Of a DNA stretch of 64,000 bases, positions 1 to 64,000 are shown in pieces. The stretch comes from Mesorhizobium sp. Its GTDB lineage: Bacteria > Pseudomonadota > Alphaproteobacteria > Rhizobiales > Rhizobiaceae. Positions within the stretch are counted from its first letter, which is position 1, and each line of letters begins with the position of its first letter. A model generated the notes under the pieces. That model saw only the letters and a list, made by a program, of their open reading frames with translations. It was not told the DNA's origin and did not search any database. Location of the stretch: positions 1 through 64,000 of the forward strand of contig JAIPUZ010000060.1 of assembly GCA_022833215.1 (NCBI GenBank), given 5' to 3'. Position numbers and translations under genes: made by a program.

Positions 1-901
1 TGAACGGCTCGAATTCCTTCGCCACCTTGAGGGAGCCATTGGCGACCTGCTGGCGGTTGTCGGGGCGCACATCCGCGCCGCTCTCCGGGAAATTGGGGGA
101 TTCCAGCCACACGAAGGCGGAATTGTGCCGCGTTTCCTTCGAGAAGCCGCCGCTGAGGTCGATGGTGAGCGTATCATCCGGCGTGTAGCGCAGCGATGCC
201 TTGCCGGCGCCCAGTTGCGCGCCGCCCTCCTTCTGGCCGGTGATCGGGTTCGGCACATCGCCATCGTAATTCTGGAACCTGAGCGTGCCGCGTCCGGCCA
301 GCACGTTTTCCAGCAGCCAGCCGCCGGTGGTGCCTTCGAGGAAGGCGTGGCCGTCCGAGCCCAGCTCGCTGCTGAGGATGGTTTCGCGGGTGCCATCGGC
401 TGGCTTGCTGACGATGTTGATCGCGCCGGCAAAGGCATTGCGGCCGAAGGTGGTGCCCTGCGGACCTTTCAGCACCTCGACCCGCTCCATGTCCAGGATG
501 GGCGCGCCAATGCCCGACAGCGTGGTCGGCACGCCGTCGACGGAAATGCCGATGACGCTGTCGAGCGAGTTCATGGCCGTGCCCAGCGTGCTGAGGCCGC
601 GCATGGTCATGTAGCTTTCGCCGAAGCGGCCGAAATCCAGGAAATTGGTGCCCGGGGACTGGCGGGCGATTTCCGTGATCGGATCGAGCGTCGCAGGCGG
701 CACGTTGCTCTGGTCGAGGATGGTGGTGGCGACGGGAAGTTTTGCATCATCCTGCGGGCGCTTGGTTCCGGTGACCACGACAGGCGCGAGCACCAGAGGC
801 TCATCGGCGGTTTGCGCGAACCCCGGTTGCGCGGGCAGGCCAGCGCCCAGCAAAGCCAGCGCCGTTGTGGAGATCAGACGCGCGCGTGTCATGGTATTCA
901 T
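1..901 (-). CDS. TonB-dependent outer-membrane receptor, N-terminal part (runs off window)
   Basis: Reading leftwards from an ATG at 901 (or the in-frame ATG at 892) gives about 300 codons with no stop before the window edge. The product starts MNTMTRARLIST, has a signal peptide ending near GFAQ, a TonB-box-like stretch (PLVLAPVVVTG) and a plug domain with VLKGPQGTTFGRNAFAGAIN, the hallmark of TonB-dependent receptors. The first barrel strands follow. Such receptors use TonB/ExbBD energy to bring ferric siderophores or other large ligands across the outer membrane. An AraC regulator lies immediately upstream on the same strand, the usual layout for siderophore receptors. The gene is cut by the window and not visibly broken. 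The ligand cannot be read from the sequence. Confidence 0.93.
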   Translation of the reverse strand, partial: MNTMTRARLISTTALALLGAGLPAQPGFAQTADEPLVLAPVVVTGTKRPQDDAKLPVATTILDQSNVPPATLDPITEIARQSPGTNFLDFGRFGESYMTMRGLSTLGTAMNSLDSVIGISVDGVPTTLSGIGAPILDMERVEVLKGPQGTTFGRNAFAGAINIVSKPADGTRETILSSELGSDGHAFLEGTTGGWLLENVLAGRGTLRFQNYDGDVPNPITGQKEGGAQLGAGKASLRYTPDDTLTIDLSGGFSKETRHNSAFVWLESPNFPESGADVRPDNRQQVANGSLKVAKEFEPF

Positions 902-972
902 TCAGGATGCCCCGGATTTTCAAACAGGCGCTATGAATACCGGCCGGCATATTCCTGATACCAGCGCTCAAC

Positions 973-1004
973 TTTCGCGAAACGCAGGCAAACATTCGCA
1001 AAAC
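973..1004 (-). promoter_or_regulatory. 21-bp-spaced direct repeats upstream of TonB receptor; candidate AraC site
   Basis: On the minus strand GTTTTGCGAA and GTTTCGCGAA occur as direct repeats exactly 21 bp apart, about 75-100 bp upstream of the receptor start. A two-turn direct repeat is the usual binding geometry of AraC-family activators, and an AraC gene lies next door. A similar pair with the same 21-bp spacing precedes the TonB receptor at 62023. The regulatory role is inferred. Confidence 0.45.
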
Positions 1005-1023
1005 CCAATAGATGGGGCGGCCG

Positions 1024-2022
1024 TCAGATCGGGTGCAGCGAGCGCGCGGGCCGAAATTCCGAGCGCGGCGGATGGCCGAAATGCTTCCTGTAGGCCGCGC
1101 TGAAGGCCGAGGGCCTTGAAAAGCCGACCCGGCGTCCGGCTTCCGCGACGGACAGCCTGTGCTCCTGAAGCAGAACCTTCGCCATCATCAGCCTCTGCTC
1201 GCGCACATGGGCAAAAATGGTCTTGCCGAACACCGTCTTGAAGTTCGCCTGCAGCGTCGTGACGTTTATTCCCACACGACGGGACAGTTCCATGGTGGTG
1301 GGCGTGCTGACGAGATCGGCGTCGAGGATTTCGCGCGCATAGACGACACGGTCATATTCGCGGCGACCGAGAAGAGCGACGAGGCGGCGCTCATCCTTCA
1401 GCGCCTGCGCAGCCTCGATCACGAAGGCCAGCGCCTTGCTTTCCAGAAACAGCTTTTCGAGCTGCCCCGTATAAGGGTGGTCGAGGCACAGTCTGGCGAT
1501 TTCGGTGATCACGGGCGAATGCGAGATGACGCCTGTGCGGAAGCCGCCCTCCATCAGTTCCCGCAGCGCCATCAGGCCATCGTCCGCAACGCCAGCGGCA
1601 AAACGGTCGAAGAAGGAGGGCCGCAGCACGAATCCCGCAGATGTGAAATGCTCGCCCTTCCTGAGCGGCGTCGAATAGCGGAGCGGGGAATCGAACCCCA
1701 TCAGCGACACCTGATGCGGGTAGCGCACGAACCGCCCGTAGCCCTCCACATCGGACGCCACCGGAGATCCCCTCAGCATGATGCCGCAGATGAGAGCAGG
1801 CTCCATCTCGACCGCAAAGCTCTGATTGCAGACATAGGTGACGTCGCTGGCGCTCAGCGTCAGGCCGGGCTGCACCTCGAACGCCAGCAGCCGGCCCTTG
1901 TAGATCGGCGTTTCAAGAACCTGGGGTGCGATGCCGACAGGCTCAACCCCCAGCGCAAGCTCGGCACCCAAACGGACGAGATCGTTCAGGGTCATTCCCT
2001 GTTCAGGTATCAGATTGTCCAT
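1024..2022 (-). CDS. AraC-family transcriptional regulator, PchR-like
   Basis: 332-residue protein with a poorly conserved sensor half and a C-terminal AraC DNA-binding domain of two helix-turn-helices (about residues 235-325). Recognisable segments are the first helix region at VSTPTTMELSRRVGINVTTLQ and the second at LSVAEAGRRVGFSRPSAF, ending in the family-typical YRKHFGHPP. AraC proteins of this length beside a TonB receptor are commonly siderophore-responsive activators such as PchR. It is transcribed toward the partial receptor gene and is followed by spaced direct repeats that could be its target. Start taken at MDNLIPEQGM. The inducer is unknown. Confidence 0.88.
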   Translation of the reverse strand: MDNLIPEQGMTLNDLVRLGAELALGVEPVGIAPQVLETPIYKGRLLAFEVQPGLTLSASDVTYVCNQSFAVEMEPALICGIMLRGSPVASDVEGYGRFVRYPHQVSLMGFDSPLRYSTPLRKGEHFTSAGFVLRPSFFDRFAAGVADDGLMALRELMEGGFRTGVISHSPVITEIARLCLDHPYTGQLEKLFLESKALAFVIEAAQALKDERRLVALLGRREYDRVVYAREILDADLVSTPTTMELSRRVGINVTTLQANFKTVFGKTIFAHVREQRLMMAKVLLQEHRLSVAEAGRRVGFSRPSAFSAAYRKHFGHPPRSEFRPARSLHPI

Positions 2023-2121
2023 TGTCTGGCCGTCTGCATACCTTTCAATGGCCTTCGAGGCCGGTCAACAACGGAAGGATTTTCCTATAATATGAATTAT
2101 TTTGTCAAGTTATTTGAAGGG

Positions 2122-2155
2122 GCCTGTCCGGCGATTTCGCCGGCGCCGGACAGGC
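2122..2155 (-). terminator. Hairpin terminator after the FecCD operon
   Basis: Perfect 12-bp inverted repeat GCCTGTCCGGCG / CGCCGGACAGGC with a 10-nt loop, two bases past the stop of the second permease gene and before the AraC gene on the same strand. No clear T-run follows, so the termination mechanism is uncertain, but position and strength fit an operon end. Confidence 0.6.
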
Positions 2156-2156
2156 T

Positions 2157-3194
2157 CTAGACTTTTCGGCTGCGCCCCAGCAGCCACAGCAGGTAGAGCC
2201 CGCCGAGCAGTCCCGTCGTCAGGCCGATGGGCATGTTGGCGTTGAGCGGCAGGCGCTGGCTGAGCAGGTCGGCGCCGAGCAGAAGCACGATTCCCATGAT
2301 CGCACCGGAGACGAGCGGCACCTGCGACGAGGCGGTCAGCCGCCTTGCAAGCTGGGGTGCGGCCAGGGCGACGAATGCGATCGGCCCGGCGGCAGCGGTC
2401 GCGATGGCCGTCAGCGCCACAGCGGCAAGCACCATGACGAGACGCGTGCGCTCTATGGGGACGCCGAGCTGGCGGGCTGCGTCGTCACCCATCTCAAGCA
2501 GGTCGATGCGGCGCGCGTGCAGGATGGCGACCGGCAGGATGGCGGCAAAGCCGAGCGCCGCGGGCACGGCATGCGCCCATGTCCGCGTGTTCAGCGATCC
2601 GGCCAGCCAGATCTGCGCCGACATCGCCTGATCGAGATCGCCCAAGACCAGAAGCACCGTGTTGAAGCCAGACAGGATCGCGCCGACCCCGATGCCGACC
2701 AGAACCAGCCGGTAGCCACCGGTCGCACCGGACTTCATTGACAGCAGGAACACGATCACAGCGGTCGCCAGTCCCGCGGCGACGGCCGCCAGCGAGGTTT
2801 CCAGAGGCCCGGCATTGAACAGGATGATCTGCACGATCGCCCCGGTCGCGGCGCCGGCGGTGAAGCCGATCACGTCCGGCGAACCCAGCGCGTTGCGCGA
2901 GATCGACTGGAAGATCGACCCGGCCATGCCGAGCGATGCACCGACGAAGAGCGCCGTGACAAGGCGTGGCAGGCGCACGCGCCGGATGACGCGTTCGGCT
3001 GTGGCATTGTCGCCATTTCCGAGCAGGCTGCCCAGAACCTCGGCGGGCGTGAAGGCCAGCGTGCCGGTGCCGAGCAGGACGATGCCGAGCGCAATGGCGG
3101 CGAAAGCAAGCACGGCGCAGACCAGCACCGTCCGTGGCCGCCAGCGCAGCGACAGCGACCCGACCCGCAGGGCTGGAATCGTCGGGGCGGTCAT
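2157..3194 (-). CDS. FecCD-family iron-siderophore ABC permease (second subunit)
   Basis: 345-residue polytopic membrane protein of the BtuC/FecCD family. Features are about nine to ten hydrophobic segments, the family stretch ending in FQSISRNALGSPDVIGFTAG (about residues 95-120), and the C-terminal GPIAFVALAAPQLARRLT loop that contacts the ATPase. It should pair with the preceding FecCD protein to form the channel of a type II importer for ferric siderophore. Its ATG overlaps the stop of the upstream permease gene (ATGA at 3191-3194), indicating translational coupling. It is the last gene of the minus-strand operon and is followed by a strong hairpin. Confidence 0.93.
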   Translation of the reverse strand: MTAPTIPALRVGSLSLRWRPRTVLVCAVLAFAAIALGIVLLGTGTLAFTPAEVLGSLLGNGDNATAERVIRRVRLPRLVTALFVGASLGMAGSIFQSISRNALGSPDVIGFTAGAATGAIVQIILFNAGPLETSLAAVAAGLATAVIVFLLSMKSGATGGYRLVLVGIGVGAILSGFNTVLLVLGDLDQAMSAQIWLAGSLNTRTWAHAVPAALGFAAILPVAILHARRIDLLEMGDDAARQLGVPIERTRLVMVLAAVALTAIATAAAGPIAFVALAAPQLARRLTASSQVPLVSGAIMGIVLLLGADLLSQRLPLNANMPIGLTTGLLGGLYLLWLLGRSRKV

Positions 3195-4225
3195 AGCCGG
3201 GCCAGCCTGAAACGACGCACGATCATGACGAATACCGGCCCCCCGATGAGGGCCGCCACGATTCCCGCCGCAATCTCGGCGGGCGGCACGATCATGCGAC
3301 CGATGACATCGGCCCCAAGCAGCAGGATCGCGGCGAACAGGGCAGAGTAGGGCAGTATGAGACGGTAGTCCGGCCCCGTGACGGCGCGCGCGATCTGTGG
3401 CGCCACCAGTCCGACGAAACCGATGGGACCTGCCCCCGCCGTTGCCGAGCCGGCCAGAAGCATAACCGACAGGCAGGCAAGAACCCAGGTCCGGCGGCGG
3501 CTGACACCGAGGGCCTGCCCCAGATCCTCGCCAAGCGCGAGCGCATTGAGATTGCCGGCGATGGAGATGGCCGCGACAAGCCCCGCCGTCACGGAAATCG
3601 CGAGAACACCGGCCACATCGTAGCCACGCCCCTCGACCGAACCGGCAGCCCAGTTGCGGAAATCGTCGAGTACCGTGACGGGGGCGTTAAGAATGATCAT
3701 GCCGGTGACGGAAGCCAGCATGACGGAGAGCCCCGCGCCGGCCAGTACGAGACGCACCGGATTGGTTCCCGTTTCGTGAGCCTGCCCCAGAATGAAGACC
3801 GCCGTTCCCGCAAGGCCGGCCCCGAGGAAGGCCAGCCACACATACTGCGCCATCGAGGTCAGGTTGAACACCAGGACGCCCAGCGCGACGGCGACGGCCG
3901 CGCCCGCATTGATGCCGAGCAGGCCGGGCTCAGCCAGCGGGTTTCGGGTGACGGCCTGCATCACGGCCCCCGCAACGCCCAGGGCAAGGCCGGCAAGCAG
4001 CGCCACGATGGTGCGCGGAACCCGCAGTTCCCGCACCACAAGATGCAGGTCGTTGGCCGGATCGAAGGTCCACAGCGCATCGAAGGCAACGGCAAGCGGA
4101 ACGGGACGCGAGCCGATGGCAAGGCTGGCGAACACGGCAAGCAACAGCACGCCGCAGCCGGCAAGCAGCCCCAGCCTGCGGCTCCGTCGCCGGCGCGGTG
4201 TCGCTGGTGCGGCCGAAGATGTCAT
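3191..4225 (-). CDS. FecCD-family iron-siderophore ABC permease (first subunit)
   Basis: 344-residue permease of the FecCD family. It has an Arg-rich cytoplasmic N-terminus (PRRRRSRR), many membrane segments, the conserved stretch VMQAVTRNPLAEPGLLGINAG near residue 100, and GPIGFVGLVAPQIARAV near residue 265 for ATPase coupling. It forms the transmembrane pore with the next gene. It lies 13 bp after the substrate-binding protein gene and overlaps the second permease by 4 bp. The matching ATPase is encoded divergently at 6352. Imports a ferric chelate into the cytoplasm; the exact siderophore is unknown. Confidence 0.93.
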   Translation of the reverse strand: MTSSAAPATPRRRRSRRLGLLAGCGVLLLAVFASLAIGSRPVPLAVAFDALWTFDPANDLHLVVRELRVPRTIVALLAGLALGVAGAVMQAVTRNPLAEPGLLGINAGAAVAVALGVLVFNLTSMAQYVWLAFLGAGLAGTAVFILGQAHETGTNPVRLVLAGAGLSVMLASVTGMIILNAPVTVLDDFRNWAAGSVEGRGYDVAGVLAISVTAGLVAAISIAGNLNALALGEDLGQALGVSRRRTWVLACLSVMLLAGSATAGAGPIGFVGLVAPQIARAVTGPDYRLILPYSALFAAILLLGADVIGRMIVPPAEIAAGIVAALIGGPVFVMIVRRFRLARL

Positions 4226-4238
4226 CTATGTTGCGGCT

Positions 4239-5198
4239 TCAGCGAAAATGCCGGGCCACGGCATCGACCATCTCCAGCCCCGAATAGTAATCGATGCGGA
4301 AGGAGGTCGGCCCCAGCGGATAGACGCGCCTGTTCCTGACCGCCGGCAGATTGGCGAGAACCGGGTCGGCAAGAAAGGCTTCCACATCGGCATCCGTGCC
4401 GCGCAACAGGAAAACCGTATCGCCGGTAATGGCAGCCGACAGGTTTTCGCGCGAGATGAAGTCGAAATCGGAGCGGCGCGTCACATCGCCAGACTGTGCC
4501 TGCGGCATCCCCTGAACCTCGAAGCCCAGGGAGGACAGCAGCCGTGCCTGCGGACTTTCGGCCCGGCCGATAGAGTAGCTGGCGCCGATATTGTAGCCGA
4601 CGATGCTCGCTGTGCCCTTGTCCTTCCTGAGCGAGGCGGCCACCTCGGCAGTATGCGCATCGAAGCGCTCTATGGCCGCGAGAGCTTCCTTCTCAAGTCC
4701 GGCGGCTTCCCCGATCCTGATGGCCATGTCCTGCCAGCTCTGGTTGGAATAGTTCACGACAAAAGTCGGAATGCCCTGAGCTTCAAGCTCGCCGTAGTGC
4801 TGAAGCACGGTGTCGGCGCCCGAGGACGATGCGATCAGCAGATCCGGCTCCCAGCCGATCACTGCCTCGATGTCGAAGCTCAGGTTCCTGTAGAGCACCT
4901 CGACGCCACGTTCATCGGCGACACCGGCCCATTGCGAGAAGAACCCCTTGTCGTCGGTCATGACGCTGGGCGTGGTGGCCGCGGTCGCAACCAGCGGAGC
5001 GTCCATGGCGAGCAGGATGCCGGTGAGGCTTGGAGCGGTCGACACGATCCGTACGGGGCGGGCGGGGAGCGTCAGTTCCCCCGCTTCATGCTTGACCGTA
5101 CGGGGCCAGCCTTCTTCCTGCGCATGAGCGACAGGCGCGGAAAGCGACAGGGCGGCAGCGAAAGCCGTCGCGGCGAGGAACATCTTTTGGGCGTTCAT
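4239..5198 (-). CDS. Iron-siderophore ABC transporter periplasmic binding protein (FepB/FatB type)
   Basis: 319 residues from the ATG at 5198, giving a clear signal peptide (MNAQKMFLAATAFAAALS, cleaved near AHAQ). Earlier in-frame starts at 5228 and 5249 would bury the leader and are less likely. The mature part is a periplasmic-binding class III fold: an ITVKHEAGELTLPARPVRIVS-like start, then PDLLIASSSGADTVL, and a long helix connecting the lobes. It should capture ferric siderophore delivered by a TonB receptor and hand it to the FecCD permeases encoded just downstream. It follows the siderophore-interacting protein gene in the operon by about 50 bp. Confidence 0.9.
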   Translation of the reverse strand: MNAQKMFLAATAFAAALSLSAPVAHAQEEGWPRTVKHEAGELTLPARPVRIVSTAPSLTGILLAMDAPLVATAATTPSVMTDDKGFFSQWAGVADERGVEVLYRNLSFDIEAVIGWEPDLLIASSSGADTVLQHYGELEAQGIPTFVVNYSNQSWQDMAIRIGEAAGLEKEALAAIERFDAHTAEVAASLRKDKGTASIVGYNIGASYSIGRAESPQARLLSSLGFEVQGMPQAQSGDVTRRSDFDFISRENLSAAITGDTVFLLRGTDADVEAFLADPVLANLPAVRNRRVYPLGPTSFRIDYYSGLEMVDAVARHFR

Positions 5199-5252
5199 GT
5201 CTGCGTTCACGAGGCAGTCCTTCGGCATGAGGCGTTGTTGCTGTTGCACTGT

Positions 5253-6119
5253 TCAGATCTGGACGTCGAGATCTTCGAAATCGCGCAGGCCGCCGCCTCT
5301 GGAAATCACATCCTCATAGTGCCTCAGACGCAGCCGGTCCACTTCCGAACTGCTGACGCCGCGTCTCCAGTAGCCGGCGGCGCGCACATTCTCCTTCGGC
5401 AATCCGCAGGCTTCGGTGAAATGACGGCGAATGGCGCGCGCCTCCTGCCGCTCGCCGGCCGCCCAGATCGTCCAGCGATCCGGCTCTGGCAGCGCTTTCG
5501 CCGCCGCGACCAGCCTGCCGGTGGTGCCGGGCGCCTCGTCCGGCGCGCGCAGCCACAGATGGAGCGTGACGCCAGCGACCTGCGGAAGTTCCTCGAATGC
5601 GGCCCGGTCTGCCGTTTCGATGTGGACCACACCCTCGACGCCAGCCTGCCAGTTCTGCAGGATGGAGTAGACGGCGGGAATTGCGGTCTCGTCGGCGAAC
5701 ACGGCCACCTTCCGTCCTGCCTCCCAGGCGGGCAGGTAATGCGGGCGGGGGCCTGTCAGCGTGACAACCCTGTCCTTGCCTGCCTGAGCGAGCCAGCGCA
5801 TGGCCGGGCTCTCGTCCTCGTGCATGACGAAATCGACCTCGACCACGCCGCGCGCCTCGTCGAACGAGCGTATCGTATAGATGCGCGATATCGGGCGCTG
5901 CCCTTCGGAAGCCTCCACCTCGATCCGGATGGCGAGATTGGGCAGACGCCACGGGGCCGGGTCGGTCGGTGCGATACGCGCCGTGACCCGCGCAACGGAC
6001 GGGAAAGGCCGTTCGACCTTTTCCACCGTCATTTCGGTATGTTCCATACCGCGCATGTGATCGTCCTGCTCAAGGCGATCATTGGAATCTTCGACGATAT
6101 CTTTCGATGTGGCGTTCAT
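5253..6119 (-). CDS. Siderophore-interacting protein (FAD-binding ferric-chelate reductase, ViuB/SIP family)
   Basis: 288 residues from the ATG at 6119, preceded by GAAAG 8-12 bases upstream. Upstream in-frame codons encode an unlikely leader. It has the SIP layout: an N-terminal FAD-binding barrel with the RIYTIRSFD motif, then a NAD(P)H-binding lobe ending WAAGERQEARAIRRHF. SIP proteins are cytoplasmic flavoproteins that reduce Fe(III)-siderophore so that iron can be released. It is the first gene of the minus-strand iron operon and divergent from the ATPase gene. About 40 N-terminal residues before the recognisable domain are poorly conserved and rich in acidic and polar residues. Confidence 0.9.
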   Translation of the reverse strand: MNATSKDIVEDSNDRLEQDDHMRGMEHTEMTVEKVERPFPSVARVTARIAPTDPAPWRLPNLAIRIEVEASEGQRPISRIYTIRSFDEARGVVEVDFVMHEDESPAMRWLAQAGKDRVVTLTGPRPHYLPAWEAGRKVAVFADETAIPAVYSILQNWQAGVEGVVHIETADRAAFEELPQVAGVTLHLWLRAPDEAPGTTGRLVAAAKALPEPDRWTIWAAGERQEARAIRRHFTEACGLPKENVRAAGYWRRGVSSSEVDRLRLRHYEDVISRGGGLRDFEDLDVQI

Positions 6120-6257
6120 GGCGCGCTTTCTTGATCGTGTCTGGCAGGGAGGCCGGAGCCGGGATCGAAATCCTGAAAAAGTGAAGTTTCCGGGAGCATC
6201 CGGCTCGCCTTGCCAGGCTTGTTCCGGCAAAGTTGAGTTGTTTGTTCCACATTACGG

Positions 6258-6277
6258 ATTGCATTCCGCATTGCAAT
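6258..6277. promoter_or_regulatory. Dyad in the divergent siderophore promoter region; candidate operator
   Basis: ATTGCATTCCGCATTGCAAT has inverted arms ATTGCA/TGCAAT and sits in the 232-bp divergent region between the siderophore-interacting protein and the ATPase genes. Its core GCATTCCGCAT (6261-6271) occurs inverted at 9494-9504 upstream of the second TonB receptor. It does not match a Fur box or the TGA-N9-TCA iron-responsive element, so the cognate regulator is unknown. Confidence 0.5.
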
Positions 6278-6351
6278 ACTGTTTGGAAGGCCGGCGCATG
6301 TTGTGGTGGTGACAATCGCAATCCGCCCCGCTATTCGGCTGTGCTGAGGAA

Positions 6352-7194
6352 ATGAAAAAAGCGACTGGCTCCGGGATGACGCAACGCCTCTACGCCGAAT
6401 CCGTGACGCTGCGTTATGACCAGCGTACGATCTCGACCGATCTCACCGTCGCCATTCCGGATGGTTCCTTCACCGTCATCGTCGGGCCGAATGCCTGCGG
6501 CAAGTCCACCCTGCTGCGCGCCCTGTCGCGCCTCTTGCAGCCGGCTTCCGGCAGGGTGGTGCTCGATGGCAGCAGCATAGGCGATCTGCCGGCGAGAGAG
6601 GTTGCGCGGCGGCTGGGCCTGCTGCCGCAAAGCTCCATAGCGCCGGATGGCATTACCGTGGCCGATCTGGTCGCGCGGGGCCGCTACCCTCACCAGTCGT
6701 TCCTGCGGCAGTGGTCGCAGGCGGACGAGGCGGCGGTCGCCTCGGCGATGGAGGCGACGCGGGTGACGGAACTTGCCGACCGCCTCGTCGACGAACTGTC
6801 TGGCGGCCAGCGCCAGCGGGTGTGGATCGCCATGGTTCTGGCGCAGGAAACGCCGATCCTGCTGCTCGACGAACCGACCACCTTCCTGGACATCGCCCAT
6901 CAGATCGAACTGCTCGATCTTCTGGCCGATCTCAACCGCCAGGGCCGCACCGTCGTCGCGGTGCTGCATGATCTCAACCATGCCTGCCGCTATGCATCGC
7001 ATCTCGTTGCGGTGAGGGAAGGCGCGATCGTGGCACAGGGCGCGCCTTCCGGCATCGTCAACGAGCGTCTCGTGGAGGAGGTCTTCGGCCTTGCCTGCAT
7101 GATCATACCGGACCCCGTTTCGGGAACGCCGATGATCGTGCCGAAGGGGCGGCACGGGACGAACGGCACGAACAGGGCGGAGACCGCCACATGA
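6352..7194 (+). CDS. Iron-siderophore ABC transporter ATPase (FepC type)
   Basis: 280-residue ABC ATPase with Walker A GPNACGKST (about residue 45), Q-loop LPQSS, signature LSGGQRQRVWIAMVLAQ and Walker B ILLLDEPTTFLD. This order and the HDLNHACRYASH switch region are typical of siderophore and cobalamin importer ATPases. It supplies the energy subunit for the FecCD permeases encoded divergently. The start could be 6352, with GAGGA very close, or the ATG at 6376. The C-terminal 20 residues (GRHGTNGTNRAETAT) are an unremarkable tail. The stop overlaps the start of the flavin monooxygenase gene (ATGA, 7191-7194). Confidence 0.94.
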   Translation: MKKATGSGMTQRLYAESVTLRYDQRTISTDLTVAIPDGSFTVIVGPNACGKSTLLRALSRLLQPASGRVVLDGSSIGDLPAREVARRLGLLPQSSIAPDGITVADLVARGRYPHQSFLRQWSQADEAAVASAMEATRVTELADRLVDELSGGQRQRVWIAMVLAQETPILLLDEPTTFLDIAHQIELLDLLADLNRQGRTVVAVLHDLNHACRYASHLVAVREGAIVAQGAPSGIVNERLVEEVFGLACMIIPDPVSGTPMIVPKGRHGTNGTNRAETAT

Positions 7195-8465
7195 GCGCAG
7201 CACGGCAGCTTCATATCGGCTTTTGCCTTACCCCGACATGGCTGAAGGGCCGTCGCGCCGAACCCGACGAACTGCCGTCGCCTCACGATCCGGCTTCCTT
7301 CTATATCGATCTGGCCAAAAGGGCCGAGCAGGCTAAACTCGATTTCGCCTTCAAGGTGGATTATCTCGCGCTCAACCCGGCCATGGCCGGAGGGCAGGGC
7401 GGACCCGGCCTCGAGCCGAACATGCTGCTTGCGGCAATCGCCCGCGAAACGCAACGCATCGGGCTTGTCGCCACCCACTCCACGACATTCAACCCGCCCT
7501 ACATCGTCGCGCGGCAGATCCAGTCGCTGCACTGGCTGTCGCAAGGGCGCGCGGGGTGGAATATCGTCACCTCGATCGAAGGGGCCGAAAATTTCGGCGA
7601 TGCGCCGATGCCGCCGCCTGAGGCGAGATACCGCAAGGCGGCCGAATTTACCGATGTGGTTCGACGCCTGTGGCAGAGCTACCCGCCGCCCGGAGCGGAC
7701 GGCCTGCCGCAGGCCCACCCCATAGACCATGCCGGCGAATTCTTCAGCGTGAAGGGCCCGCTCAATGTGCGCGGCCATGAAAGCGGCCCGCCGCCCATCT
7801 TTCAGGCGGGCGCTTCCGACATCGGGCGCACGTTCGCCGCCTCGGTGGCGGATGCCACCTTCGCTTCGGCTCCCGACATGGCGGCCGGCATCGATCTGCG
7901 CACCGACCTGAGGGCGAGAGCGGAACGCCTCGGTCGCAGGGCTGATGATATACGGCTGCTGCCGGGGCTCTATTTCTTCCTCGCGCCGACGCGCGAGGAA
8001 GCGTGGGAACTGCACCGCCGCGCCCACGCCCATCTGACCCATGAACGCCGGGTCGAGTCGGTGAGGACAGTGCTTGGCCTGGACATCTCCCGGCTTGGTC
8101 CCGCAAGCCGGGTTACGCCCGACATGCTGCCTGTGCCGGATGCGCCGGTGCGCAGCCGCACCCATGCCGATCTGCTGCGGCGCTTCATCGAGGCCAACAA
8201 CCCCACCGTCGAAGAACTGCTGGCGCGGCCCGAGGTGGTCGGCTCCGCACATTGGGTATCGGTCGGCACGGTGGAGGATGTGGTTGCCGATATCGTGGAA
8301 TGGTTCGGGGCCGGGGCCATGGACGGGTTCATCGCCCTGCCGGGCGGCTCGACCGGATCGCTCGATCTGTTCTTCGAAGAGCTGGTGCCTGCGCTGGCTG
8401 CGCGCGGCCTGTTCCGCACCGAATATGAAGGCACGACGCTGCGCGCGCACCTGCGCATGTCCTGA
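7191..8465 (+). CDS. NtaA/SnaA/DszA-family FMN-dependent monooxygenase (LLM class)
   Basis: 424-residue bacterial-luciferase-like TIM barrel. The subgroup is recognisable from PNMLLAAIARETQRIGLVATHSTTFNPPYIVARQIQSLHWLSQGRAGWNIVTS (positions about 80-130 of the protein, read in pieces) and from its length near 440. Relatives use reduced FMN from a separate reductase to hydroxylate or cleave nitrilotriacetate, EDTA, dibenzothiophene sulfone or similar molecules. It is translationally coupled to the siderophore ATPase, so it may act on the imported iron chelate or its ligand. No flavin reductase of the usual NtaB type is adjacent. The substrate is not known from sequence. Confidence 0.88.
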   Translation: MSAARQLHIGFCLTPTWLKGRRAEPDELPSPHDPASFYIDLAKRAEQAKLDFAFKVDYLALNPAMAGGQGGPGLEPNMLLAAIARETQRIGLVATHSTTFNPPYIVARQIQSLHWLSQGRAGWNIVTSIEGAENFGDAPMPPPEARYRKAAEFTDVVRRLWQSYPPPGADGLPQAHPIDHAGEFFSVKGPLNVRGHESGPPPIFQAGASDIGRTFAASVADATFASAPDMAAGIDLRTDLRARAERLGRRADDIRLLPGLYFFLAPTREEAWELHRRAHAHLTHERRVESVRTVLGLDISRLGPASRVTPDMLPVPDAPVRSRTHADLLRRFIEANNPTVEELLARPEVVGSAHWVSVGTVEDVVADIVEWFGAGAMDGFIALPGGSTGSLDLFFEELVPALAARGLFRTEYEGTTLRAHLRMS

Positions 8466-8475
8466 ACGCGGGAAT

Positions 8476-9294
8476 TCAGGCGCAGCCGGCCTCCCGCGAA
8501 GCCTGCCGTGCAGCCTCGAAAAGCGCGGCGCGATGATCCTGCGCCTGCGCCGCATCGATGAACGAGACCGTCGTCACCACGCAGGCGATCTCGTTCTGGG
8601 CGTCGAAGACGGGCGCTGCCTTGCCGGTGAGCAGCGAGAAAAGATGCTCCTTCAGATCGGCACCCCCCTCGCGGCGCACTGCTTCCAGAACGTCGGCCCC
8701 CGGAGGTTTTCCCCGAAACGAAGACGGCTGCATGCGGCGCGCGGCCTCGATTCGTTCGGCCGGCAGAAAAGCCTGGAAAACCAGCCCGGTGGCGGTGTTG
8801 TCGAGCGGCAGCACGTCGCCCAGCGACACGGTGCTGACCATGAAGTCGGAACTGCGATACCAGCGCACGATGGTAGGCCCGCGTTCGGTCCAGATCGCGA
8901 CGCCACAGCTTGCGGCGATGCGCGCGGCCAGCGATTTCATCAGCCGTGCGGCCACCTCGACCGGCTCTATGCGCCGCAGCGCACCGATGCCGATATGAAG
9001 CGCCGCCGGGCCGAGATCGTAGCGTCCGGTCGTCCTGTCCTGCGCAACCAGCCCTTCCAGCACCAGACTTTGCATGTAGCGGTGAGCGGTCGAAGTGCCG
9101 GTTCCGGCACGCCGGGCCAGCTCCCCGAGCGCCATGGCCCCCTCCGATTTCGCGAGGATATCCAGGAAACGGGCGGCGATGGAAATCGACTGTATCGTGG
9201 TGGAGCGCTTCGCCCTGTCATTCTCCGCTTCGACGAATTTCTCAGGCTTCACGACCGGAGCCCCGATCTGATCTGGAAAGCCAGAAAATGGCAA
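8476..9294 (-). CDS. IclR-family transcriptional regulator
   Basis: About 272 residues with an N-terminal winged helix (SISIAARFLDILAKSEGAMALGELARRAG, then STAHRYMQSLVLEGLV) and a C-terminal effector domain of the IclR type. The most upstream start is a TTG at 9294; a GTG at 9252 would remove 14 residues and begins closer to the conserved region. IclR proteins usually sense small aromatic or organic acids. It lies tail-to-tail with the monooxygenase gene (10 bp apart) and divergent from the TonB receptor at 9588, so either could be its target. Confidence 0.88.
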   Translation of the reverse strand: MPFSGFPDQIGAPVVKPEKFVEAENDRAKRSTTIQSISIAARFLDILAKSEGAMALGELARRAGTGTSTAHRYMQSLVLEGLVAQDRTTGRYDLGPAALHIGIGALRRIEPVEVAARLMKSLAARIAASCGVAIWTERGPTIVRWYRSSDFMVSTVSLGDVLPLDNTATGLVFQAFLPAERIEAARRMQPSSFRGKPPGADVLEAVRREGGADLKEHLFSLLTGKAAPVFDAQNEIACVVTTVSFIDAAQAQDHRAALFEAARQASREAGCA

Positions 9295-9493
9295 ACTGGA
9301 CGATCATCGCAACCATTGTTCAAAATGAAAACCGCCGGCTTCAACCGGCTGGACCTCCCACACGGCTGGATTGAACAAGGTTAGGCCGGTTCCTCCGCGC
9401 AATCAATCCGTTGCCGGCGATCCGTGGCCGCCCCGCAACAGTAACACGTTCCCATGTTCCCACCCCACGGACAGGCCGGTACACTTTGTTGAC

Positions 9494-9504
9494 ATGCGGA
9501 ATGC
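9494..9504. promoter_or_regulatory. Copy of the GCATTCCGCAT motif upstream of TonB receptor
   Basis: ATGCGGAATGC is the exact reverse complement of the core at 6261-6271. Over 20 positions the two sites agree at 15. It follows a TTGACA hexamer (9489-9494) and lies 84 bp before the receptor start, within the 293-bp gap to the IclR gene. No other clear feature is visible in that gap. Confidence 0.4.
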
Positions 9505-9587
9505 GCTATGCATTGTGGAATTCATCATTCACATCGCCAGCCACGGTTCGTGCCCCAGCCAGCGTTTTGTCCGGGATCGGGGGTCTC

Positions 9588-11723
9588 ATGTCGACCAAGC
9601 TTGCCGCATCGTTGCTGCGTAGCGCCAGTGCGCTTTCCATCTTGTCTCTGCTGGCTGCGGGGCCTGCGCTCGCACAGGAAGCGTCGTCTGCGGGCAGCGC
9701 CATCGTGCTCGACGTCATCACCGTCACAGGTGAAAAGGTCTCGCGCGAGTTGAAGGACACCGCTTCCTCCGTCGCCATCAGGACGGCGAAGGAAATCGAG
9801 AAGGAAAAGACCGGCAATTCTTCCGTCACCGAGGTCGTTTCGGACGTGCCGAACGTGACCTATACCGAGACGGTCGGGGTTCCGGTGATCCGCGGTCTGG
9901 ACGGGCAGGGGCCCAATACGGGCGCGGGCGCGTTCTTCTCTGGCACGGTGCCGCGTGCCCCCATCAATGTCGACGGGCACTATCTGAACTACAATGAATC
10001 CTACTTCGGCGCGACCTCGGTATGGGACGTGGATTCGATCGAGGTGTTCCGCGGCCCCCAGACCACGTCACAGGGCGCAAACGCCATCGCCGGCGCGATC
10101 ATCGTCAACACCAAGGACCCGACCTTCACCCGCGAAGGCGCCTATCAGGCCGAGATCGGCAACTACAACCAGAAGCGCGCGTCCTTCATGCTTTCCGGCC
10201 CGCTGGTCGAGAACGAGCTCGCCGGTCGCATCGCCGTGGACTATTCGGGACGCGATACATTCATCGACTACATCAATCCTGCCTACAGAGACACGGGAAC
10301 CGACCGCGATTTCAAGGCGCTGAATGCACGGGGCAAACTGCTCTGGCAGCCGTCAGAAATTCCGGGGTTCGAGGCGAAGCTCACCTATTCGCTCAACAGG
10401 ACGAACAGGCCGACGCAGGAATCCGCCTATCTCCCGTTCGATGAACTCAACAGCCATGCAGCGACCATGCCGACCTGGAAGCAGGACACGCATACTGGCA
10501 TTCTCGACATCAGCTACGATTTCGGCAACGGCTACAAGATCTTCAATCAGACCCAGTATTCGGATTCATCCGTCCACCGCAAAATGCCCATGGTGGGTAT
10601 CGGAGCGGCCGATGTCGAGCAAACAAACTTCTCCAACGAGGCCCGTGTCACCTTCGGCGAGCAGGCCGATGTGATCAGCGGCGTCGCCGGCATCTACTAC
10701 GCGCATGTGAGCACAGACGAAAAGCTTGACCTCCCCGGGCGCTTCCCGGGCGCGGGCAACGGCTACTCCGCCTTTGACGACACCAAGGACAATCTTGGCC
10801 TCTTCAGCGAAGTGAACTGGAAATTTGCCGAGCAATGGACCCTCACAGGAGGATTGCGATACCAGCAGGACCGGGTGCAGCGCTCCGGTCTCTCGACCTA
10901 TGCCGAGGATGCGGCAGAATTCGACAAGACGTTTTCTGCCCTCCTGCCCAAACTCTCGCTCACCTACGCAGTTACTCCGGACTGGAATGTCGGCGCTTTG
11001 GTCAGCCGCGGCTACAATCCGGGTGGTATTACGCTGGATTTCGCAACCCGTGCGCCCGAAATTCCCAGGTGGCGCAATTTCAAGGATGAGTCCATCTGGA
11101 ACTACGAGTTGTTTACGCGCGCCAGCCTTCTTGATGAAAGGTTGATGCTGAGCGGCAACCTGTTCTACATGGACTTCAAGAATGCACAGTACAATGTCCC
11201 GGTCGAGTTGCCGGGCTCATCAGGCGTGTACGCATCCTATACGGTGAACGCCGAAAAGGCCCATTCCTACGGCGTCGAGATCGGTGCGGACTATCTCGTT
11301 CTCGATAACCTCACCATCAAGGCGAGCGCAGGCATCCTGCGCACCAGGATCGACGAAATGAATCTCGATACCGAAACGTCGTACAAAGACAACGAGTTCG
11401 CCAAGTCACCCGGTTACATGCTGAGCCTGGGAGCAAGCTGGGATGCGACGGAGAAGCTGACCATTTCCGGCCAGATCCGCCACACGGACGGCTACTATTC
11501 CGATGTCGCCAACACGCCCGGCCTGGCTGTCGGCTCCTATACGGTGGCCGACGCGCGCGTAAGCTACCAGTTCACCGATGCTTTCCAGGTCTATGGATAC
11601 GTCAAGAACATCTTCGACGAGCGCGCGCCGACATATATGCAGCCGAACCGCGGCATTGGCGGCCTCGAGGCCGCCATAACCCCGCCGCGCATGTTCGGCG
11701 TCGGAGTCAGAGGCAGCTTCTGA
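9588..11723 (+). CDS. TonB-dependent outer-membrane receptor
   Basis: 711 residues from the ATG at 9588, which follows a G-rich segment and begins the signal peptide MSTKLAASLLRSASALSILS, cleaved near ALAQ. An in-frame open stretch reaching back to 9411 is not expected to be translated. The plug carries VLDVITVTGEKVS (TonB-box region), PVIRGLDGQGP and VEVFRGPQTTSQGANAIAGAI. The 22-strand barrel ends with the C-terminal aromatic motif (FGVGVRGSF). It should import a ferric siderophore or similar ligand, probably for the ABC system at 2157-7194, since its promoter shares an 11-mer with that system. Confidence 0.95.
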   Translation: MSTKLAASLLRSASALSILSLLAAGPALAQEASSAGSAIVLDVITVTGEKVSRELKDTASSVAIRTAKEIEKEKTGNSSVTEVVSDVPNVTYTETVGVPVIRGLDGQGPNTGAGAFFSGTVPRAPINVDGHYLNYNESYFGATSVWDVDSIEVFRGPQTTSQGANAIAGAIIVNTKDPTFTREGAYQAEIGNYNQKRASFMLSGPLVENELAGRIAVDYSGRDTFIDYINPAYRDTGTDRDFKALNARGKLLWQPSEIPGFEAKLTYSLNRTNRPTQESAYLPFDELNSHAATMPTWKQDTHTGILDISYDFGNGYKIFNQTQYSDSSVHRKMPMVGIGAADVEQTNFSNEARVTFGEQADVISGVAGIYYAHVSTDEKLDLPGRFPGAGNGYSAFDDTKDNLGLFSEVNWKFAEQWTLTGGLRYQQDRVQRSGLSTYAEDAAEFDKTFSALLPKLSLTYAVTPDWNVGALVSRGYNPGGITLDFATRAPEIPRWRNFKDESIWNYELFTRASLLDERLMLSGNLFYMDFKNAQYNVPVELPGSSGVYASYTVNAEKAHSYGVEIGADYLVLDNLTIKASAGILRTRIDEMNLDTETSYKDNEFAKSPGYMLSLGASWDATEKLTISGQIRHTDGYYSDVANTPGLAVGSYTVADARVSYQFTDAFQVYGYVKNIFDERAPTYMQPNRGIGGLEAAITPPRMFGVGVRGSF

Positions 11724-11734
11724 CCTGAAGAGGC

Positions 11735-11752
11735 GCCGGGCTTTCGCCCGGC
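11735..11752 (+). terminator. Hairpin after the TonB receptor
   Basis: GCCGGGC TTTC GCCCGGC, a perfect 7-bp stem with a 4-nt loop 11 bp after the receptor stop. Confidence 0.65.
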
Positions 11753-11778
11753 CCCGGATCATGGCTGATCTGCACGAG

Positions 11779-11809
11779 GCCGGGACGGCATTTGCTATGC
11801 CGCCCCGGC
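11779..11809 (-). terminator. Hairpin between convergent genes, likely terminator of the dioxygenase gene
   Basis: GCCGGG-A-CGGCAT, loop TTGCT, ATGCCG-C-CCCGGC: a 12-bp stem with one mismatch, 10 bp past the stop of the dioxygenase gene read leftwards. It can serve both strands. Confidence 0.6.
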
Positions 11810-11818
11810 TTCATGCTT

Positions 11819-12922
11819 TCAGGCCACGCGGATGACGCCGCGCCGTATCTGGTCTTCCTCGATCGATTCGAACAGAGCGCGGAAATTGCCCTCGCCAAAT
11901 CCTTCGTCGCCCTTGCGCTGTATGAATTCGAAGAAGATCGGGCCGATGACGGTCTTCGAGAAGATCTGCAGCAGGATGCGGGTCGTTCCGCCGTTCAACA
12001 CGCCTTCGCCGTCGATCAGGATGCCGTGCTTCTTCATCCGCTCGACCGGCTCGTCATGGCCGTTCACGCGCCCGTGCGACATCTCGTAATAGGTATCCGG
12101 CGGGCCGGGCATGAATTTCAGCCCTTTGGCGGCCAGGCTGTCGGTGGCGTCATAGATGTCGTCGGTGCCGACGGCGATGTGCTGTATGCCTTCGCCTTTG
12201 TACTTGCGCAGATATTCCGCGATCTGGCTGGTCTCGTCCTTGGACTCGTTGAGCGGGATTCTGATCTTGCCGCAGGGCGACGTAATCGCCCGGGAGACCA
12301 GCCCGGTAATGCGCCCGTCAATGTCGAAGAAGTGAATCTGCCTGAAACCGAACAGTTCGCGGTAGAAGTCCCACCACTTGTCCATGTTGCCGCGATAGAC
12401 ATTGTGGGTAAGGTGATCGAGATAGTAGAAGCCGACACCCTGCGGTTTCGGATTCCGCTCGCCCAGCCATTCAAACTCCGTATCGTAGGCCGAGCCTTTC
12501 TCGCCATATCTGTCGACGAAATAAAGCAGTGAGCCGCCAATGCCCACGATAGCCGGCACATCCAGCGCCTTGTCGTCGCCTTCGTAAGGCGTCGCGCCTT
12601 TCGATACGGCATGCTCGAAAGCATGCCGCGCATCGACCACCCGCCATGCCATGGACGCAGCACAGGGGCCGTGTTCGTCGACGAAGCGCATCGCGTGGGA
12701 GCCGGGTTCTGCATTCACCACATAGTTGATGTCGCCCTGCCGCCAAACCGTGATGTTTCTGGTCCTGTGGCGGGCGACCGGGACATAACCCATGCGGGAG
12801 AACAGGTCCTCCAGCTTCTGCGGCTCGGGATGCGCGAACTCGACAAATTCGAAACCATCGGTGCCGGCGGGGTTCTCGGCGGTTATTTCAGCCGGCGGCG
12901 CATCATGCGGAAACGGACCCAT
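11819..12922 (-). CDS. hppD: 4-hydroxyphenylpyruvate dioxygenase
   Basis: 367 residues with two vicinal-oxygen-chelate domains. The Fe(II) facial triad is visible: His170 in DHLTHNV, His248 in GEGIQHIAVGT and Glu332 in FFEFIQRKGD. The C-terminal gate helix GFGEGNFRALFES is intact. The enzyme converts 4-hydroxyphenylpyruvate to homogentisate in tyrosine degradation. The ATG at 12922 has GGGAGG upstream. It is divergent from an Lrp/AsnC regulator, a common arrangement for this gene, and the FAH-family gene beyond the regulator would act at the end of the same pathway. Homogentisate dioxygenase is not in the window. Confidence 0.97.
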   Translation of the reverse strand: MGPFPHDAPPAEITAENPAGTDGFEFVEFAHPEPQKLEDLFSRMGYVPVARHRTRNITVWRQGDINYVVNAEPGSHAMRFVDEHGPCAASMAWRVVDARHAFEHAVSKGATPYEGDDKALDVPAIVGIGGSLLYFVDRYGEKGSAYDTEFEWLGERNPKPQGVGFYYLDHLTHNVYRGNMDKWWDFYRELFGFRQIHFFDIDGRITGLVSRAITSPCGKIRIPLNESKDETSQIAEYLRKYKGEGIQHIAVGTDDIYDATDSLAAKGLKFMPGPPDTYYEMSHGRVNGHDEPVERMKKHGILIDGEGVLNGGTTRILLQIFSKTVIGPIFFEFIQRKGDEGFGEGNFRALFESIEEDQIRRGVIRVA

Positions 12923-12948
12923 CGTGAATTCCTCCCATTAAATCGAGC

Positions 12949-13000
12949 TTGCATATAATGCGCCTGTTCCCATGCAATGTTCTTGCAATATCAGCCTGTT
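12949..13000. promoter_or_regulatory. AT-rich divergent promoter region between hppD and the Lrp-type gene
   Basis: Contains TTGCATAT, ATGCAATG and TTGCAATAT repeats and a TATAAT at 12954-12959. The repeated TTGCA half-sites would suit an Lrp/AsnC protein controlling hppD and itself. No single promoter can be fixed with confidence. Confidence 0.35.
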
Positions 13001-13047
13001 TCGTTGGAATGATGCGCGGATCATGCATGAACAGGGAGAAACATGCC

Positions 13048-13515
13048 GTGAACGAGACGCTTGACCGGTTCGACCTGAGGCTGCTTCGCGAGTTGCAACG
13101 GGATGGCCGGCTCACCAACAACGAGCTGTCGGAAAGGATCGCCCTGTCGGCCTCGCAATGCTCGCGGAGACGGGCGCGGCTGGAGGCCGATGGCTTCATC
13201 AGGGGGTACCAGGCCATGCTCGACCGCGAGCGGCTGGGCCTTGAACTGCTGGTGGTTATCTCGGTCACGCTCGCCACCCACAACCGCGACAACGCCCAGC
13301 GCTTCGCCCGGCTGGTCAACGACCTGCCCGAAGTTCTGGAAGCCTATTCGCTGACCGGCGAGATGGATTACCATCTGAAGGTGGTCGTGCGCGGGCTTTC
13401 CGATCTGTCGCGCTTCGTCAACCAAGTGCTTTTGCCGCACGATTCCGTCCAGCATGTAAAAACAGCCATCGTGCTCAACACGCTCAAGCAGGCCGGCCCG
13501 CTGCCGATCGGCTGA
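13048..13515 (+). CDS. Lrp/AsnC-family transcriptional regulator
   Basis: 155 residues from the GTG at 13048, which has AGGGAG nine bases upstream; an ATG at 13027 is the alternative. N-terminal HTH (LDRFDLRLLRELQRDGRLTNNELSERIALSASQCSRRRARLE), then a RAM ligand-binding domain (LEAYSLTGEMDYHLKVVVRGLSDLSRFV). Lrp-type proteins bind amino acids and act as octameric regulators. Divergence from hppD suggests tyrosine-responsive control of that gene. The FAH-family gene follows on the same strand after 126 bp. Confidence 0.92.
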   Translation: MNETLDRFDLRLLRELQRDGRLTNNELSERIALSASQCSRRRARLEADGFIRGYQAMLDRERLGLELLVVISVTLATHNRDNAQRFARLVNDLPEVLEAYSLTGEMDYHLKVVVRGLSDLSRFVNQVLLPHDSVQHVKTAIVLNTLKQAGPLPIG

Positions 13516-13641
13516 GCGGCTGCCGGTCGGATCGAAAAGACTTTCCATGCACGGTTGAAGCCGGTCGGTCCCGGCAATAGCATGGGCCGGAGTGCAGGTT
13601 CGGCAGCGCGTCGGGCGTCACGCAAGGGAGAGAGGACGGGC

Positions 13642-14664
13642 ATGAAGCTGGCGACACTGAAGGATTCCACCCGCGATGGCCGTCTGGTCGTCGTGTCGAA
13701 AGACCTGACGCGCTGTTCGGAAGTGGGCCATATCGCGCGCTCCCTTCAGGCTGCGCTGGACGACTGGAAGCATGTCGGACCGCGGCTTGCCGGCGTCGCC
13801 GAAGGCATCGAGACCGGAGCCCAGCCCACCATGCGCTTCCATGAGCACGAAGCCGCATCGCCATTGCCGCGCGCCTGTCAGTGGGCGGACGGCTCCGCCT
13901 ATGTGAACCATGTCGAACTGGTGCGAAAGGCGCGGGGCGCGGAAATGCCGGGCAGCTTCTGGACCGACCCCCTGATCTATCAGGGCGGTTCAGATAGCTT
14001 TCTGGCGCCGCGCGACCCGATCGTCATGGCCGACGAGGCGTGGGGCATCGACTTCGAGGGCGAGATCGCGGTGATTGTCGATGATGTGCCGATGGGCGCT
14101 TCGGTGACGGAGGCGCAGGAGGCAGTCCGCCTCGTCATGCTGGCCAATGACGTGTCGCTGCGCGGCCTCATTCCCGCCGAGCTGGCAAAGGGCTTCGGCT
14201 TTTTCCAGTCTAAGCCTTCCACGGCATTTTCGCCGGTCGCCGTCACCCCGGACGAACTGGGCGAAGCGTGGGAAGGCGGGAAATTGCACCTGCCGCTTCT
14301 GGTTTCGCTGAACGGCCAGCCATTCGGGCGGGCGAACGCAGGCATCGACATGACTTTCGATTTCGGCCAGCTCATCGCCCATGCAGCCCGCACGCGCCCG
14401 CTGGCTGCCGGCTCCATCATCGGATCGGGCACTGTGTCGAACAGGCTGGACGGCGGTCCCGGCAAGCCGGTGGCGGAGGGAGGTGCGGGATATTCCTGCA
14501 TCGCGGAAATCCGCATGGTGGAAACCATCGAAAAGGGCGTCGCGGCCACGCCGTTCCTCAGGTTCGGCGACCGTGTGCGCATCGAGATGCAGGACAGCGC
14601 CGGTCACTCGATCTTCGGCGCCATCGAGCAGACGGTGGCGAAATACGAAAAGGCGGGAGGCTGA
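13642..14664 (+). CDS. Fumarylacetoacetate hydrolase family protein
   Basis: 340 residues from the ATG at 13642 (GGGAGAGAGGACGGG upstream). FAH fold with the metal-binding acidic cluster near DFEGEIAVIVDDVP, the LANDVSLR motif, FGFFQSKPSTAFSPVAV and IIGSGTVSN. Next to hppD and its regulator, the best guess is fumarylacetoacetase, which cleaves fumarylacetoacetate to fumarate and acetoacetate as the last step of homogentisate degradation. The FAH family also includes decarboxylases and acylpyruvases, so specificity rests on context. No maleylacetoacetate isomerase is adjacent; the GST-like gene at 31961 is far away. Confidence 0.88.
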   Translation: MKLATLKDSTRDGRLVVVSKDLTRCSEVGHIARSLQAALDDWKHVGPRLAGVAEGIETGAQPTMRFHEHEAASPLPRACQWADGSAYVNHVELVRKARGAEMPGSFWTDPLIYQGGSDSFLAPRDPIVMADEAWGIDFEGEIAVIVDDVPMGASVTEAQEAVRLVMLANDVSLRGLIPAELAKGFGFFQSKPSTAFSPVAVTPDELGEAWEGGKLHLPLLVSLNGQPFGRANAGIDMTFDFGQLIAHAARTRPLAAGSIIGSGTVSNRLDGGPGKPVAEGGAGYSCIAEIRMVETIEKGVAATPFLRFGDRVRIEMQDSAGHSIFGAIEQTVAKYEKAGG

Positions 14665-14843
14665 GCTTCCGGCCCGCCTGCCTGCCGGAAATCGATTGCG
14701 CCGGATCGGTGCGCGTGCAGGCGAGCGATCACAAGGTTCTGGCCAACGGGGCCGGCGCATGATACCGCGCAGGCAAATTCCGGCCTGCCGGCTTTCCGTA
14801 ACCGCTGTGGAAGACCCGGCACTACCTTGCAAGACAAAGATCC

Positions 14844-15728
14844 ATGACCAAGTTCTGCCTGCGCGTTACCTGTGCCTCGACCCGTGGAATCGTTTCCGCC
14901 ATCTCCTCCTTTCTGGCCGAGAACGGATGCAACATAACCGACAGCGCGCAGTTCGACGACAGCCATACCGGCCGTTTCTTCATGCGCGTCAGCTTTCGCA
15001 GCGAGGAAGGCCGTACCCTTGAGGAGCTTCAGCCCGGCTTCGGCCCCGTCGCCGGCCGGTTCGACATGGATGCCGAGTTCTTCGACGAGAGCGCCAAGCG
15101 CAAGGTCATCCTCATGGTGTCCCGCTTCGGCCATTGCCTGAACGATCTGCTCTATCGCTGGCGCATCGGCGCCCTGCCCATCGATATCGTGGCGGTGATC
15201 TCCAACCACATGGATTATCAGAAGACGGTCGTGAACCACGACATTCCCTTCTATTGCATTCGCGTGACCAAAGATAACAAGACTGAAGCCGAGGCCGCAC
15301 AGATGCGCATCGTGCGCGAGACCGGGGCGGAACTCATCGTTCTGGCGCGCTACATGCAGGTGCTGTCCGATGACATGTGCCGCGAGATGTCGGGACGCAT
15401 CATCAACATCCACCACTCATTCCTGCCGAGCTTCAAGGGAGCCAACCCCTACAAGCAGGCTTACGAGCGTGGCGTGAAGCTGATCGGCGCGACTTCGCAC
15501 TATGTCACCGCCGATCTCGACGAGGGCCCGATCATCGAACAGGACATCGTGCGCATCACCCATGCGCAGTCGTCGGAGGATTATGTGGCCCTCGGGCGGG
15601 ACGTGGAGGCTTCGGTGCTGGCGCGCGCCATCCATGCGCATATCCACGGGCGCGTGTTCCTCAACGGCGACAAGACCGTCGTCTTCCCGGCCTCGCCGGG
15701 TTCCTACGCCTCGGAAAGAATGGGCTGA
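14844..15728 (+). CDS. purU: Formyltetrahydrofolate deformylase
   Basis: 294 residues: N-terminal ACT domain (about 1-80, starting KFCLRVTCASTRGIVSAIS) and a formyl-transferase-like catalytic domain (about 85-285) with IINIHHSFLPSFKGANPY, GATSHYVTADLDEGPIIEQD and the conserved NHMDYQ. It hydrolyses 10-formyl-THF to THF and formate. The ACT domain distinguishes it from PurN. In alphaproteobacteria PurU genes often accompany demethylation pathways; here it stands alone between the tyrosine genes and a TetR regulator. A nested hairpin follows the stop. Confidence 0.96.
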   Translation: MTKFCLRVTCASTRGIVSAISSFLAENGCNITDSAQFDDSHTGRFFMRVSFRSEEGRTLEELQPGFGPVAGRFDMDAEFFDESAKRKVILMVSRFGHCLNDLLYRWRIGALPIDIVAVISNHMDYQKTVVNHDIPFYCIRVTKDNKTEAEAAQMRIVRETGAELIVLARYMQVLSDDMCREMSGRIINIHHSFLPSFKGANPYKQAYERGVKLIGATSHYVTADLDEGPIIEQDIVRITHAQSSEDYVALGRDVEASVLARAIHAHIHGRVFLNGDKTVVFPASPGSYASERMG

Positions 15729-15741
15729 TTTTCATCCGCTG

Positions 15742-15802
15742 TTGAAACCGGGCGCCTGCGGCATCGACAGATGTCCGCAGGCGTTCTAGATTCCGGTTTC
15801 AA
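15742..15802 (+). terminator. Nested double hairpin after purU
   Basis: Outer arms TTGAAACCGG (15742-15751) and CCGGTTTCAA (15793-15802) are perfect, and inside them CGCCTGCGG (15753-15761) pairs with CCGCAGGCG (15775-15783), followed by TTCT. The inner stem alone looks like a terminator. The perfect outer stem is unusual. Confidence 0.6.
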
Positions 15803-15840
15803 TCCAGAGTCCGGCGGCGGCAGCCAAAGGCTTTTCGCGA

Positions 15841-16530
15841 ATGAACCCGATGACCCCTGCCAGACCCAGAACCAGCCCGGGACCGCGCGGCCTCTCAAGG
15901 GATGCGATCGTCGAGGCGGCGCTGGACCTGATGGAGGAAGGTGGCGAATCCGGCTTCACGCTGCGCAAGCTCGGTGCGCGGGTGGGCTGCGACCCCATGT
16001 CGATCCTTTATCATCTCAAGTCGAAGGAAGGGCTTTACCGGGCGATGGCCGGCCGGCTGGAATCGCAGCTTCGCATCGCGCCTTCCAGCCTGCCCTGGCG
16101 CGGACGCATGCGCCATCTTGCCGACCAGTACCGCTCGGTGGCGCTGCGCTTTCCGAAAAGCTTCTGGCTGATGCAGCATTTCGTCTACACAGGACCGGCC
16201 GATTACGACCACATGGAAATGGTGCACGGCGCGCTGCGCGAGGCCGGCATTCCCGCACGCGATATCCCCTCGCTCTGCCTCGGCTGGTATGCCTGCATCA
16301 CCGGCCTTGCCATGGGCGAGGTCGGAGGGCTCATCGGCCCTGCCAGCAAGCAGGATCTGGAAGAGCTGGCGCAACTGCCCGACCATTCGCATCCGCTCCT
16401 GAAAGGCGCGATGCCGCTTTATCAGGATCTGGCGCCGAACTCGGTGTTCGCGCTTTCCATCGAGATGCTGCTCGACGGCATCGTCGCACAGGCCGCACAG
16501 CATCTCCCGTCCGGGGCCAATCCGGCCTGA
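15841..16530 (+). CDS. TetR-family transcriptional regulator
   Basis: 229 residues. N-terminal TetR HTH: LSRDAIVEAALDLMEEGG, then FTLRKLGARVGCDPMSILYHLKSKEGLYRAM, where the recognition helix reads CDPMSILYHLKSK. The C-terminal ligand domain is unassigned. It ends 3 bp from the convergent puuB gene, so it may regulate the putrescine genes, but its operator is not obvious. Confidence 0.9.
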   Translation: MNPMTPARPRTSPGPRGLSRDAIVEAALDLMEEGGESGFTLRKLGARVGCDPMSILYHLKSKEGLYRAMAGRLESQLRIAPSSLPWRGRMRHLADQYRSVALRFPKSFWLMQHFVYTGPADYDHMEMVHGALREAGIPARDIPSLCLGWYACITGLAMGEVGGLIGPASKQDLEELAQLPDHSHPLLKGAMPLYQDLAPNSVFALSIEMLLDGIVAQAAQHLPSGANPA

Positions 16531-16533
16531 TCG

Positions 16534-17823
16534 TCAGCGCAACGCTTCCATCTTCTGGAAATACCACATGCCGAGCGCCAGAGCCCGGTTGCCGAGATAA
16601 CGGCCCACCGGAAGCCGCCAGTGCCACGCGCTGGCAAAAATGTCGAAATCACGCGCATCGCCGGTGATCGCAGCCGCCATGATCTCGCCGATGACATGAG
16701 ACGTGGCGATGCCATGGCCCGAATAGCCTTGCGCGTAAAACACGTTGGGCGTGACATTGCCGAGTTGCGGAATACGGTTGATGGTAATGCCGTCCTGTCC
16801 TTCCCATGCAAACTCGATCTTCACATCGGCAAGCTGCGGGAAGGTTTTGCGGATCGCGGGCAGCATCGGCGCGCCGATATCGCCGCTTGCAGTACCCTTG
16901 TAGTTCGTGCCCGATCCGAACAGCAGGCGCCGGTCGGCGGTCAGGCGGTAGTAGTCGAGCACGAAGCGCGTGTCGTAGACGGCGAAATCCTGCGGCAGCA
17001 CGCTTTTTGCCAGCTCTTCCGGCAAGGGTTCGGTGGCGACGATGCCCAGCGTCGCGGGAAAGATCATGCCCGACAGCCTGCCTGGCGCGAAATGGTGGTA
17101 GCCATTACCGGCGATCATCACCTTGTCGGCACGCACGCGACCACTGGCCGTGACGAGTTCCGGCCTGTCGCCATAGATGATTTTTTCCACGGGCGTATCG
17201 ATGAATATCCCGGCGCCCAGCGAACGCGCCGCATCGGCCTCACCAAGGCAAAGGTTAAGCGAATGGACATGCATGTTGCGGCGGTTGACCAGGCCGGCGT
17301 GATATATGTCGGTGCCGACATAGCGGTGCAGGTCCGCGCCATACACCATCTCCACCTCGTCGCCCATGCCATGGTCGCAGGCGGCGCGGTACATGTCCTC
17401 GAGTTCCGCGATGTGGGAGGGCTGATAGGCCGCCTGCATGTGGCCGTGCTTGAGATCGCACCTTATGCCGTATTTCCCGACACGCCGCCTGATGATGTCC
17501 TGCCCGCGCCAGCGCAGGTTCCAGACGAATTCAGCGGCCTCGCTGCCCAGCTTGCGGCGGAACTGCTTTTCCATCGCCCTGTCGCCGGAAAGCGAGCCGG
17601 TGATCTGGCCGCCATTGCGCCCCGACGCGCCCCAGCCGATGCGGTTGGCTTCCAGAACCGCCACCCGCACGCCGCGTTCGGCAAGCTCAACCGCCGTGGC
17701 TATGCCGGTGAAGCCGCCGCCGATGATCGCGACATCGACATCGATGCTGCCTTCCAGCCTCGGAAACGGCGCGATCGTATTGGCGGTGGCCGCATAATAG
17801 GACTTGCAATAGGGTTCGGCCAT
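16534..17823 (-). CDS. puuB: FAD-dependent amine oxidoreductase, gamma-glutamylputrescine oxidase type
   Basis: 429 residues from the ATG at 17823. DAO-family flavoprotein: the N-terminal dinucleotide motif VDVAIIGGGFTGIATAVELAERG (residues about 27-49) follows the family opening PYCKSYYAAT, and GWGASGRNGGQITG is the FAD-contact loop of PuuB-like oxidases. The C-terminal YAQGYSGHGIATSHVIGEI is also typical. PuuB oxidises gamma-glutamylputrescine to the aldehyde with release of H2O2. It lies 47 bp after the PuuA-like gene in the same direction. PuuC and PuuD equivalents are not in the window. Confidence 0.88.
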   Translation of the reverse strand: MAEPYCKSYYAATANTIAPFPRLEGSIDVDVAIIGGGFTGIATAVELAERGVRVAVLEANRIGWGASGRNGGQITGSLSGDRAMEKQFRRKLGSEAAEFVWNLRWRGQDIIRRRVGKYGIRCDLKHGHMQAAYQPSHIAELEDMYRAACDHGMGDEVEMVYGADLHRYVGTDIYHAGLVNRRNMHVHSLNLCLGEADAARSLGAGIFIDTPVEKIIYGDRPELVTASGRVRADKVMIAGNGYHHFAPGRLSGMIFPATLGIVATEPLPEELAKSVLPQDFAVYDTRFVLDYYRLTADRRLLFGSGTNYKGTASGDIGAPMLPAIRKTFPQLADVKIEFAWEGQDGITINRIPQLGNVTPNVFYAQGYSGHGIATSHVIGEIMAAAITGDARDFDIFASAWHWRLPVGRYLGNRALALGMWYFQKMEALR

Positions 17824-17870
17824 AATCCGGCTCCGTAACGTTGGAAGCAGCTTCGGGATTGCCCTGCGGG

Positions 17871-19232
17871 TCAGACCGAAAGCCTGTAGGTGGCAAGCTC
17901 GAACGCGCTGATATGCCTGCCGAAGCCGTCCTGCTCCTGCTGCTTGCAGGCACAGAAGGCATCGACGAATTCGGGATTGAGCAGCGCCTTCACGGCGTCT
18001 GAAGCTGAAAAGCGTTCCAGCGCCTGCCGCCAGTCGCGGGCGATTGCCTCGCAATCCTGATGATGCGAATTGCCGGCAATGGGCGGGGGAGGCTCGGCCC
18101 GGCTGTCCATGCCATGCAGGGCACCGGCCAGAATGGCGGCGAGAACGATATAGGGGTTGGCATCGGCGCCGGCGACCCGGTGCTCTATGCGCCGCGCGGC
18201 ATGCGCACCGGCCGGAATGCGCACCGCCGCAGTGCGGTTCTCATAGCCCCATGCCACGTTGGTGGGGGCCAGCCCGCCGGGACACAGGCGGCGATAGGAA
18301 TTGAGATGCGGCGCGAAGGCGAGCGTCATGTCGCCCATGGTGGCAAGCAGGCCGCCGACCGCGTGGCGCATGACGTCCGCGCCCGTCCCGGTGCCATCGT
18401 CGAAGATATTCGCGCCCGCCTCGTCGATGACAGAAAAATGCACATGCATGCCGGAGCCCGCCCAGTCGCGGTGCGGCTTGGCCATGAAGCTTGCGACGTA
18501 ACCATGGCGACGGGCGACGTTCCTGACGATCTGCTTCAGGAACACCGTATCGTCGCAGATTTTGATCGCATCGGCCTCGTGCAGAAGATTGAACTCGAAC
18601 TGGCGCGGCGACCCCTCGGCGATCGCCGCCTCCACCTGGATGCCGCAAGCCCCGGCGATGCGATAGACGTCATCGAGAAAGGCGCCGGCGGCGTCGAGTT
18701 CCTCCAGCGAATAGATGTGATCGAACTCCCCGCTGACAGAGCCGGGGCCGAAGGAAGCGGGGGCCGGGGCACCCTCCGGTTCGAGCAGGTAGAATTCCAG
18801 TTCCGTCGCCGCCACCGGACGCAGGCCGCGCGCCGAATAGCGCGCCAGCACATCGGCCAGCAGATGGCGGGCGTCGGCAAAATAGGGGCGGCCATCCTCT
18901 TTCCACATGGACAGCGGCACCAGCGGCGTATCGCCACCCGCCCAGCCCAGAGATACAGGTGGGCGACCGGTGGGCAGGCAGATGCCGTCGAGATCGCCGC
19001 GCTCCATGGTCAGCCTCGTGCCGGCGGTGTCGACGCCCCATATGTCCACGCCAATCGAAGACAGGGGCATGCGGATACCCTGCGCGCTCACCGCCTCCAG
19101 CTTCGAAACGGGCGCCCTCTTGCCACGGAAGATTCCGTTGAGGTCACAGACCGCGGCGAAGAAAGAGCCGCGGTCACCGCCGGCGTCTCCCGCGGCGTTT
19201 GCGACCGGGCCTGAAAACATCATCGCATCCAT
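17871..19232 (-). CDS. puuA: Glutamine-synthetase-family enzyme, gamma-glutamylputrescine synthetase type
   Basis: 453 residues from the ATG at 19232; open codons further upstream lack GS homology. GS-family catalytic domain with ATELEFYLLEPEG (metal-binding Glu), MAKPHRDWAGSGMHVHFS (ATP/metal loop), NSYRRLCPGGLAPTNVAWGYENRTAAVRIP and the C-terminal LEHRVAGADANPYIVLAAILAG-type segment. It ligates glutamate to putrescine as the entry step of the Puu pathway. First gene of a puuA-puuB unit, with a candidate promoter and palindrome at 19357-19384, divergent from the polyamine ABC operon. Confidence 0.88.
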   Translation of the reverse strand: MDAMMFSGPVANAAGDAGGDRGSFFAAVCDLNGIFRGKRAPVSKLEAVSAQGIRMPLSSIGVDIWGVDTAGTRLTMERGDLDGICLPTGRPPVSLGWAGGDTPLVPLSMWKEDGRPYFADARHLLADVLARYSARGLRPVAATELEFYLLEPEGAPAPASFGPGSVSGEFDHIYSLEELDAAGAFLDDVYRIAGACGIQVEAAIAEGSPRQFEFNLLHEADAIKICDDTVFLKQIVRNVARRHGYVASFMAKPHRDWAGSGMHVHFSVIDEAGANIFDDGTGTGADVMRHAVGGLLATMGDMTLAFAPHLNSYRRLCPGGLAPTNVAWGYENRTAAVRIPAGAHAARRIEHRVAGADANPYIVLAAILAGALHGMDSRAEPPPPIAGNSHHQDCEAIARDWRQALERFSASDAVKALLNPEFVDAFCACKQQEQDGFGRHISAFELATYRLSV

Positions 19233-19356
19233 GGACAGGTTCCGAACTTCATTTTGCAATGCGCCTTCACCACACGGCCAACCGCTGCCGAAAGATGGGG
19301 CACCCATCCACTGCCATCGCCAGCGAGCGCGTTCGAAAGCGTTCTCTTTACATGAA

Positions 19357-19384
19357 TTTCTACAGTGTAGACTTTCCAAGTCAA
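19357..19384 (-). promoter_or_regulatory. puuA promoter with overlapping palindrome
   Basis: On the minus strand TTGACT (19384-19379), 16-bp spacer, TAGAAA (62-57 of the same block). The 13-bp palindrome TCTACAGTGTAGA (19359-19371) overlaps the spacer and -10, the right place for a repressor. Its half TTTCTACA is repeated at the potF promoter. The rest of the 479-bp gap 19233-19711 shows only the features listed here. Confidence 0.5.
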
Positions 19385-19560
19385 GACCCGTATGGGAGTG
19401 ATCCTGCCAAGCTGTCACAAATTCGAACGCTTTTCAGATGACGCTGATCATACTGAAAAACATACGAATATTCTTTCGAACCCCTTGGGGTGAGTAGTTG
19501 AGGGCAATCCATGTCCGCTTTCTGAAGCACCTCCGATCTCTACATCCGGAAAAAACCGGC

Positions 19561-19595
19561 TTGACGCTCCCTTCCCTCCCTGTATGGTTTCTACA
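19561..19595 (+). promoter_or_regulatory. potF promoter with TGTA-N7-TACA element
   Basis: TTGACG (19561-19566), 16-bp spacer, TATGGT (19583-19588). TGTATGGTTTCTACA (19581-19595) overlaps the -10 and includes TTTCTACA, also found in the divergent puuA promoter. Confidence 0.45.
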
Positions 19596-19608
19596 TTGAA
19601 GGGTTTGG

Positions 19609-19643
19609 ATTCAGGCGAATGGAGGCGCTTGAATTCAGGCGAA
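19609..19643 (+). repeat. Direct repeat in potF leader
   Basis: ATTCAGGCGAA occurs twice, at 19609-19619 and 19633-19643, 24 bp apart in the untranslated leader of the polyamine transporter operon. Function unknown. Confidence 0.5.
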
Positions 19644-19711
19644 AGAGGAGCAGCAGCCCGGTACACGTCAGGCAATTGGCGCAGGGTCCGGGAGGCGAAC
19701 CGGGAGGAAAC

Positions 19712-20809
19712 ATGCGACTTCTGAAACGTTGCGCGCTTGCAGCGCTGGCCACCGTGGCGATGCTTTCGCCTTCTGTCGCCAACGACCAGAAATCCCTCAA
19801 CGTCTACAACTGGTCCGATTATATCGGGGAAACCACGGTTGCCGATTTCGAGAAGGAAACCGGCATCAAGGTCAATTACGACGTCTTCGATTCCAACGAA
19901 GTCCTGGAAGCCAAGCTGCTCGCCGGCCGCTCGAACTACGATGTCGTGGTGCCCAGCGCCCAGTTCCTGGAGCGTCAGGTCAAGGCCGGCGTCTATCTCG
20001 AACTCGATCGCAGCAAGCTGGAGAATTTTGACGATCTCGATCCGGTCCTGATGAAGCAGCTTGCCATGAACGACCCCGGCAACGCCTATTCGGTGCCGTA
20101 TCTGTGGGGGGCGATAGGCATCGGCTACAACAAGGCGATGATCAGGGAGAGGCTGGGTACGGACCAGATCGACTCGCTCGACATCTTCTTCATGCCGGAG
20201 AACGCCGCCAAACTGGCCGATTGTGGGCTGACGCTGCTCGATTCCCCTTCCGAGATCATGGCGACCGCCTATGTCTATCTCGGCATCGATCCCAACAGCG
20301 AAAATCCGAAGGATCTGGAAAAGGGAGTCGAGCTGCTCAAGGGCGTGCGCCCGCATGTGCGCTATTTCCACTCCTCCCAGTTCATCAACGATCTGGCCAA
20401 CGGATCGATCTGCATCACGCTCGGCTATGCGGGCGACATGGTGAATGCGCGCGAGCGCGCGCAGGCGGCCAACAACGGCGTCGACCTTGCGATCATCGTC
20501 CCGAAGGAAGGCGGCATCCTGTTCTTCGACGTCATGGCCATTCCGAAGGACGCACCTAATCCGGAGAACGCCTACGCCTTCATCAACTACATTTCCCGTC
20601 CGGAAGTTCTGGCGAGCCTTTCCAACACCATCAATTTCCCGAACGCCAGCCTCAAGGCCGACCCGATGATCTCCGACGAGGTGCGCAACGATCCGGGAGC
20701 CTATCCGCCCATGGAACTGCGCGACAAGCTCTATGCGATGAAGGCGCACTCGCTGAAGTTCGACCGGCTGCTGACGCGCGCCTGGACCGAGATCAAGACC
20801 GGCAAGTGA
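19712..20809 (+). CDS. Polyamine ABC transporter periplasmic binding protein (PotF type)
   Basis: 365 residues from the ATG at 19712 with the strong site GGGAGGAAAC. Signal peptide MRLLKRCALAALATVAML, mature start near VANDQ. The SLNVYNWSDYIGETTVADFEKETGIKVNYDVFDSNE segment (in two parts about residues 28-62) is the polyamine-binding protein hallmark; WSDYI contributes to the diamine site. It should bind putrescine or spermidine. It heads the four-gene import operon divergent from puuA-puuB, which would metabolise the imported putrescine. Confidence 0.93.
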   Translation: MRLLKRCALAALATVAMLSPSVANDQKSLNVYNWSDYIGETTVADFEKETGIKVNYDVFDSNEVLEAKLLAGRSNYDVVVPSAQFLERQVKAGVYLELDRSKLENFDDLDPVLMKQLAMNDPGNAYSVPYLWGAIGIGYNKAMIRERLGTDQIDSLDIFFMPENAAKLADCGLTLLDSPSEIMATAYVYLGIDPNSENPKDLEKGVELLKGVRPHVRYFHSSQFINDLANGSICITLGYAGDMVNARERAQAANNGVDLAIIVPKEGGILFFDVMAIPKDAPNPENAYAFINYISRPEVLASLSNTINFPNASLKADPMISDEVRNDPGAYPPMELRDKLYAMKAHSLKFDRLLTRAWTEIKTGK

Positions 20810-20831
20810 CGGCCGACAACCGCGGGGACCG

Positions 20832-21974
20832 ATGAGCACGACTATGGAACACCGATCCGCCGGCGCAGGGCCCGGCGGATCCGCGGCTGAACCTTTCGTC
20901 CGCATCGAGGGCATCACCAAACGCTTCGGCGCGACGGTTGCGGTCAATCGCATAGACCTCGACATCCAGCGTTCGGAGCTGTTCTGCCTGCTGGGCGGAT
21001 CGGGATCGGGCAAGAGCACGCTTCTGCGCATGCTGGCCGGGTTCGAGCAGCCGAGCGAAGGCCGCATCCTTATCGACGGCCAGGACATGACCGGGGTTCC
21101 GGCCTATGAGCGGCCGGTGAACATGATGTTCCAGTCCTATGCGCTGTTCCCGCACATGAGCGTTTCCGACAATGTTGCCTACGGCCTGCGCCGGGGCGGT
21201 GTCGCCCGTGCCGAAATCCGCAAGCGCGTGGCCGACATGCTCGACATGGTCAAGATGGGCGACTACGCACAGCGCAAGCCCCACCAGCTTTCAGGCGGCC
21301 AGCGCCAGCGCGTTGCGCTGGCCCGCGCGCTGGTCAGGCAGCCGAAGCTGCTGCTTCTCGACGAACCGCTCGGCGCCCTCGACAAGAAACTGCGCGAGGA
21401 AACCCAGTTCGAGCTGATGAAAATCCAGTCGCAGCTCGGCACCACCTTCATCGTCGTCACCCACGATCAGGACGAGGCCATGACACTCGCCTCCCGTATG
21501 GGCGTGATGCAGGACGGGCGGCTGGTGCAGGTCGGCGGCCCGCGCGATCTCTACGAATTTCCGGTCAATCGCTTCGTTGCCCGGTTCATCGGCGCGGTGA
21601 ACCTTTTCGAGGCGGTGCTGATCGAGGACGAGCCCGGACATGCGCGGCTGCGCTGTGCCGAAACCGGCGGCGTGTTCTATGTCAGCCACGGGGTCAGCGG
21701 CACGCCCGGCCAGACCATGCATCTGGCGCTGCGGCCGGAAAAGATCAATCTCACGCGGGACAAGCCGGATGGAGAGGAAAACGTCGCGCCGGGCGTCATC
21801 GACGAGATCGCCTATCTCGGCAATCTCTCGGTCTATCAGGTACGGCTCGACACCGGTCGGCTGATCCATGTCACGCTGCCAAATCTCGACCGTCACGAAG
21901 GCGAGGCATTCGAGATCGGCAACCGGGTATTTTGCAGCTGGGGGCCGGCCAGCGCCGTGGTGCTGCCGGCATGA
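20832..21974 (+). CDS. Polyamine ABC transporter ATPase (PotG/PotA type)
   Basis: 380 residues. Walker A GGSGSGKST (about residue 55), Q-loop MMFQSYALFPHM, signature LSGGQRQRVALARAL, Walker B LLLLDEPLGALDKKLRE, then a C-terminal TOBE domain (LALRPEKINLTRD). The MMFQSYALFPHMSV stretch is typical of the spermidine/putrescine group. It follows potF by 22 bp and overlaps the next permease gene by 4 bp (ATGA at 21971-21974). Drives import through the two following permeases. Confidence 0.94.
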   Translation: MSTTMEHRSAGAGPGGSAAEPFVRIEGITKRFGATVAVNRIDLDIQRSELFCLLGGSGSGKSTLLRMLAGFEQPSEGRILIDGQDMTGVPAYERPVNMMFQSYALFPHMSVSDNVAYGLRRGGVARAEIRKRVADMLDMVKMGDYAQRKPHQLSGGQRQRVALARALVRQPKLLLLDEPLGALDKKLREETQFELMKIQSQLGTTFIVVTHDQDEAMTLASRMGVMQDGRLVQVGGPRDLYEFPVNRFVARFIGAVNLFEAVLIEDEPGHARLRCAETGGVFYVSHGVSGTPGQTMHLALRPEKINLTRDKPDGEENVAPGVIDEIAYLGNLSVYQVRLDTGRLIHVTLPNLDRHEGEAFEIGNRVFCSWGPASAVVLPA

Positions 21975-22909
21975 GCGTGCAACAACGCCTGAATGCTTCG
22001 CCCGCCCCGGCCCGGCGGCGCAAATCGTGGCGTCTCGGCCGCCACAGCGTGATCGCCCTGCCCTATGGCTGGCTTCTGCTGTTCTTCATCCTGCCTTTCG
22101 CCTTCGTGCTGAAGATTTCGCTGGCCGAGGCCGACATGGCCATTCCGCCCTACACGGCGCTGGTCGAGTGGCTGGACGAAACCACCCTTACGATCCAGCT
22201 CACCTTCAGCAAGTACCAGCTCCTGCTGGAGGACAGGCTCTACCTGTCGGCCTACCTGAACTCGCTCAAGATCGCGGCTATCTCCACCGTCTTCTGCCTG
22301 CTCATTGGCTTCCCGATCGCGCTGTTCATCGTCAGCCGCCCTCCGCATGCACGCTTTTTCTGGCTGGCCATGGTCATGCTGCCGTTCTGGACCTCCATGC
22401 TCCTGCGCGTCTATGCCTGGATCGGCATTCTGCAGAGCAACGGTCTGCTCAACACGTTTCTGATGGATGTCGGCATCATAAATCAGCCTCTGGTGCTGCT
22501 GCATACCGACCTCGCCGTCTATCTGGGCATCGTCTACTCCTACCTGCCGTTCATGGTCCTGCCACTCTATGCGGCGCTGGAAAAGCTCGACCCCGCCCTG
22601 CTCGAAGCCTCGGCCGATCTTGGCGCACGCCCCTCCGTCTCCTTCTTCACGGTGACGCTGCCGCTGGCGGTGCCCGGCATCGTCGCCGGCTGTCTGCTGG
22701 TGTTCGTTCCTGCCGTTGGTGAGTTTGTCATCCCCGCGCTGCTCGGTGCGCCGGACACGCTGATGATCGGCCGCGTGCTGTGGGACGAGTTCTTCGCCAA
22801 TCGCGACTGGCCGATGGCCTCGGCGGTGGCGATCGTCATGCTGATCGTTCTCGTCGCACCGGTGATGCTGGTCCGCGCCCGCGAGACCGCCACCAGGGAT
22901 GAGGCGTGA
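21971..22909 (+). CDS. Polyamine ABC transporter permease (PotH type)
   Basis: 312 residues from the ATG at 21971 that overlaps the ATPase stop. Basic N-terminus (ARRRKSW), six membrane segments starting ALPYGWLLLFFILPFAFVLK, and the EAA loop LEASADLGARPSVSFFTVTLPLAVPG. Forms the membrane channel with the next gene, one base apart. Confidence 0.93.
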   Translation: MSVQQRLNASPAPARRRKSWRLGRHSVIALPYGWLLLFFILPFAFVLKISLAEADMAIPPYTALVEWLDETTLTIQLTFSKYQLLLEDRLYLSAYLNSLKIAAISTVFCLLIGFPIALFIVSRPPHARFFWLAMVMLPFWTSMLLRVYAWIGILQSNGLLNTFLMDVGIINQPLVLLHTDLAVYLGIVYSYLPFMVLPLYAALEKLDPALLEASADLGARPSVSFFTVTLPLAVPGIVAGCLLVFVPAVGEFVIPALLGAPDTLMIGRVLWDEFFANRDWPMASAVAIVMLIVLVAPVMLVRARETATRDEA

Positions 22910-22910
22910 G

Positions 22911-23723
22911 ATGCTGAGAACCGGCCGCTTTGTCACTTTCATGGCCCTTGCCGGCCTGATGTATCTCTACATCCCCATCTTCATCATGATGGTGCTGAGC
23001 TTCAACGGCTCACGGCTGGTCTCCGTCTGGGGCGGCTTCTCGTTCAAATGGTATGGCGAGCTGTTTTCCAACGATCAGTTGCTCAATGCCGCGTGGCTGA
23101 GCATCAGGGTCGCGGGCTTCAGCGCCACGCTCGCCGTGATACTGGGGACGCTGGCAGGCTACGTACTAACCCGCTTCGGCCCCTTCCGCGGGCGCGTGCT
23201 GATGGCCGGTATGGTGACCGCCCCGCTGGTGATGCCGGAGGTGATTACCGGCCTGTCGCTGCTGCTGCTGTTCGTTGCGATGGAGGATTTCATCGGCTGG
23301 CCGCAGGGGCGCTCCATCACCACCATCGTCATTTCGCATGCCACCTTCTGCATGGCCTACGTCGCGATCGTCGTACAGTCGCGGCTGGCGCAGATGGACG
23401 GCGTCCTGGAAGAGGCCGCGCAGGACCTTGGCGCAAGGCCCTGGCGCGCCTTCATCGACGTCACCCTGCCGATGCTCGCCCCGGCGCTGATTTCCGGCTG
23501 GCTGCTCGCCTTCACCCTCTCCTTCGACGATCTGGTCATCTCCAGCTTCGTTTCCGGCCCGGGATCGAGCACCCTGCCGATGGTTATCTTCTCCAAAGTC
23601 AGGCTCGGCGTCAGCCCGGACGTCAACGCGCTGGCTACCATCCTGATCGGTTTCGTCGGCACCTGCGTCTTCGTCTACAGCTGGCGTGCCGGGCGCAGGA
23701 TGCGCATGCGCGAAGACGCCTGA
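22911..23723 (+). CDS. Polyamine ABC transporter permease (PotI type)
   Basis: 270 residues from the ATG at 22911, with GATGAGGCG upstream. Six membrane segments and the EAA loop EEAAQDLGARPWRAFIDVTLP. SFDDLVISSFVSGPGSSTLPM near residue 205 is typical of PotC/PotI. Last gene of the polyamine operon; followed by a bidirectional hairpin. Confidence 0.94.
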   Translation: MLRTGRFVTFMALAGLMYLYIPIFIMMVLSFNGSRLVSVWGGFSFKWYGELFSNDQLLNAAWLSIRVAGFSATLAVILGTLAGYVLTRFGPFRGRVLMAGMVTAPLVMPEVITGLSLLLLFVAMEDFIGWPQGRSITTIVISHATFCMAYVAIVVQSRLAQMDGVLEEAAQDLGARPWRAFIDVTLPMLAPALISGWLLAFTLSFDDLVISSFVSGPGSSTLPMVIFSKVRLGVSPDVNALATILIGFVGTCVFVYSWRAGRRMRMREDA

Positions 23724-23736
23724 ACAGGCGACACGA

Positions 23737-23757
23737 CGCGCCATTCCTTAAGGCGCG
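23737..23757. terminator. Bidirectional terminator between potI and the cytochrome gene
   Basis: CGCGCC ATTCCTTAA GGCGCG, perfect 6-bp stem with flanking A/T bases, in the 49-bp gap between convergent genes. Confidence 0.6.
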
Positions 23758-23772
23758 CAAAAGCGTCCTTTG

Positions 23773-24678
23773 TCAGTAGCGCGCATCCTTCGGCTTGTTG
23801 CCGTTCGGCCAGTCGTTCACCTTCGGTGCAAAATCGGGGCGCGGCATGTGGGTGAAGTATTCCGAGACGTCGATCGCTTCCTGATCGGTCAGCACACCGC
23901 CCTGTCCCAGTTGCCCGTCAAGTTGCATGGCCGGCGGCATCGCCCATTTCACGAACTGGGCGGCCTTGTAGGTGCGGGCGAGACCTGCGCCGATGTTGAA
24001 GCTTTCATCGCCCCACAGCGGCGGGAAGATGATGTCGCCGAACTGGTCGCGCATGCCCTCGCCGTTGACGCCATGGCAGGCCGCACATTTGTGCGCATAG
24101 ATGACCTTGCCATTGTCGGGATCGGGGATCAGGCTTTCGTCGACCGGCCCGGCATTGACGATATCGACACGATGTTCTTTCGCCACGCCCTGCCGGAGCC
24201 ACTCCATATAGGCGATCATGGCCTTCATTTCCCGGCCTTCGCGGTCGAGCGGCCTGCCGTTCATGGAGCGCTGGAAACAGCCGTTGATGCGTGTTTCCAG
24301 ATCGACCTCCTTGCCGGCGCGCGGCATCACGCGCGGATAGAAATTGACCGTGTTGATATAGCCGTTGGCGGCATCGATCTTGCCGTCGAGCAGGTGGCAA
24401 GAGTTGCAGTTCATCGCAGCGCCTACATTGTCTGGCAGGAGGCGCGCCGTATCCGCAAGCAGCCTCTTGCCGTAGATGATCTCGTCGGCGTTCGGCTGCG
24501 CGAAAATGTCCTTGTCGGCAGGCACCACATAGCGCCCGATCTCATTCTTTTCGGCGTCGAGAACCGCGAAGCTCGCCGCGGGCGGCGCATCCGGAACCGC
24601 GCGGGTCGCAACCCATCCCGCCGCGCTGCCGGCCATGGCGATCAAGGCAACACCGGCAATCAGGAAAGACTTTCTCAT
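23773..24678 (-). CDS. Diheme c-type cytochrome, thiosulfate-dehydrogenase (TsdA)-like
   Basis: 301 residues from the ATG at 24678, which overlaps the stop of the upstream cytochrome (ATGA). One N-terminal signal anchor (FLIAGVALIAMAGSAAG), then two heme motifs: CNSCH in the first domain and CAACH in the second. ETRINGCFQRSMNGRPL between them resembles TsdA, where the Cys of this segment is an unusual axial heme ligand. TsdA oxidises thiosulfate to tetrathionate in the periplasm, but related diheme proteins serve as electron carriers for dehydrogenases. The fused-looking open frame extending to 25089 is read-through of another frame and was not used. Confidence 0.85.
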   Translation of the reverse strand: MRKSFLIAGVALIAMAGSAAGWVATRAVPDAPPAASFAVLDAEKNEIGRYVVPADKDIFAQPNADEIIYGKRLLADTARLLPDNVGAAMNCNSCHLLDGKIDAANGYINTVNFYPRVMPRAGKEVDLETRINGCFQRSMNGRPLDREGREMKAMIAYMEWLRQGVAKEHRVDIVNAGPVDESLIPDPDNGKVIYAHKCAACHGVNGEGMRDQFGDIIFPPLWGDESFNIGAGLARTYKAAQFVKWAMPPAMQLDGQLGQGGVLTDQEAIDVSEYFTHMPRPDFAPKVNDWPNGNKPKDARY

Positions 24679-26015
24679 TGCGCAGCCTCCGGTGCGTAGT
24701 GAACGGGCTTGTGGGCGATTTCCTTGCGCATGCGGGCGATGTCGGCCTCGGTCACGGCGCTGGCATGATTGCCCCAGCCATTGCGGATGAAGGTCATCAG
24801 TTCGGCCAGGTCGGCGTTGGACAGATGCGCGAAGCCCGGCATGGTGAAGGCCATGCTGTGTCCGAGCGTCGAAGGCATGCGCCCGCCCGCCAGCGTCACC
24901 TGAATGAGCGAGCTCGGATCGTCGGCGAACACCATGGAGTTGCCGGCAAGCGCCGGATAAACCTCCGGCGCACCCTTGCCGTCCAGCCTGTGGCAGGCGG
25001 TGCAGTGCTCGATATAGGTCATGGCGCCCGGAGCCGAGAAATCGCCGTCCCGCAAGGCCGCCGTGGTGACGTCCTCCTTCGGCTTCCACTGCTCGCGGCC
25101 CGGCCGTGGCGGCAGCGATTTGAGGTAGCGCGCGATGGCGGTCAGGTCGTCATCCCCGAGATATTGCAGCGAGTGCTCGACCACGTCGGACATGGAGCCG
25201 AAGGCGGCGGTGCGCTTGTTGCGCCCGGTCCTCAGGAACGTCACCAGCTCCTCCTCGGTCCAGGTCACGAGACCCGTATCCTCGTTGCGCAGGTTCTTGG
25301 CATACCAGCCTTCCAGAACCGAGCCGGACAGGAACCGGCCAGAGCCGTCGTCCTTCAGCGCCTTTTCCTCATAGGCAAGGCCGCGCGGTGTATGGCAGGC
25401 CCCGCAATGCGCCAGCCCCTCGACCAGATAGGCGCCCCGCGCCACCAGCGGATCGTCGCTCTGTGGCGCCTCGAAATCGCGCGGCTGAGCGAACAGCAGC
25501 TGCCACCATGCCAGCGGCCAGCGCAGCGAGGCCGGCCACGGAATGGTGGTGGGCTGGTTCTGCTTGGCGACCGGCTTCACCGCGCTCATGAAATAGGCAT
25601 ACATGGCCTCGATATCGGCATCCGAAACCACCTGATAGGAGGCGAACGCCATGGCCGGATAAAGGTGCACGCCGTCCGGCCGCAGCCCCTTGCGCACCGC
25701 GCGCTCGAAATCGCCATAGTCATAGCTGCCGATACCGGTTTCGGGGTCCGGCGTGATGTTGGTGGCGTAGATGGTGCCGAGCGGCGTCTGCAAGCCGAGA
25801 CCTCCCGCATAGGGCGCACCGCCGGGTGCCGTGTGGCACGCCACGCAGTCGCCCGCCCTGGCGAGATATTCCCCACGCGCGATCAGTTCGGGATCGGCTA
25901 TATCAACCTTGCGATCCTGCTTCGGCGCGAACCAGTAAGGTGTGGAGGCAGCCACTCCCCATCCGATCGCCAGAGCCGACAATCCGGCAAGAAGAGCAAG
26001 TTTCAAGACTCTCAT
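24675..26015 (-). CDS. Triheme c-type cytochrome, membrane dehydrogenase subunit type
   Basis: 446 residues with N-terminal leader (LKLALLAGLSALAIGWGVAAS) and three heme motifs, CVACH, CGACH and CTACH, in three cytochrome c domains. This is the layout of the cytochrome subunit of alcohol, gluconate and sorbitol dehydrogenases, which passes electrons to ubiquinone or an oxidase. No flavin or PQQ dehydrogenase partner lies next to it. It is coupled to the diheme TsdA-like cytochrome, so the pair (five hemes) may form one periplasmic electron-transfer unit. Confidence 0.9.
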   Translation of the reverse strand: MRVLKLALLAGLSALAIGWGVAASTPYWFAPKQDRKVDIADPELIARGEYLARAGDCVACHTAPGGAPYAGGLGLQTPLGTIYATNITPDPETGIGSYDYGDFERAVRKGLRPDGVHLYPAMAFASYQVVSDADIEAMYAYFMSAVKPVAKQNQPTTIPWPASLRWPLAWWQLLFAQPRDFEAPQSDDPLVARGAYLVEGLAHCGACHTPRGLAYEEKALKDDGSGRFLSGSVLEGWYAKNLRNEDTGLVTWTEEELVTFLRTGRNKRTAAFGSMSDVVEHSLQYLGDDDLTAIARYLKSLPPRPGREQWKPKEDVTTAALRDGDFSAPGAMTYIEHCTACHRLDGKGAPEVYPALAGNSMVFADDPSSLIQVTLAGGRMPSTLGHSMAFTMPGFAHLSNADLAELMTFIRNGWGNHASAVTEADIARMRKEIAHKPVHYAPEAAQ

Positions 26016-26531
26016 GGTTTCCTCGTCTTATGCGACAAGACCATGATGGTGTTTCACCCCTGCACGGCGTTGATCCAGATCAAGATCTGTTCTATTTTTC
26101 TTTTTGATTTCAATAACTTAATAGAAAACAACAAAACAGCCGGGCGCAGATGCACCCCGCTCGCAGCGAACGGCTCCTCCCTGTTCAGATATGTTTCGAA
26201 GCAGTCCCCCGACTGCTGTCCGGGCCGGCAGCGCCCGACAGACATCCCGTGAGTTGCCAGGCTTAAGGCAACCTTAAGAAGCGAAATAAATGAGGGGGAC
26301 GGCCCGGACCATGGCATCTGGCCCGGCAAGCCTATGGATTTCCGGAACATGCGATAGGGGAAGACGGGACAGAGCCTCGTCTTCCCGCATCGACCTCGCA
26401 ACCGGGGCACCGGGCGCGTGCGTGCAGGTCGCCCGAACGGGATCCGGCCGCCGGGCGTATTGGCATGATAGCTGCCGACCGCGTTCGACGCTGCTGACGG
26501 GAAGCAGGTGCCCGACGGCTATGACGGCGTG
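26016..26531. other. 516-bp intergenic region between cytochrome operon and TRAP operon
   Basis: No convincing gene. An AT-rich stretch (about 26090-26135) lies just upstream of the cytochrome start and probably holds its promoter. A 17-bp palindrome, CTTAAGG CAA CCTTAAG (26262-26278), could be an operator. Codon use in the short open frames here does not look coding. Confidence 0.5.
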
Positions 26532-27533
26532 TTATCCCACCGCCCTGACGGCTTCGATCCTGTCGTATCCGCCGACGATATCGGCGAAGTCCTGCCAGAC
26601 CACGCGCGCGCCTTCTTCCCACGCCTCGCGCGCCTCCGGCTGGAGCACCTTGCCCCCGTTCTCCGCAGCAAGGGCGACGGAGCGTGCTTCGTCGGCCACG
26701 ATCAGTTCGTCGAAATAAGCGGCACCTGCGGTTGCGGCGTCCTGCAAGACGGTTTTCTGCTCGTCGCTCAGACCGTTCCAGAACGGTGTCGAGAAATAGA
26801 CGACGCCGGATGCCCAGATATGGCCTGTCTCCGTGAGATAGGGCACGACTTCATAGAGCTTGAAGCCGGCATAGGCAGACTTTGTCAGGTCCATGGCGTC
26901 GGCAACTCCGGTCTGCAGCGCATTGTAGGTTTCCGGAATCGGGATGCCGATCGGCGTCGTGCCGAATGCGCTCCACAGTTTGGTGTGGAGAGGGCTCTGG
27001 ATAACGCGGATGCGCTTGCCCTTGAGCTGGTCCGGCCGGATGACGGGTTCCTTGGTCAGCAGATGGCGCGCGCCGTAATTGATGAAATCCGCGACGACGA
27101 AGTTCTGCGCGGCGAGCTTTTCCTTCAATGCCGCACCGGTCTCGCCGGAAACAGTCGCGCGCACATGGGCGGCATCGCGGAACAGGAAAGGCAGATCGAG
27201 AAGCTGAACTTCGGGCACCCAGCCCGACAGCGCGGAAACGGTGGAGAGGCTCGCCTGTACCGAGCCAAGCCGGATGCCTTCCGCCACCTCCTTCTCGCCG
27301 CCCAATGCCGCATTGCCGACGATGTTGAAATTGAACTGGCCCGGCAGCTTCTCCTCGACCAGATCGCGGATGCGGTGCCAGATCTGCGTCTCCGGCTTGT
27401 CGTCGCCGAAAAGCGAGGCCACCGTAAGCGTGGTCTGCGCCTGGGCGCGTCCGGCAATGGCCGGGGCGAACAGGGCCGAAGCCCCCAGAGCGGCGGTGGT
27501 GCGAATGAAACTGCGGCGTGTGATGATGGTCAT
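26532..27533 (-). CDS. TRAP transporter periplasmic binding protein (DctP family)
   Basis: 333 residues from the ATG at 27533. Twin-arginine-type leader (TRRSFIRTTAALGASALF, cleaved near AQAQ). DctP fold with EGIRLGSVQASLS, LLDLPFLFRDAAHV, LKGKRIRVIQSP carrying the conserved ligand-binding Arg, and YNALQTGVADAMD. It captures an organic anion for the fused permease encoded 17 bp upstream. In this operon, beside an SsuD monooxygenase, the ligand may be a sulfonate; that is inference. Confidence 0.93.
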   Translation of the reverse strand: MTIITRRSFIRTTAALGASALFAPAIAGRAQAQTTLTVASLFGDDKPETQIWHRIRDLVEEKLPGQFNFNIVGNAALGGEKEVAEGIRLGSVQASLSTVSALSGWVPEVQLLDLPFLFRDAAHVRATVSGETGAALKEKLAAQNFVVADFINYGARHLLTKEPVIRPDQLKGKRIRVIQSPLHTKLWSAFGTTPIGIPIPETYNALQTGVADAMDLTKSAYAGFKLYEVVPYLTETGHIWASGVVYFSTPFWNGLSDEQKTVLQDAATAGAAYFDELIVADEARSVALAAENGGKVLQPEAREAWEEGARVVWQDFADIVGGYDRIEAVRAVG

Positions 27534-27550
27534 GGTTCCGGTTCCGGTGG

Positions 27551-29377
27551 CTAGAGAAGAAGGGCGCCTGCCGTCAGCAGGGCAAGCGATGCGACGAGCG
27601 CGCCGAGATAAGGCATGATCGCCGAGAACAGCGCGCCGGCGGGGACACGCGTCACACCGCTGACGACGAAGACCAGCATGCCGACGGGCGGCGTCAGCCC
27701 GCCGATCATCAGGTTGACGACAAGGATGACGCCGAAGTGGATCGGGTCCACGCCGGCCGCCACCGCAAGCGGCAGGAAAATGGGAGCAAACAGCAGGATG
27801 GCCGCGCCGATGTCGAGCACCAGGCCGATCAGCAACAGCAGCACGTTGATGATGATCAGCACGCCGAGCGGACCAAGGCCGAGGCCCGCAACCAGCGAGG
27901 ACAGAAGACCCGAGACATTGTCCACCGCGAGCAGAAAGGCGAAGGGGCCGGCCGTGCCGATCAGCAGGCCGATGGCTGAAGCCTCGACCGCCGATTGCCG
28001 AAAGGCATCGTAGAGCGGCTGGATGCGCACCCGCGCGCCGAAGCCAAGGAAAAGTGTGTAGAGAGCGGCAAGAGCCGCCGCCTCCGTCGTGGTGACTATG
28101 CCCATGCGGATGCCGGCTACCACGATAACGCCAAGTCCGAATGCAGGTATGGCGGCTTTGGCGGAGTTCAGGCGCTCGGCACGGTCGGCGCGTGGCTGGG
28201 CGGCATGTTCGCTGGCTGTGAAATGGATTGCGATCGCAAGGCAGAGCGCCATGACGCCGCCGGCCACGAAGCCGCCGACCAGAAGCGAGCCGACCGAAAG
28301 ATTGGTGGCGACGGCAAGGATCAGGAAGGCGATGGACGGCGGAATGACATTGTCCAGTACCGAGGTGGCGGCGATGATCGCCCCCGCCTGCGCCGGCGGG
28401 TATCCCTTCTTCACGAGTTCCGGCTGGAAGGTTGCCGAGCCGAACGCGGCATTGGCGACGGACGACCCCGAAGCGCCGGAGAACAGCACGCTGGTCAGCA
28501 GCGTAGTCTGCGCCAGCCCGGCGCGGCGGTGCCCCACCAGCGAGGATGCGAAGCGCACGATCTGCGAAGCGGTGCCGGAAACGGTCAGCAAGCCGCCTGC
28601 CAGCAGGAAGAACGGGATCGCCAGAAGCAGAAACTTCGACATGCCCGTGACGGTGGACAAAACCACCGCCTGCTCGGGCAGCGAACTGCCAAAGGCAATT
28701 GCGAGGTAGGCGGCAGCGAGGAAGGCATGCGGCAAGGGGGCTGCAACGACGAGGCCGATGAGAGCGATCAGGCCCAGCACGATGCTTGGCGGGAGGGAAA
28801 CCGGTACCGAGAGATAGGCGACACCGAGATGCAGTGCCGTGCCGGCGGCAAGCGCGACGATCAGCGGACCCGTCCGGCCTTCCGCAATCCTTTGCAGGCT
28901 GAGCACCAGCAGGATGAGCACGCCGCCCGCCCCCGGAAACCCGAAGCGGACCCACTCGGGCAATCCGAGGGTGGGCGAGATGCCCCCCAGCATCGTGGCG
29001 ATGCGGGCACTGCCGAAGGCGAGGATCAGGCCGGTCAGGACCGTGAAGATGTCGGCGACGACCGGTGCGATCGCCTGCGCCCTTGCCGGCATGCGGTTCA
29101 CGAAGACGTCCAGGCGCATGGCAAGCGCGCTGTTGAGCGCCAGCGGCGCACCCAGCGCTATCAGCGCCACATGCAGCCAGATGCCAAGATCTTCGGAGCC
29201 GAGGAAACCGCTTCCGAAAACATAGCGCAGCGTCACCGCAAAAAGCACACTGACCAGAAGAACGGCAAGCAGGGCCGCACAGGCAGCTCCAAGCACGGCC
29301 TCGACGGCGAGCAGAATCTTGCGGGCCGTCGAGGCCGGTTCCGAGGCAATTTGTGGAGTAACCTGCGCGATCTCCAT
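27551..29377 (-). CDS. Fused TRAP transporter permease (DctQ-DctM)
   Basis: 608 residues: an N-terminal DctQ-like four-helix part (about 1-165, with TLRYVFGSGFLGSEDLGIWLHV) joined to a DctM large permease (about 200-605) with many hydrophobic segments, SGASGSSVANAAFGS and NVIPPSIAFLILA. Fused QM permeases are a known variant. Uses the sodium or proton gradient to import the DctP ligand. It starts 3 bp after the SsuD stop, so it is translated as part of the monooxygenase operon. Confidence 0.94.
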   Translation of the reverse strand: MEIAQVTPQIASEPASTARKILLAVEAVLGAACAALLAVLLVSVLFAVTLRYVFGSGFLGSEDLGIWLHVALIALGAPLALNSALAMRLDVFVNRMPARAQAIAPVVADIFTVLTGLILAFGSARIATMLGGISPTLGLPEWVRFGFPGAGGVLILLVLSLQRIAEGRTGPLIVALAAGTALHLGVAYLSVPVSLPPSIVLGLIALIGLVVAAPLPHAFLAAAYLAIAFGSSLPEQAVVLSTVTGMSKFLLLAIPFFLLAGGLLTVSGTASQIVRFASSLVGHRRAGLAQTTLLTSVLFSGASGSSVANAAFGSATFQPELVKKGYPPAQAGAIIAATSVLDNVIPPSIAFLILAVATNLSVGSLLVGGFVAGGVMALCLAIAIHFTASEHAAQPRADRAERLNSAKAAIPAFGLGVIVVAGIRMGIVTTTEAAALAALYTLFLGFGARVRIQPLYDAFRQSAVEASAIGLLIGTAGPFAFLLAVDNVSGLLSSLVAGLGLGPLGVLIIINVLLLLIGLVLDIGAAILLFAPIFLPLAVAAGVDPIHFGVILVVNLMIGGLTPPVGMLVFVVSGVTRVPAGALFSAIMPYLGALVASLALLTAGALLL

Positions 29378-29380
29378 CGG

Positions 29381-30511
29381 TCAGCCCGCCGCGGTCTTGG
29401 AAAGGTCCCGGTCGAACAGGGTCGACCATGTAAACTGCCTGGCCTGTGGCAGCTCGCGGTTGACGTCGAGGCGCGGCAGGACGCTTTCACCGAAGCGATA
29501 GGCTTCTTCCAGAAGCGGCATTCCCGACAGGATGAAGGTGTCGACACCGGCTTCCCGGTAGGCTTCCAGCGTGCGGATCACCGTATCCGGCGAGCCGACG
29601 ATGGCCGTGCCGGGTCCGGGCCGCACGAGACCGATACCAGCCCACAGATTGGGTGCGACCTCGAGGTCGCGCAGATCGTCTGGCTTGACGCCGCCATGCA
29701 TGGCGCTCATCCGCCGCTGCCCCACGGAGTCGGTATTGGAGACGAACTTCTGGTTGGCGGCTATGGCGGTTTCGTCCATGCGCTCGTAAAGCTCGTTCGC
29801 CGCTTCCCATGCCTTTGCATCGGTGTCGCGCACGATCACATAAAGGCGGATGCCGTAATCGAGCTTGCGCCCGTGGCGTGCGGCGCGCTCCCTGACCGCA
29901 TCGATCTTGACCTTGATCTGCTCGGGCGTTTCGCCCCATGAAAGGTAGGTATCGACGTGCTTGGCGGAGACATCGAGCGCCTTGTCCGAGGAGCCGCCGA
30001 ACCATAACGGCGGCGGCGCGATCGTCTCCCCGACCGGCAGGGCGAGCCTTGCGCCCACGGTCCTGAAATACTTGCCGTCGAAATCCACCGTCTCGCCGGC
30101 GAACAGGCGATGCCAGATCGTCAGATATTCATCTGCCATGTCGTAGCGTTCGTCATGCGGCATGGTCATGCCGTAAGCGCCCAGCATCCTGGCATCGCCC
30201 GATACGATGTTGAGCATCAGCCGGCCGCGGGAGAATTCCTGAAGGGTCGCCGCCATCTTGGCGAGCAGGGTCGGCGCGATCAGGCCCGGGTGTATGGCGA
30301 CGAGAAAGCGCAGCCGCTCCGTATAGGGAAGAAGTGCTGCGGCCAGCACCCAAACGTCATGCGCGCCGGTGGCGAACAGCGCACCGGTGTAGCCCAGATG
30401 ATCGTAAGCCTGCGCGAGTTGACGATAGTAGCCATAGTCTACCGGCCGCGAGCCCTCGGGTTGCCAAGGGTAGCGCCCGTCCGGCGCGCACATGTACCAC
30501 AACACGTTCAT
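29381..30511 (-). CDS. ssuD: FMNH2-dependent alkanesulfonate monooxygenase (SsuD family, LLM)
   Basis: 376 residues, matching SsuD in length and motifs: IHPGLIAPTLLAKMAATLQEFS, HDERYDMADEYLTIW, LWFGGSSDKALDVSAKHVDTYLSWGE, DSVGQRRMSAMHGG and TFILSGMPLLEEAYRFGE. SsuD cleaves C1-C14 alkanesulfonates to sulfite and aldehyde using FMNH2 from a reductase (SsuE), which is not nearby. It lies 15 bp after the SsuA-like gene and 3 bp before the TRAP permease. The ssuB and ssuC transporter genes usual for ssu operons are absent. Relatives include dimethylsulfone and methanesulfonate monooxygenases, so the exact substrate is open. Confidence 0.9.
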   Translation of the reverse strand: MNVLWYMCAPDGRYPWQPEGSRPVDYGYYRQLAQAYDHLGYTGALFATGAHDVWVLAAALLPYTERLRFLVAIHPGLIAPTLLAKMAATLQEFSRGRLMLNIVSGDARMLGAYGMTMPHDERYDMADEYLTIWHRLFAGETVDFDGKYFRTVGARLALPVGETIAPPPLWFGGSSDKALDVSAKHVDTYLSWGETPEQIKVKIDAVRERAARHGRKLDYGIRLYVIVRDTDAKAWEAANELYERMDETAIAANQKFVSNTDSVGQRRMSAMHGGVKPDDLRDLEVAPNLWAGIGLVRPGPGTAIVGSPDTVIRTLEAYREAGVDTFILSGMPLLEEAYRFGESVLPRLDVNRELPQARQFTWSTLFDRDLSKTAAG

Positions 30512-30526
30512 CGCAGTTTCCTTTCC

Positions 30527-31369
30527 TCAGGCGCTGCGGCGCAGATCGCTGATGCGCACCGGGCGCGGCAGATAACCATGGCGATGCAGCGTATCGGCCT
30601 CTTCCTGCTGTTCGGCGAGGATCGTCGCATCGGCCGCGATGACGGAAAAATCGCGAGCGCGGATCACCCTCTCCCACGCATCGGCATCCGCCTCCGCGGT
30701 GCCGGTGGCCGCCAGCCGCTCGGCGGCAAGGCGCGGCGCTGCCGCGACCTCCCGGCCAATGCGGGCCAGTTCGGCAGCTATATATGCCCGCTTGCCGGCG
30801 TCGAGCCCGCGACCCGCGATCGTCCAGAACACGGACCGGTTGGGGATTATGGAGCCGCAGCGGGCTAGCAGACGCAGATCCTTGCGCTCACTCGCCTTTT
30901 CGAGGCGCGGCGCCATGGCCACCCAGGCATGCACCCGCCCCTCCAGAAGAGCAGGCAGCGAATCCGCCGGTTCGACATCCAGGCTCTCCACATCGCGAAG
31001 GCCCAGGCCCGCCTCTTCCAGGCTGCGTGCCAGAAGGTAGTTGTGGAAGGAGCCGTCCACGAGAGCGACGCGGCCGCCCCTGAGATCGGCAAGGCCCGCA
31101 ATATCGCTGTCGGCACGCACGAAGATGCCGCCATTGGCCGGACGAGGCCCCGAGGCCGCCAGATAGACGACGTCGAGTCCGGCCGCCTCCGCCGAGACTG
31201 GCGGCGTCGATCCGGTTCCACCGAAATCGATCTCGCCGCCGGTCAGCAACGAGGCCGTTTCACGGCCGTCGCCATAGTAGACGAAGCGCGGGTTCAGCAC
31301 CTCGAACGCACCCGGCCAGGCACGCGCCAGCATGAGATGCAGATTGCTGGAATGGACGCCGATACGCAT
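30527..31369 (-). CDS. SsuA/NMT1-like substrate-binding protein without a signal peptide
   Basis: 280 residues starting MRIGVHSSNLHLMLARAWPG, directly in the beta-strand that normally follows the leader of aliphatic-sulfonate binding proteins. GGEIDFGGTGSTPPVSAEAAGLD and the two-lobed pattern around GRVALVDGSFHNYLLARSLEEAGL are SsuA-like. No start codon lies further upstream in frame, so secretion by Sec or Tat is unlikely. It is the first gene of the ssuD-TRAP operon. Possible roles are a cytoplasmic ligand carrier for SsuD or a catalytic or sensor variant; none is shown by the sequence. Confidence 0.82.
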   Translation of the reverse strand: MRIGVHSSNLHLMLARAWPGAFEVLNPRFVYYGDGRETASLLTGGEIDFGGTGSTPPVSAEAAGLDVVYLAASGPRPANGGIFVRADSDIAGLADLRGGRVALVDGSFHNYLLARSLEEAGLGLRDVESLDVEPADSLPALLEGRVHAWVAMAPRLEKASERKDLRLLARCGSIIPNRSVFWTIAGRGLDAGKRAYIAAELARIGREVAAAPRLAAERLAATGTAEADADAWERVIRARDFSVIAADATILAEQQEEADTLHRHGYLPRPVRISDLRRSA

Positions 31370-31393
31370 GGACCTGCCCGCAACGTTTTCGAT

Positions 31394-31425
31394 GCAATCA
31401 ATCTATCTTTTTATAAATTGATTGC
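31394..31425. promoter_or_regulatory. Inverted repeat between ssu-type operon and ArsR gene; candidate operator
   Basis: GCAATCAAT and ATTGATTGC are perfect 9-bp arms with a 14-bp AT-rich spacer, 24 bp upstream of the SsuA-like start and about 160 bp upstream of the divergent ArsR gene. A typical dimer-sized target for the adjacent ArsR-type repressor. Confidence 0.5.
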
Positions 31426-31586
31426 GAGAACAGGCTTGCCAACAATTGAGCGGGCAGGGAACTTTTGTCGTCGGAAATCCGCTTCCGGGGAAACTCCTTT
31501 GCGATCTGGACGAGAGCGCTTCCGGCATCTTGAAGCGGAGCCAGCGATCCTTATACTTTTTTATGAAGAGTTGCCCGGGAACCGTC

Positions 31587-31955
31587 ATGGCCAGACCAAT
31601 TTCATCCAAGCTGTGCCGCAGCGTTGGCGATGCAAGCGACCTGCTGAAGCATCTGGCCAACCCCAACCGCCTCTCCCTCATCTGCTTCCTGATGGAACAG
31701 GAATGCCCGGTCGCAGTGCTGGAAGAAGAGCTCGGCATCCGCCAGCCAACGCTCTCCCAGCAGCTCGGTGAACTGCGCGACGCTGGTCTCATCGAGGGGC
31801 GGCGGCAAGGAAAGTCGATCATCTACCGTATCGCCGACAGTCGCGCCGAAAGGCTTGTGCTTGCGCTGCGCGAAATCTTCTCCGGCCTCGATGACGTCAC
31901 TGGCCGCCATTCCGGCCCGCGGGGAACGCCGGTTGAAGAGATGATGTTCGACTGA
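31587..31955 (+). CDS. ArsR/BigR-like winged-helix regulator
   Basis: 122 residues from the ATG at 31587, with GGGA 8 bases upstream; an ATG at 31563 has no such site. Winged helix: DASDLLKHLANPNRLSLICFL, ELGIRQPTLSQQLGELRDAGLIEGRRQGKSIIYRI. The segment EQECPVAVLEEELGIRQPTLSQQL resembles the sulfide-sensing BigR/SqrR/YgaV group, which uses two cysteines. Here Cys is present before the recognition helices but none is visible in the C-terminal helix, so the dithiol switch may be missing. Divergent from the SsuD-TRAP operon; GST follows. Confidence 0.88.
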   Translation: MARPISSKLCRSVGDASDLLKHLANPNRLSLICFLMEQECPVAVLEEELGIRQPTLSQQLGELRDAGLIEGRRQGKSIIYRIADSRAERLVLALREIFSGLDDVTGRHSGPRGTPVEEMMFD

Positions 31956-31960
31956 CCCCG

Positions 31961-32590
31961 ATGATCGACCTCTACACGTGGATCACGCCCAACGGCCTGA
32001 AGATATCCATCCTGCTGGAAGAGCTCGGCCTGTCATACCGGGCCCATGCCATCGACATCACGAAGGGCGAGCAGGATCTGCCGGCCTTCCGTGCCGTCAG
32101 CCAGTCGGGCAAGATTCCGGTTATCGTCGATCGCGATGCTGGGGTTACGCTGATGGAGTCCGGCGCGATCATGATCCATCTGGCGGAGCGCGCCGGGCAA
32201 TTGCTTCCGGCAGCCGGCTGGGAACGGCTTGAAGTGCTGGAATGGCTGATGTGGCAGGTGGGGAATTTCGGGCCCACGCTTGGCCATGTTCACAATTTCC
32301 TCACCTACAATTCCGGCAAGGCCCCCTACGCGGAAGACATCTTCCGCCGCGAGACCGGCCGCCTGTATGCGGCTCTCGAAGCGCGGCTCGACGGACGCGA
32401 CCATGTCGCGGGCGCGTACAGCATCGCCGACATATCGCTGTGGCCATGGGTCTCGCGCTATCAACGCCACAAGACCGATCTGACCGCCTATCCCAACGTG
32501 CTGCGCTGGTATCGGAATCTCGCCGGCCGTCCGGCGGTGCAGCGCGGCTACAGGGTGCCGTTCGATACCGGCGATGTTCCGTTGCCGTGA
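31961..32590 (+). CDS. Glutathione S-transferase (YfcG/Nu-class-like)
   Basis: 209 residues. Thioredoxin-like N-terminal domain with TWITPNGLKISILLEELGL, where TPNG is the Nu-class signature, the cis-Pro SGKIPVIVD and ESGAIMIHLAE glutathione-binding segment. The alpha-helical C-terminal domain holds YSIADISLWPWV. Starts 5 bp after the ArsR gene and is presumably co-transcribed. Nu-class enzymes act as disulfide-bond or peroxide reductases with glutathione, which fits the sulfur and redox neighbours. Confidence 0.93.
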   Translation: MIDLYTWITPNGLKISILLEELGLSYRAHAIDITKGEQDLPAFRAVSQSGKIPVIVDRDAGVTLMESGAIMIHLAERAGQLLPAAGWERLEVLEWLMWQVGNFGPTLGHVHNFLTYNSGKAPYAEDIFRRETGRLYAALEARLDGRDHVAGAYSIADISLWPWVSRYQRHKTDLTAYPNVLRWYRNLAGRPAVQRGYRVPFDTGDVPLP

Positions 32591-32692
32591 AAACCCGACC
32601 CTGCCGATGCGGCACGGATCATGAGAAATCGGATTCGGATCGGCCGCCCGACAGTGGAATGGATTTCCTTGCCCGGCACAACGTCGCGGCAC

Positions 32693-32955
32693 ATGAATGA
32701 CCAAACCCGTTCTGCAAGCATCGACCCGATCAAGGTCGGCGCTCTCGACCTTCCCAACCGGATCGTGATGGCCCCGCTGACGCGCAACCGCTCGCCGAAT
32801 GCCTTCCCCGGAGATCTGACGGTGACAACGGCTACGACAAGGAACTGGCGGAACAGGCTATCGCCGGCGGAATAACCGACCTCGCAGCACCCGACAAGAA
32901 CACTTTCTACGGGGGTGGCTCAAAAGGCTACATCGACTACCCGACTGCGGCCTGA
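32693..32955 (+). pseudogene. Remnant of an Old Yellow Enzyme (NADH:flavin oxidoreductase) gene
   Basis: An ATG at 32693 opens the N-terminus of an OYE: SIDPIKVGALDLPNRIVMAPLTRNRS. Around 32820 this gives way in another frame to the C-terminal part, DNGYDKELAEQAIAGG, then DKNTFYGGGSKGYIDYPTAA and a stop at 32953. About 250 central residues, including the flavin and substrate site, are missing, and a further gap of about 20 residues is apparent before DKNTFYGGG. The result is a frameshifted, internally deleted relic. Confidence 0.85.
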
Positions 32956-32966
32956 CGCGCCGGTGC

Positions 32967-33887
32967 TCAGTGTCGGCCGCCCTGCCCTGCCGATGCCATC
33001 AGATCTGCGGCAACGGTGGCGATCAGTTCCGACAGGCTCTCCATCAGATCGGTCGCGCCGCTTGTCTTGCGCCAGAACAGGCCGATGTCGCGTCGGAAGT
33101 CGCCCGACTCCAGAGGCAGCAAGGCCATGCCGCCCGAAGCGACGGGACCGACGCAGGCAAGTTGCGGCAGCAGCGTGATGCCCATGCCGGCGATCACCAT
33201 CTGGCGCAGCGTCTCGAGGCTCGTACCGCGAAAATCGTCATATTCGCGCGCGCCGTACCGGCGGCACAGGGTCAGCGCCTGGTCCCGCAGGCAATGGCCT
33301 TCTTCCAGCAGCATCAGGTGCTGGCTCGAAAGCGAATCGGCAGGCGCATGCGTCCGCCCGGCCAGCTCATGCCCGCAGGGCACGGCCAGATGCAAAGGTT
33401 CGCTGAACAGCTTTCGTCCCGTCAGGTGCGGATCCTCGACGGGCATCGCAAGCAGCACCGCATCGATCTGGCCGTCGATCAGCCGCCGCAGAAGAACCCT
33501 GCTCTTTTCTTCCGTCAACAGGATTTCCGTGGAAGGAAAGCTGCGCATGAAGCGGGGCACGACATGCGGCAGGAGATAAGGCCCAAGGGTCGGGAAGACC
33601 CCGAGATGCAGGCGGCGCGTGCCTCTGGCGGAATGCCTGGCGGCTTCGTCGCGCAATTGCGCCACTTCGTCGAGAATGGTGCGCGCGCGCCTGACCGTCG
33701 CTTCGCCTGCCTGCGTCAGGATCAGGCCGCGCGGCGAGCGCTCGAACAGCCTGACGCCAAGCTCCTGCTCCAGCTTGCGGATCTGCGCCGACAGCGTCGG
33801 CTGGCTGGCATGGCAGACTTGCGCCGCGCGATGGAAGTTGCGCTGGTCGGCCAGCGCAACGAGATATTCCAGCTCGCGCAGGTTCAT
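32967..33887 (-). CDS. oxyR: Peroxide-sensing LysR-type regulator OxyR
   Basis: 306 residues from the ATG at 33887 (E. coli OxyR has 305). N-terminal HTH MNLRELEYLVALADQRNFHRAA and CHASQPTLSAQIRKLEQELGVRLFE. The redox pair is conserved with the same numbering as in E. coli: Cys199 in EGHCLRDQ and Cys208 in LTLCRR. H2O2 forms a disulfide between them and switches the protein to an activator. It follows ahpF by 13 bp, so it is probably co-transcribed with ahpC-ahpF, and a matching OxyR-type site lies upstream of ahpC. Confidence 0.96.
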   Translation of the reverse strand: MNLRELEYLVALADQRNFHRAAQVCHASQPTLSAQIRKLEQELGVRLFERSPRGLILTQAGEATVRRARTILDEVAQLRDEAARHSARGTRRLHLGVFPTLGPYLLPHVVPRFMRSFPSTEILLTEEKSRVLLRRLIDGQIDAVLLAMPVEDPHLTGRKLFSEPLHLAVPCGHELAGRTHAPADSLSSQHLMLLEEGHCLRDQALTLCRRYGAREYDDFRGTSLETLRQMVIAGMGITLLPQLACVGPVASGGMALLPLESGDFRRDIGLFWRKTSGATDLMESLSELIATVAADLMASAGQGGRH

Positions 33888-33900
33888 CGCATATCCTGCC

Positions 33901-35469
33901 TCAGGCGGCCCGCTCCCCGGCGGGAAGGCGGATGAGATAGTCGAAGGCAGCAAGCGATGCCCTTGCCCCCTCGCCCATGGCGATCACGATCTGCTTGTAG
34001 GGTGCGGTCGTGCAATCGCCGGCGGCGAACACGCCGGGAATCGATGTCGCGCCATGCCCGTCCACGACGATCTCGCCACGCGCGTTGAGCGAGAGCGTGC
34101 CCTTCAGCCATTCGGTGTTGGGCACCAGGCCGATCTGCACGAAGATGCCCTCGAGCGCCAGATCGCGCATCTGGCCGCTGGTGCGGTCCTCATAGGCAAG
34201 GCCGGTGACGCGCTTTCCGTCGCCCCTGACTTCCGTGGTGCGGGCGGAGGTGACGATGGTCACGTTGGGAAGGCTCTTCAGCTTGCGCTGCAACACCTCG
34301 TCGGCGCGCAGCACTTTGTCGAACTCGAACAGCGTGACATGGCCGACGATGCCGGCAAGATCGATCGCCGCTTCCACGCCGGAGTTGCCGCCGCCGATGA
34401 CCGCGATGCGCTTGCCCTTGAACAGGGGGCCATCGCAGTGCGGGCAGAACGCCACGCCCTTGTTGACATACTGCTCCTCGCCCGGAACGCCCATCTTGCG
34501 CCAGCGTGCGCCGGTGGACAGCACCACCGAAGTGCCTGTCAGCGCCGCGCCGGAAGCAAGCGTCACCCTGAAGCCGTCGGCGACCTGCTCAAGCTTCGTC
34601 GCCTTCTGGCCGTTGACGATCTCGGCATCGTATTCGCGGACATGGGTTTCGAGCGCGCGCGCCAGCTTCGGCCCTTCCGTATGCGGCACGGAAATGAGGT
34701 TCTCGATCGACATGGTGTCCAGCACCTGCCCGCCGAAGCGCTCGGCCACCACGCCGGTGCGGATGCCCTTGCGCGCGGCATAGACGGCCGCCGCAGCGCC
34801 TGCGGGGCCGCCGCCGACGATGAGCACATCGAAGGGAGCCTGCGCGTTGATCGCCTCGACGGCGCGGTCCGCCGCGCCGGTGTCGACCTTTGCCAGGATT
34901 TCCTCCACGCCCATGCGCCCGGCACCGAAAGGCTCGCCGTTGAGAAAAATGGTGGGAACCGACATCACCTGCCGCTCGGAGACTTCCGCCTGGAACAGGG
35001 CGCCGTCGATGGCGACATGCTCGATGCCGGGATTGAGCACCGCCATGAGGTTGAGCGCCTGCACCACATCGGGGCAGTTCTGGCAAGAGAGGGAGAAATA
35101 GGTTTCGAAGCGGAAACTGCCCTTCAGCGCCCGGATCTGGTCGCTCAGCGCCTGCTCGACTTTGGGTGGGTAACCGCCGACCTGCAACAGGGCCAGCACC
35201 AGCGAGGTGAATTCATGGCCGAGCGGAATGCCGGCGAAGGTCAGGTGAATGTCCTCGCCAGGCGAGGTCAGCGCGAAGGACGGTACGCGCGCGCCGGACG
35301 TTTCGCCGCGCCTCACCGTGATCTTGTCCGACTGCTCGCGGATCTGGTCGAGGAGTTGCAGCAGCTCGCGCGATTTTGCGTCGTCACCGGCATAGGCGAC
35401 GATCTCGACCGGGCGCACCAGACGTTCGAGATAACCCTTGAGCTGGGCCTTCAGATTGGCATCGAGCAT
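33901..35469 (-). CDS. ahpF: Alkyl hydroperoxide reductase subunit F
   Basis: 522 residues (E. coli 521). N-terminal double thioredoxin-like domain with the Cys129-Cys132 pair in [10 protein letters not shown], then FAD- and NAD(P)H-binding domains with [21 protein letters not shown] and [18 protein letters not shown], and the second redox pair Cys342-Cys345 in FCPHCDGP. It passes electrons from NADH to AhpC. Downstream of ahpC by about 110 bp. Confidence 0.98.
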
Positions 35470-35577
35470 GGCTGCATTCCTCTGCGAAGTGGCGGGAAAG
35501 CGTGCGGGCTTTCCCCTGCATCTGCGGCCGGGCCGCCACAGGCTGGCGGCGGTCCGGCTACCGGTCGTTCCGAAGCG

Positions 35578-36141
35578 TCAGATCTTGCCGACGAGGTCGA
35601 GCGAAGGCGCCAGCGTGGCTTCGCCTTCCTGCCACTTGGCGGGGCAGACCTCACCCGGATGCGCGCGGACATACTGGGCGGCCTTGATCTTGCGAACGAG
35701 GTCGGACGCGTCGCGGCCGATGCCCTCGGCGGTGATTTCCATCGCCTGGATGACACCATCCGGATCGACGATGAAGGTAGCGCGGTCGGCAAGACCCTGC
35801 CCCTCACGCATCACACCGAAATTGTTGGTCACGACACCGCTGGGATCGCCGATCATCGTGTAGTTGATCTTGCCGATGGTGTCGGAGGAATCGTGCCACG
35901 CCTTGTGCGTGAAATGGGTGTCGGTCGAAACGGAATAAACCTCCACGCCCATCTTCTGAAGCTCGTCATAGTGATCGGCGACATCGCCGAGCTCGGTCGG
36001 GCATACGAAGGTGAAGTCGGCGGGGTAAAAGAAGAACACCGCCCACTTGCCCAGCACGTCCTCATCGGTGATGGAAATGAACTTACCCTGGCGGTAAGCC
36101 TGCGCCATGAAGGGCTTGATTTTCGAATTTATGGTGGCCAC
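35578..36141 (-). CDS. ahpC: Alkyl hydroperoxide reductase subunit C (2-Cys peroxiredoxin)
   Basis: 187 residues from a GTG at 36141, supported by AGGAG seven bases upstream and by alignment of [11 protein letters not shown] with the E. coli start. Peroxidatic Cys47 in FTFVCPTEL and resolving Cys166 in GEVCPAKW. Reduces H2O2 and organic peroxides using AhpF. First gene of the ahpC-ahpF-oxyR unit. Confidence 0.97.
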
Positions 36142-36221
36142 TGCGCACTCCTTTCAGAACGGTTCGTGGCCGATATAGATGCTGCAGTGCAGCACGTAAA
36201 ATCGATTGATCCCCGAAAATT

Positions 36222-36248
36222 GATAGACACGATCTATCGGACCGATCA
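36222..36248 (-). promoter_or_regulatory. OxyR-type binding site upstream of ahpC
   Basis: GATAG-ACACGAT-CTATC is a perfect inverted pair in the ATAG-N7-CTAT form, followed after another 7 bases by ATCA, a partial third element. It lies about 80 bp upstream of the ahpC start. Spacing and sequence match the known tetra-element OxyR consensus for two of four boxes. Confidence 0.65.
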
Positions 36249-36881
36249 GCGGGGCCAAAACAGCGGAAATCCGGCCGATTTTCGCAAGATTTGCCTGTTT
36301 TTCAGTGAGTTGCGATTTTGCATATCTGCCATGCAGTCGCCGGCCGCGGCACTTTTCAACAGGTCGGCGAATGGTTCGGGGGTTTGCACCGGGACTGCGC
36401 ACAGGATCGGCGGTGAAGCGGTGCCACGAAAATCGCGGTTGTTTCGGCCCTCAATCGAGACATCCGGCCGTTGCCCGCTTTCGCCGCTTCGCCACGCGGT
36501 GGTATGGGCGAAATCCCACCGCCAGCCCGATTTTTTCATAAATCATTGTTATTGCAGGCGAATTTCAGGTATTCCACAAACGAGAACGATCTGGAGCGCG
36601 CATTGAATGATTTGACCACGGGCCCTTGCTGATGGGGTGGATGTCCAGACCCTCTTCATGAAGCGATCGCACCTGCGGAGCCGTCGTCGAATGAAGGGGC
36701 TTGACGCTGCCGGAAAACAGGCGTCCGGACACTGATTTGCCGGCCTGAACGATAGTAAAATCTTCCATTCGAGCAAAGGTGCGAAGCCATGAGCGAGCCG
36801 GGCCCGCCAGACGCGCTGGCCGGCTCCCTCGCACCGCTTCCCGACCTCGGCAGCCAGCTTTGTCGAGATCGCGGGCAGCCA
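36249..36881. other. Region without a recognised gene between ahpC promoter and sugar operon end
   Basis: Together with flanks this is a 773-bp gap (36142-36914). Short minus-strand frames exist, for example around 36565-36882, but none shows a family motif or a start with a good ribosome site. It may hold decayed coding DNA. Confidence 0.45.
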
Positions 36882-36906
36882 TAGCCGCCTGACCTGGGTG
36901 CGGCTA
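36882..36906 (-). terminator. Hairpin after the FGGY kinase gene
   Basis: TAGCCGC and GCGGCTA, a perfect 7-bp stem with an 11-nt loop, 8 bp past the operon's last stop. No T-run, so only a candidate. Confidence 0.45.
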
Positions 36907-36914
36907 GATCAGCC

Positions 36915-38531
36915 TCACTGCATTTCCTCGTCGCCGGCGCGCAGGGAGCGGCCGGCTTCCTGCAAGGTGAGGAACGCCCTGTAGCGCCGCTGATGCAGGG
37001 TCCGGCATTCCGGTGCAGGCAGGATCGTTTCACCGAGGCTTGAAAGGGTGTGCATTGCCGTTTGCAGGTCCGGCACCGCACCTGCGGCCACGGCGGCGGT
37101 CATGGCGGCGCCGAGCAGCACCGGTTCGGGCGAAGCGCATGTGCTGACCGGCAAGCCGCATGCATCGGCCAGAAACTGCCGCACCAGAGCGCTGCGCCCG
37201 GCCCCGCCGCTGACGACCACCGTTTCAGGATCTGCGCCCTGCCGGCGCAGGGTTTCGACGATCTGCCTCAGCCCGTAGCCGACCGAGATCACCGCCGCCG
37301 CATAAAGGCGGATCAGGCTCGTCTCGTCCTCGGCCATGTCCAGCCCGGCGATGATGCCTCGCATATCGGGATCTGCGAAAGGCGCGCGATTTCCGAGGAA
37401 GTCGCCCACCACATGCACCTCGCCGAGAAGCCGTGCCAGCGGCATGGTCTGGAGAAGCTCGACCGCCCTTCCCTCCAGCCATCCCGTCAGGCTCTTGCCG
37501 GCCGCTTCGGCCTTCGCGGAAGCGGCGGCGGCGAAGGCATGCTGGCGCACGACATGGTCTATGGCAGCGCCAGCCGCCGACTGGCCGCCTTCCGACAGCC
37601 ACAGGCCGGGCACCAGCGCGGAATAATAGGGACCCCAGACGCCGGGCACGAACATCGGCGCGGCGGACACGTTGAGCGTGCAGGCCGATGTGCCGAACAC
37701 ATAGGCGAGCCGCTGTTCGAGCTTGCCCGGAACCCCGTCCGCGCCGGTTGTTCCCAGCGCCCCGGCATGGGCGTCGATCAGGCCCATGGCGACAGCGGTG
37801 CCGGGCGCAAGGCGGAGATCGCGCGCGGCGGCAACGCTCAGCCCTTTGGGAACGGCGGCGCCCGGCGGGCTTATGCGGTTGCCGATGCGGATGAAGCCCT
37901 CATCCGCCAGCGTGCCCAGCCCGATCTCGCGGAAGAAGGCATCGTCCCAGCGGTCCTCATGGGCGAGATAGGTCCATTTGCAGGTCACCGTGCAGGTGGA
38001 ACGCCACAGGCTGCCGGTGGCGCGCCATGTCAGAAAGTCGGTCAGATCCATGAAGTGGCCGGCCCCGGCAAAGGTGGCGGGCAGTTCCTCGGCCAGCCAC
38101 AGAAGCTTCGGCGTCTGCATTTCCGGCGATATCCGTCCCCCGACATAATCGAGAACCCGCGCGCCCGTGGCGTTGATGCGCTTTGCCTGCGGCGTGGCGC
38201 GGTGGTCCATCCAGACGATGATGTTGCGCGCGCTCTCGCCTTCCGCGTTGACGGCGAGCGGACGTTCCTGCCGGTCGAGCACCACCAGCGAGCAGGTGGC
38301 GTCGAAGCCGATGCCCGCCACCTGCTCCAGCGCGATGCCGGCCGCGTCGCGCGCCGCGCGCACACTGGCGGCGACCGCCGACCAGATGTCGTCGCTAGAT
38401 TGCTCGACGTGATCGGGCCTCTCGCGCCAGATCCGGATCGGATGGCTGGCCGACCCGAGCAGCACGCCGCTGCGGTCGAACACGCCGGCACGCGCGCTGG
38501 CGGTTCCGACATCCACACCTATGAAATGCAT
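36915..38531 (-). CDS. FGGY-family pentulose/carbohydrate kinase
   Basis: 538 residues from the ATG at 38531 (GGAG just upstream). N-terminal nucleotide-binding motif FIGVDVGTASARAGVFD, WMDHRA, and the catalytic-base segment GLIDAHAGALG; C-terminal VVSGGAGRSALVRQFLAD is the second FGGY domain. The D-ribulokinase-like subgroup fits the length and the GTASARAG start. It phosphorylates a ketose or polyol with ATP. It is the last gene of a nine-gene operon that already has a RbsK-type kinase, so the two kinases probably act on different intermediates. Confidence 0.92.
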   Translation of the reverse strand: MHFIGVDVGTASARAGVFDRSGVLLGSASHPIRIWRERPDHVEQSSDDIWSAVAASVRAARDAAGIALEQVAGIGFDATCSLVVLDRQERPLAVNAEGESARNIIVWMDHRATPQAKRINATGARVLDYVGGRISPEMQTPKLLWLAEELPATFAGAGHFMDLTDFLTWRATGSLWRSTCTVTCKWTYLAHEDRWDDAFFREIGLGTLADEGFIRIGNRISPPGAAVPKGLSVAAARDLRLAPGTAVAMGLIDAHAGALGTTGADGVPGKLEQRLAYVFGTSACTLNVSAAPMFVPGVWGPYYSALVPGLWLSEGGQSAAGAAIDHVVRQHAFAAAASAKAEAAGKSLTGWLEGRAVELLQTMPLARLLGEVHVVGDFLGNRAPFADPDMRGIIAGLDMAEDETSLIRLYAAAVISVGYGLRQIVETLRRQGADPETVVVSGGAGRSALVRQFLADACGLPVSTCASPEPVLLGAAMTAAVAAGAVPDLQTAMHTLSSLGETILPAPECRTLHQRRYRAFLTLQEAGRSLRAGDEEMQ

Positions 38532-38581
38532 GGCGGCTCCTTCCCTGCCGATCGGCCCGCCGGGATCAGGCTCCACCCGCA

Positions 38582-40963
38582 TCAGGCCCCATAGGGCACC
38601 CAGATCGTCCTGACCTGCGTGGCCCGGTCCATCCAGTCGCGGCCGCGTGCGACCGTGTCCTGCGACCAGTCGAGCGACAGGCCGTCATTGGTCCACACCT
38701 GCTTGAGGTTGGCGGCCGAAAGCGTCTCAACCGCGGCAGCTCCTTCCGCGGTCCCGTGATACCAGATGCCGTCGACGGCGTCGTGCTCGGCCAAGGTTTT
38801 GGCCAGCACGTCACGCTCGCCAGCGACCAGATTGACGACGCCGCCCGGAAGGTCCGACGTGTCGAATATCTGGTAGAGCGGCTGGGCGATCAGCGCGTGG
38901 GCGGGCGACGGCACGGCTACGACCCGGTTGCCGGTGGCAATCAGCGGCAGGACGAGCGACATCAACGCCAGCAGCGGCGACTGATCCGGCGCAAGCACAC
39001 CGACCACGCCGACCGACTCCTTCAGCGACAATGTGAGATGGCGCGGCCTGGTGGCATGGATCGCGCCATCGTCCTTGTCGGCGAGACCCGCATAATAGAA
39101 GCAGCGCTCGAGCGTCTGGCGCACCTCCGCCTCGGCCTGTGCTTTTGATCCGCCGGTCATCCGCTGCACCAGGCCGGCCAGCTCCACGGAGCGCGCCGAA
39201 AGGTTTTCGCCGAGGAAGAACAGCACCTGCGCCCGGCCATGGGCGTTGGTCGCCCAGCCCTTCGCCCTGATCGCGGCCTCGACCGCATTGCGGATGTCCT
39301 TGCGGCCGGAAACCGGGGCAAGGCCCACGACCCCGCCCTTCGGATCGCGGACGGCATAGCTTGCACCGCCGTCCGGCCGCGCCTGCTTGCCGCCGATATA
39401 GTTCTTCATGGTGCGGTCGATGAGCGCGGCGGCCTCGCCATCGGTCTGCGGCACGGCGGAAAAGTCTGCCGCGACGGGCTTGAGCGGCGCAGGGCGGCCG
39501 GCCTTCGCCCGTTGCAGGTAGAGCGCCATGCCCTCGCGCGCACCCTCGCGGCCATAGCCGCTTTCCTTCATCCCGCCGAAGGGCGCGTTGGCGTCGAACA
39601 TGTTGGTGGCGTTGATCCACACCACGCCGGCCTTCACCCGCGCCGCCAGTTCGGTGGCCGCATTGATGTTCTCGGACCAGATCGAGGCCGAAAGCCCGTA
39701 GGCCGTGTTGTTGGCGAGCTCCACGGCCTCATCCACAGTGCGGAAGGTGGTGGTCACCGCGATCGGCCCGAAAATCTCGACCTGCGAAACCGTTGCGGAA
39801 GGTTCGGCGTCGGCAAAGAAGCCCGGCGCGATGTAGTGACCCCCGGCCGGCAGCGGGCAGGACGACTGCTCCAGCGTATAGCCCTCGGCAAGGGCTCCCT
39901 TCAGCAGACCTTCGATGCGGGCCTTCTGGCCGGCCGACACGATGGCGCCCATGTCCGTCGACTTGTCGAGCGGATCGCCGACGCGCACACGCTCCATGCG
40001 CGCGCGCAATTTGGCAAGGAACCGCTCGGCGACGCCCTCCTGCACCAGCAGGCGCGAGCCGGCGCAACAAACCTCGCCCTGGTTGAACCACACGCCCTCG
40101 ACCACGCCTTCGACGGCGGCATCGAGATCGGCGTCGGCGCAGACGATGAAGGGCGACTTGCCGCCAAGCTCCAGCGACAGCTTTTTACCGGAACCGGCGG
40201 TCGCGCGGCGAATTTCCCGGCCTACGGCGGTCGAGCCAGTGAAGGCGATCTTGGCGATGTCGGGATGGCGCACGATCAGCGCCCCGGTCTCGGCCCCGCC
40301 ATGGACGATGTTGACGACCCCCTTCGGCAGGCCCACCTCGACCAGCAGCTCGGCGAAGGCGATCGCCGTCAGCGGCGTCAGGTCGGCGGGCTTTAACACC
40401 ACCGTGTTGCCGGCGGCCAGCGCGGGCGCGATCTTCCATGCCAGCATCAGCAGCGGGAAGTTCCACGGAATGATCTGGCCACAAACACCGAGCGGTTCCA
40501 GCCCGGCGAATTCGGTCTCGGCCGCCGCCGCCCAGCCGGCATGGTGGTAGAAGTGCCGGATCGCCAGCGGAATGTCGGCATTGCGCGTCTCGCGGATCGG
40601 CTTGCCGTTGTCGAGGCTTTCCAGCACGGCGAAGAACCGCTCGCGCTGCTGCAGATGGCGGGCGATGGCGTAGAGATAACGGCTGCGCTCGAAGCCCGGA
40701 AGCTTCGACCAGCGGGGAAAGGCTTTTGCTGCGGCGGCGACGGCGGCGTTGATTTCGGCCTCCCCGGCCGCCGGGATGCGGGCGAGCGTTTCGCCGTTGG
40801 CCGGATTCTCTACCTCGATGCCGGCAGCATCCGCGCTGGTGAAGCTGCCGTCGATAAAATGGCCGAAGATGCGTCCATGGTCTTCAAGCCACGCCAGCAC
40901 ATCCGTCGCGGCTTCCGGGGCCGGTCCGTATTCCATGGTTTCCATGATGTCCCTGATGTTCAT
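38582..40963 (-). CDS. Double aldehyde dehydrogenase: active N-terminal domain plus degenerate C-terminal domain
   Basis: 793 residues. Residues about 35-480 are a full ALDH with PWNFPLLMLAWKIAPALAAGN, catalytic Glu265 in LELGGKSP and Cys299 in NQGEVCCAGSR. Residues about 505-790 repeat an ALDH-like fold (NYIGGKQARPDGG, then GVVGVLAPDQSPLLALMSL) but stop before a catalytic Cys and lack ELGGK. Beside deoC, which yields acetaldehyde and glyceraldehyde 3-phosphate from deoxyribose 5-phosphate, the likely job is oxidising acetaldehyde to acetate. The second domain may serve in assembly. Starts 12 bp after deoC ends. Confidence 0.92.
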   Translation of the reverse strand: MNIRDIMETMEYGPAPEAATDVLAWLEDHGRIFGHFIDGSFTSADAAGIEVENPANGETLARIPAAGEAEINAAVAAAAKAFPRWSKLPGFERSRYLYAIARHLQQRERFFAVLESLDNGKPIRETRNADIPLAIRHFYHHAGWAAAAETEFAGLEPLGVCGQIIPWNFPLLMLAWKIAPALAAGNTVVLKPADLTPLTAIAFAELLVEVGLPKGVVNIVHGGAETGALIVRHPDIAKIAFTGSTAVGREIRRATAGSGKKLSLELGGKSPFIVCADADLDAAVEGVVEGVWFNQGEVCCAGSRLLVQEGVAERFLAKLRARMERVRVGDPLDKSTDMGAIVSAGQKARIEGLLKGALAEGYTLEQSSCPLPAGGHYIAPGFFADAEPSATVSQVEIFGPIAVTTTFRTVDEAVELANNTAYGLSASIWSENINAATELAARVKAGVVWINATNMFDANAPFGGMKESGYGREGAREGMALYLQRAKAGRPAPLKPVAADFSAVPQTDGEAAALIDRTMKNYIGGKQARPDGGASYAVRDPKGGVVGLAPVSGRKDIRNAVEAAIRAKGWATNAHGRAQVLFFLGENLSARSVELAGLVQRMTGGSKAQAEAEVRQTLERCFYYAGLADKDDGAIHATRPRHLTLSLKESVGVVGVLAPDQSPLLALMSLVLPLIATGNRVVAVPSPAHALIAQPLYQIFDTSDLPGGVVNLVAGERDVLAKTLAEHDAVDGIWYHGTAEGAAAVETLSAANLKQVWTNDGLSLDWSQDTVARGRDWMDRATQVRTIWVPYGA

Positions 40964-40974
40964 CTGCCCGGACC

Positions 40975-41928
40975 TCAGCTCAGTGCGTGGTGATCGGCGC
41001 TGGCGTAGCGGCCGGTGACGTGATGTTCGAGCTGGCGCTCGATGTCGGCAAGCATGGAGGATGCGCCGATGCGGAACAGGTCGGGTTTCAGCCAGGGGCC
41101 GCCCAGTTCCTCCTTCATCAGCGCCAGCCAGGCCAGCGCGTCCTTTGCCGTCCGCAGGCCGCCGGCCGGCTTGAAGCCGATGCGGAAGCCGGTCAGCTCG
41201 CCATAGTCGCGCAGGGCGCGCAGCATGGTCAGCGAAACGGGCAGCGTGGCGTTCTCCGTCTCCTTGCCGGTCGAGGTCTTGATGAAATCGGCGCCGGCCT
41301 GCATCGCCACCATGGAGGCACGGTACACATTGGTCAGCGTTCCAAGCTCGCCGGTGGCCAGAATGGCCTTCATATGCGCCTCGCCGCAGGTCTCGCGCAT
41401 GGCGCGCACCTCGTCATGCAGCGCCTGCCAGTTGCCGAGCAGCACATGCTCGCGGGTGATGACGATGTCGATCTCGCGGGCCCCCTGTTCCACGGCATAA
41501 CGGATTTCCGCCAATCGCTGTGGCAGCGGCGTGAGCCCCGAAGGAAAGCCCGTTGCGACGGAAGCGACCGGGACGCCGGAGCCTTCGAGTGCCTTCACCG
41601 CATGTGGCACCATGGTCGGATAGACGCACACCGCGCCGGTGGTGACGGCATCCACCCCCATCGCCTGCAGAAGGTCGGGGCGGACGGGCTGCCTTGCCTT
41701 GGCGCACAGGCGGCGCACGCGGCCGGGCGTGTCGTCGCCCGCCAGCGTGGTCAGGTCGATGCACTGCACGGCGCGCAACAGCCAGGCGGCCTGATAATTC
41801 TTCTTCACCGTGCGCCCGGACGTAATGGCGTCGGCGCGGCGCTCGGCTGCCGTCCGGTTTATCTGCACATCCTCGAACCATTCGCGCCGGAGCGCGCAGC
41901 CGGGATTGCGTTCATGGGTTTCTGACAT
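40975..41928 (-). CDS. deoC: Deoxyribose-phosphate aldolase, long form
   Basis: 317 residues from the ATG at 41928. TIM barrel with the Schiff-base Lys217 in ADFIKTSTGK, the second Lys253 in GFKPAGGLRT and Asp155 in REIDIVI. At 317 residues it is the long DeoC class rather than the E. coli-type 259. Splits 2-deoxyribose 5-phosphate to acetaldehyde and glyceraldehyde 3-phosphate. Located 10 bp after the RbsK-type kinase, which would supply the phosphorylated sugar. Confidence 0.95.
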   Translation of the reverse strand: MSETHERNPGCALRREWFEDVQINRTAAERRADAITSGRTVKKNYQAAWLLRAVQCIDLTTLAGDDTPGRVRRLCAKARQPVRPDLLQAMGVDAVTTGAVCVYPTMVPHAVKALEGSGVPVASVATGFPSGLTPLPQRLAEIRYAVEQGAREIDIVITREHVLLGNWQALHDEVRAMRETCGEAHMKAILATGELGTLTNVYRASMVAMQAGADFIKTSTGKETENATLPVSLTMLRALRDYGELTGFRIGFKPAGGLRTAKDALAWLALMKEELGGPWLKPDLFRIGASSMLADIERQLEHHVTGRYASADHHALS

Positions 41929-41938
41929 GGATCGGCTC

Positions 41939-42916
41939 TCATGAAGCGGAGGCGGAAAGCGCCTCACAGAAGGTCTCGAATTCCTCGGCGGATGCATAGG
42001 ATTTCTGGGTGCCGCGGCTGCCCACGGATTGAGCGGCGTAGCGGGCCGCCCGGTTCAGCGCGGTTTCGACATCGCCGGTAGCCGCGAGGAAATGGGCGAA
42101 GGAGCCGATAAAGGCGTCGCCCGCCCCGGTGGTGTCGACCGGCTTGACCTTCACCGCCTCTATGGTGGTGACGGCATCGGCGGTGACGAGGCGTGCGCCA
42201 CGCGCGCCGAGCGTGACGATGACCGTGCCGACGCCCTGCGCGATCAGGCTGCGCGCCGCCGTTGCGATTTCCTCCTCCGTGCCGGTCGGCAGGCCGGAAA
42301 GCAGGGCAAGCTCGCTTTCGTTGGGAACGAGGAAGCTCAGGCTGCGCAGGTCGGAGACATCGAGATCGGCCGAGGCCGGCGCAGGGTTGAGAATGGTGCG
42401 CACGCCCCATTCCGCAGCGCGGCGCAGCGTATGGCGCACCGTTTCCAGCGGGATCTCGAGCTGCATGAGGATCAGATCCGCCTTGCGCAGCATGTCGGCG
42501 GCGGCATCGACATCGGCGGGGGAAAGCTCCGCATTCGCGCCCTTGACGATGAGGATGGAGTTTTCACCGGACGGCTCGACGAAGATCGGGGCGACGCCCG
42601 ACGACTTGCCCGTCACCTTCTTCACATGGGTGGTGTCGATGCCATTGTCGGCGAAATTGCGCAGCGTGTTGTCGCCGAAAAGATCGTCGCCAACCTTGGT
42701 GACCATGCCGACGCGCGAGCCGAGCCGAGCCGCCGCGATCGCCTGATTGGCGCCCTTGCCGCCGCAGCCGATCTCGAACTCCGGCGCCTCGACCGTTTCG
42801 CCGGGCGCGGGCATGACGGTGACATAGGTGATCAGATCCACCATGTTCGAGCCGACGACGGCGATGCGCCCCACACTACTGGCCAGTCCGCTGCCCGTTT
42901 CGGTCGATGACGCCAT
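41939..42916 (-). CDS. PfkB-family sugar kinase, ribokinase/deoxyribokinase type
   Basis: 325 residues. RbsK features: IAVVGSNMVDLITYV, GGKGANQAIAAARLG and the C-terminal ATP/anion-hole motif VDTTGAGDAFIG with the catalytic Asp. Being next to deoC, it probably makes 2-deoxyribose 5-phosphate (deoxyribokinase), though RbsK and DeoK cannot be told apart by eye. Starts 3 bp after the epimerase-like gene. Confidence 0.92.
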   Translation of the reverse strand: MASSTETGSGLASSVGRIAVVGSNMVDLITYVTVMPAPGETVEAPEFEIGCGGKGANQAIAAARLGSRVGMVTKVGDDLFGDNTLRNFADNGIDTTHVKKVTGKSSGVAPIFVEPSGENSILIVKGANAELSPADVDAAADMLRKADLILMQLEIPLETVRHTLRRAAEWGVRTILNPAPASADLDVSDLRSLSFLVPNESELALLSGLPTGTEEEIATAARSLIAQGVGTVIVTLGARGARLVTADAVTTIEAVKVKPVDTTGAGDAFIGSFAHFLAATGDVETALNRAARYAAQSVGSRGTQKSYASAEEFETFCEALSASAS

Positions 42917-42919
42917 GGT

Positions 42920-44026
42920 TCAATCCTCGTTCATGTCGTTGATTTCGGAAATCGCGTCAGCAGTTTCCCCGGCGCTCAGATAGCCGAGCTTCACGGGGAA
43001 ACTCGCCACCTTGCCCGGGGCAAGCAGGCGCACATGGCCCTTGGCCTTTTCGGCGGTGTAGCCTTCTGGCTCGCAGGTGGAAGGCAGCGCAAACGCCGCC
43101 ACCTGCGCATCGCCGTCATTGAGGATCCAGCGCACGCAGTGCGGCAGGTCCTGCGGCCTGTAGGAGACGGAGAAGGCGTCGCGGCCCGGCAACTCCATCA
43201 CCAGCCGGGTGCGGCCTTCGGCATCGCAGCCCAGCCCGCGGATGTAGAAGACCTGCTCGGGACTGTAGAGCTCCGGCTCGTCAAGCCTGCGCATGCGGGC
43301 GGGGTTACGGCCGAGGTCCTCCAGCAATTCAAGAAACGCCTGCGAGGGCGTGACATGGCCGGGGATCGTCTTGCGCACCACCGTGTTCTGCGATGAATAG
43401 CCGGCCGGCTGGTGAATCTGCGCACCGGCCACGAAATCGAAATTCGCGTGGAGCATGTACATCAGCTCCATCTCGTGCGCGGAGAGGTTTTCAACCACCA
43501 TCTCGACGTCGATCAGCCCGCTGGCCGCATGGAGCCGCACGCGGGGGCGGGCCACGTAGTGCGGGCCGAAGCCCATCACATATTCCGCATGGCCGCCCAC
43601 CTCGACGAAGCCGCCCCCGGCGTCATGGCCGAAGCGCAGATGCGCGCTGTCCATGCGCGTCACCGGCATTTCACCGTGCAGGGGATGGGTGTCCTGCGGG
43701 CCCGGCGTGCCGTTGCGCAGGACGCCGGCGTGATAGGCGAAGGCGCCGTAGGTTTCCAGAATCGAGGCGCCGTTGCGCGGATAGGGAAACACATTGCCCA
43801 TGGTCAGGCGCCGCCCGTCGAAAACCGCGTCCCAGATCATCTGGCCGAGGAAGGGCAGCACCACGACATGTCCGCGCGCATTGGCGATGCGCAGCCCTTC
43901 CACCGACGACGGGTAGCGGAAGGCGGTGGCGGAAAAGGCCCCGCTTTCGGCGATCAGGCGTTCGCCGCTGGCCGGAAAGATGTCCGGCTGGAGATGAAGG
44001 ACGGTATCGCCCGCAACGATATTCAT
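42920..44026 (-). CDS. DUF4432/aldose-1-epimerase-like protein
   Basis: 368 residues from the ATG at 44026, overlapping the permease stop by 4 bp. Galactose-mutarotase-like beta-sandwich pattern with LPFLGQMIWDAVFDGRRL, HPLHGEMPV and MLHANFDFVAG. Proteins of this family accompany sugar ABC operons and may interconvert anomers of the imported sugar. Enzymatic activity is not established from sequence. Confidence 0.85.
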   Translation of the reverse strand: MNIVAGDTVLHLQPDIFPASGERLIAESGAFSATAFRYPSSVEGLRIANARGHVVVLPFLGQMIWDAVFDGRRLTMGNVFPYPRNGASILETYGAFAYHAGVLRNGTPGPQDTHPLHGEMPVTRMDSAHLRFGHDAGGGFVEVGGHAEYVMGFGPHYVARPRVRLHAASGLIDVEMVVENLSAHEMELMYMLHANFDFVAGAQIHQPAGYSSQNTVVRKTIPGHVTPSQAFLELLEDLGRNPARMRRLDEPELYSPEQVFYIRGLGCDAEGRTRLVMELPGRDAFSVSYRPQDLPHCVRWILNDGDAQVAAFALPSTCEPEGYTAEKAKGHVRLLAPGKVASFPVKLGYLSAGETADAISEINDMNED

Positions 44027-45033
44027 TTCGGCGACCTCAGATAGTTGATTGCAATCACCAGAACCAGGAAAGCGCCCCACACGGCATCGATCATGAAGTT
44101 CGACACGCGCATGATCTGCATGCCCGAAGACAGCAGCATCAGCGCCACGAGCGCCAGCAGCACACCCGCGACCCGCCCCTTGCCACCGGCCGGATTGGTG
44201 CCGCCGAGCACCGCGATCAGCACCGCCTGCAGCAGGTAGGACGAGCCGAAATCCGCCTTGGCGGAATTGGTGCGGCCCGACAGCAGGATACCCGCGATGG
44301 CCGCCATCAGGCCGGTCATGGCGTAGCTGTAGAGGATCATGCGCGAGGAGCGGATGCCGGCGAAGACGGCGGCGCGCGCATTGGTACCGACCAGCATCAG
44401 GTTGACGCCCAGATGGGTGCGGCGCAGCACCACCGCCACGACCACGGCAACCACGATCAGGATCCAGAACGGGGCGGCGATGCCGAGCAGCTTGCCGGTG
44501 CCGATCCACGTCCATGCCTGCGGATAGCCGGCGATGGCGGGACCGCCGGTCAGCACCAGCGCAAGACCTGCGAACACCTGCCCCGTGCCCAGCGTCGCCA
44601 GGATCGGGATGATGCGCAGGCGCGCGATCAGAACGCCGTTCAGAAGCCCGGCTGCCAGCCCCACCGTCAGCGCGATCAGAACGCCCATGATCGTGTGCAG
44701 CACCGCCCCTGCCCCGCCGGCGGCGATGGATTCGGCCACCGCCGGATGGCGGAAATAGATGCCGGCGGTGATGGCGGCGAGATTGGCGATCGCCACGATC
44801 GACAGGTCGATGCCGCCCGTCAGCATCGCCACCATCATGGCGATGCACAGGATGCCGAGCTCGGGCATCACATAGGAGATCGACTCGAAATTGTAGTAGC
44901 GCAGGAACTTGTCGGGGTTGAGCCCCGCCATCACCGCGAAGATCAGCAGCGTGATCGCCGCAAGCTGCACGATCGCCGCGTCCTCGCCGAGCAGGCGGCG
45001 GATGAGGGGTTTGCGTTCGGCTTCGACTGTCAT
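44023..45033 (-). CDS. Sugar ABC transporter permease (RbsC type), second
   Basis: 336 residues from the ATG at 45033. BPD_transp_2 family: about ten membrane segments, IAMMVAMLTGGIDLSIVAIANLAAITAG and GTNARAAVFAGIRSSRMILYSYAMTG. Partners with the preceding permease in a CUT2-class importer. Open codons upstream of 45033 belong to an unused frame. Confidence 0.93.
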   Translation of the reverse strand: MTVEAERKPLIRRLLGEDAAIVQLAAITLLIFAVMAGLNPDKFLRYYNFESISYVMPELGILCIAMMVAMLTGGIDLSIVAIANLAAITAGIYFRHPAVAESIAAGGAGAVLHTIMGVLIALTVGLAAGLLNGVLIARLRIIPILATLGTGQVFAGLALVLTGGPAIAGYPQAWTWIGTGKLLGIAAPFWILIVVAVVVAVVLRRTHLGVNLMLVGTNARAAVFAGIRSSRMILYSYAMTGLMAAIAGILLSGRTNSAKADFGSSYLLQAVLIAVLGGTNPAGGKGRVAGVLLALVALMLLSSGMQIMRVSNFMIDAVWGAFLVLVIAINYLRSPK

Positions 45034-45050
45034 GTTCCTTGCCTCACCGC

Positions 45051-46040
45051 TCAAACCAGTTTCTTGCGGTCGCGCCAGGCGGTGATCGCGGTGGCGGCGA
45101 TGATGATGACGCCGACGACGACACGTTGCCATGTGGTGTCGACCTTCATCAGGATGAGCGAATTCTTGATCATGACGAGCGTGAACACACCGATCATCGT
45201 GCCCAGCACAGATCCGCGCCCGCCGAAGATGGACGCTCCGCCGAGCACCACGGCCGCGATCACGTCGAGTTCCAGCCCGATGAAGTCGCGCGGATTGGCC
45301 TGCCAGATCATCGAGGAATGCAGCAGCCCGGCAAAACCCGCCAGCAGGCCCGCCGTGCAATAAACGAAATAGATGGTGCGGCGCGTGTTCACACCGGCGC
45401 GGCGCGCCGATTCCGGATCGCCGCCATAGGCGTAGACCGAGCGGCCCATCATGGTGTGGCGCAGCACGATGTGCATGACCACCGCCACGCCGATATAGAC
45501 CAGAACCATGGCGGTAAGGCCGACTGTCGCCCCGTTCTGTGCCGTTACGGAGACGAGGTCCTGCTTGCCGAAGGCGATCAGTTCCTTCGGCATCTTGTTG
45601 ATGTTGACGATGGAGGTGCCGAGCAGGCCGAGCACCAGCCCGCGCACGATCGAAGCCGTGCCGAGCGTCACGATCAGCGGGATCATCCTGAAGCGCTCGA
45701 TGATGAAGGCGTTGAAGGTGCCAAGCAGCACGCCGATGACCGAGGCCGCGATGAAGGGCAGGAGCACGCCGTCATAGCCAAGCGCCACCATGGTTCGCAC
45801 CGTGATGTAGAGCGCGGCGGCCGAAATGGCCGGAAACGAAACGTCGATGCCGCCCGAGATCATGATCAGCAGCACGCCCAGCGCCATGATGCCGATGACC
45901 ACATTGGCCCTTGCAAGGCTGAACAGGTTGTCGACCCCCCAGAAGGCGGGATTGATCAGGCCGATCAGCAGCATGACCACCACCAGAACGGCGGCGATCA
46001 CGGCTTCAGTCGATTGCAGGCTCCTCATGTGCCGCCTCAC
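45051..46040 (-). CDS. Sugar ABC transporter permease (RbsC type), first
   Basis: 329 residues if started at the GTG 46040, which overlaps the ATPase stop as GTGA; an ATG at 46028 gives 325. RbsC-like: LGVLLIMISGGIDVSFPAISAAALYI and GGDPESARRAGVNTRRTIYFVYCTAGLLAG, with GLELDVIAAVVLGGASIFGGRGSVLG. Confidence 0.93.
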   Translation of the reverse strand: MRRHMRSLQSTEAVIAAVLVVVMLLIGLINPAFWGVDNLFSLARANVVIGIMALGVLLIMISGGIDVSFPAISAAALYITVRTMVALGYDGVLLPFIAASVIGVLLGTFNAFIIERFRMIPLIVTLGTASIVRGLVLGLLGTSIVNINKMPKELIAFGKQDLVSVTAQNGATVGLTAMVLVYIGVAVVMHIVLRHTMMGRSVYAYGGDPESARRAGVNTRRTIYFVYCTAGLLAGFAGLLHSSMIWQANPRDFIGLELDVIAAVVLGGASIFGGRGSVLGTMIGVFTLVMIKNSLILMKVDTTWQRVVVGVIIIAATAITAWRDRKKLV

Positions 46041-47533
46041 CTCAGCGCCTTCAGGCTGTCGTTGATGTTGTCCTCGGTCATGTCCGCGCCCCGGAACTCC
46101 GCCACGAAGCGCCCCTCGTGCATGACGTGGATGCGGTTGCAGTTGCCGGTCAGTTCCGGCACGTCGTCCGAAATCATCAGGACGGCCAGTCCCTCCTTTT
46201 CGGCGAGGTCGCGGATGATGCGATGGATCTTGGCTTTCGAGCCGACATCGACGCCCACGGTCGGCCCGTTGAGAATGAGAATCTTCGCGCCGGTCAGCAG
46301 CCAGCGGCCCAGCATCACGCGTTGCGCATTGCCGCCGGAAAGATTGCCCACCGCCGTATCCGGCGAAGGGGCCGCGATCTGCATGTCGCGGAACATCTGC
46401 CCGGTCTTGTCGCGCATCGCCTTGCGGTCGAGGAACAGCCCGCTGCGCAGCCGTTCCAGTATGCTGACCACCATGTTGCGCTCGATGCTTTGCGTCAGGA
46501 ACAGGCCCTCGCTCAGCCTGTCTTCCGGTACATAGGCGATACCGAGAGCGATCGCCTCCTGAACCGAGCGCGGGAAGACGTCCCTGCCGGTGACGCGGAA
46601 TGTCCTCGCAACCGCCTTTTCCATGCCGAACAGCGCGCGCGCCAGTTCGGTGCGACCGGAGCCGATCAAGCCGGAGATGCCGACGATCTCGCCGGGCCGC
46701 AACTCGAGGCTGACGCCATGGACGATGCCCGCAACGCGCAGGTCCCCGACTTCCAGCACCGGGGGCGCGGCCGGATCGATTTCGGGGGCATAGGGCTCCT
46801 CGTCCAGCTCAAGTCCGGTCATCGCACGGGTAATGGCGGGCTCGTCGAAGTCGCGCATCTCGCCTTCGGCGACCTTCCTGCCATTTCGGAAAACGGTCAG
46901 CCTCTCGGAAATCTCCAGCATTTCGCGCATCTTGTGGCTGACGAACAGGATGGCGATGCCCTGCGCCTTCAGGTCGCGGACGATGGCGAACAGCGCGTCC
47001 ACCTCGTGGCGGGTGAGCGCCGTCGTCGGCTCGTCCATGATGATCAGCCGCGCCTCGGCAAGGATCGCGCGGGCGATGGCGACGATCTGCTTTCCCGATG
47101 CAGGCAGGCTTTCGACATCGGCATCGATGTCGATTTCCACATCGAGACGAGCCAGAACCTCGCGCGCCATGCTGCGGGCGCGAGGCCAGTCCATACGCTT
47201 GCGGCCCTCCAGCAGATAGGTGTTGAGGGCAAGGTTCTCTGCCACCGTCAGGTTCCCGAACAGGGAAAAGTCCTGATAGATGACCTGCACGCCCCGGTGC
47301 ACGGCCTGAATGGGATCGAGCCGGCCGACGGAGTTGCCGTCGATCAGGATTTCGCCTTCCTCCGGCGTGTAGATGCCCGACATCACCTTGATGATGGTGG
47401 ACTTGCCCGAGCCGTTCTCGCCGGCCAGACAATGAATCTCGCCCGGGCGGATGGCGATGGACACGTCGTCCAGCGCACGCACGCCACCGAAGCGCTTGCT
47501 GATGTTCTTCAGCTCGATCAGATACTCGGACAT
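46037..47533 (-). CDS. Sugar ABC transporter ATPase with two nucleotide-binding domains (RbsA type)
   Basis: 498 residues. First domain: Walker A GENGSGKST, signature-like ASGKQIVAIARAIL, Walker B LIIMDEPTTAL. Second domain: degenerate Walker A GLIGSGRTEL and LSGGNAQRVMLGRWLL, as usual for CUT2 ATPases. Drives sugar import. About 100 bp downstream of the binding-protein gene and overlapping the first permease start. Confidence 0.95.
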   Translation of the reverse strand: MSEYLIELKNISKRFGGVRALDDVSIAIRPGEIHCLAGENGSGKSTIIKVMSGIYTPEEGEILIDGNSVGRLDPIQAVHRGVQVIYQDFSLFGNLTVAENLALNTYLLEGRKRMDWPRARSMAREVLARLDVEIDIDADVESLPASGKQIVAIARAILAEARLIIMDEPTTALTRHEVDALFAIVRDLKAQGIAILFVSHKMREMLEISERLTVFRNGRKVAEGEMRDFDEPAITRAMTGLELDEEPYAPEIDPAAPPVLEVGDLRVAGIVHGVSLELRPGEIVGISGLIGSGRTELARALFGMEKAVARTFRVTGRDVFPRSVQEAIALGIAYVPEDRLSEGLFLTQSIERNMVVSILERLRSGLFLDRKAMRDKTGQMFRDMQIAAPSPDTAVGNLSGGNAQRVMLGRWLLTGAKILILNGPTVGVDVGSKAKIHRIIRDLAEKEGLAVLMISDDVPELTGNCNRIHVMHEGRFVAEFRGADMTEDNINDSLKALR

Positions 47534-47629
47534 GATTTTTCCGGCAGGCTGAGAGGGGACACCTCGCCTTCATACGACTGGATGCAGGCCGGCGCCGGCA
47601 GATGTGCGACGCCGGCCTGCACGATAGGG

Positions 47630-48676
47630 TCAGAAGTCGTACTGGTCCATGTTCTCGGCTGTGACGCCGACCCAACCCGCGCCATACAGCAGGTTCGGGC
47701 GGTCCGCTTCCGGAGCGGTCAGCGATTCATAGCCGGCAAGACCGAGGTTGAGGCCAGCCTTGATCTGGTCGCCCTTGCCCTCCAGCGCCGCCACGGCAAG
47801 AATGTTCATGGCATAGCCGGCCACGGCCGGGTCCCAGAACTGGATGTACTGGATGTCACCGTTGGCGAGATATTCTCCCGCGACCGACGGCAGGCCGGTG
47901 CCGGCGAAGAACACCTTGTCCTTGAGCCCGCCTTCGGCGATCAGGCGGCCCGCGCCGGCCGAGGTCGGCATCGGGGCACCGAGGATGCCGGTGATGTCGG
48001 GATAGGCGGTCATCGCCTCCTTCAGCTTGGTGTAGTCGGTGGCGGCATCGTCATAGGTCTCAAGCCGGTCGCCGACCATTTCCATGTCCGGGAAATGCTC
48101 CTTCTGATAGGCGACAGCGCCGTCGATCCACTCCATCTGGCTCTTGGAGGTCAGCGAGCCGACCGTGGTGACATACTTGCCCTTGCCGCCCGTGTATTTG
48201 CCAAGCTCCTTCATCAGGTTCGCGCCATAGGCGAGATTGTCGAAGGCTTCCAGATCGTAGTCGGTGTTGGTCAGGTTCGAGGCTTCGTGCGAGATCACCA
48301 CGATGCCGCGATCGCGAGCCTTCTTCAGCACGGGCTCGACCGCTTCCACCGAGAAGGGTACGACGGCGATGGCATCGACGCCCTGCGCAATCAGGTTTTC
48401 GATGATCTGCACCTGCGCCGCCGCGTCGGCCTGGCTCGGGCCGACCATCCACACATCATGCCCGGTATCGGCCTTGAACTGCTCGACGCCGTCGCGCATG
48501 CGGTCGAACCAGGCGATGCCGTCCACCTTCACGACGGTCGCGATTGTGTACTTCTTGTCATCCTTGGTCGTGATCAGGTCCTGATTGATCTTGGACGTGT
48601 CGACGATCTGGTCCGCCAGCGCGGACGATGCCATCAGCGACAGGGCCACGGAAGCTGCCGTCAGCAGAGCTTTCAT
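47630..48676 (-). CDS. Sugar ABC transporter periplasmic binding protein (RbsB/LsrB/RhaS group)
   Basis: 348 residues from the ATG at 48676, with AGGAGGAG upstream. Signal peptide MKALLTAASVALSLMASSALA, then a periplasmic-binding class I fold: KKYTIATVVKVDGIAWFDRMRDGVEQF, AAQVQIIENLIAQGVDAIAVVPFS and GYAMNILAVAALEGK. The overall pattern resembles AI-2 and rhamnose binding proteins as well as ribose ones, so the exact sugar is open. First gene of the nine-gene operon. Confidence 0.93.
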   Translation of the reverse strand: MKALLTAASVALSLMASSALADQIVDTSKINQDLITTKDDKKYTIATVVKVDGIAWFDRMRDGVEQFKADTGHDVWMVGPSQADAAAQVQIIENLIAQGVDAIAVVPFSVEAVEPVLKKARDRGIVVISHEASNLTNTDYDLEAFDNLAYGANLMKELGKYTGGKGKYVTTVGSLTSKSQMEWIDGAVAYQKEHFPDMEMVGDRLETYDDAATDYTKLKEAMTAYPDITGILGAPMPTSAGAGRLIAEGGLKDKVFFAGTGLPSVAGEYLANGDIQYIQFWDPAVAGYAMNILAVAALEGKGDQIKAGLNLGLAGYESLTAPEADRPNLLYGAGWVGVTAENMDQYDF

Positions 48677-48746
48677 TCTCAACTCCTCCTCTTCTGGAAC
48701 CGGACCGCGGCGAGCGGGCCGGCCACGAATGCCGATTGAACCAACT

Positions 48747-48799
48747 CAATATGAGAAGCATATTGATCAATTCGCATCAATATGATCATGATTGATCAT
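48747..48799. promoter_or_regulatory. Stacked palindromes in the deo-type divergent promoter; candidate DeoR operators
   Basis: CAATATG-AGAAG-CATATTG (48747-48765), CATATTGAT-N8-ATCAATATG (48759-48784, perfect 9-bp arms) and ATGATCA-TGAT-TGATCAT (48782-48799) overlap in 53 bp, 70-120 bp upstream of the binding-protein start, in the 313-bp gap to the DeoR gene. No other feature is visible in that gap. Confidence 0.65.
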
Positions 48800-48989
48800 A
48801 ACTGGCAACCCTCCTGCACCCTTCCGTTCTGGGGAAAAGTGGTCCGACCGCTTTACACCCCCCGACAGCGGGACCGGTTCAGGATAAAGGAATCCACAGA
48901 CGGAAATGCGCAAGGCGCCGGAGCGCATCCGAAGGATCGTGAAAAGGCGTTCGCAATCAACGTGAAGCATCAGGCGCTGGAGACAGTAC

Positions 48990-49700
48990 GTGGCAAGACC
49001 TTCCGGAAGAACGGCCCGCATCAAGGCGCTCCGAAAGCTCTGCTCTTCCGGCGCAATCGTCCATATAGCCGACGCGGCGAAGCAGCTCGAAACCTCCGAG
49101 ATCACCATTCGTCGCGATCTGAGCGACAGCGACAGCGGCATTCTCTGCCTCGGCGGCTATCTGATGTTCGCCAGCGACAATGGCGAGCGCTATTCGCTCT
49201 CGCATGCACAGGGCACCAACACCCAGGCAAAGACGGAAGCGGCTCTGCAGGCGGCCAGCCTCATCGGGCCAGAGGACACGATCTTCATCGACTGCGGCTC
49301 CACCCTGCCCCACCTCGCCGCCCGCGTGCCGCAGAATGCCAACGTCACCGTGGTGACGCAGGCGCTCAACATCGCCGAGATCATCGCGCGGCTGGAGGGC
49401 GTGAACCTTGTTCTTCTGGCCGGCATATATCACGCCGAAAGCGGCAGCTTCAGCTCGGAGACGGCGCTGAAGATGCTGCAGGAAATCAACATCACCAAGG
49501 GTTTTTTCTCGGCGGCCGGCGTCGACGAAAAGGAAGGCGTCACCTGTTTCCATTTCCATGAAGTCGCCGTGAAGCGGGCGGCGATCGCCCGCTCGCAGCG
49601 GCGCTTCCTTGTCGCCGATCCCACGAAATGGGGCAAGCTGCGGCCCGCCACCTTCGCCCAGCTGAGCGAATTCGACGACTGGATTGGAAAACCGGCCTGA
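48990..49700 (+). CDS. DeoR/GlpR-family transcriptional regulator
   Basis: 236 residues from the GTG at 48990 (GGAG about 6 bases upstream). HTH near the start (AIVHIADAAKQLETSEITIRRDLSD) and the DeoR C-terminal sugar-phosphate-sensing domain with IFIDCGSTLPHLA, TVVTQALNIAEI and the DPTKWGK segment. Divergent from the sugar operon with stacked palindromes between them, so it most likely represses that operon until a phosphorylated sugar appears. Confidence 0.93.
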   Translation: MARPSGRTARIKALRKLCSSGAIVHIADAAKQLETSEITIRRDLSDSDSGILCLGGYLMFASDNGERYSLSHAQGTNTQAKTEAALQAASLIGPEDTIFIDCGSTLPHLAARVPQNANVTVVTQALNIAEIIARLEGVNLVLLAGIYHAESGSFSSETALKMLQEINITKGFFSAAGVDEKEGVTCFHFHEVAVKRAAIARSQRRFLVADPTKWGKLRPATFAQLSEFDDWIGKPA

Positions 49701-49984
49701 GATTCACGTCGTTTCCGCGCCGGCAACCCGCTCCATCGGGCGGCGGGCAACGAACTGAAGTGTTGACGGTCGCATTCAGTATCCGCGCCCGAAGCCATGC
49801 ATGGCAGAATTTCATCGTCGCATGTGCCGGCCGATCAATGTCGCTGTCGAACGGCGCGGCGGCTTTCCGGTTGCAGAACGCGACATCTCATGCCGGTGCT
49901 CCGACTTGCCCGGCACGTTGCGCTGACCCAGCCGGTAACGGGCAATGCCATTGTGGGGCAGGATGCCGCCGGGAGGCGTCGCGA

Positions 49985-50767
49985 TCAGATACTCCTCACC
50001 ATGCCGCCATCGACGCGCAATATCGTACCTGTGATGTAGCACGCCCTCTCGCTCGCCATGAAGGCCACGGCGTCGGCGAATTCCTCCGGCCTGCCATAGC
50101 GCCCCATCGGGATGGCGGCGCACGATGCCTGCGCGATCTCCTGCGGCGTCTTGTTCGCCCGCATGGCGGCAAGCCTGTCCAGCTCGTCGGTTCGACCCGT
50201 ATGTATACGCCCCGGAACGACCGAGTTGACCGTGATCCCGTCGCTTGCCACTTCGCCCGACAATGTCTTCGCCCATCCGACGAGCGACATGCGCAGAGTG
50301 TTGGAGATGCCCAGATTCGGTATCGGCTGCACCACCCCGGAAGAGAGTATGTTGACGATGCGTCCCCATTTCCGCTGGCGCATACCAGGCAGAAGACCGG
50401 CGGCAATCTGCATGGGAGCGTTCACCATGGTGTCGAACTGGCGCCGCCATGTATCGGCATCGACTGCCGGGATCGGCCCGGGGGGCGGGCCGCCGCCATT
50501 GGTGACGAGGATATCGATGCCCCGTGCGCCCATCCTCTCCACCCAGCCGGCCAGCAAGGCGGAATCGGAAAGGTCCAGAAGCTCGGTTGCGACTTCTTCG
50601 GCTCCATCGGCGCGAAGAATTCCGGCGGCGGCGGCGAGGCGCTCCGGCGAACGGCCCGTCAGTATGACCGACACCCCTTCCCGTGCCAGGGCCTGAGCTG
50701 CCGCGCGCCCCAATCCCTGACTGGAGCCCAGAACAAGCGCCGTCCGTCCCCTGATACCGAGATCCAT
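49985..50767 (-). CDS. Short-chain dehydrogenase/reductase family protein with altered catalytic Tyr-Lys
   Basis: 260 residues. Rossmann motif TALVLGSSQGLGRAAAQALA, NNAG-equivalent LVTNGGGPPPGP and the catalytic Ser in NILSSGVV. Where the YxxxK motif is expected, 13 residues after that Ser, the sequence reads SNTLR, so both catalytic Tyr and Lys are replaced. A subgroup of SDRs with this change is known; its chemistry is unclear. C-terminal GTILRVDGGMVRSI is ordinary. Last gene of the minus-strand cluster, 36 bp after the deacetylase gene. Confidence 0.88.
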   Translation of the reverse strand: MDLGIRGRTALVLGSSQGLGRAAAQALAREGVSVILTGRSPERLAAAAGILRADGAEEVATELLDLSDSALLAGWVERMGARGIDILVTNGGGPPPGPIPAVDADTWRRQFDTMVNAPMQIAAGLLPGMRQRKWGRIVNILSSGVVQPIPNLGISNTLRMSLVGWAKTLSGEVASDGITVNSVVPGRIHTGRTDELDRLAAMRANKTPQEIAQASCAAIPMGRYGRPEEFADAVAFMASERACYITGTILRVDGGMVRSI

Positions 50768-50803
50768 GATCGCCCCTCCATTCCTTGGGCAAGAAAGCAG
50801 ATT

Positions 50804-51754
50804 TTATCCGTCGAGACCGGGGTTCGGTGGATGCTTGCGAAGCCAGTGGCGGGCTATGTCGCCACGCGTGCAAATCCAGACACGGTCATGACCTTTGACA
50901 TGGTCGATGAAACGGCGCAGGCCATGCGCGCGCATCGGATGGCCTGCAAGCCGCGCATGCAACCCGATCGACATCATCCGGGGCTGGGATGCACCCTCCT
51001 CATAGAGATAGTCGAACGCCTCCCGCAACATGGTGAAATATTCTTCACCCGTCGAAAGCGCGCCGCTGGCGAAGCGGCTGTCATTGGTGGAAAAGCTGTA
51101 GGGTACGACCAGATGCTGCCTGCCCGAAACTTCGGTCCAGAAGGGCAGTTCATCGCTGTAGCAGTCCGAGTCGTAGAGAAACCCGCCATGCTCCACGAGC
51201 AGCCTGCGCGTGTGCGCAGAAGGCCCGAAACGGCAGTACCAGCCTTCCGGCGCGCGCCCGACGGTGCGCTGCAACGATTCCACGGCCCGCGCAATGTGCG
51301 CCCGCTCGCGCTCCTCATCGAGGTGAAACGGCTCCTCCCAGCGCCAGCCGTGGCAGACCACGTCGATATCGCTGTCGGCAATGGCCCGCGCCAGTTGCGG
51401 ATTGCGCTCCAGCGCCAGCGCGCAGGCGAACGCGGTAAGCGGAATGTCATGTTCCCTGAACAGCCGCAGCAACCGCCACACGCCGACCCGGCTGCCATAT
51501 TCATACATCGATTCGAAAGCGAGATCGCGGTGGCCCGGAGGCAGGCGGCCACCAGGAACCTCGGCCAGCCCGATTTCCGACCTCGGGTCGCCGTCAAGCG
51601 GCGAGTATTCGGCGCCTTCCTCGATGTTGAGCACGAACTGCACGGCCACCCTCGCAGCACCGGGCCAGCCGGGATCCGGCGGATTGGCGCCGTACCCCAC
51701 AAGGTCGCGCGGGTATGACATCGGGTTTTCCATATGCTTGTCCAACAGTCTCAT
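50804..51754 (-). CDS. PuuE-like polysaccharide deacetylase-family amidohydrolase (allantoinase type)
   Basis: 316 residues from the ATG at 51754, overlapping the permease stop (ATGA). The opening YPRDLVGYGANPPDPGWPG, AVQFVLNIEEGAE and ESMYEYGSRVGVWRLLRLF match metal-independent allantoinases of the PuuE family and related ureide or pyrimidine hydrolases. It would open a cyclic ureide or amide ring. With AllA nearby, allantoin-type chemistry is plausible, yet no uricase or allantoicase is present, so the substrate may differ. Confidence 0.88.
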   Translation of the reverse strand: MRLLDKHMENPMSYPRDLVGYGANPPDPGWPGAARVAVQFVLNIEEGAEYSPLDGDPRSEIGLAEVPGGRLPPGHRDLAFESMYEYGSRVGVWRLLRLFREHDIPLTAFACALALERNPQLARAIADSDIDVVCHGWRWEEPFHLDEERERAHIARAVESLQRTVGRAPEGWYCRFGPSAHTRRLLVEHGGFLYDSDCYSDELPFWTEVSGRQHLVVPYSFSTNDSRFASGALSTGEEYFTMLREAFDYLYEEGASQPRMMSIGLHARLAGHPMRAHGLRRFIDHVKGHDRVWICTRGDIARHWLRKHPPNPGLDG

Positions 51755-53433
51755 GCCGGCGCTCCTCTGGCGCGTCCCAGCAGCCGGGACAGGAACAGGG
51801 CAGCGAAGATGACAGCCGCCTGTATCAGTGACAGCGCGGCGACATTGGTGAAGGAGCTGTGGGCCCACAGGTCGAAGACGGCCACCGACAGCACCACCGT
51901 CTTGCTGTTGTAGAGCAGCGCGGAGGCGGTCAGTTCCTTGGTCACCGAGATGAACAGGATTGCCCAGCCGGCCCACAATCCCGGCGCCAGCAGCGGAAAG
52001 GTGATGGTGCGCAGCACACGGCCCCAGGAAGCGCCCATGACGCTCGCGCACTCTTCCAGGCTCTTGTCGATCTGCACCAGCGTCGCTGAAATGGCCCGGA
52101 TGCCGTAGGGCAGGAAGATCGTCAGGTAACAGATCAGCAGAATCCACAAGGTTCCGTAGATCGGAATCACCGGAATACTGGTCCACGCCCACAGCAGTCC
52201 GACGGAGAACACCACCGCCGGAACCGCCACCGGCACCATCGACACATATTCGAGAAGACGCCGGCCGGGCAGGTTCGTACGATGCAGCATCCAGGCGATG
52301 ATCACGCTCAGCAAAAGGATGATCGCACTGGCCGAGAAGGCAAGGATCAGCGTGTTGCCGACAGCGATCTTCGTGGCGGAATGCTGGTATATGACATGGT
52401 TGAAGTTCTGCAGCGTGAACTGGATGTATTCCGGATCGTAGACGATCCACTCCACGAGAGACGCGAACAGCAGCATTCCGATGGGCAGTATCACCGCAAT
52501 TGCCACATAGAACGCCACGAAGCCGAACAGGGGCAGGCGCCAGCCGCGCGCGTCGATCAGCTTGGGGCGAAAGCCGCGTCCTGTAACCGTGGTGTATTTC
52601 TTCTGGCCGAGCACCTTGAATTGCAGATAGACGCCGACTGCCGTGAATGCGAACAGCGACAGGCCCATCGCCGAGGCCGCGGCGTAATCCGGCTGGAAAC
52701 CGGTCACATATTCATAGATGCGCGTTGTCAGCACGTGATAACCGTTGGGGCTGCCCAGAATTGCCGGAACGCCGAACTGGCCGACAGCCAGCACGAAAAC
52801 CAGAAGGCTGCTGCCCAGCATGGCCGGCATGATGAGCGGCAAGGTGATGCGCAGGCTGGTGCCGAACTGGCCGCTGCCAAGCACCTGGGAGCTTTCCTCC
52901 AGCGATGGATCCATGGAACGCAGCGCGCCGACCGCGAAGAGGAACGGGAACGGGGCGAAATATATGCCCATCACCCAGATGATGCCGAGCGGCGTGTAGA
53001 CGTTGAACACGGGCTCATCTGCCAGCGACCATCTCATCAGCAGCGCGTTGAGCGCACCGCCCTCGTTGGGAGACGCAAGCAGGGCCCAGCCAACGGCGCC
53101 CATCAGTGGGGTCAGGTAGAACGGGATGACGACCATCTGCTCCAGCAGCCCGCGAAAAGGGATGTCTGTGCGGGCGATGATCCACGCCAGACCGACGCCG
53201 AAAACCAGCGCCAGAAGCGTGCTGCCGACGGCGATGACGATGGAATTGTAGAGCAGATCGAGATTGTCGAAGAGAACCAGATAGCCGCGCAAGGCATCGT
53301 GAAGTCCCCCGCCCTGCGGTATGGGCTCGAAGCTGGACAATACCAGCATCACGAGCGGATATCCGACCAGGAACAGAACGATTGCCGTCAGGCCCGCGAA
53401 TGTGCCGAGTTTCAGCTTGTCGGTCATGGGCAT
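51751..53433 (-). CDS. Fused-domain ABC permease (Fe3+/AfuB-FbpB type)
   Basis: 560 residues: two six-helix BPD_transp_1 halves in one chain, with EAA loops LEESSQVLGSGQFGTSLRITLPL (about residue 180) and LEECASVMGASWGRVLRTITFPL (about residue 465). This is the FbpB/AfuB layout, though such transporters carry phosphonates, thiamine or amines as well as ferric iron. The binding protein is at 55286 and the only suitable ATPase is at 59450. Stop overlaps the deacetylase start. Confidence 0.93.
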   Translation of the reverse strand: MPMTDKLKLGTFAGLTAIVLFLVGYPLVMLVLSSFEPIPQGGGLHDALRGYLVLFDNLDLLYNSIVIAVGSTLLALVFGVGLAWIIARTDIPFRGLLEQMVVIPFYLTPLMGAVGWALLASPNEGGALNALLMRWSLADEPVFNVYTPLGIIWVMGIYFAPFPFLFAVGALRSMDPSLEESSQVLGSGQFGTSLRITLPLIMPAMLGSSLLVFVLAVGQFGVPAILGSPNGYHVLTTRIYEYVTGFQPDYAAASAMGLSLFAFTAVGVYLQFKVLGQKKYTTVTGRGFRPKLIDARGWRLPLFGFVAFYVAIAVILPIGMLLFASLVEWIVYDPEYIQFTLQNFNHVIYQHSATKIAVGNTLILAFSASAIILLLSVIIAWMLHRTNLPGRRLLEYVSMVPVAVPAVVFSVGLLWAWTSIPVIPIYGTLWILLICYLTIFLPYGIRAISATLVQIDKSLEECASVMGASWGRVLRTITFPLLAPGLWAGWAILFISVTKELTASALLYNSKTVVLSVAVFDLWAHSSFTNVAALSLIQAAVIFAALFLSRLLGRARGAPA

Positions 53434-53454
53434 CCCCCGATGGTTGGCGGTCGG

Positions 53455-54999
53455 CTATTGCCGCGCATTCATGTGATAGAAGGGCCGGCAGCAGCTGCAA
53501 CCCTGCTGTGGATCGGCATCGTAGAAGCTGGCGGCATGGGGCTTGAGGCGGCGCGCCAGATCGAGCTGCGCCTGTTCGTCCCCGTCGCGCGGCACGGCGA
53601 GAGCCGAAGCCAATTCGTTCAGAACGGCCTGCTTGTCGATACGGGTGAAGCGCCCGTCGCGCAGGATGGGCTCGCCGGCGACGATCACGGTATCGACATC
53701 GCGCGATCTGGCCCGGCGCAGCACCGCTTCGAGCACCGGGACCTCCTCGTCGAGATAGGGATAGGCAATGGTGCGCCAGTCGAACAGCACCATATCGGCC
53801 GCTTTTCCGGGCTCCAGCGTGCCGATGCTGGCGCCGAACGGAGTGGTCTGCGCGCCATGTTCCGTCGCCATGCGAAGCACCTGGCCCGCTGTCGGAACGC
53901 GGTCGTGCATGCCGGGCTCCCGGTGCAGATTCAGCACCAGCCTCATCTCCTGCAGCATGTCGCGGTCGTCGTTGATACCGGCCTCGTCGATACCGATGGC
54001 AACCTTGACCCCACCGGCCTCGAACGCGTTGAGCGGCGCGATGCCGTCGCGCAGGCGCAGGTTGGAGCTGGCATTGTGGCAGATCATGGTGCCGGTTTCG
54101 GCAGCCAGCTCGATATCGGCCTCGGTGAACCAGACCCCGTGGCCGATCGTCATGAGAGGACCGAGCATGCCGAGATCGTGCAGATAGCGCAGCGGCGATC
54201 CCCCGCTCCGCTGCTTCGCATATTCCTTCTGGTATACGGTCTCCAGAAGATGCATGTGCATGGGCACCCGGTGGCGCAACGCGCAATCGCGAACGAGTTC
54301 GAGAGCCTTGTCGGAACACCAGTGCAGGTTGGACGGCGCAAGCTGAACCCTGACCCGCTCCGAATGCCGGTGCTGGTCGTGAAGCGCCTCGAAAAGCCCG
54401 ATGTTGTCCTCGAGCGGGATGGACTGGGCTCGCAGCACCGGCCCAAGCAACGCCCCGACATCGTCCGGAAGTCTGGCGATGTATTCCTCGTCGGCCATGT
54501 ATGAGATGCGGTTCTGGTCGCGCACCGAATGCGAATAGGACACGCGCATGCCAACTGCACCGTAGGCGTCGATGACCCGGTTCGCCGCCGCCGCCATCTG
54601 CTCCACCGTTCCGCCCAGGCGGTTGTGAAGGTGCTGGACCGTCGTCACCCCGGATTCGACCAGTTCGAATGCCGAATAGAGCGTGTCGAGGTAAAGATCG
54701 ACCTTGCGCTTGCCGAGGCGGCTTATCCACCACGTTTCAAGCGCGTCATCGACCGCTCCCAGTTGCAGAGGCGTCAGCCCGACATGGTGGTGGCTGTTGA
54801 CGAAGCCCGGCATCACCACATGATGCGGCGAGCCCAGCACCTCATCGACCTGATATCTGGCTGCCAGATCCCCGGCATCGCCAATCTCGACGATGACACC
54901 ATCGCGCTGGTAGACGGCTCCTCCCTCGACGATCTCGACCGTATGGCGATCGAGAGCCCGGGTGATGACCAGTTTGCTGCGGATCAGAGACGAAACCAT
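53455..54999 (-). CDS. Amidohydrolase-superfamily deaminase (8-oxoguanine deaminase/TRZ-ATZ-like)
   Basis: 514 residues. Metal-site motifs: NSHHHVGLTPLQLG (first strand HxH), HMHLLET (strand 5), GHGVWFTEADIELAAETGTMICHNASSNLRLRDG (strand 6) and IGIDEAGINDD (strand 8 Asp). Close in pattern to 8-oxoguanine and guanine deaminases, chlorohydrolases and related enzymes. A C-terminal Cys-rich tail, QGCSCCRPFYHM, is an unusual extension. Lies 21 bp upstream of the permease gene and probably deaminates the imported heterocycle. Confidence 0.9.
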   Translation of the reverse strand: MVSSLIRSKLVITRALDRHTVEIVEGGAVYQRDGVIVEIGDAGDLAARYQVDEVLGSPHHVVMPGFVNSHHHVGLTPLQLGAVDDALETWWISRLGKRKVDLYLDTLYSAFELVESGVTTVQHLHNRLGGTVEQMAAAANRVIDAYGAVGMRVSYSHSVRDQNRISYMADEEYIARLPDDVGALLGPVLRAQSIPLEDNIGLFEALHDQHRHSERVRVQLAPSNLHWCSDKALELVRDCALRHRVPMHMHLLETVYQKEYAKQRSGGSPLRYLHDLGMLGPLMTIGHGVWFTEADIELAAETGTMICHNASSNLRLRDGIAPLNAFEAGGVKVAIGIDEAGINDDRDMLQEMRLVLNLHREPGMHDRVPTAGQVLRMATEHGAQTTPFGASIGTLEPGKAADMVLFDWRTIAYPYLDEEVPVLEAVLRRARSRDVDTVIVAGEPILRDGRFTRIDKQAVLNELASALAVPRDGDEQAQLDLARRLKPHAASFYDADPQQGCSCCRPFYHMNARQ

Positions 55000-55285
55000 A
55001 TGCGACCTTCCGGTGAATGCGCGCCGGGAACTTTGACGGCATCATCAAAACCTGCGCCGCTTCCACGGCGCGGAAAGGGGTGGAAGCGACGAGACTGCAA
55101 GCACCGTCCGCCGTCCGTTCATGCAAAGCGGGCTGCTAACGGCGACGGGGACGGCGAAATTCCGCACGCCGCACAGATGTCGGCGGCGCAGTGCTGTGCC
55201 TCGCCTGCTGTCCGCGGAACCGGCTCATATTCCGAAACCGCAGTCCGTTCCCGGCGAACGGAAACCCGCCCGCCGGGCCCATGCC

Positions 55286-56326
55286 TCACTTGGCGAGCAT
55301 CTTCCATTCTTCGATGAAGGCGCTCTTGCTTTCCAGGAGATTCTCGTAGGAATCGGGCAGAAGCTGCTTGAGATCGGCCAGTTTCGGGCTGCCCTGCGGT
55401 GGATCGACATCGGCGCGCGCCGAATAATCCCCGATGGAATCGACCATCACCTGCTGACCCTCGCGCGACAGCACCCAATCGACGAACAGCCTTGCCGCAT
55501 TGGGATGGGGCGCATCGTTGAGCACCGAAATCGGCTGGACGCCGATGGGCACTCCTTCCTGCGGCCACACACCCTGGAACGGCGTCTTCTTCTTCTGGGT
55601 GTAACCCCATACGAAATAGCTGGTGGTTTCGCCGGCCAGATGCAGTTCGCCGCGCAGCACCGCTTCGACAATGGCAACATTGCCGCCATAGATCACGGGA
55701 TTGTTCTCAGCCACCTTCGGCCAGAAATCGTCGCCCATCGCCTGCTTGAGAATATACCACTGAAGATGCTGCAGGCCCGATGTCGAATCCTGGAAGCCGA
55801 TCTTTCCCTTGTATTTCGGGTCGGTAAGCGCCGTCCATGAGTCAGGGGCGTCCTCGTCCTTTATGCGGGTTTTGCTGTAACCCATGTTGAGGGTCGAAAT
55901 GCGCCACCCGGTCCATATTCCGGGATCCTTGTAGGCATCGGCATAGGCATCCTGCTCCGGCGTGACATAGGTGGCGATGCGGCCCTGCCCGTGCAATGTA
56001 AGCACCGTGCCCATGTCGCCCGTATGGAACACATCGGCGATCTTCCGTCCGGCGGCGATTTCGGCCTGCAGCTTGGAAAGTACCTGCCCGGCCGTGCTGG
56101 TATAGTATTCGCTCACGTCGATGAACGGATACTTCTTGTTGAAAGCGGACAGCATCCGGCTGGCGAGATCATCGGGCGCACCCGTGTACCAGACGAGCTT
56201 GCCCTCCTTGCGCGCCCCCTCGACCAGCGCGTCCCGGTCGAATGTATCCGCCGCTGCCGCACTGCACCAGAGCAACAGCCCTCCCACGACGGCAAGCGCG
56301 GCCTTGCCGAGTTTCATTGACACCAT
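55286..56326 (-). CDS. ABC transporter periplasmic binding protein (Fe3+/AfuA-type fold)
   Basis: 346 residues from the ATG at 56326, with GGAGGAG 5 bases upstream. Signal peptide (LGKAALAVVGGLLLWCSAAAADTF). SBP class II: KEGKLVWYTGAPDDLASRMLSAFNKKYP, ADVFHTGDMGTVL, LVDWVLSREGQQV. AfuA/FbpA-like proteins bind iron, sugar phosphates or organic ligands. The Tyr-Tyr pair typical of ferric-binding members is not obvious, so iron is not assumed. It precedes the amidohydrolase and permease genes and has a copy of the GntR-cluster palindrome upstream. Confidence 0.92.
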   Translation of the reverse strand: MVSMKLGKAALAVVGGLLLWCSAAAADTFDRDALVEGARKEGKLVWYTGAPDDLASRMLSAFNKKYPFIDVSEYYTSTAGQVLSKLQAEIAAGRKIADVFHTGDMGTVLTLHGQGRIATYVTPEQDAYADAYKDPGIWTGWRISTLNMGYSKTRIKDEDAPDSWTALTDPKYKGKIGFQDSTSGLQHLQWYILKQAMGDDFWPKVAENNPVIYGGNVAIVEAVLRGELHLAGETTSYFVWGYTQKKKTPFQGVWPQEGVPIGVQPISVLNDAPHPNAARLFVDWVLSREGQQVMVDSIGDYSARADVDPPQGSPKLADLKQLLPDSYENLLESKSAFIEEWKMLAK

Positions 56327-56362
56327 AGCACTCCTCCCTATCGGCTTTTCGATGTCTCTATA

Positions 56363-56379
56363 TAAAATATGATATTCCA
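56363..56379 (-). promoter_or_regulatory. Second copy of the cluster palindrome upstream of the binding-protein gene
   Basis: TAAAATATGATATTCCA matches the palindrome at 60637 in 15 of 17 positions, and a further half-site TATTCCAT follows at 56380-56387. It is 37-53 bp upstream of the start, a position for repression. Confidence 0.6.
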
Positions 56380-56429
56380 TATTCCATAATTTTAGTCAAG
56401 CGCGGTCTGCCTCTCCAGAAGGCACTCGC

Positions 56430-56918
56430 TCAGGGTTCGGCACACGGAATTGCGATTTCAAGCGCTTCGGCCAGCTCGAAAAGCTCGAGGTCGTCCCGCA
56501 TCGAATGGCAGTTGCGCGCGGCCATGTAGGAGCCGGGCCTGTCCAGCAGGTGCATCGGCGCATGCCAGACTCCCTTGCCGTAACACACGGCTTGCTGTGA
56601 ACGGGCGACGAAGGCGGCAAGCCGCGACAGGTCCGGCCAGCCGTCGGCAAGACTCGGGCAGACCACCACCAGAAAACGTGACAGATCAACCGGCACAAAC
56701 AGCTGGGCCGAGAGCCGGTGCCTCTCCAGATGTCCGATGCGAAGCGGAGCGGGTGTCTCGGCCTTGCCGGCATAGGCGAGATTGAGAGGACGGCCATGAT
56801 CGCCCTGCTCGCCGAACCATGCAGCCTCCACCCTGGTTCCCGAAGGACGCAGCGCCTGCCCGACTGTTCCATATGGGATGAAATGCTCCGGCTCGAGCGG
56901 TTTGGCCTGGATTGTCAC
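56430..56918 (-). CDS. allA: Ureidoglycolate lyase
   Basis: 162 residues from the GTG at 56918 (GGAGGAG about 10 bases upstream), close to the 160 of E. coli AllA. Cupin-like fold with PEHFIPYGTVGQALRPSG at the start, GHLERHRLSAQLFVPVDLSRFLVVVCP and GKGVWHAPMHLL, the active-site region. Splits ureidoglycolate to glyoxylate and urea, the last step of allantoin and related ureide breakdown. The upstream reach of open codons to 56978 includes a TTG and is not used. Confidence 0.9.
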   Translation of the reverse strand: MTIQAKPLEPEHFIPYGTVGQALRPSGTRVEAAWFGEQGDHGRPLNLAYAGKAETPAPLRIGHLERHRLSAQLFVPVDLSRFLVVVCPSLADGWPDLSRLAAFVARSQQAVCYGKGVWHAPMHLLDRPGSYMAARNCHSMRDDLELFELAEALEIAIPCAEP

Positions 56919-57214
56919 GATCCGCTCACTCCTCCGGGATGCATGGACATCCGCCACGGCGGGCGCTTTGCGCCACAAGCTTTAAAAGTCGATCCCCGGC
57001 ATATCATCACCGGCTCCGGAGTGTGCGGGCGAAGCGTACAGGCTCCGCCACGCACGGCTCAGGGCCGGCAGCGGGTGCCGTTCGCGGAACCGTTCGGCCA
57101 AACACGACGCGACCTATCAGGGCGCGGCAATGTGCCGGCGGCCGCAATCCGCGCTTTCTTCCGATCTTCCATGTGCCCCGGCCGGCGGGGCTTCCCGGCT
57201 TCGGGATCGATGCT

Positions 57215-57949
57215 CTATGCCCTGCGATGCCGATCGAACGCTTCGAGGTTTTCGCGACGCGTATACAACACATGCGCACGGGCGGCTTCCGCAGCGCCCT
57301 TGTCATCGCCCTTGGCGATCAGCTCCGCGATCACGATATGGTCTCCCGCATACTTGACCAGATCGTGCACCGGCGGCAAATCGCGCAATCTCAGCAGCGA
57401 GCTGAGGTCGAAAAGATCGCGAAGCATGCTCAGCAACCGGGCATTCTTGGCGCCATGTGCGATAAGGGCGTGGAATTCCACATTGATGTTGTGGAAACCA
57501 TCGACATCGCCTGTCTTTGCTATCCTGAGCGACGTTTCGGCGGCCTTCCGGATCGCCTGCTTCTCCGCCTCCGTGGTGCGCAGCGCGGCGTTGGCCGAGA
57601 TCAGCACCTCGATGGCCTCCCGTGCCTCCGAAACCTCCTGAAAAGCTTCGCGGGACGGCATGATGACCTGACCGCCGCGCCGGCCCCAATCGACGACGAG
57701 GCCCACGCGCCGCAGTTCCATCAGCGCCTCCCGGACCGGCGTCTTGGAGACGGAAAGGCGTTCGGCCAGGCTGTTTTCGGTGACCCGCTCGCCCGGCTCG
57801 ATCACACCGTCGATGATGGCCTGGCGAATGGTTTCGTAGACCTTGTCGGCCAGCAATTGCGGCCTGCCCCCGATGGACAGTTCGCCGCTTTTGGGCGCCT
57901 TCCCCGGCCGGGGGCTCAAAACCATCGTTGCTTCATCTGGGCGCGTCAT
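57215..57949 (-). CDS. GntR-family regulator (FadR/FCD subgroup)
   Basis: 244 residues. Winged-helix GntR domain: LADKVYETIRQAIIDGVIEPGERVTENSLAERLSVSKTPVREALMELRRVGLV (about residues 33-85). All-helical FCD domain with conserved FHALIAHGAKNARL and AGDHIVIAELIAKGD, the metal or ligand site of FCD regulators. It sits between the leaderless binding protein and AllA genes. The TGGAATATCATATTCCA palindrome upstream of the cluster is of the size and form bound by this subgroup. Confidence 0.93.
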   Translation of the reverse strand: MTRPDEATMVLSPRPGKAPKSGELSIGGRPQLLADKVYETIRQAIIDGVIEPGERVTENSLAERLSVSKTPVREALMELRRVGLVVDWGRRGGQVIMPSREAFQEVSEAREAIEVLISANAALRTTEAEKQAIRKAAETSLRIAKTGDVDGFHNINVEFHALIAHGAKNARLLSMLRDLFDLSSLLRLRDLPPVHDLVKYAGDHIVIAELIAKGDDKGAAEAARAHVLYTRRENLEAFDRHRRA

Positions 57950-57977
57950 CGAACCACTCCACCAAATCCCGAGTCTT

Positions 57978-59390
57978 CTAGTGTTCTCCCAGGCGGACCT
58001 TCGTCAAGTCCAGCACGCCCATCGGATGGGGGGCGAAGCCCTGAACACCCGGCCGCCAGCCGACCAGCACATTCGAGGCGAAAAGGATATAGACGGGCAG
58101 GTCCTGCCTGATAATGCGCTGGGCATCGGCATAGAGCGAGGCTTGCGCAGCCGAATCGGGGGTTCGCCGCGCCTCATCGATGATGCGATCCAGCGCCGGG
58201 TTGCTGTAGCGTCCCGCGTTGAAGGCACCGCCGGTCCTGAACTCGCGGCCCAGATATGTGTCGATGTGAGGGCGGGCGGGGCTACCCTGAAAAGCCACGT
58301 TCCATGGCGCCATCAGGTAGACATAGGGCCACCATGGCGGATCCGAATAGACCGCGGTTTCCAGCTTGATGCCTATGGCCTCGAGATCCTCGGCCACCAG
58401 CTGGGCGAGCTTCGGCATGGGGGCGACATTGGTCGACGCCCCCCGGATCGTCAGCCCCTCGCCATATCCGGCTTCCCTCATCAGGGCCCTTGCCTTCTGC
58501 GGATCATAGGTGATCGGCTCCAGTTCGCAGGCCCACGGCTCTCCGAACGGGATAATGCCGTCGACGATACGGCCCTGCGGACCGATCGTCGCCGCAACCA
58601 GCCGTTCGCGATTGATGGCGTGGACGACGGCCTGCCGCATCCTGGGGTCGTCGAAGGGCGGCGCGGCACAATTGAAGCACAGCGCGCTCTTCTGGAGCGA
58701 TGGAACCGCCTCGCTATAGAGAAGGCCCCGGCTTTCGAGACTGGCGGCAGCCCCCGCCGGAACGCTTTCGACGACATCTGCCGCGCCACGCTCGATGACC
58801 TCGATGCGCTCCTCCGCGCTGGCGGCAAAGCGCACGTCGACCCGATCGATGCTCACCTCATCCCAGCGCCGGTCACCGCGAGCCGTCTCCAGCGTCATAT
58901 GGCTGTTGCGCACCCAGTCGGTCAGGCGGAACGGCCCGGTGCCGACCGGCTGATCGGCGCAATCGTCGATGATGTGGGTGCGCCAGGCGAGGTTGCGCAG
59001 GAAGGGAGTGTTGGGTGCGTCGAAACGGAATTCCACCGTATGACGGCCGGTTGCCCGTACGGATTCCAGCCCGGCATAATCGGTGGCAAGCAGGCTGTCT
59101 GCCGTGCCGCTGAACAGCCGCTTGAAATTCCACGCCACGATTTCGGCATCGCACGGCCGCCCCGAATGAAACGTCGCATTCCGGTCGATCTCGAAGGTAA
59201 AGACACGCTGATCTTCCGAAGCCGTCCACGAGGTGGCCAGATCGGGAGCCAGCTGCCCCTCATGGTCGATCTTCAGCAAGCCCTGGCAGACCATCTTGAG
59301 GATGACCGTCCCGACACTGGAATCGGAGTTCAGGCAGTTTGGATCGAAAGAAATCGTTTCGTGCTTCATAAGAACGCGGGCAGTTTTCAT
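57978..59390 (-). CDS. SBP_bac_5 (dipeptide/nickel-type) binding protein without signal peptide
   Basis: 470 residues. Typical peptide-binding-protein motifs: LKMVCQGLLKIDHEGQLAPDLATSW, VFTFEIDRNATFHSGRP, VGTGPFRLTDW, and DDPRMRQAVVHAINRERLV. The protein starts directly in the mature fold (MKTARVLMKHETISFDPNC) with a strong ribosome site (GAGGAAATT) and no earlier in-frame start, so no Sec leader is present. No cognate permease of the Dpp type is nearby. It is placed between the ATPase and GntR genes. It may be a cytoplasmic sensor or carrier. Confidence 0.85.
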   Translation of the reverse strand: MKTARVLMKHETISFDPNCLNSDSSVGTVILKMVCQGLLKIDHEGQLAPDLATSWTASEDQRVFTFEIDRNATFHSGRPCDAEIVAWNFKRLFSGTADSLLATDYAGLESVRATGRHTVEFRFDAPNTPFLRNLAWRTHIIDDCADQPVGTGPFRLTDWVRNSHMTLETARGDRRWDEVSIDRVDVRFAASAEERIEVIERGAADVVESVPAGAAASLESRGLLYSEAVPSLQKSALCFNCAAPPFDDPRMRQAVVHAINRERLVAATIGPQGRIVDGIIPFGEPWACELEPITYDPQKARALMREAGYGEGLTIRGASTNVAPMPKLAQLVAEDLEAIGIKLETAVYSDPPWWPYVYLMAPWNVAFQGSPARPHIDTYLGREFRTGGAFNAGRYSNPALDRIIDEARRTPDSAAQASLYADAQRIIRQDLPVYILFASNVLVGWRPGVQGFAPHPMGVLDLTKVRLGEH

Positions 59391-59449
59391 AATTTCCTCG
59401 ATTCCAAAAACATGTATTCTTCAATCAAAACGGGCATAAAACGGGCTTT

Positions 59450-60577
59450 TCATGCCCCGACAAGCACCGCATATTCGGGGGAAACGCAGCAGTATACCGT
59501 CTCGCCGATCTCGAATATCTGGGAAGACAGCGTTCTCGCTCTCAGTTCGAGCCCCTTCCAGTCGAGGCTGTACTCCATAAGATCGCCGACGAACGTTCGC
59601 TGCCTGACGGTAACTTCCCATATGTTTCGACCGGACGGGGGACGGCTGGCCTGCGGCGAGAGATGGGACGCCTTGACCGCCACCCCGGCCAGTTCTCCAT
59701 CCGGAACGGTGCCCGCACACAGAACGGACTCGCCGTTGACCAGACGCGCCTCCACCAGATCGCCGTCCGTCGCTGCGGGCCGCCGCTCCAGAGACAGGAG
59801 ATTGGATGCCCCCATGAAGTCCGCGACAAAGGCATTCCGGGGCCTGAAATAGGTTGTGAAAGGATCCGCCTGCTGGCGTACGATGCCCGATTGCAGGACT
59901 ACGACGTGGTCCGACATGGACAGGGCCTCTTCCTGATCGTGGGTCACGTAGACGGCGGTAATACCCAGCCGGCTGGTCAGCTCCTTGAGCTCGTAGCGCA
60001 TCTGGGCGCGAAGCTTCGCATCCAGATTGGACAAAGGCTCGTCGAACAGAAGAATCTTGGGGTCGAAGACGAAGCTGCGCGCCAGCGCGACCCGCTGCTG
60101 CTGACCGCCGCTGAGCATGGGCGACGGGCGATGGGCCTGCTCCTCCAGCCCGACCATGGCAAGGGCAGCCATGACGCGCTGATCGATCTCGGCCCTGGCG
60201 ACCTTGCGCAGGCGAAGGCCATAGGCGACGTTTTCGAATACCGTCATGTGCGGCCAGATGGCGTAGCTCTGGAACACCATCGACACATCACGATGTTCAG
60301 CGGAAACCTCTATTCCCGCGGCGCTGTCGTAGACCGGGCGGCCAAACAGGCTGATGCGTCCGCCCGAAGGCTTCTCCAGTCCCGCAATCGATCGCAGGAT
60401 CGTGGTCTTGCCACAGCCGCTCGGACCCACCAGCGTCAGATGGGAACCGGCATCCGCGGTGATGGTGACCCCTTTGACGACCTCGAGACTGCCATAGCTG
60501 ATGCGAAGATCGACGATCTCCAGCGCCACATTATCGGCTTTCGCGCTCGCTGCACGCCCGAAACCCACCTCCCCCAT
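59450..60577 (-). CDS. ABC transporter ATPase (PotA/FbpC-type with TOBE domain)
   Basis: 375 residues from the ATG at 60577 (AGAGG close by); a GTG six bases upstream is in frame. Walker A GPSGCGKTT, Q-loop VFQSYAIWPHM, signature LSGGQQQRVALARSF, Walker B ILLFDEPLSNLDAKLR, then a TOBE domain from about residue 290. It is the only ATPase in the heterocycle cluster and should energise the fused permease encoded 6 kb downstream. Confidence 0.94.
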   Translation of the reverse strand: MGEVGFGRAASAKADNVALEIVDLRISYGSLEVVKGVTITADAGSHLTLVGPSGCGKTTILRSIAGLEKPSGGRISLFGRPVYDSAAGIEVSAEHRDVSMVFQSYAIWPHMTVFENVAYGLRLRKVARAEIDQRVMAALAMVGLEEQAHRPSPMLSGGQQQRVALARSFVFDPKILLFDEPLSNLDAKLRAQMRYELKELTSRLGITAVYVTHDQEEALSMSDHVVVLQSGIVRQQADPFTTYFRPRNAFVADFMGASNLLSLERRPAATDGDLVEARLVNGESVLCAGTVPDGELAGVAVKASHLSPQASRPPSGRNIWEVTVRQRTFVGDLMEYSLDWKGLELRARTLSSQIFEIGETVYCCVSPEYAVLVGA

Positions 60578-60636
60578 GCTCACCTCTTCGATCCGGGACG
60601 GGACCGGCGCCCATCCTCATTATAGAATATGAACTA

Positions 60637-60653
60637 TGGAATATCATATTCCA
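60637..60653 (-). promoter_or_regulatory. 17-bp palindrome upstream of the ATPase operon; candidate GntR operator
   Basis: TGGAATATCATATTCCA is a perfect 8+1+8 palindrome, 60-76 bp upstream of the ATPase start, and is flanked by further GAATAT/ATATTC arms (60625-60630, 60654-60659). A near copy lies at 56363-56379. The remaining 60654-61011 stretch up to the AraC gene shows no gene or further clear signal. Confidence 0.65.
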
Positions 60654-61011
60654 ATATTCGGTCAACATAAATGTTTGGAAAAGGCGCAAGTGCGATCCCC
60701 TCTGGATAACAGCAGCGGATTTCATATCCCGGCGCGTTCCCTGTGTTGGCTCTTCGAGGAAGAACACCGTGCCCGCAACGTCACGGGAAGCGGCGGTGCC
60801 TTCCACAGATGCGCGGGAATCTCACGCCTTCGCCTGCCTTCATCGCTATGGTGGCATTCGTCGGGGAGATTGCCCGGCTTGTCATCGCAGGGAAAATTGA
60901 TCATCCTGCTCCTGCAAGCCTCTGTCGCCAGCCCTTCAACCAACCGGACAGTCGCAACGGGACGCGCCCGATCTGGCACGTTGCGCCCCGGCAGCGATAT
61001 TGGCGAGTTGC

Positions 61012-61932
61012 ATGAACCTGATCGAGCCACATCGTTTCATTCCCTGCGAAGCCGGCAGCGCGACCTCGGTCACCTTGCCTGGCCTTCACCGCAACGCCCA
61101 TGTCGACCTCTTGCGCATCAATGCGGGGCTGGTGCTGGCACACAGCCATTTCTCGCCTGCAATCCGGCACGATGACGACATACGCAGGCCCGAAGACCAG
61201 TTGATTCTCGCTTTCAATCTTTCAGGCCGGATGCTGCTGGTCGACCCGCGCGGCGCGGCGCATGAAATCACGGGCGGCCAGGGCTGGATCATCCGCTCTG
61301 GCGGAAAGCGGCTGAAGCGGATTGTGGAAAAGGGCGAAGGCTGCGCGAATCTCGTGATCGCCCTGACGGTTTCCCGGCTGGCCCCGGAACTCGCTGCGAT
61401 GCTCGACGCTGCGCTGCCAGAAAGCGACCCCTTCCGGCGGTTGCGCCTGCCGGTGCCGGGCAACACCACCCTTGAGACACTGCTCGACGGGCGTACGGAT
61501 CCTGCGGCAATGCTGCGCAAGGAAGGACAATGCCTCGCCCTGATCGGCCATGCTCTCGAGGAGCTTTCTTCCGTTTCAGGCAAGGACAATACGGCAGGCG
61601 ATCCGGCCCTTCTCGTCCAGCGGCTGAGCGCCTTCCTGTCCGAACGGATGGCAGGCACCATCACCATGGCGGAGATCGAACGCGAGGCGGGGCTCAGCCA
61701 TGTGACGCTGAACCAGATCTTCCGCGCGGCAACCGGAATGACGGTCTTCGGGCTTCTGCGGGCCTTGCGCATGGAAGCCGCCGAACGCATGATCCGCCAT
61801 ACGGACCTCAGCTTCACCGAGATTGCGGGAGAATGCGGCTTCTCCGACGCCAGTCATCTGTCGAATGCGTTTCGCAAGCGATATGGAACGACCGCAAGCG
61901 ACTGGCGGCGAAGCGAGCGCCGAAATTCCTGA
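61012..61932 (+). CDS. AraC-family transcriptional regulator
   Basis: 306 residues from the ATG at 61012; an in-frame TTG lies 12 bases upstream. N-terminal AraC-ligand-like half (LAFNLSGRMLLVDPRG, ITGGQGWIIRSGGKRLKR) and C-terminal double HTH: MAEIEREAGLSHVTLNQIFRAATGMTVFGLLRALRMEAAERMI, LSFTEIAGECGFSDASHLSNAFRKRYGTT. It precedes a TonB receptor in the same direction, mirroring the AraC-receptor pair at the left edge. Confidence 0.92.
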   Translation: MNLIEPHRFIPCEAGSATSVTLPGLHRNAHVDLLRINAGLVLAHSHFSPAIRHDDDIRRPEDQLILAFNLSGRMLLVDPRGAAHEITGGQGWIIRSGGKRLKRIVEKGEGCANLVIALTVSRLAPELAAMLDAALPESDPFRRLRLPVPGNTTLETLLDGRTDPAAMLRKEGQCLALIGHALEELSSVSGKDNTAGDPALLVQRLSAFLSERMAGTITMAEIEREAGLSHVTLNQIFRAATGMTVFGLLRALRMEAAERMIRHTDLSFTEIAGECGFSDASHLSNAFRKRYGTTASDWRRSERRNS

Positions 61933-61936
61933 GCGC

Positions 61937-61967
61937 TTTCGCGCGATTCAAGAGTAGTTTCGTCAGC
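61937..61967 (+). promoter_or_regulatory. TTTCG direct repeats spaced 21 bp before the right TonB receptor
   Basis: CTTTCGCGCG (61936) and GTTTCGTCAG (61957) repeat TTTCG at exactly 21 bp spacing, just after the AraC gene and about 60-85 bp before the receptor start. Same spacing and orientation as the pair at the left edge. Confidence 0.4.
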
Positions 61968-62022
61968 TACAAGACGCGGGACAATCGTCATGGCACGGCC
62001 ACTCCTCAAAAGGAGGCCCTCC

Positions 62023-64000
62023 ATGTCCCGAGCAGTTCCGTTCCGAACGCCGTCGAGAACCGTTGCGTTCCTTGCCATGACAACTTCGCTGGCCGGAAGC
62101 TTGCTCCCACTGACCGCACGCGCAGGGGAAGATGCTGTCCATCTTCGCGAAATCACCATTTTCGCCAGTTACTGGGAAGAACTCGCCCGCAAGGCTGCGG
62201 CGACGGCAACTGTGATGAGCGAAGACGACCTGTCGCGACCGGTCTCGCCTGACCTCGACGCCATGGCGGCTCGCTCGGCGAACACAGTATTCCAGCGCGC
62301 CAATTCACAGGAGCGGCTGGTGGTGCGGGGCATGTCGGCCTTCGACAATGCCCTGTCCGATCCCGTCGGCTACCTGGTCAACGGCGTTCCGCTGCCGATG
62401 GGCACCATCCAGCTTCCGCACTTCTTCGGCGCCGAAAGCGTGACGCTGCTGAAGGGCCCGCAGGGGACGACCTTCGGGCGCAATTCCGAGGCCGGGCTGG
62501 TGAGATTCGACACCATCGCGCCCGGGAGCCGCGAAGGCGGCGAGGTGAACCTGGGCCTGTCCGGTTCCGATGCCGGCGCCTCGCCGCTTGGCGGCAACGG
62601 CTCGATCCTGTGGTCCGGCCAGATGGCCGATGGGCCGGCCGTGTCGCTGGGGCTGGAGTTCGCCCATGACCCCGGCGTGATCAGCAATCCTGTCACGGGT
62701 GCCGACGACGGCGGCAAGAACCGGCGCGCGACGGGATTTGCGGGCGTGAAATGGGAACTGCAGGATGCCGGCTATCTGAAGCTGACCACGGTTGGCGAAG
62801 ACCAGAAATTCAACAAGGAACAGTTCCGGTACATCTCCGGACCGCTCGCAACCGGGCGCTATGAAAGCGTCTATTCCGACCCGTCGTGGGAGCGCCGCCG
62901 CACAAGCGTTACCGCGTTTGAATATGGTACCGGCTTCGACGGGTTCGATCTGGTGGCGATCACCGGTTTCACCACCTTCGACAGGGAGTTCGTGCTGGAT
63001 TTCGACAGTTCTCCCCTGCCGCTTGGCGTGACCGGAATGGATGTCAGGGACCGGACGGTTTCGCAGGAAGTCCGCCTGACCTCGAACGGCGAGGGGCCGC
63101 TGAAATGGACGGCGGGCGCCAATGCCTTCAGGCAACGCACCGATGCCGATTTCAACCTCGGCGCCATGTCCACCGACCGTCATACGGAAATCGAACAGAC
63201 GGGCGCCGCCCTTTACGGATTCAGCGAGTATTCCGTCACGGACCGCTTGCGTCTGGGTGCGGGCCTGCGCGTCGACCACATCTCGTCGGATGCCTGGCAG
63301 CATTTCGCCTCGCCGATGGCGAACCTGCGCTACCAGGGCAGCGACACATCGACCACGCTGCTGCCCCGGCTGACTTTCGCTTACGACCTGTCCGACGCAA
63401 CCACCGTCCATGCCAGCTATGCGCGGGGCTATATGCCGGCAGGTTACAACTACGGGTTCGCCAACAGCGCCGACAGCCTGACCTACGATGCCGAATACAG
63501 CTGGAACATGGAACTCGGGGTAAAGCACGAATTCACCAACGGTACGGCGCTCGGCCTCGCCGCCTTCCACACCACGGTGAAGGACAAGCAGATCACCGAA
63601 ACCATTCCCGGTGCGGCGCAGTACATCTCCAATGCAGGCGAGGCGGAAAGCTACGGCATAGAAGCCGAGTTGACCGTTCCTCTGGGGCGTGGCTGGGAGA
63701 TCGCCGCCAATGCGGGCTGGCAGCGTGCCCGGGCGACGTCGTTCAACACCACCTCGATGGACATGGCCACAGGGTCTCTGGTTCCGGTCGACTGGTCGGG
63801 CAACGCCCTGCCGCTGGCGCCTGAAACCACCTGGGGCCTGGCGCTTTCGCATCAGGGCGATGTGTGGCGCGGCCGCGTAAGCCTGCAAGGTTCCGGCAGC
63901 TACTGGTTCGATCCCGCAAACAGCGTGAAACAGAAGGGATTCGTGACAGTGGACGCCGAAATCTCACGGAAGTTCGGCGCCGGGGAGTTGACCCTGTGGG
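62023..64000 (+). CDS. TonB-dependent outer-membrane receptor (C-terminus beyond window)
   Basis: 659 codons from the ATG at 62023, which has a perfect AAAAGGAGG seven bases upstream, open to the window end. Signal peptide ending near LTARAGED, plug domain with ERLVVRGMSAFDNALSD and LLKGPQGTTFGRNSEAG, then barrel strands with SYARGYMPAGYNYG and ALYGFSEYSVTDRLRLGAGLRVDH. The plug motif closely resembles that of the left-edge receptor. Presumably takes up a siderophore under control of the upstream AraC protein. The ligand is unknown. Confidence 0.95.
   Translation, partial: MSRAVPFRTPSRTVAFLAMTTSLAGSLLPLTARAGEDAVHLREITIFASYWEELARKAAATATVMSEDDLSRPVSPDLDAMAARSANTVFQRANSQERLVVRGMSAFDNALSDPVGYLVNGVPLPMGTIQLPHFFGAESVTLLKGPQGTTFGRNSEAGLVRFDTIAPGSREGGEVNLGLSGSDAGASPLGGNGSILWSGQMADGPAVSLGLEFAHDPGVISNPVTGADDGGKNRRATGFAGVKWELQDAGYLKLTTVGEDQKFNKEQFRYISGPLATGRYESVYSDPSWERRRTSVTAFEYGTGFDGFDLVAITGFTTFDREFVLDFDSSPLPLGVTGMDVRDRTVSQEVRLTSNGEGPLKWTAGANAFRQRTDADFNLGAMSTDRHTEIEQTGAALYGFSEYSVTDRLRLGAGLRVDHISSDAWQHFASPMANLRYQGSDTSTTLLPRLTFAYDLSDATTVHASYARGYMPAGYNYGFANSADSLTYDAEYSWNMELGVKHEFTNGTALGLAAFHTTVKDKQITETIPGAAQYISNAGEAESYGIEAELTVPLGRGWEIAANAGWQRARATSFNTTSMDMATGSLVPVDWSGNALPLAPETTWGLALSHQGDVWRGRVSLQGSGSYWFDPANSVKQKGFVTVDAEISRKFGAGELTLW

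Follow-up and report, generated by a model that had tools for sequence, protein, structure and literature searches.

A leaderless SsuA-fold protein and its divergent SsuD partner in rhizobia and relatives: a candidate importer and desulfurisation module

Gene content of the locus

The window considered here is a 64,000-nucleotide stretch of a Mesorhizobium sp. contig (JAIPUZ010000060.1, positions 1 to 64,000). Four co-directional genes occupy positions 26532-31369 of its minus strand, with intergenic gaps of 15, 3 and 17 bp in 5' to 3' gene order. A sequence-only reading had described a four-gene operon on one strand, and this operon was confirmed, together with its coordinates and gaps. A divergent gene pair and two short sequence features lie ahead of the first gene, as follows.

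30527..31369, minus strand: SbpL, an SsuA-fold protein, apparently leaderless (280 aa)
29381..30511, minus strand: SsuD-like FMNH2-dependent monooxygenase of a divergent subgroup with an RPGP loop (376 aa)
27551..29377, minus strand: fused TRAP permease DctQM (608 aa)
26532..27533, minus strand: TRAP binding protein DctP with a leader-like N-terminus (333 aa)
31587..31955, plus strand: BigR-like ArsR regulator, divergent to the operon
31961..32590, plus strand: YfcG-like GST, 3' of the ArsR gene
31394..31425: inverted repeat ahead of SbpL, with 13-nt arms and a 6-nt spacer; putative ArsR operator
31544..31567: direct copy of 31394-31417 ahead of the ArsR gene, 71% similar; a possible second site that may be due to chance

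Family profiles matched SbpL to NMT1 and Phosphonate-bd, the monooxygenase to Bac_luciferase, the permease to DctM and DctQ, and the binding protein to DctP. The DctP, DctQ and DctM domains of a TRAP transporter are therefore all present, and the earlier description of a TRAP system adjoining SsuD, without SsuBC, holds. Labelling SbpL as an SsuA and the monooxygenase as an SsuD may mislead here.

Distribution and pairing of SbpL with SsuD

A scan of genome contigs yielded 30 loci (48 to 67% identity), assigned to Rhizobiaceae, Phyllobacteriaceae, Paracoccaceae or unplaced Rhizobiales. The genes for ArsR, SbpL, SsuD, DctQM and DctP are present in 30/30, and the gene order, which the sequence-only reading had proposed to look for elsewhere, is likewise kept in all 30; this conserved synteny is not chance. 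Clustering of 45 loci, all fetched by SbpL, with the window counted in and two identical pairs inside, gave SbpL in 45, SsuD in 45, ArsR in 43 and GST in 33, and by tblastn ArsR is missing in L064 only. Over 58 loci, a count that includes some repeat fetches of one genome, the distance from SbpL to SsuD ranges from -4 to 41 bp. An amidohydrolase was considered as a core member and rejected, as a GGT-family protein (nearest solved chain 5hft) follows DctP in only two of 47 loci (L076 and L119).

Carriage of SbpL is patchy, among some bacteria of soils and the sea. Within the family, 13/297 genomes have it (E 1e-50); using a family profile and counting the window's own genome, it was found in 4/397 genomes of the order and 3/398 of the phylum. 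The class sample gave matches in 11/385 genomes at E 1e-15, with just the window's own above 36% identity, and none of the 15 pattern matches in viral contigs was a relative. Within the family sample (n=297), the 13 genomes with SbpL are the 13 that carry an SsuD with an identity of 78% or higher, and the other SsuDs there reach at most 55%. Six of these 13 (G431, G467, G476, G630, G654 and G664) hold a further SsuD at 47 to 54%, and in them the SbpL-SsuD pair is therefore an additional system. No second SsuD match occurs in the window's genome at E 1e-10.

Importer types

TRAP sulfonate systems besides that of the isethionate protein IseP exist, and the operon resembles them in that its TRAP importer retains a conserved pair of anion-binding arginines. 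These arginines, R156 and R176 of DctP, are invariant in 31 rows, and IseP uses Arg156 and Arg177 (PMC11668362). They are typical of TRAP anion binding and do not discriminate between a sulfonate and a carboxylate ligand. Where IseP has its supporting Asn, DctP appears, by eye in an alignment to 4n15, to have a leucine, which is neutral on sulfonate. Many TRAP proteins score alike among the solved relatives of DctP, and these do not single out a ligand class. The N-terminus of DctP is leader-like by inspection (RRSFIRTTAALGASALFAPAIAGRAQA).

In six loci (L061 to L065 and L074, the last a Rhizobium lusitanum plasmid), a permease, an ATPase and a secreted SsuA replace the TRAP genes, while SbpL and SsuD are retained, the SsuD at 78 to 81% identity. 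The ABC genes of these loci were identified by tblastn, including the L064 permease, and by profiles for L062 and L064. Their additional SsuA has a leader-like start (by inspection) and groups with the secreted rows in the tree. In a Ti plasmid copy (L075), the permease is the sole ABC part found. The ABC loci group beside Paracoccaceae TRAP loci in the tree, and a TRAP locus (L078) branches first, an arrangement suggesting that TRAP is the older importer state. At the level of gene content, the fixed core is SbpL with SsuD, and the importer type is interchangeable. A view of the SsuA-like protein as a remnant of an ABC importer is contradicted by these six relatives: there SbpL accompanies a complete ABC importer that has a secreted SsuA of its own, and SbpL is therefore no orphan subunit of one.

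SbpL as a clade apart from secreted SsuA

The leader was assessed with a start-codon scan and hydrophobicity scores in 49 SbpL and 22 secreted rows. In the window, the SbpL frame opens just 11 codons ahead of the ATG, with no start codon within those 11, and the start ATG occupies the aligned position in 31/31 rows. No in-frame start codon is found 12-60 codons upstream in 42/49 SbpL rows; among the seven that have one, a leader-like hydrophobic stretch occurs in L062 only (score 1.96; an unclear row). The secreted SsuA rows score at least 1.67 in 20 of 22 cases. This supports a leaderless SbpL family, in agreement with the earlier claim that the protein has no signal peptide. Since it has no leader, SbpL would be cytoplasmic, the location that the sequence-only reading had also assigned to it.

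By fold and by sequence SbpL is kin to SsuA, and plain SsuA, a binder, is its closest match in both. Its fold matches also include the enzymes Thi5, DszB and MqnD and the cytoplasmic regulatory domains of CmpC and NrtC. In the tree, the 49 leaderless rows lie on one side of a branch and the 22 secreted rows on the other (support 100/100, stem 1.27). The trees and column counts leave out duplicate fetches from a single genome (L045, L049 to L051, L055 to L060) and incomplete frames, and include three identical pairs (L005 and L071, L007 and L066, L024 and L069).

The SsuA of X. citri contacts its ligand through Gln36, Gly68, Gly86, Ser141 and Trp185 (PMC3839906). SbpL keeps the two sulfonate-contact glycines as G35 (Gly68) and G53 (Gly86), each in 49/49 rows, whereas the other three contacts are replaced by His6 (Gln36), Phe108 (Ser141) and Met152 (Trp185), again each in 49/49. 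Residues H6, N9, H11, R36, S54, S73, R76, N79, S107, F108, M152, N177, R178 and W182 are common to all 49 SbpL rows; among the 22 secreted rows, position 6 is Q in 16 and L in 6, and position 152 is W in all 22. Less fixed are C171 (47/49) and H109 (39/49). Invariance extends to 31 of 43 tabulated columns across rows whose lowest identity to the window is 44-45%, the columns having been chosen for apparent conservation and the secreted comparison rows being more diverse. By tree and alignment, SbpL is a clade apart from secreted SsuA, its cleft rebuilt and invariant.

The desulfinase DszB has a catalytic Cys27 near its N-terminus and an RXGG motif (PMC6100217). SbpL was rejected as a member of that family, as both are missing: the sole cysteine of the window's SbpL is C171, a cysteine falls within the first 35 residues in 2/49 rows, and RXGG occurs in 2/49 rows, at residue 203, away from the place of the DszB motif.

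A divergent SsuD

Among NCBIfam profiles, two for SsuD match the monooxygenase far better than any other, yet the protein stays below the cut-off of each, with 435 of 510 bits for one and 423.6 of 518 bits for the other, the equivalog TIGR03565. In MsuD, the sulfonate is bound by W195, R225 and R296 (PMC8234197), and this Trp-Arg-Arg triad is kept as W192, R222 and R297 in the window SsuD and likewise in 49/49 linked rows. The sulfonate loop of SsuD has the consensus RGGA (RGGS in MsuD), with the backbone NH of its fourth residue contacting the sulfonate (PMC8234197). The linked SsuDs carry RPGP instead in 49/49 rows, and the fourth loop residue of the window SsuD is a proline, without the contacting NH. 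A Met also stands at Tyr330 of MsuD and a Tyr at His227, both shared by 49/49 linked rows, and MsuD His10 aligns to a one-residue gap in the window SsuD. RGGA together with the Tyr was found in most unlinked SsuD matches, namely 15/17 in the family genome sample and 5/6 in the SsuD loop comparison; in the latter, the L047 row is a 26% match and no SsuD. The SsuDs of L104 and L108 represent a third type. Because RPGP takes the place of RGGA, a plain alkanesulfonate seems less likely as the substrate than the sequence-only reading had assumed.

Candidate flavin reductases occur elsewhere in the window's genome (six FMN_red and four Flavin_Reduct matches) and none within the operon, so that FMNH2 for SsuD could come from these distant proteins.

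Regulator, GST and operator

The ArsR/GST gene pair and the palindrome ahead of the first gene were absent from the sequence-only reading. The ArsR protein scores 97.1 bits and does not reach the 155-bit cut-off (NF040642) of BigR, a sulfite sensor. Its Cys33 aligns to one cysteine of BigR in an alignment to 3pqj, and the other BigR cysteine is missing; we take the two BigR cysteines of 3pqj to be the sensor cysteines. Since one of the pair is missing, sulfite or persulfide sensing by ArsR is a lead only. Cys10 of the regulator is invariant in 31 rows. The GST is matched in 28 of the 30 scan loci.

An upstream inverted repeat with at least 10/11 matching arm bases is present in 11/49 stretches, compared with 0.7% of shuffles, and the other 38 stretches fall below the inverted-repeat score. 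Seven of the 11 repeats, the window's included, are of the ATCAATTT type, and the others differ. A pattern derived from the palindrome matches nowhere else in the genome of the window when up to 3 mismatches are allowed. With repeats in 11/49 stretches, and its own type in seven, the palindrome is likely a local operator here and in some relatives from Rhizobium, and generality beyond these is not supported.

Possible function of the module

Our tentative explanation for the locus as a whole is an importer and desulfurisation module in which SbpL is the cytoplasmic partner of SsuD and probably an enzyme. The TRAP system here, or the ABC system in relatives, would import an anionic organosulfur compound, which the divergent FMNH2-dependent SsuD would oxidise. 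SbpL would act in the cytoplasm with SsuD and not with the importer, most likely as a binding-protein-fold enzyme catalysing a companion step ahead of or after SsuD, for which candidates are the freeing of sulfite from a sulfinate or the preparation of the substrate. The module would be under local ArsR control, a part of the proposal weakened by the lack of an ArsR match in L064 and by a palindrome type that is not general. A joint function of SbpL and SsuD on one cytoplasmic substrate or product appears simplest because both pockets are changed, the partners were never seen apart and the importer varies, although genetic linkage alone would give constant pairing.

The catalytic role and its reaction are the most conjectural parts of this proposal, and are guesses. 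An enzyme is favoured because other proteins of the fold have already turned into cytoplasmic enzymes (DszB, Thi5, MqnD), and because a desulfinase and a monooxygenase of this kind are combined in bdsABC. Against this, SbpL has neither the RXGG nor the N-terminal Cys of DszB, its closest match is the plain binder SsuA, C171 and H109 are not fully invariant, and a specific binder would likewise show an invariant cleft. Moreover, SsuD enzymes free sulfite unaided, and a second step is therefore not required. In its strongest form, in which SbpL is a new cytoplasmic enzyme of this fold that carries out, with a retooled SsuD, a two-step desulfurisation of an unrecognised natural organosulfur anion imported by interchangeable TRAP or ABC systems, the proposal is possible but doubtful.

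SbpL may instead be non-catalytic. The transporter subunits CmpC and NrtC contain cytoplasmic domains of binding-protein fold to which a sensor or valve role is ascribed, and SbpL could similarly bind the imported compound or its product and alter SsuD, the importer or ArsR. We consider this unlikely, though credible: SbpL stays with SsuD through a change of importer and is thus not tied to one transporter, and a search of L064 gave no ArsR match. Close to the sequence-only reading, SbpL could be a carrier that delivers the anion to SsuD or keeps a toxic product bound. The retained contact glycines G35 and G53 and the tight pairing with SsuD suit a carrier, but the remaining contacts are changed (His6, Phe108, Met152) and soluble substrates rarely need one, and we regard this role as rather improbable. 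A vestigial SsuA was rejected on the conservation of SbpL. An ordinary sulfonate operon whose importer was swapped, leaving SsuA stranded and no longer relevant, would account for the SsuA-like fold and sequence, and is nonetheless highly improbable given that 31/43 tabulated columns are invariant in 49 rows down to 44-45% identity, that SbpL and SsuD occur together in all 45 (SbpL-fetched) loci, that SbpL is retained beside a full ABC importer, and that none of the 13 genomes with a close SsuD has it without SbpL.

Relation to known systems

Many routes of sulfonate and sulfate-ester breakdown lack assignment. These two compound classes make up most of the sulfur of aerobic soils (PMC3839906), and a module that is conserved in rhizobia and Rhodobacterales, and whose SsuD pocket is changed, points to a substrate beyond plain alkanesulfonates. 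Should SbpL work with SsuD as an enzyme or a binder, it would be a further example of a binding protein of importer type that came to assist a catabolic enzyme in the cytoplasm. Full-text literature searches found no title or abstract opening describing this operon, and no title among those on TRAP transporters with SsuD or alkanesulfonate monooxygenase names such an operon.

Like the Ssu system of E. coli and X. citri (ssuEDACB), the operon combines an SsuD-type monooxygenase and an SsuA-fold protein; it differs in having no SsuBC and no flavin reductase, in the leaderless state of the SsuA-like protein, and in the altered loop and pocket of SsuD. In bdsABC, a desulfinase accompanies two flavin monooxygenases, of which one bears the annotation alkanesulfonate monooxygenase, and ABC importer genes have neighbouring locus numbers (PMC3868597). 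The operon resembles dszABC/bdsABC in that those pair a flavin monooxygenase with a desulfinase that has a binding-protein fold (the fold known from the DszB structure), whereas SbpL is without the DszB cysteine and RXGG, and the monooxygenase here is nearer SsuD. CmpC and NrtC share the cytoplasmic SsuA-like fold, but there the domains are part of a transporter ATPase, while SbpL is a separate protein with SsuD as its partner. The chains 7olf and 7oh2, which we take to be sulfoquinovose monooxygenase, are SsuD relatives more distant from the window SsuD, at 193 and 174 bits compared with 376 for SsuD.

The SbpL–SsuD module and SsuD relatives in other genomes

Two SsuD hits not linked to SbpL, L104 and L108, form a third type, with Asn where Tyr331 stands, and no loop matching the pattern of the sulfonate-loop consensus RGGA was found in either. 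Within the module, variation was seen in and beside the TRAP importer genes:

L076, 11447-13039: GGT-family protein, 530 aa, after DctP
L119, 11135-12727: GGT-family protein, 530 aa, after DctP
L078 (Terrarubrum), 8501-8815: NIPSNAP-family gene, between SsuD and the TRAP permease
L078, 10762-11663: DctP, split over two reading frames

The two GGT-family proteins share 70% identity, and their closest solved chain is 5hft. As the Terrarubrum DctP lies in two frames, it may be a broken gene or reflect a sequence error.

On the Agrobacterium Ti plasmid pTiQ15_94 (L075), the module occupies 5974-10193 and its ABC importer is represented by the permease only; a gene of the octopine/nopaline dehydrogenase family lies ~1 kb away.

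Upstream of SbpL, the leaderless SsuA-fold protein, five Agrobacterium-group loci (L015, L018, L020, L022 and L026) differ from the window in having another imperfect inverted repeat, common to all five at ~-114, in place of the window's palindrome, a putative ArsR operator. The arms of this repeat match at 8/11 positions, which is not above shuffles.

Other genes of the window

32967-36141: OxyR-like LysR gene, AhpF and a peroxiredoxin-like frame
19619-23723: putative ABC importer of the polyamine type, comprising a binding protein, an ATPase and a pair of permeases

The OxyR-like LysR gene (295 of 329 bits) lies next to AhpF and to a frame that, as judged from its sequence, is a putative peroxiredoxin. 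The importer assignment likewise comes from reading the frames.
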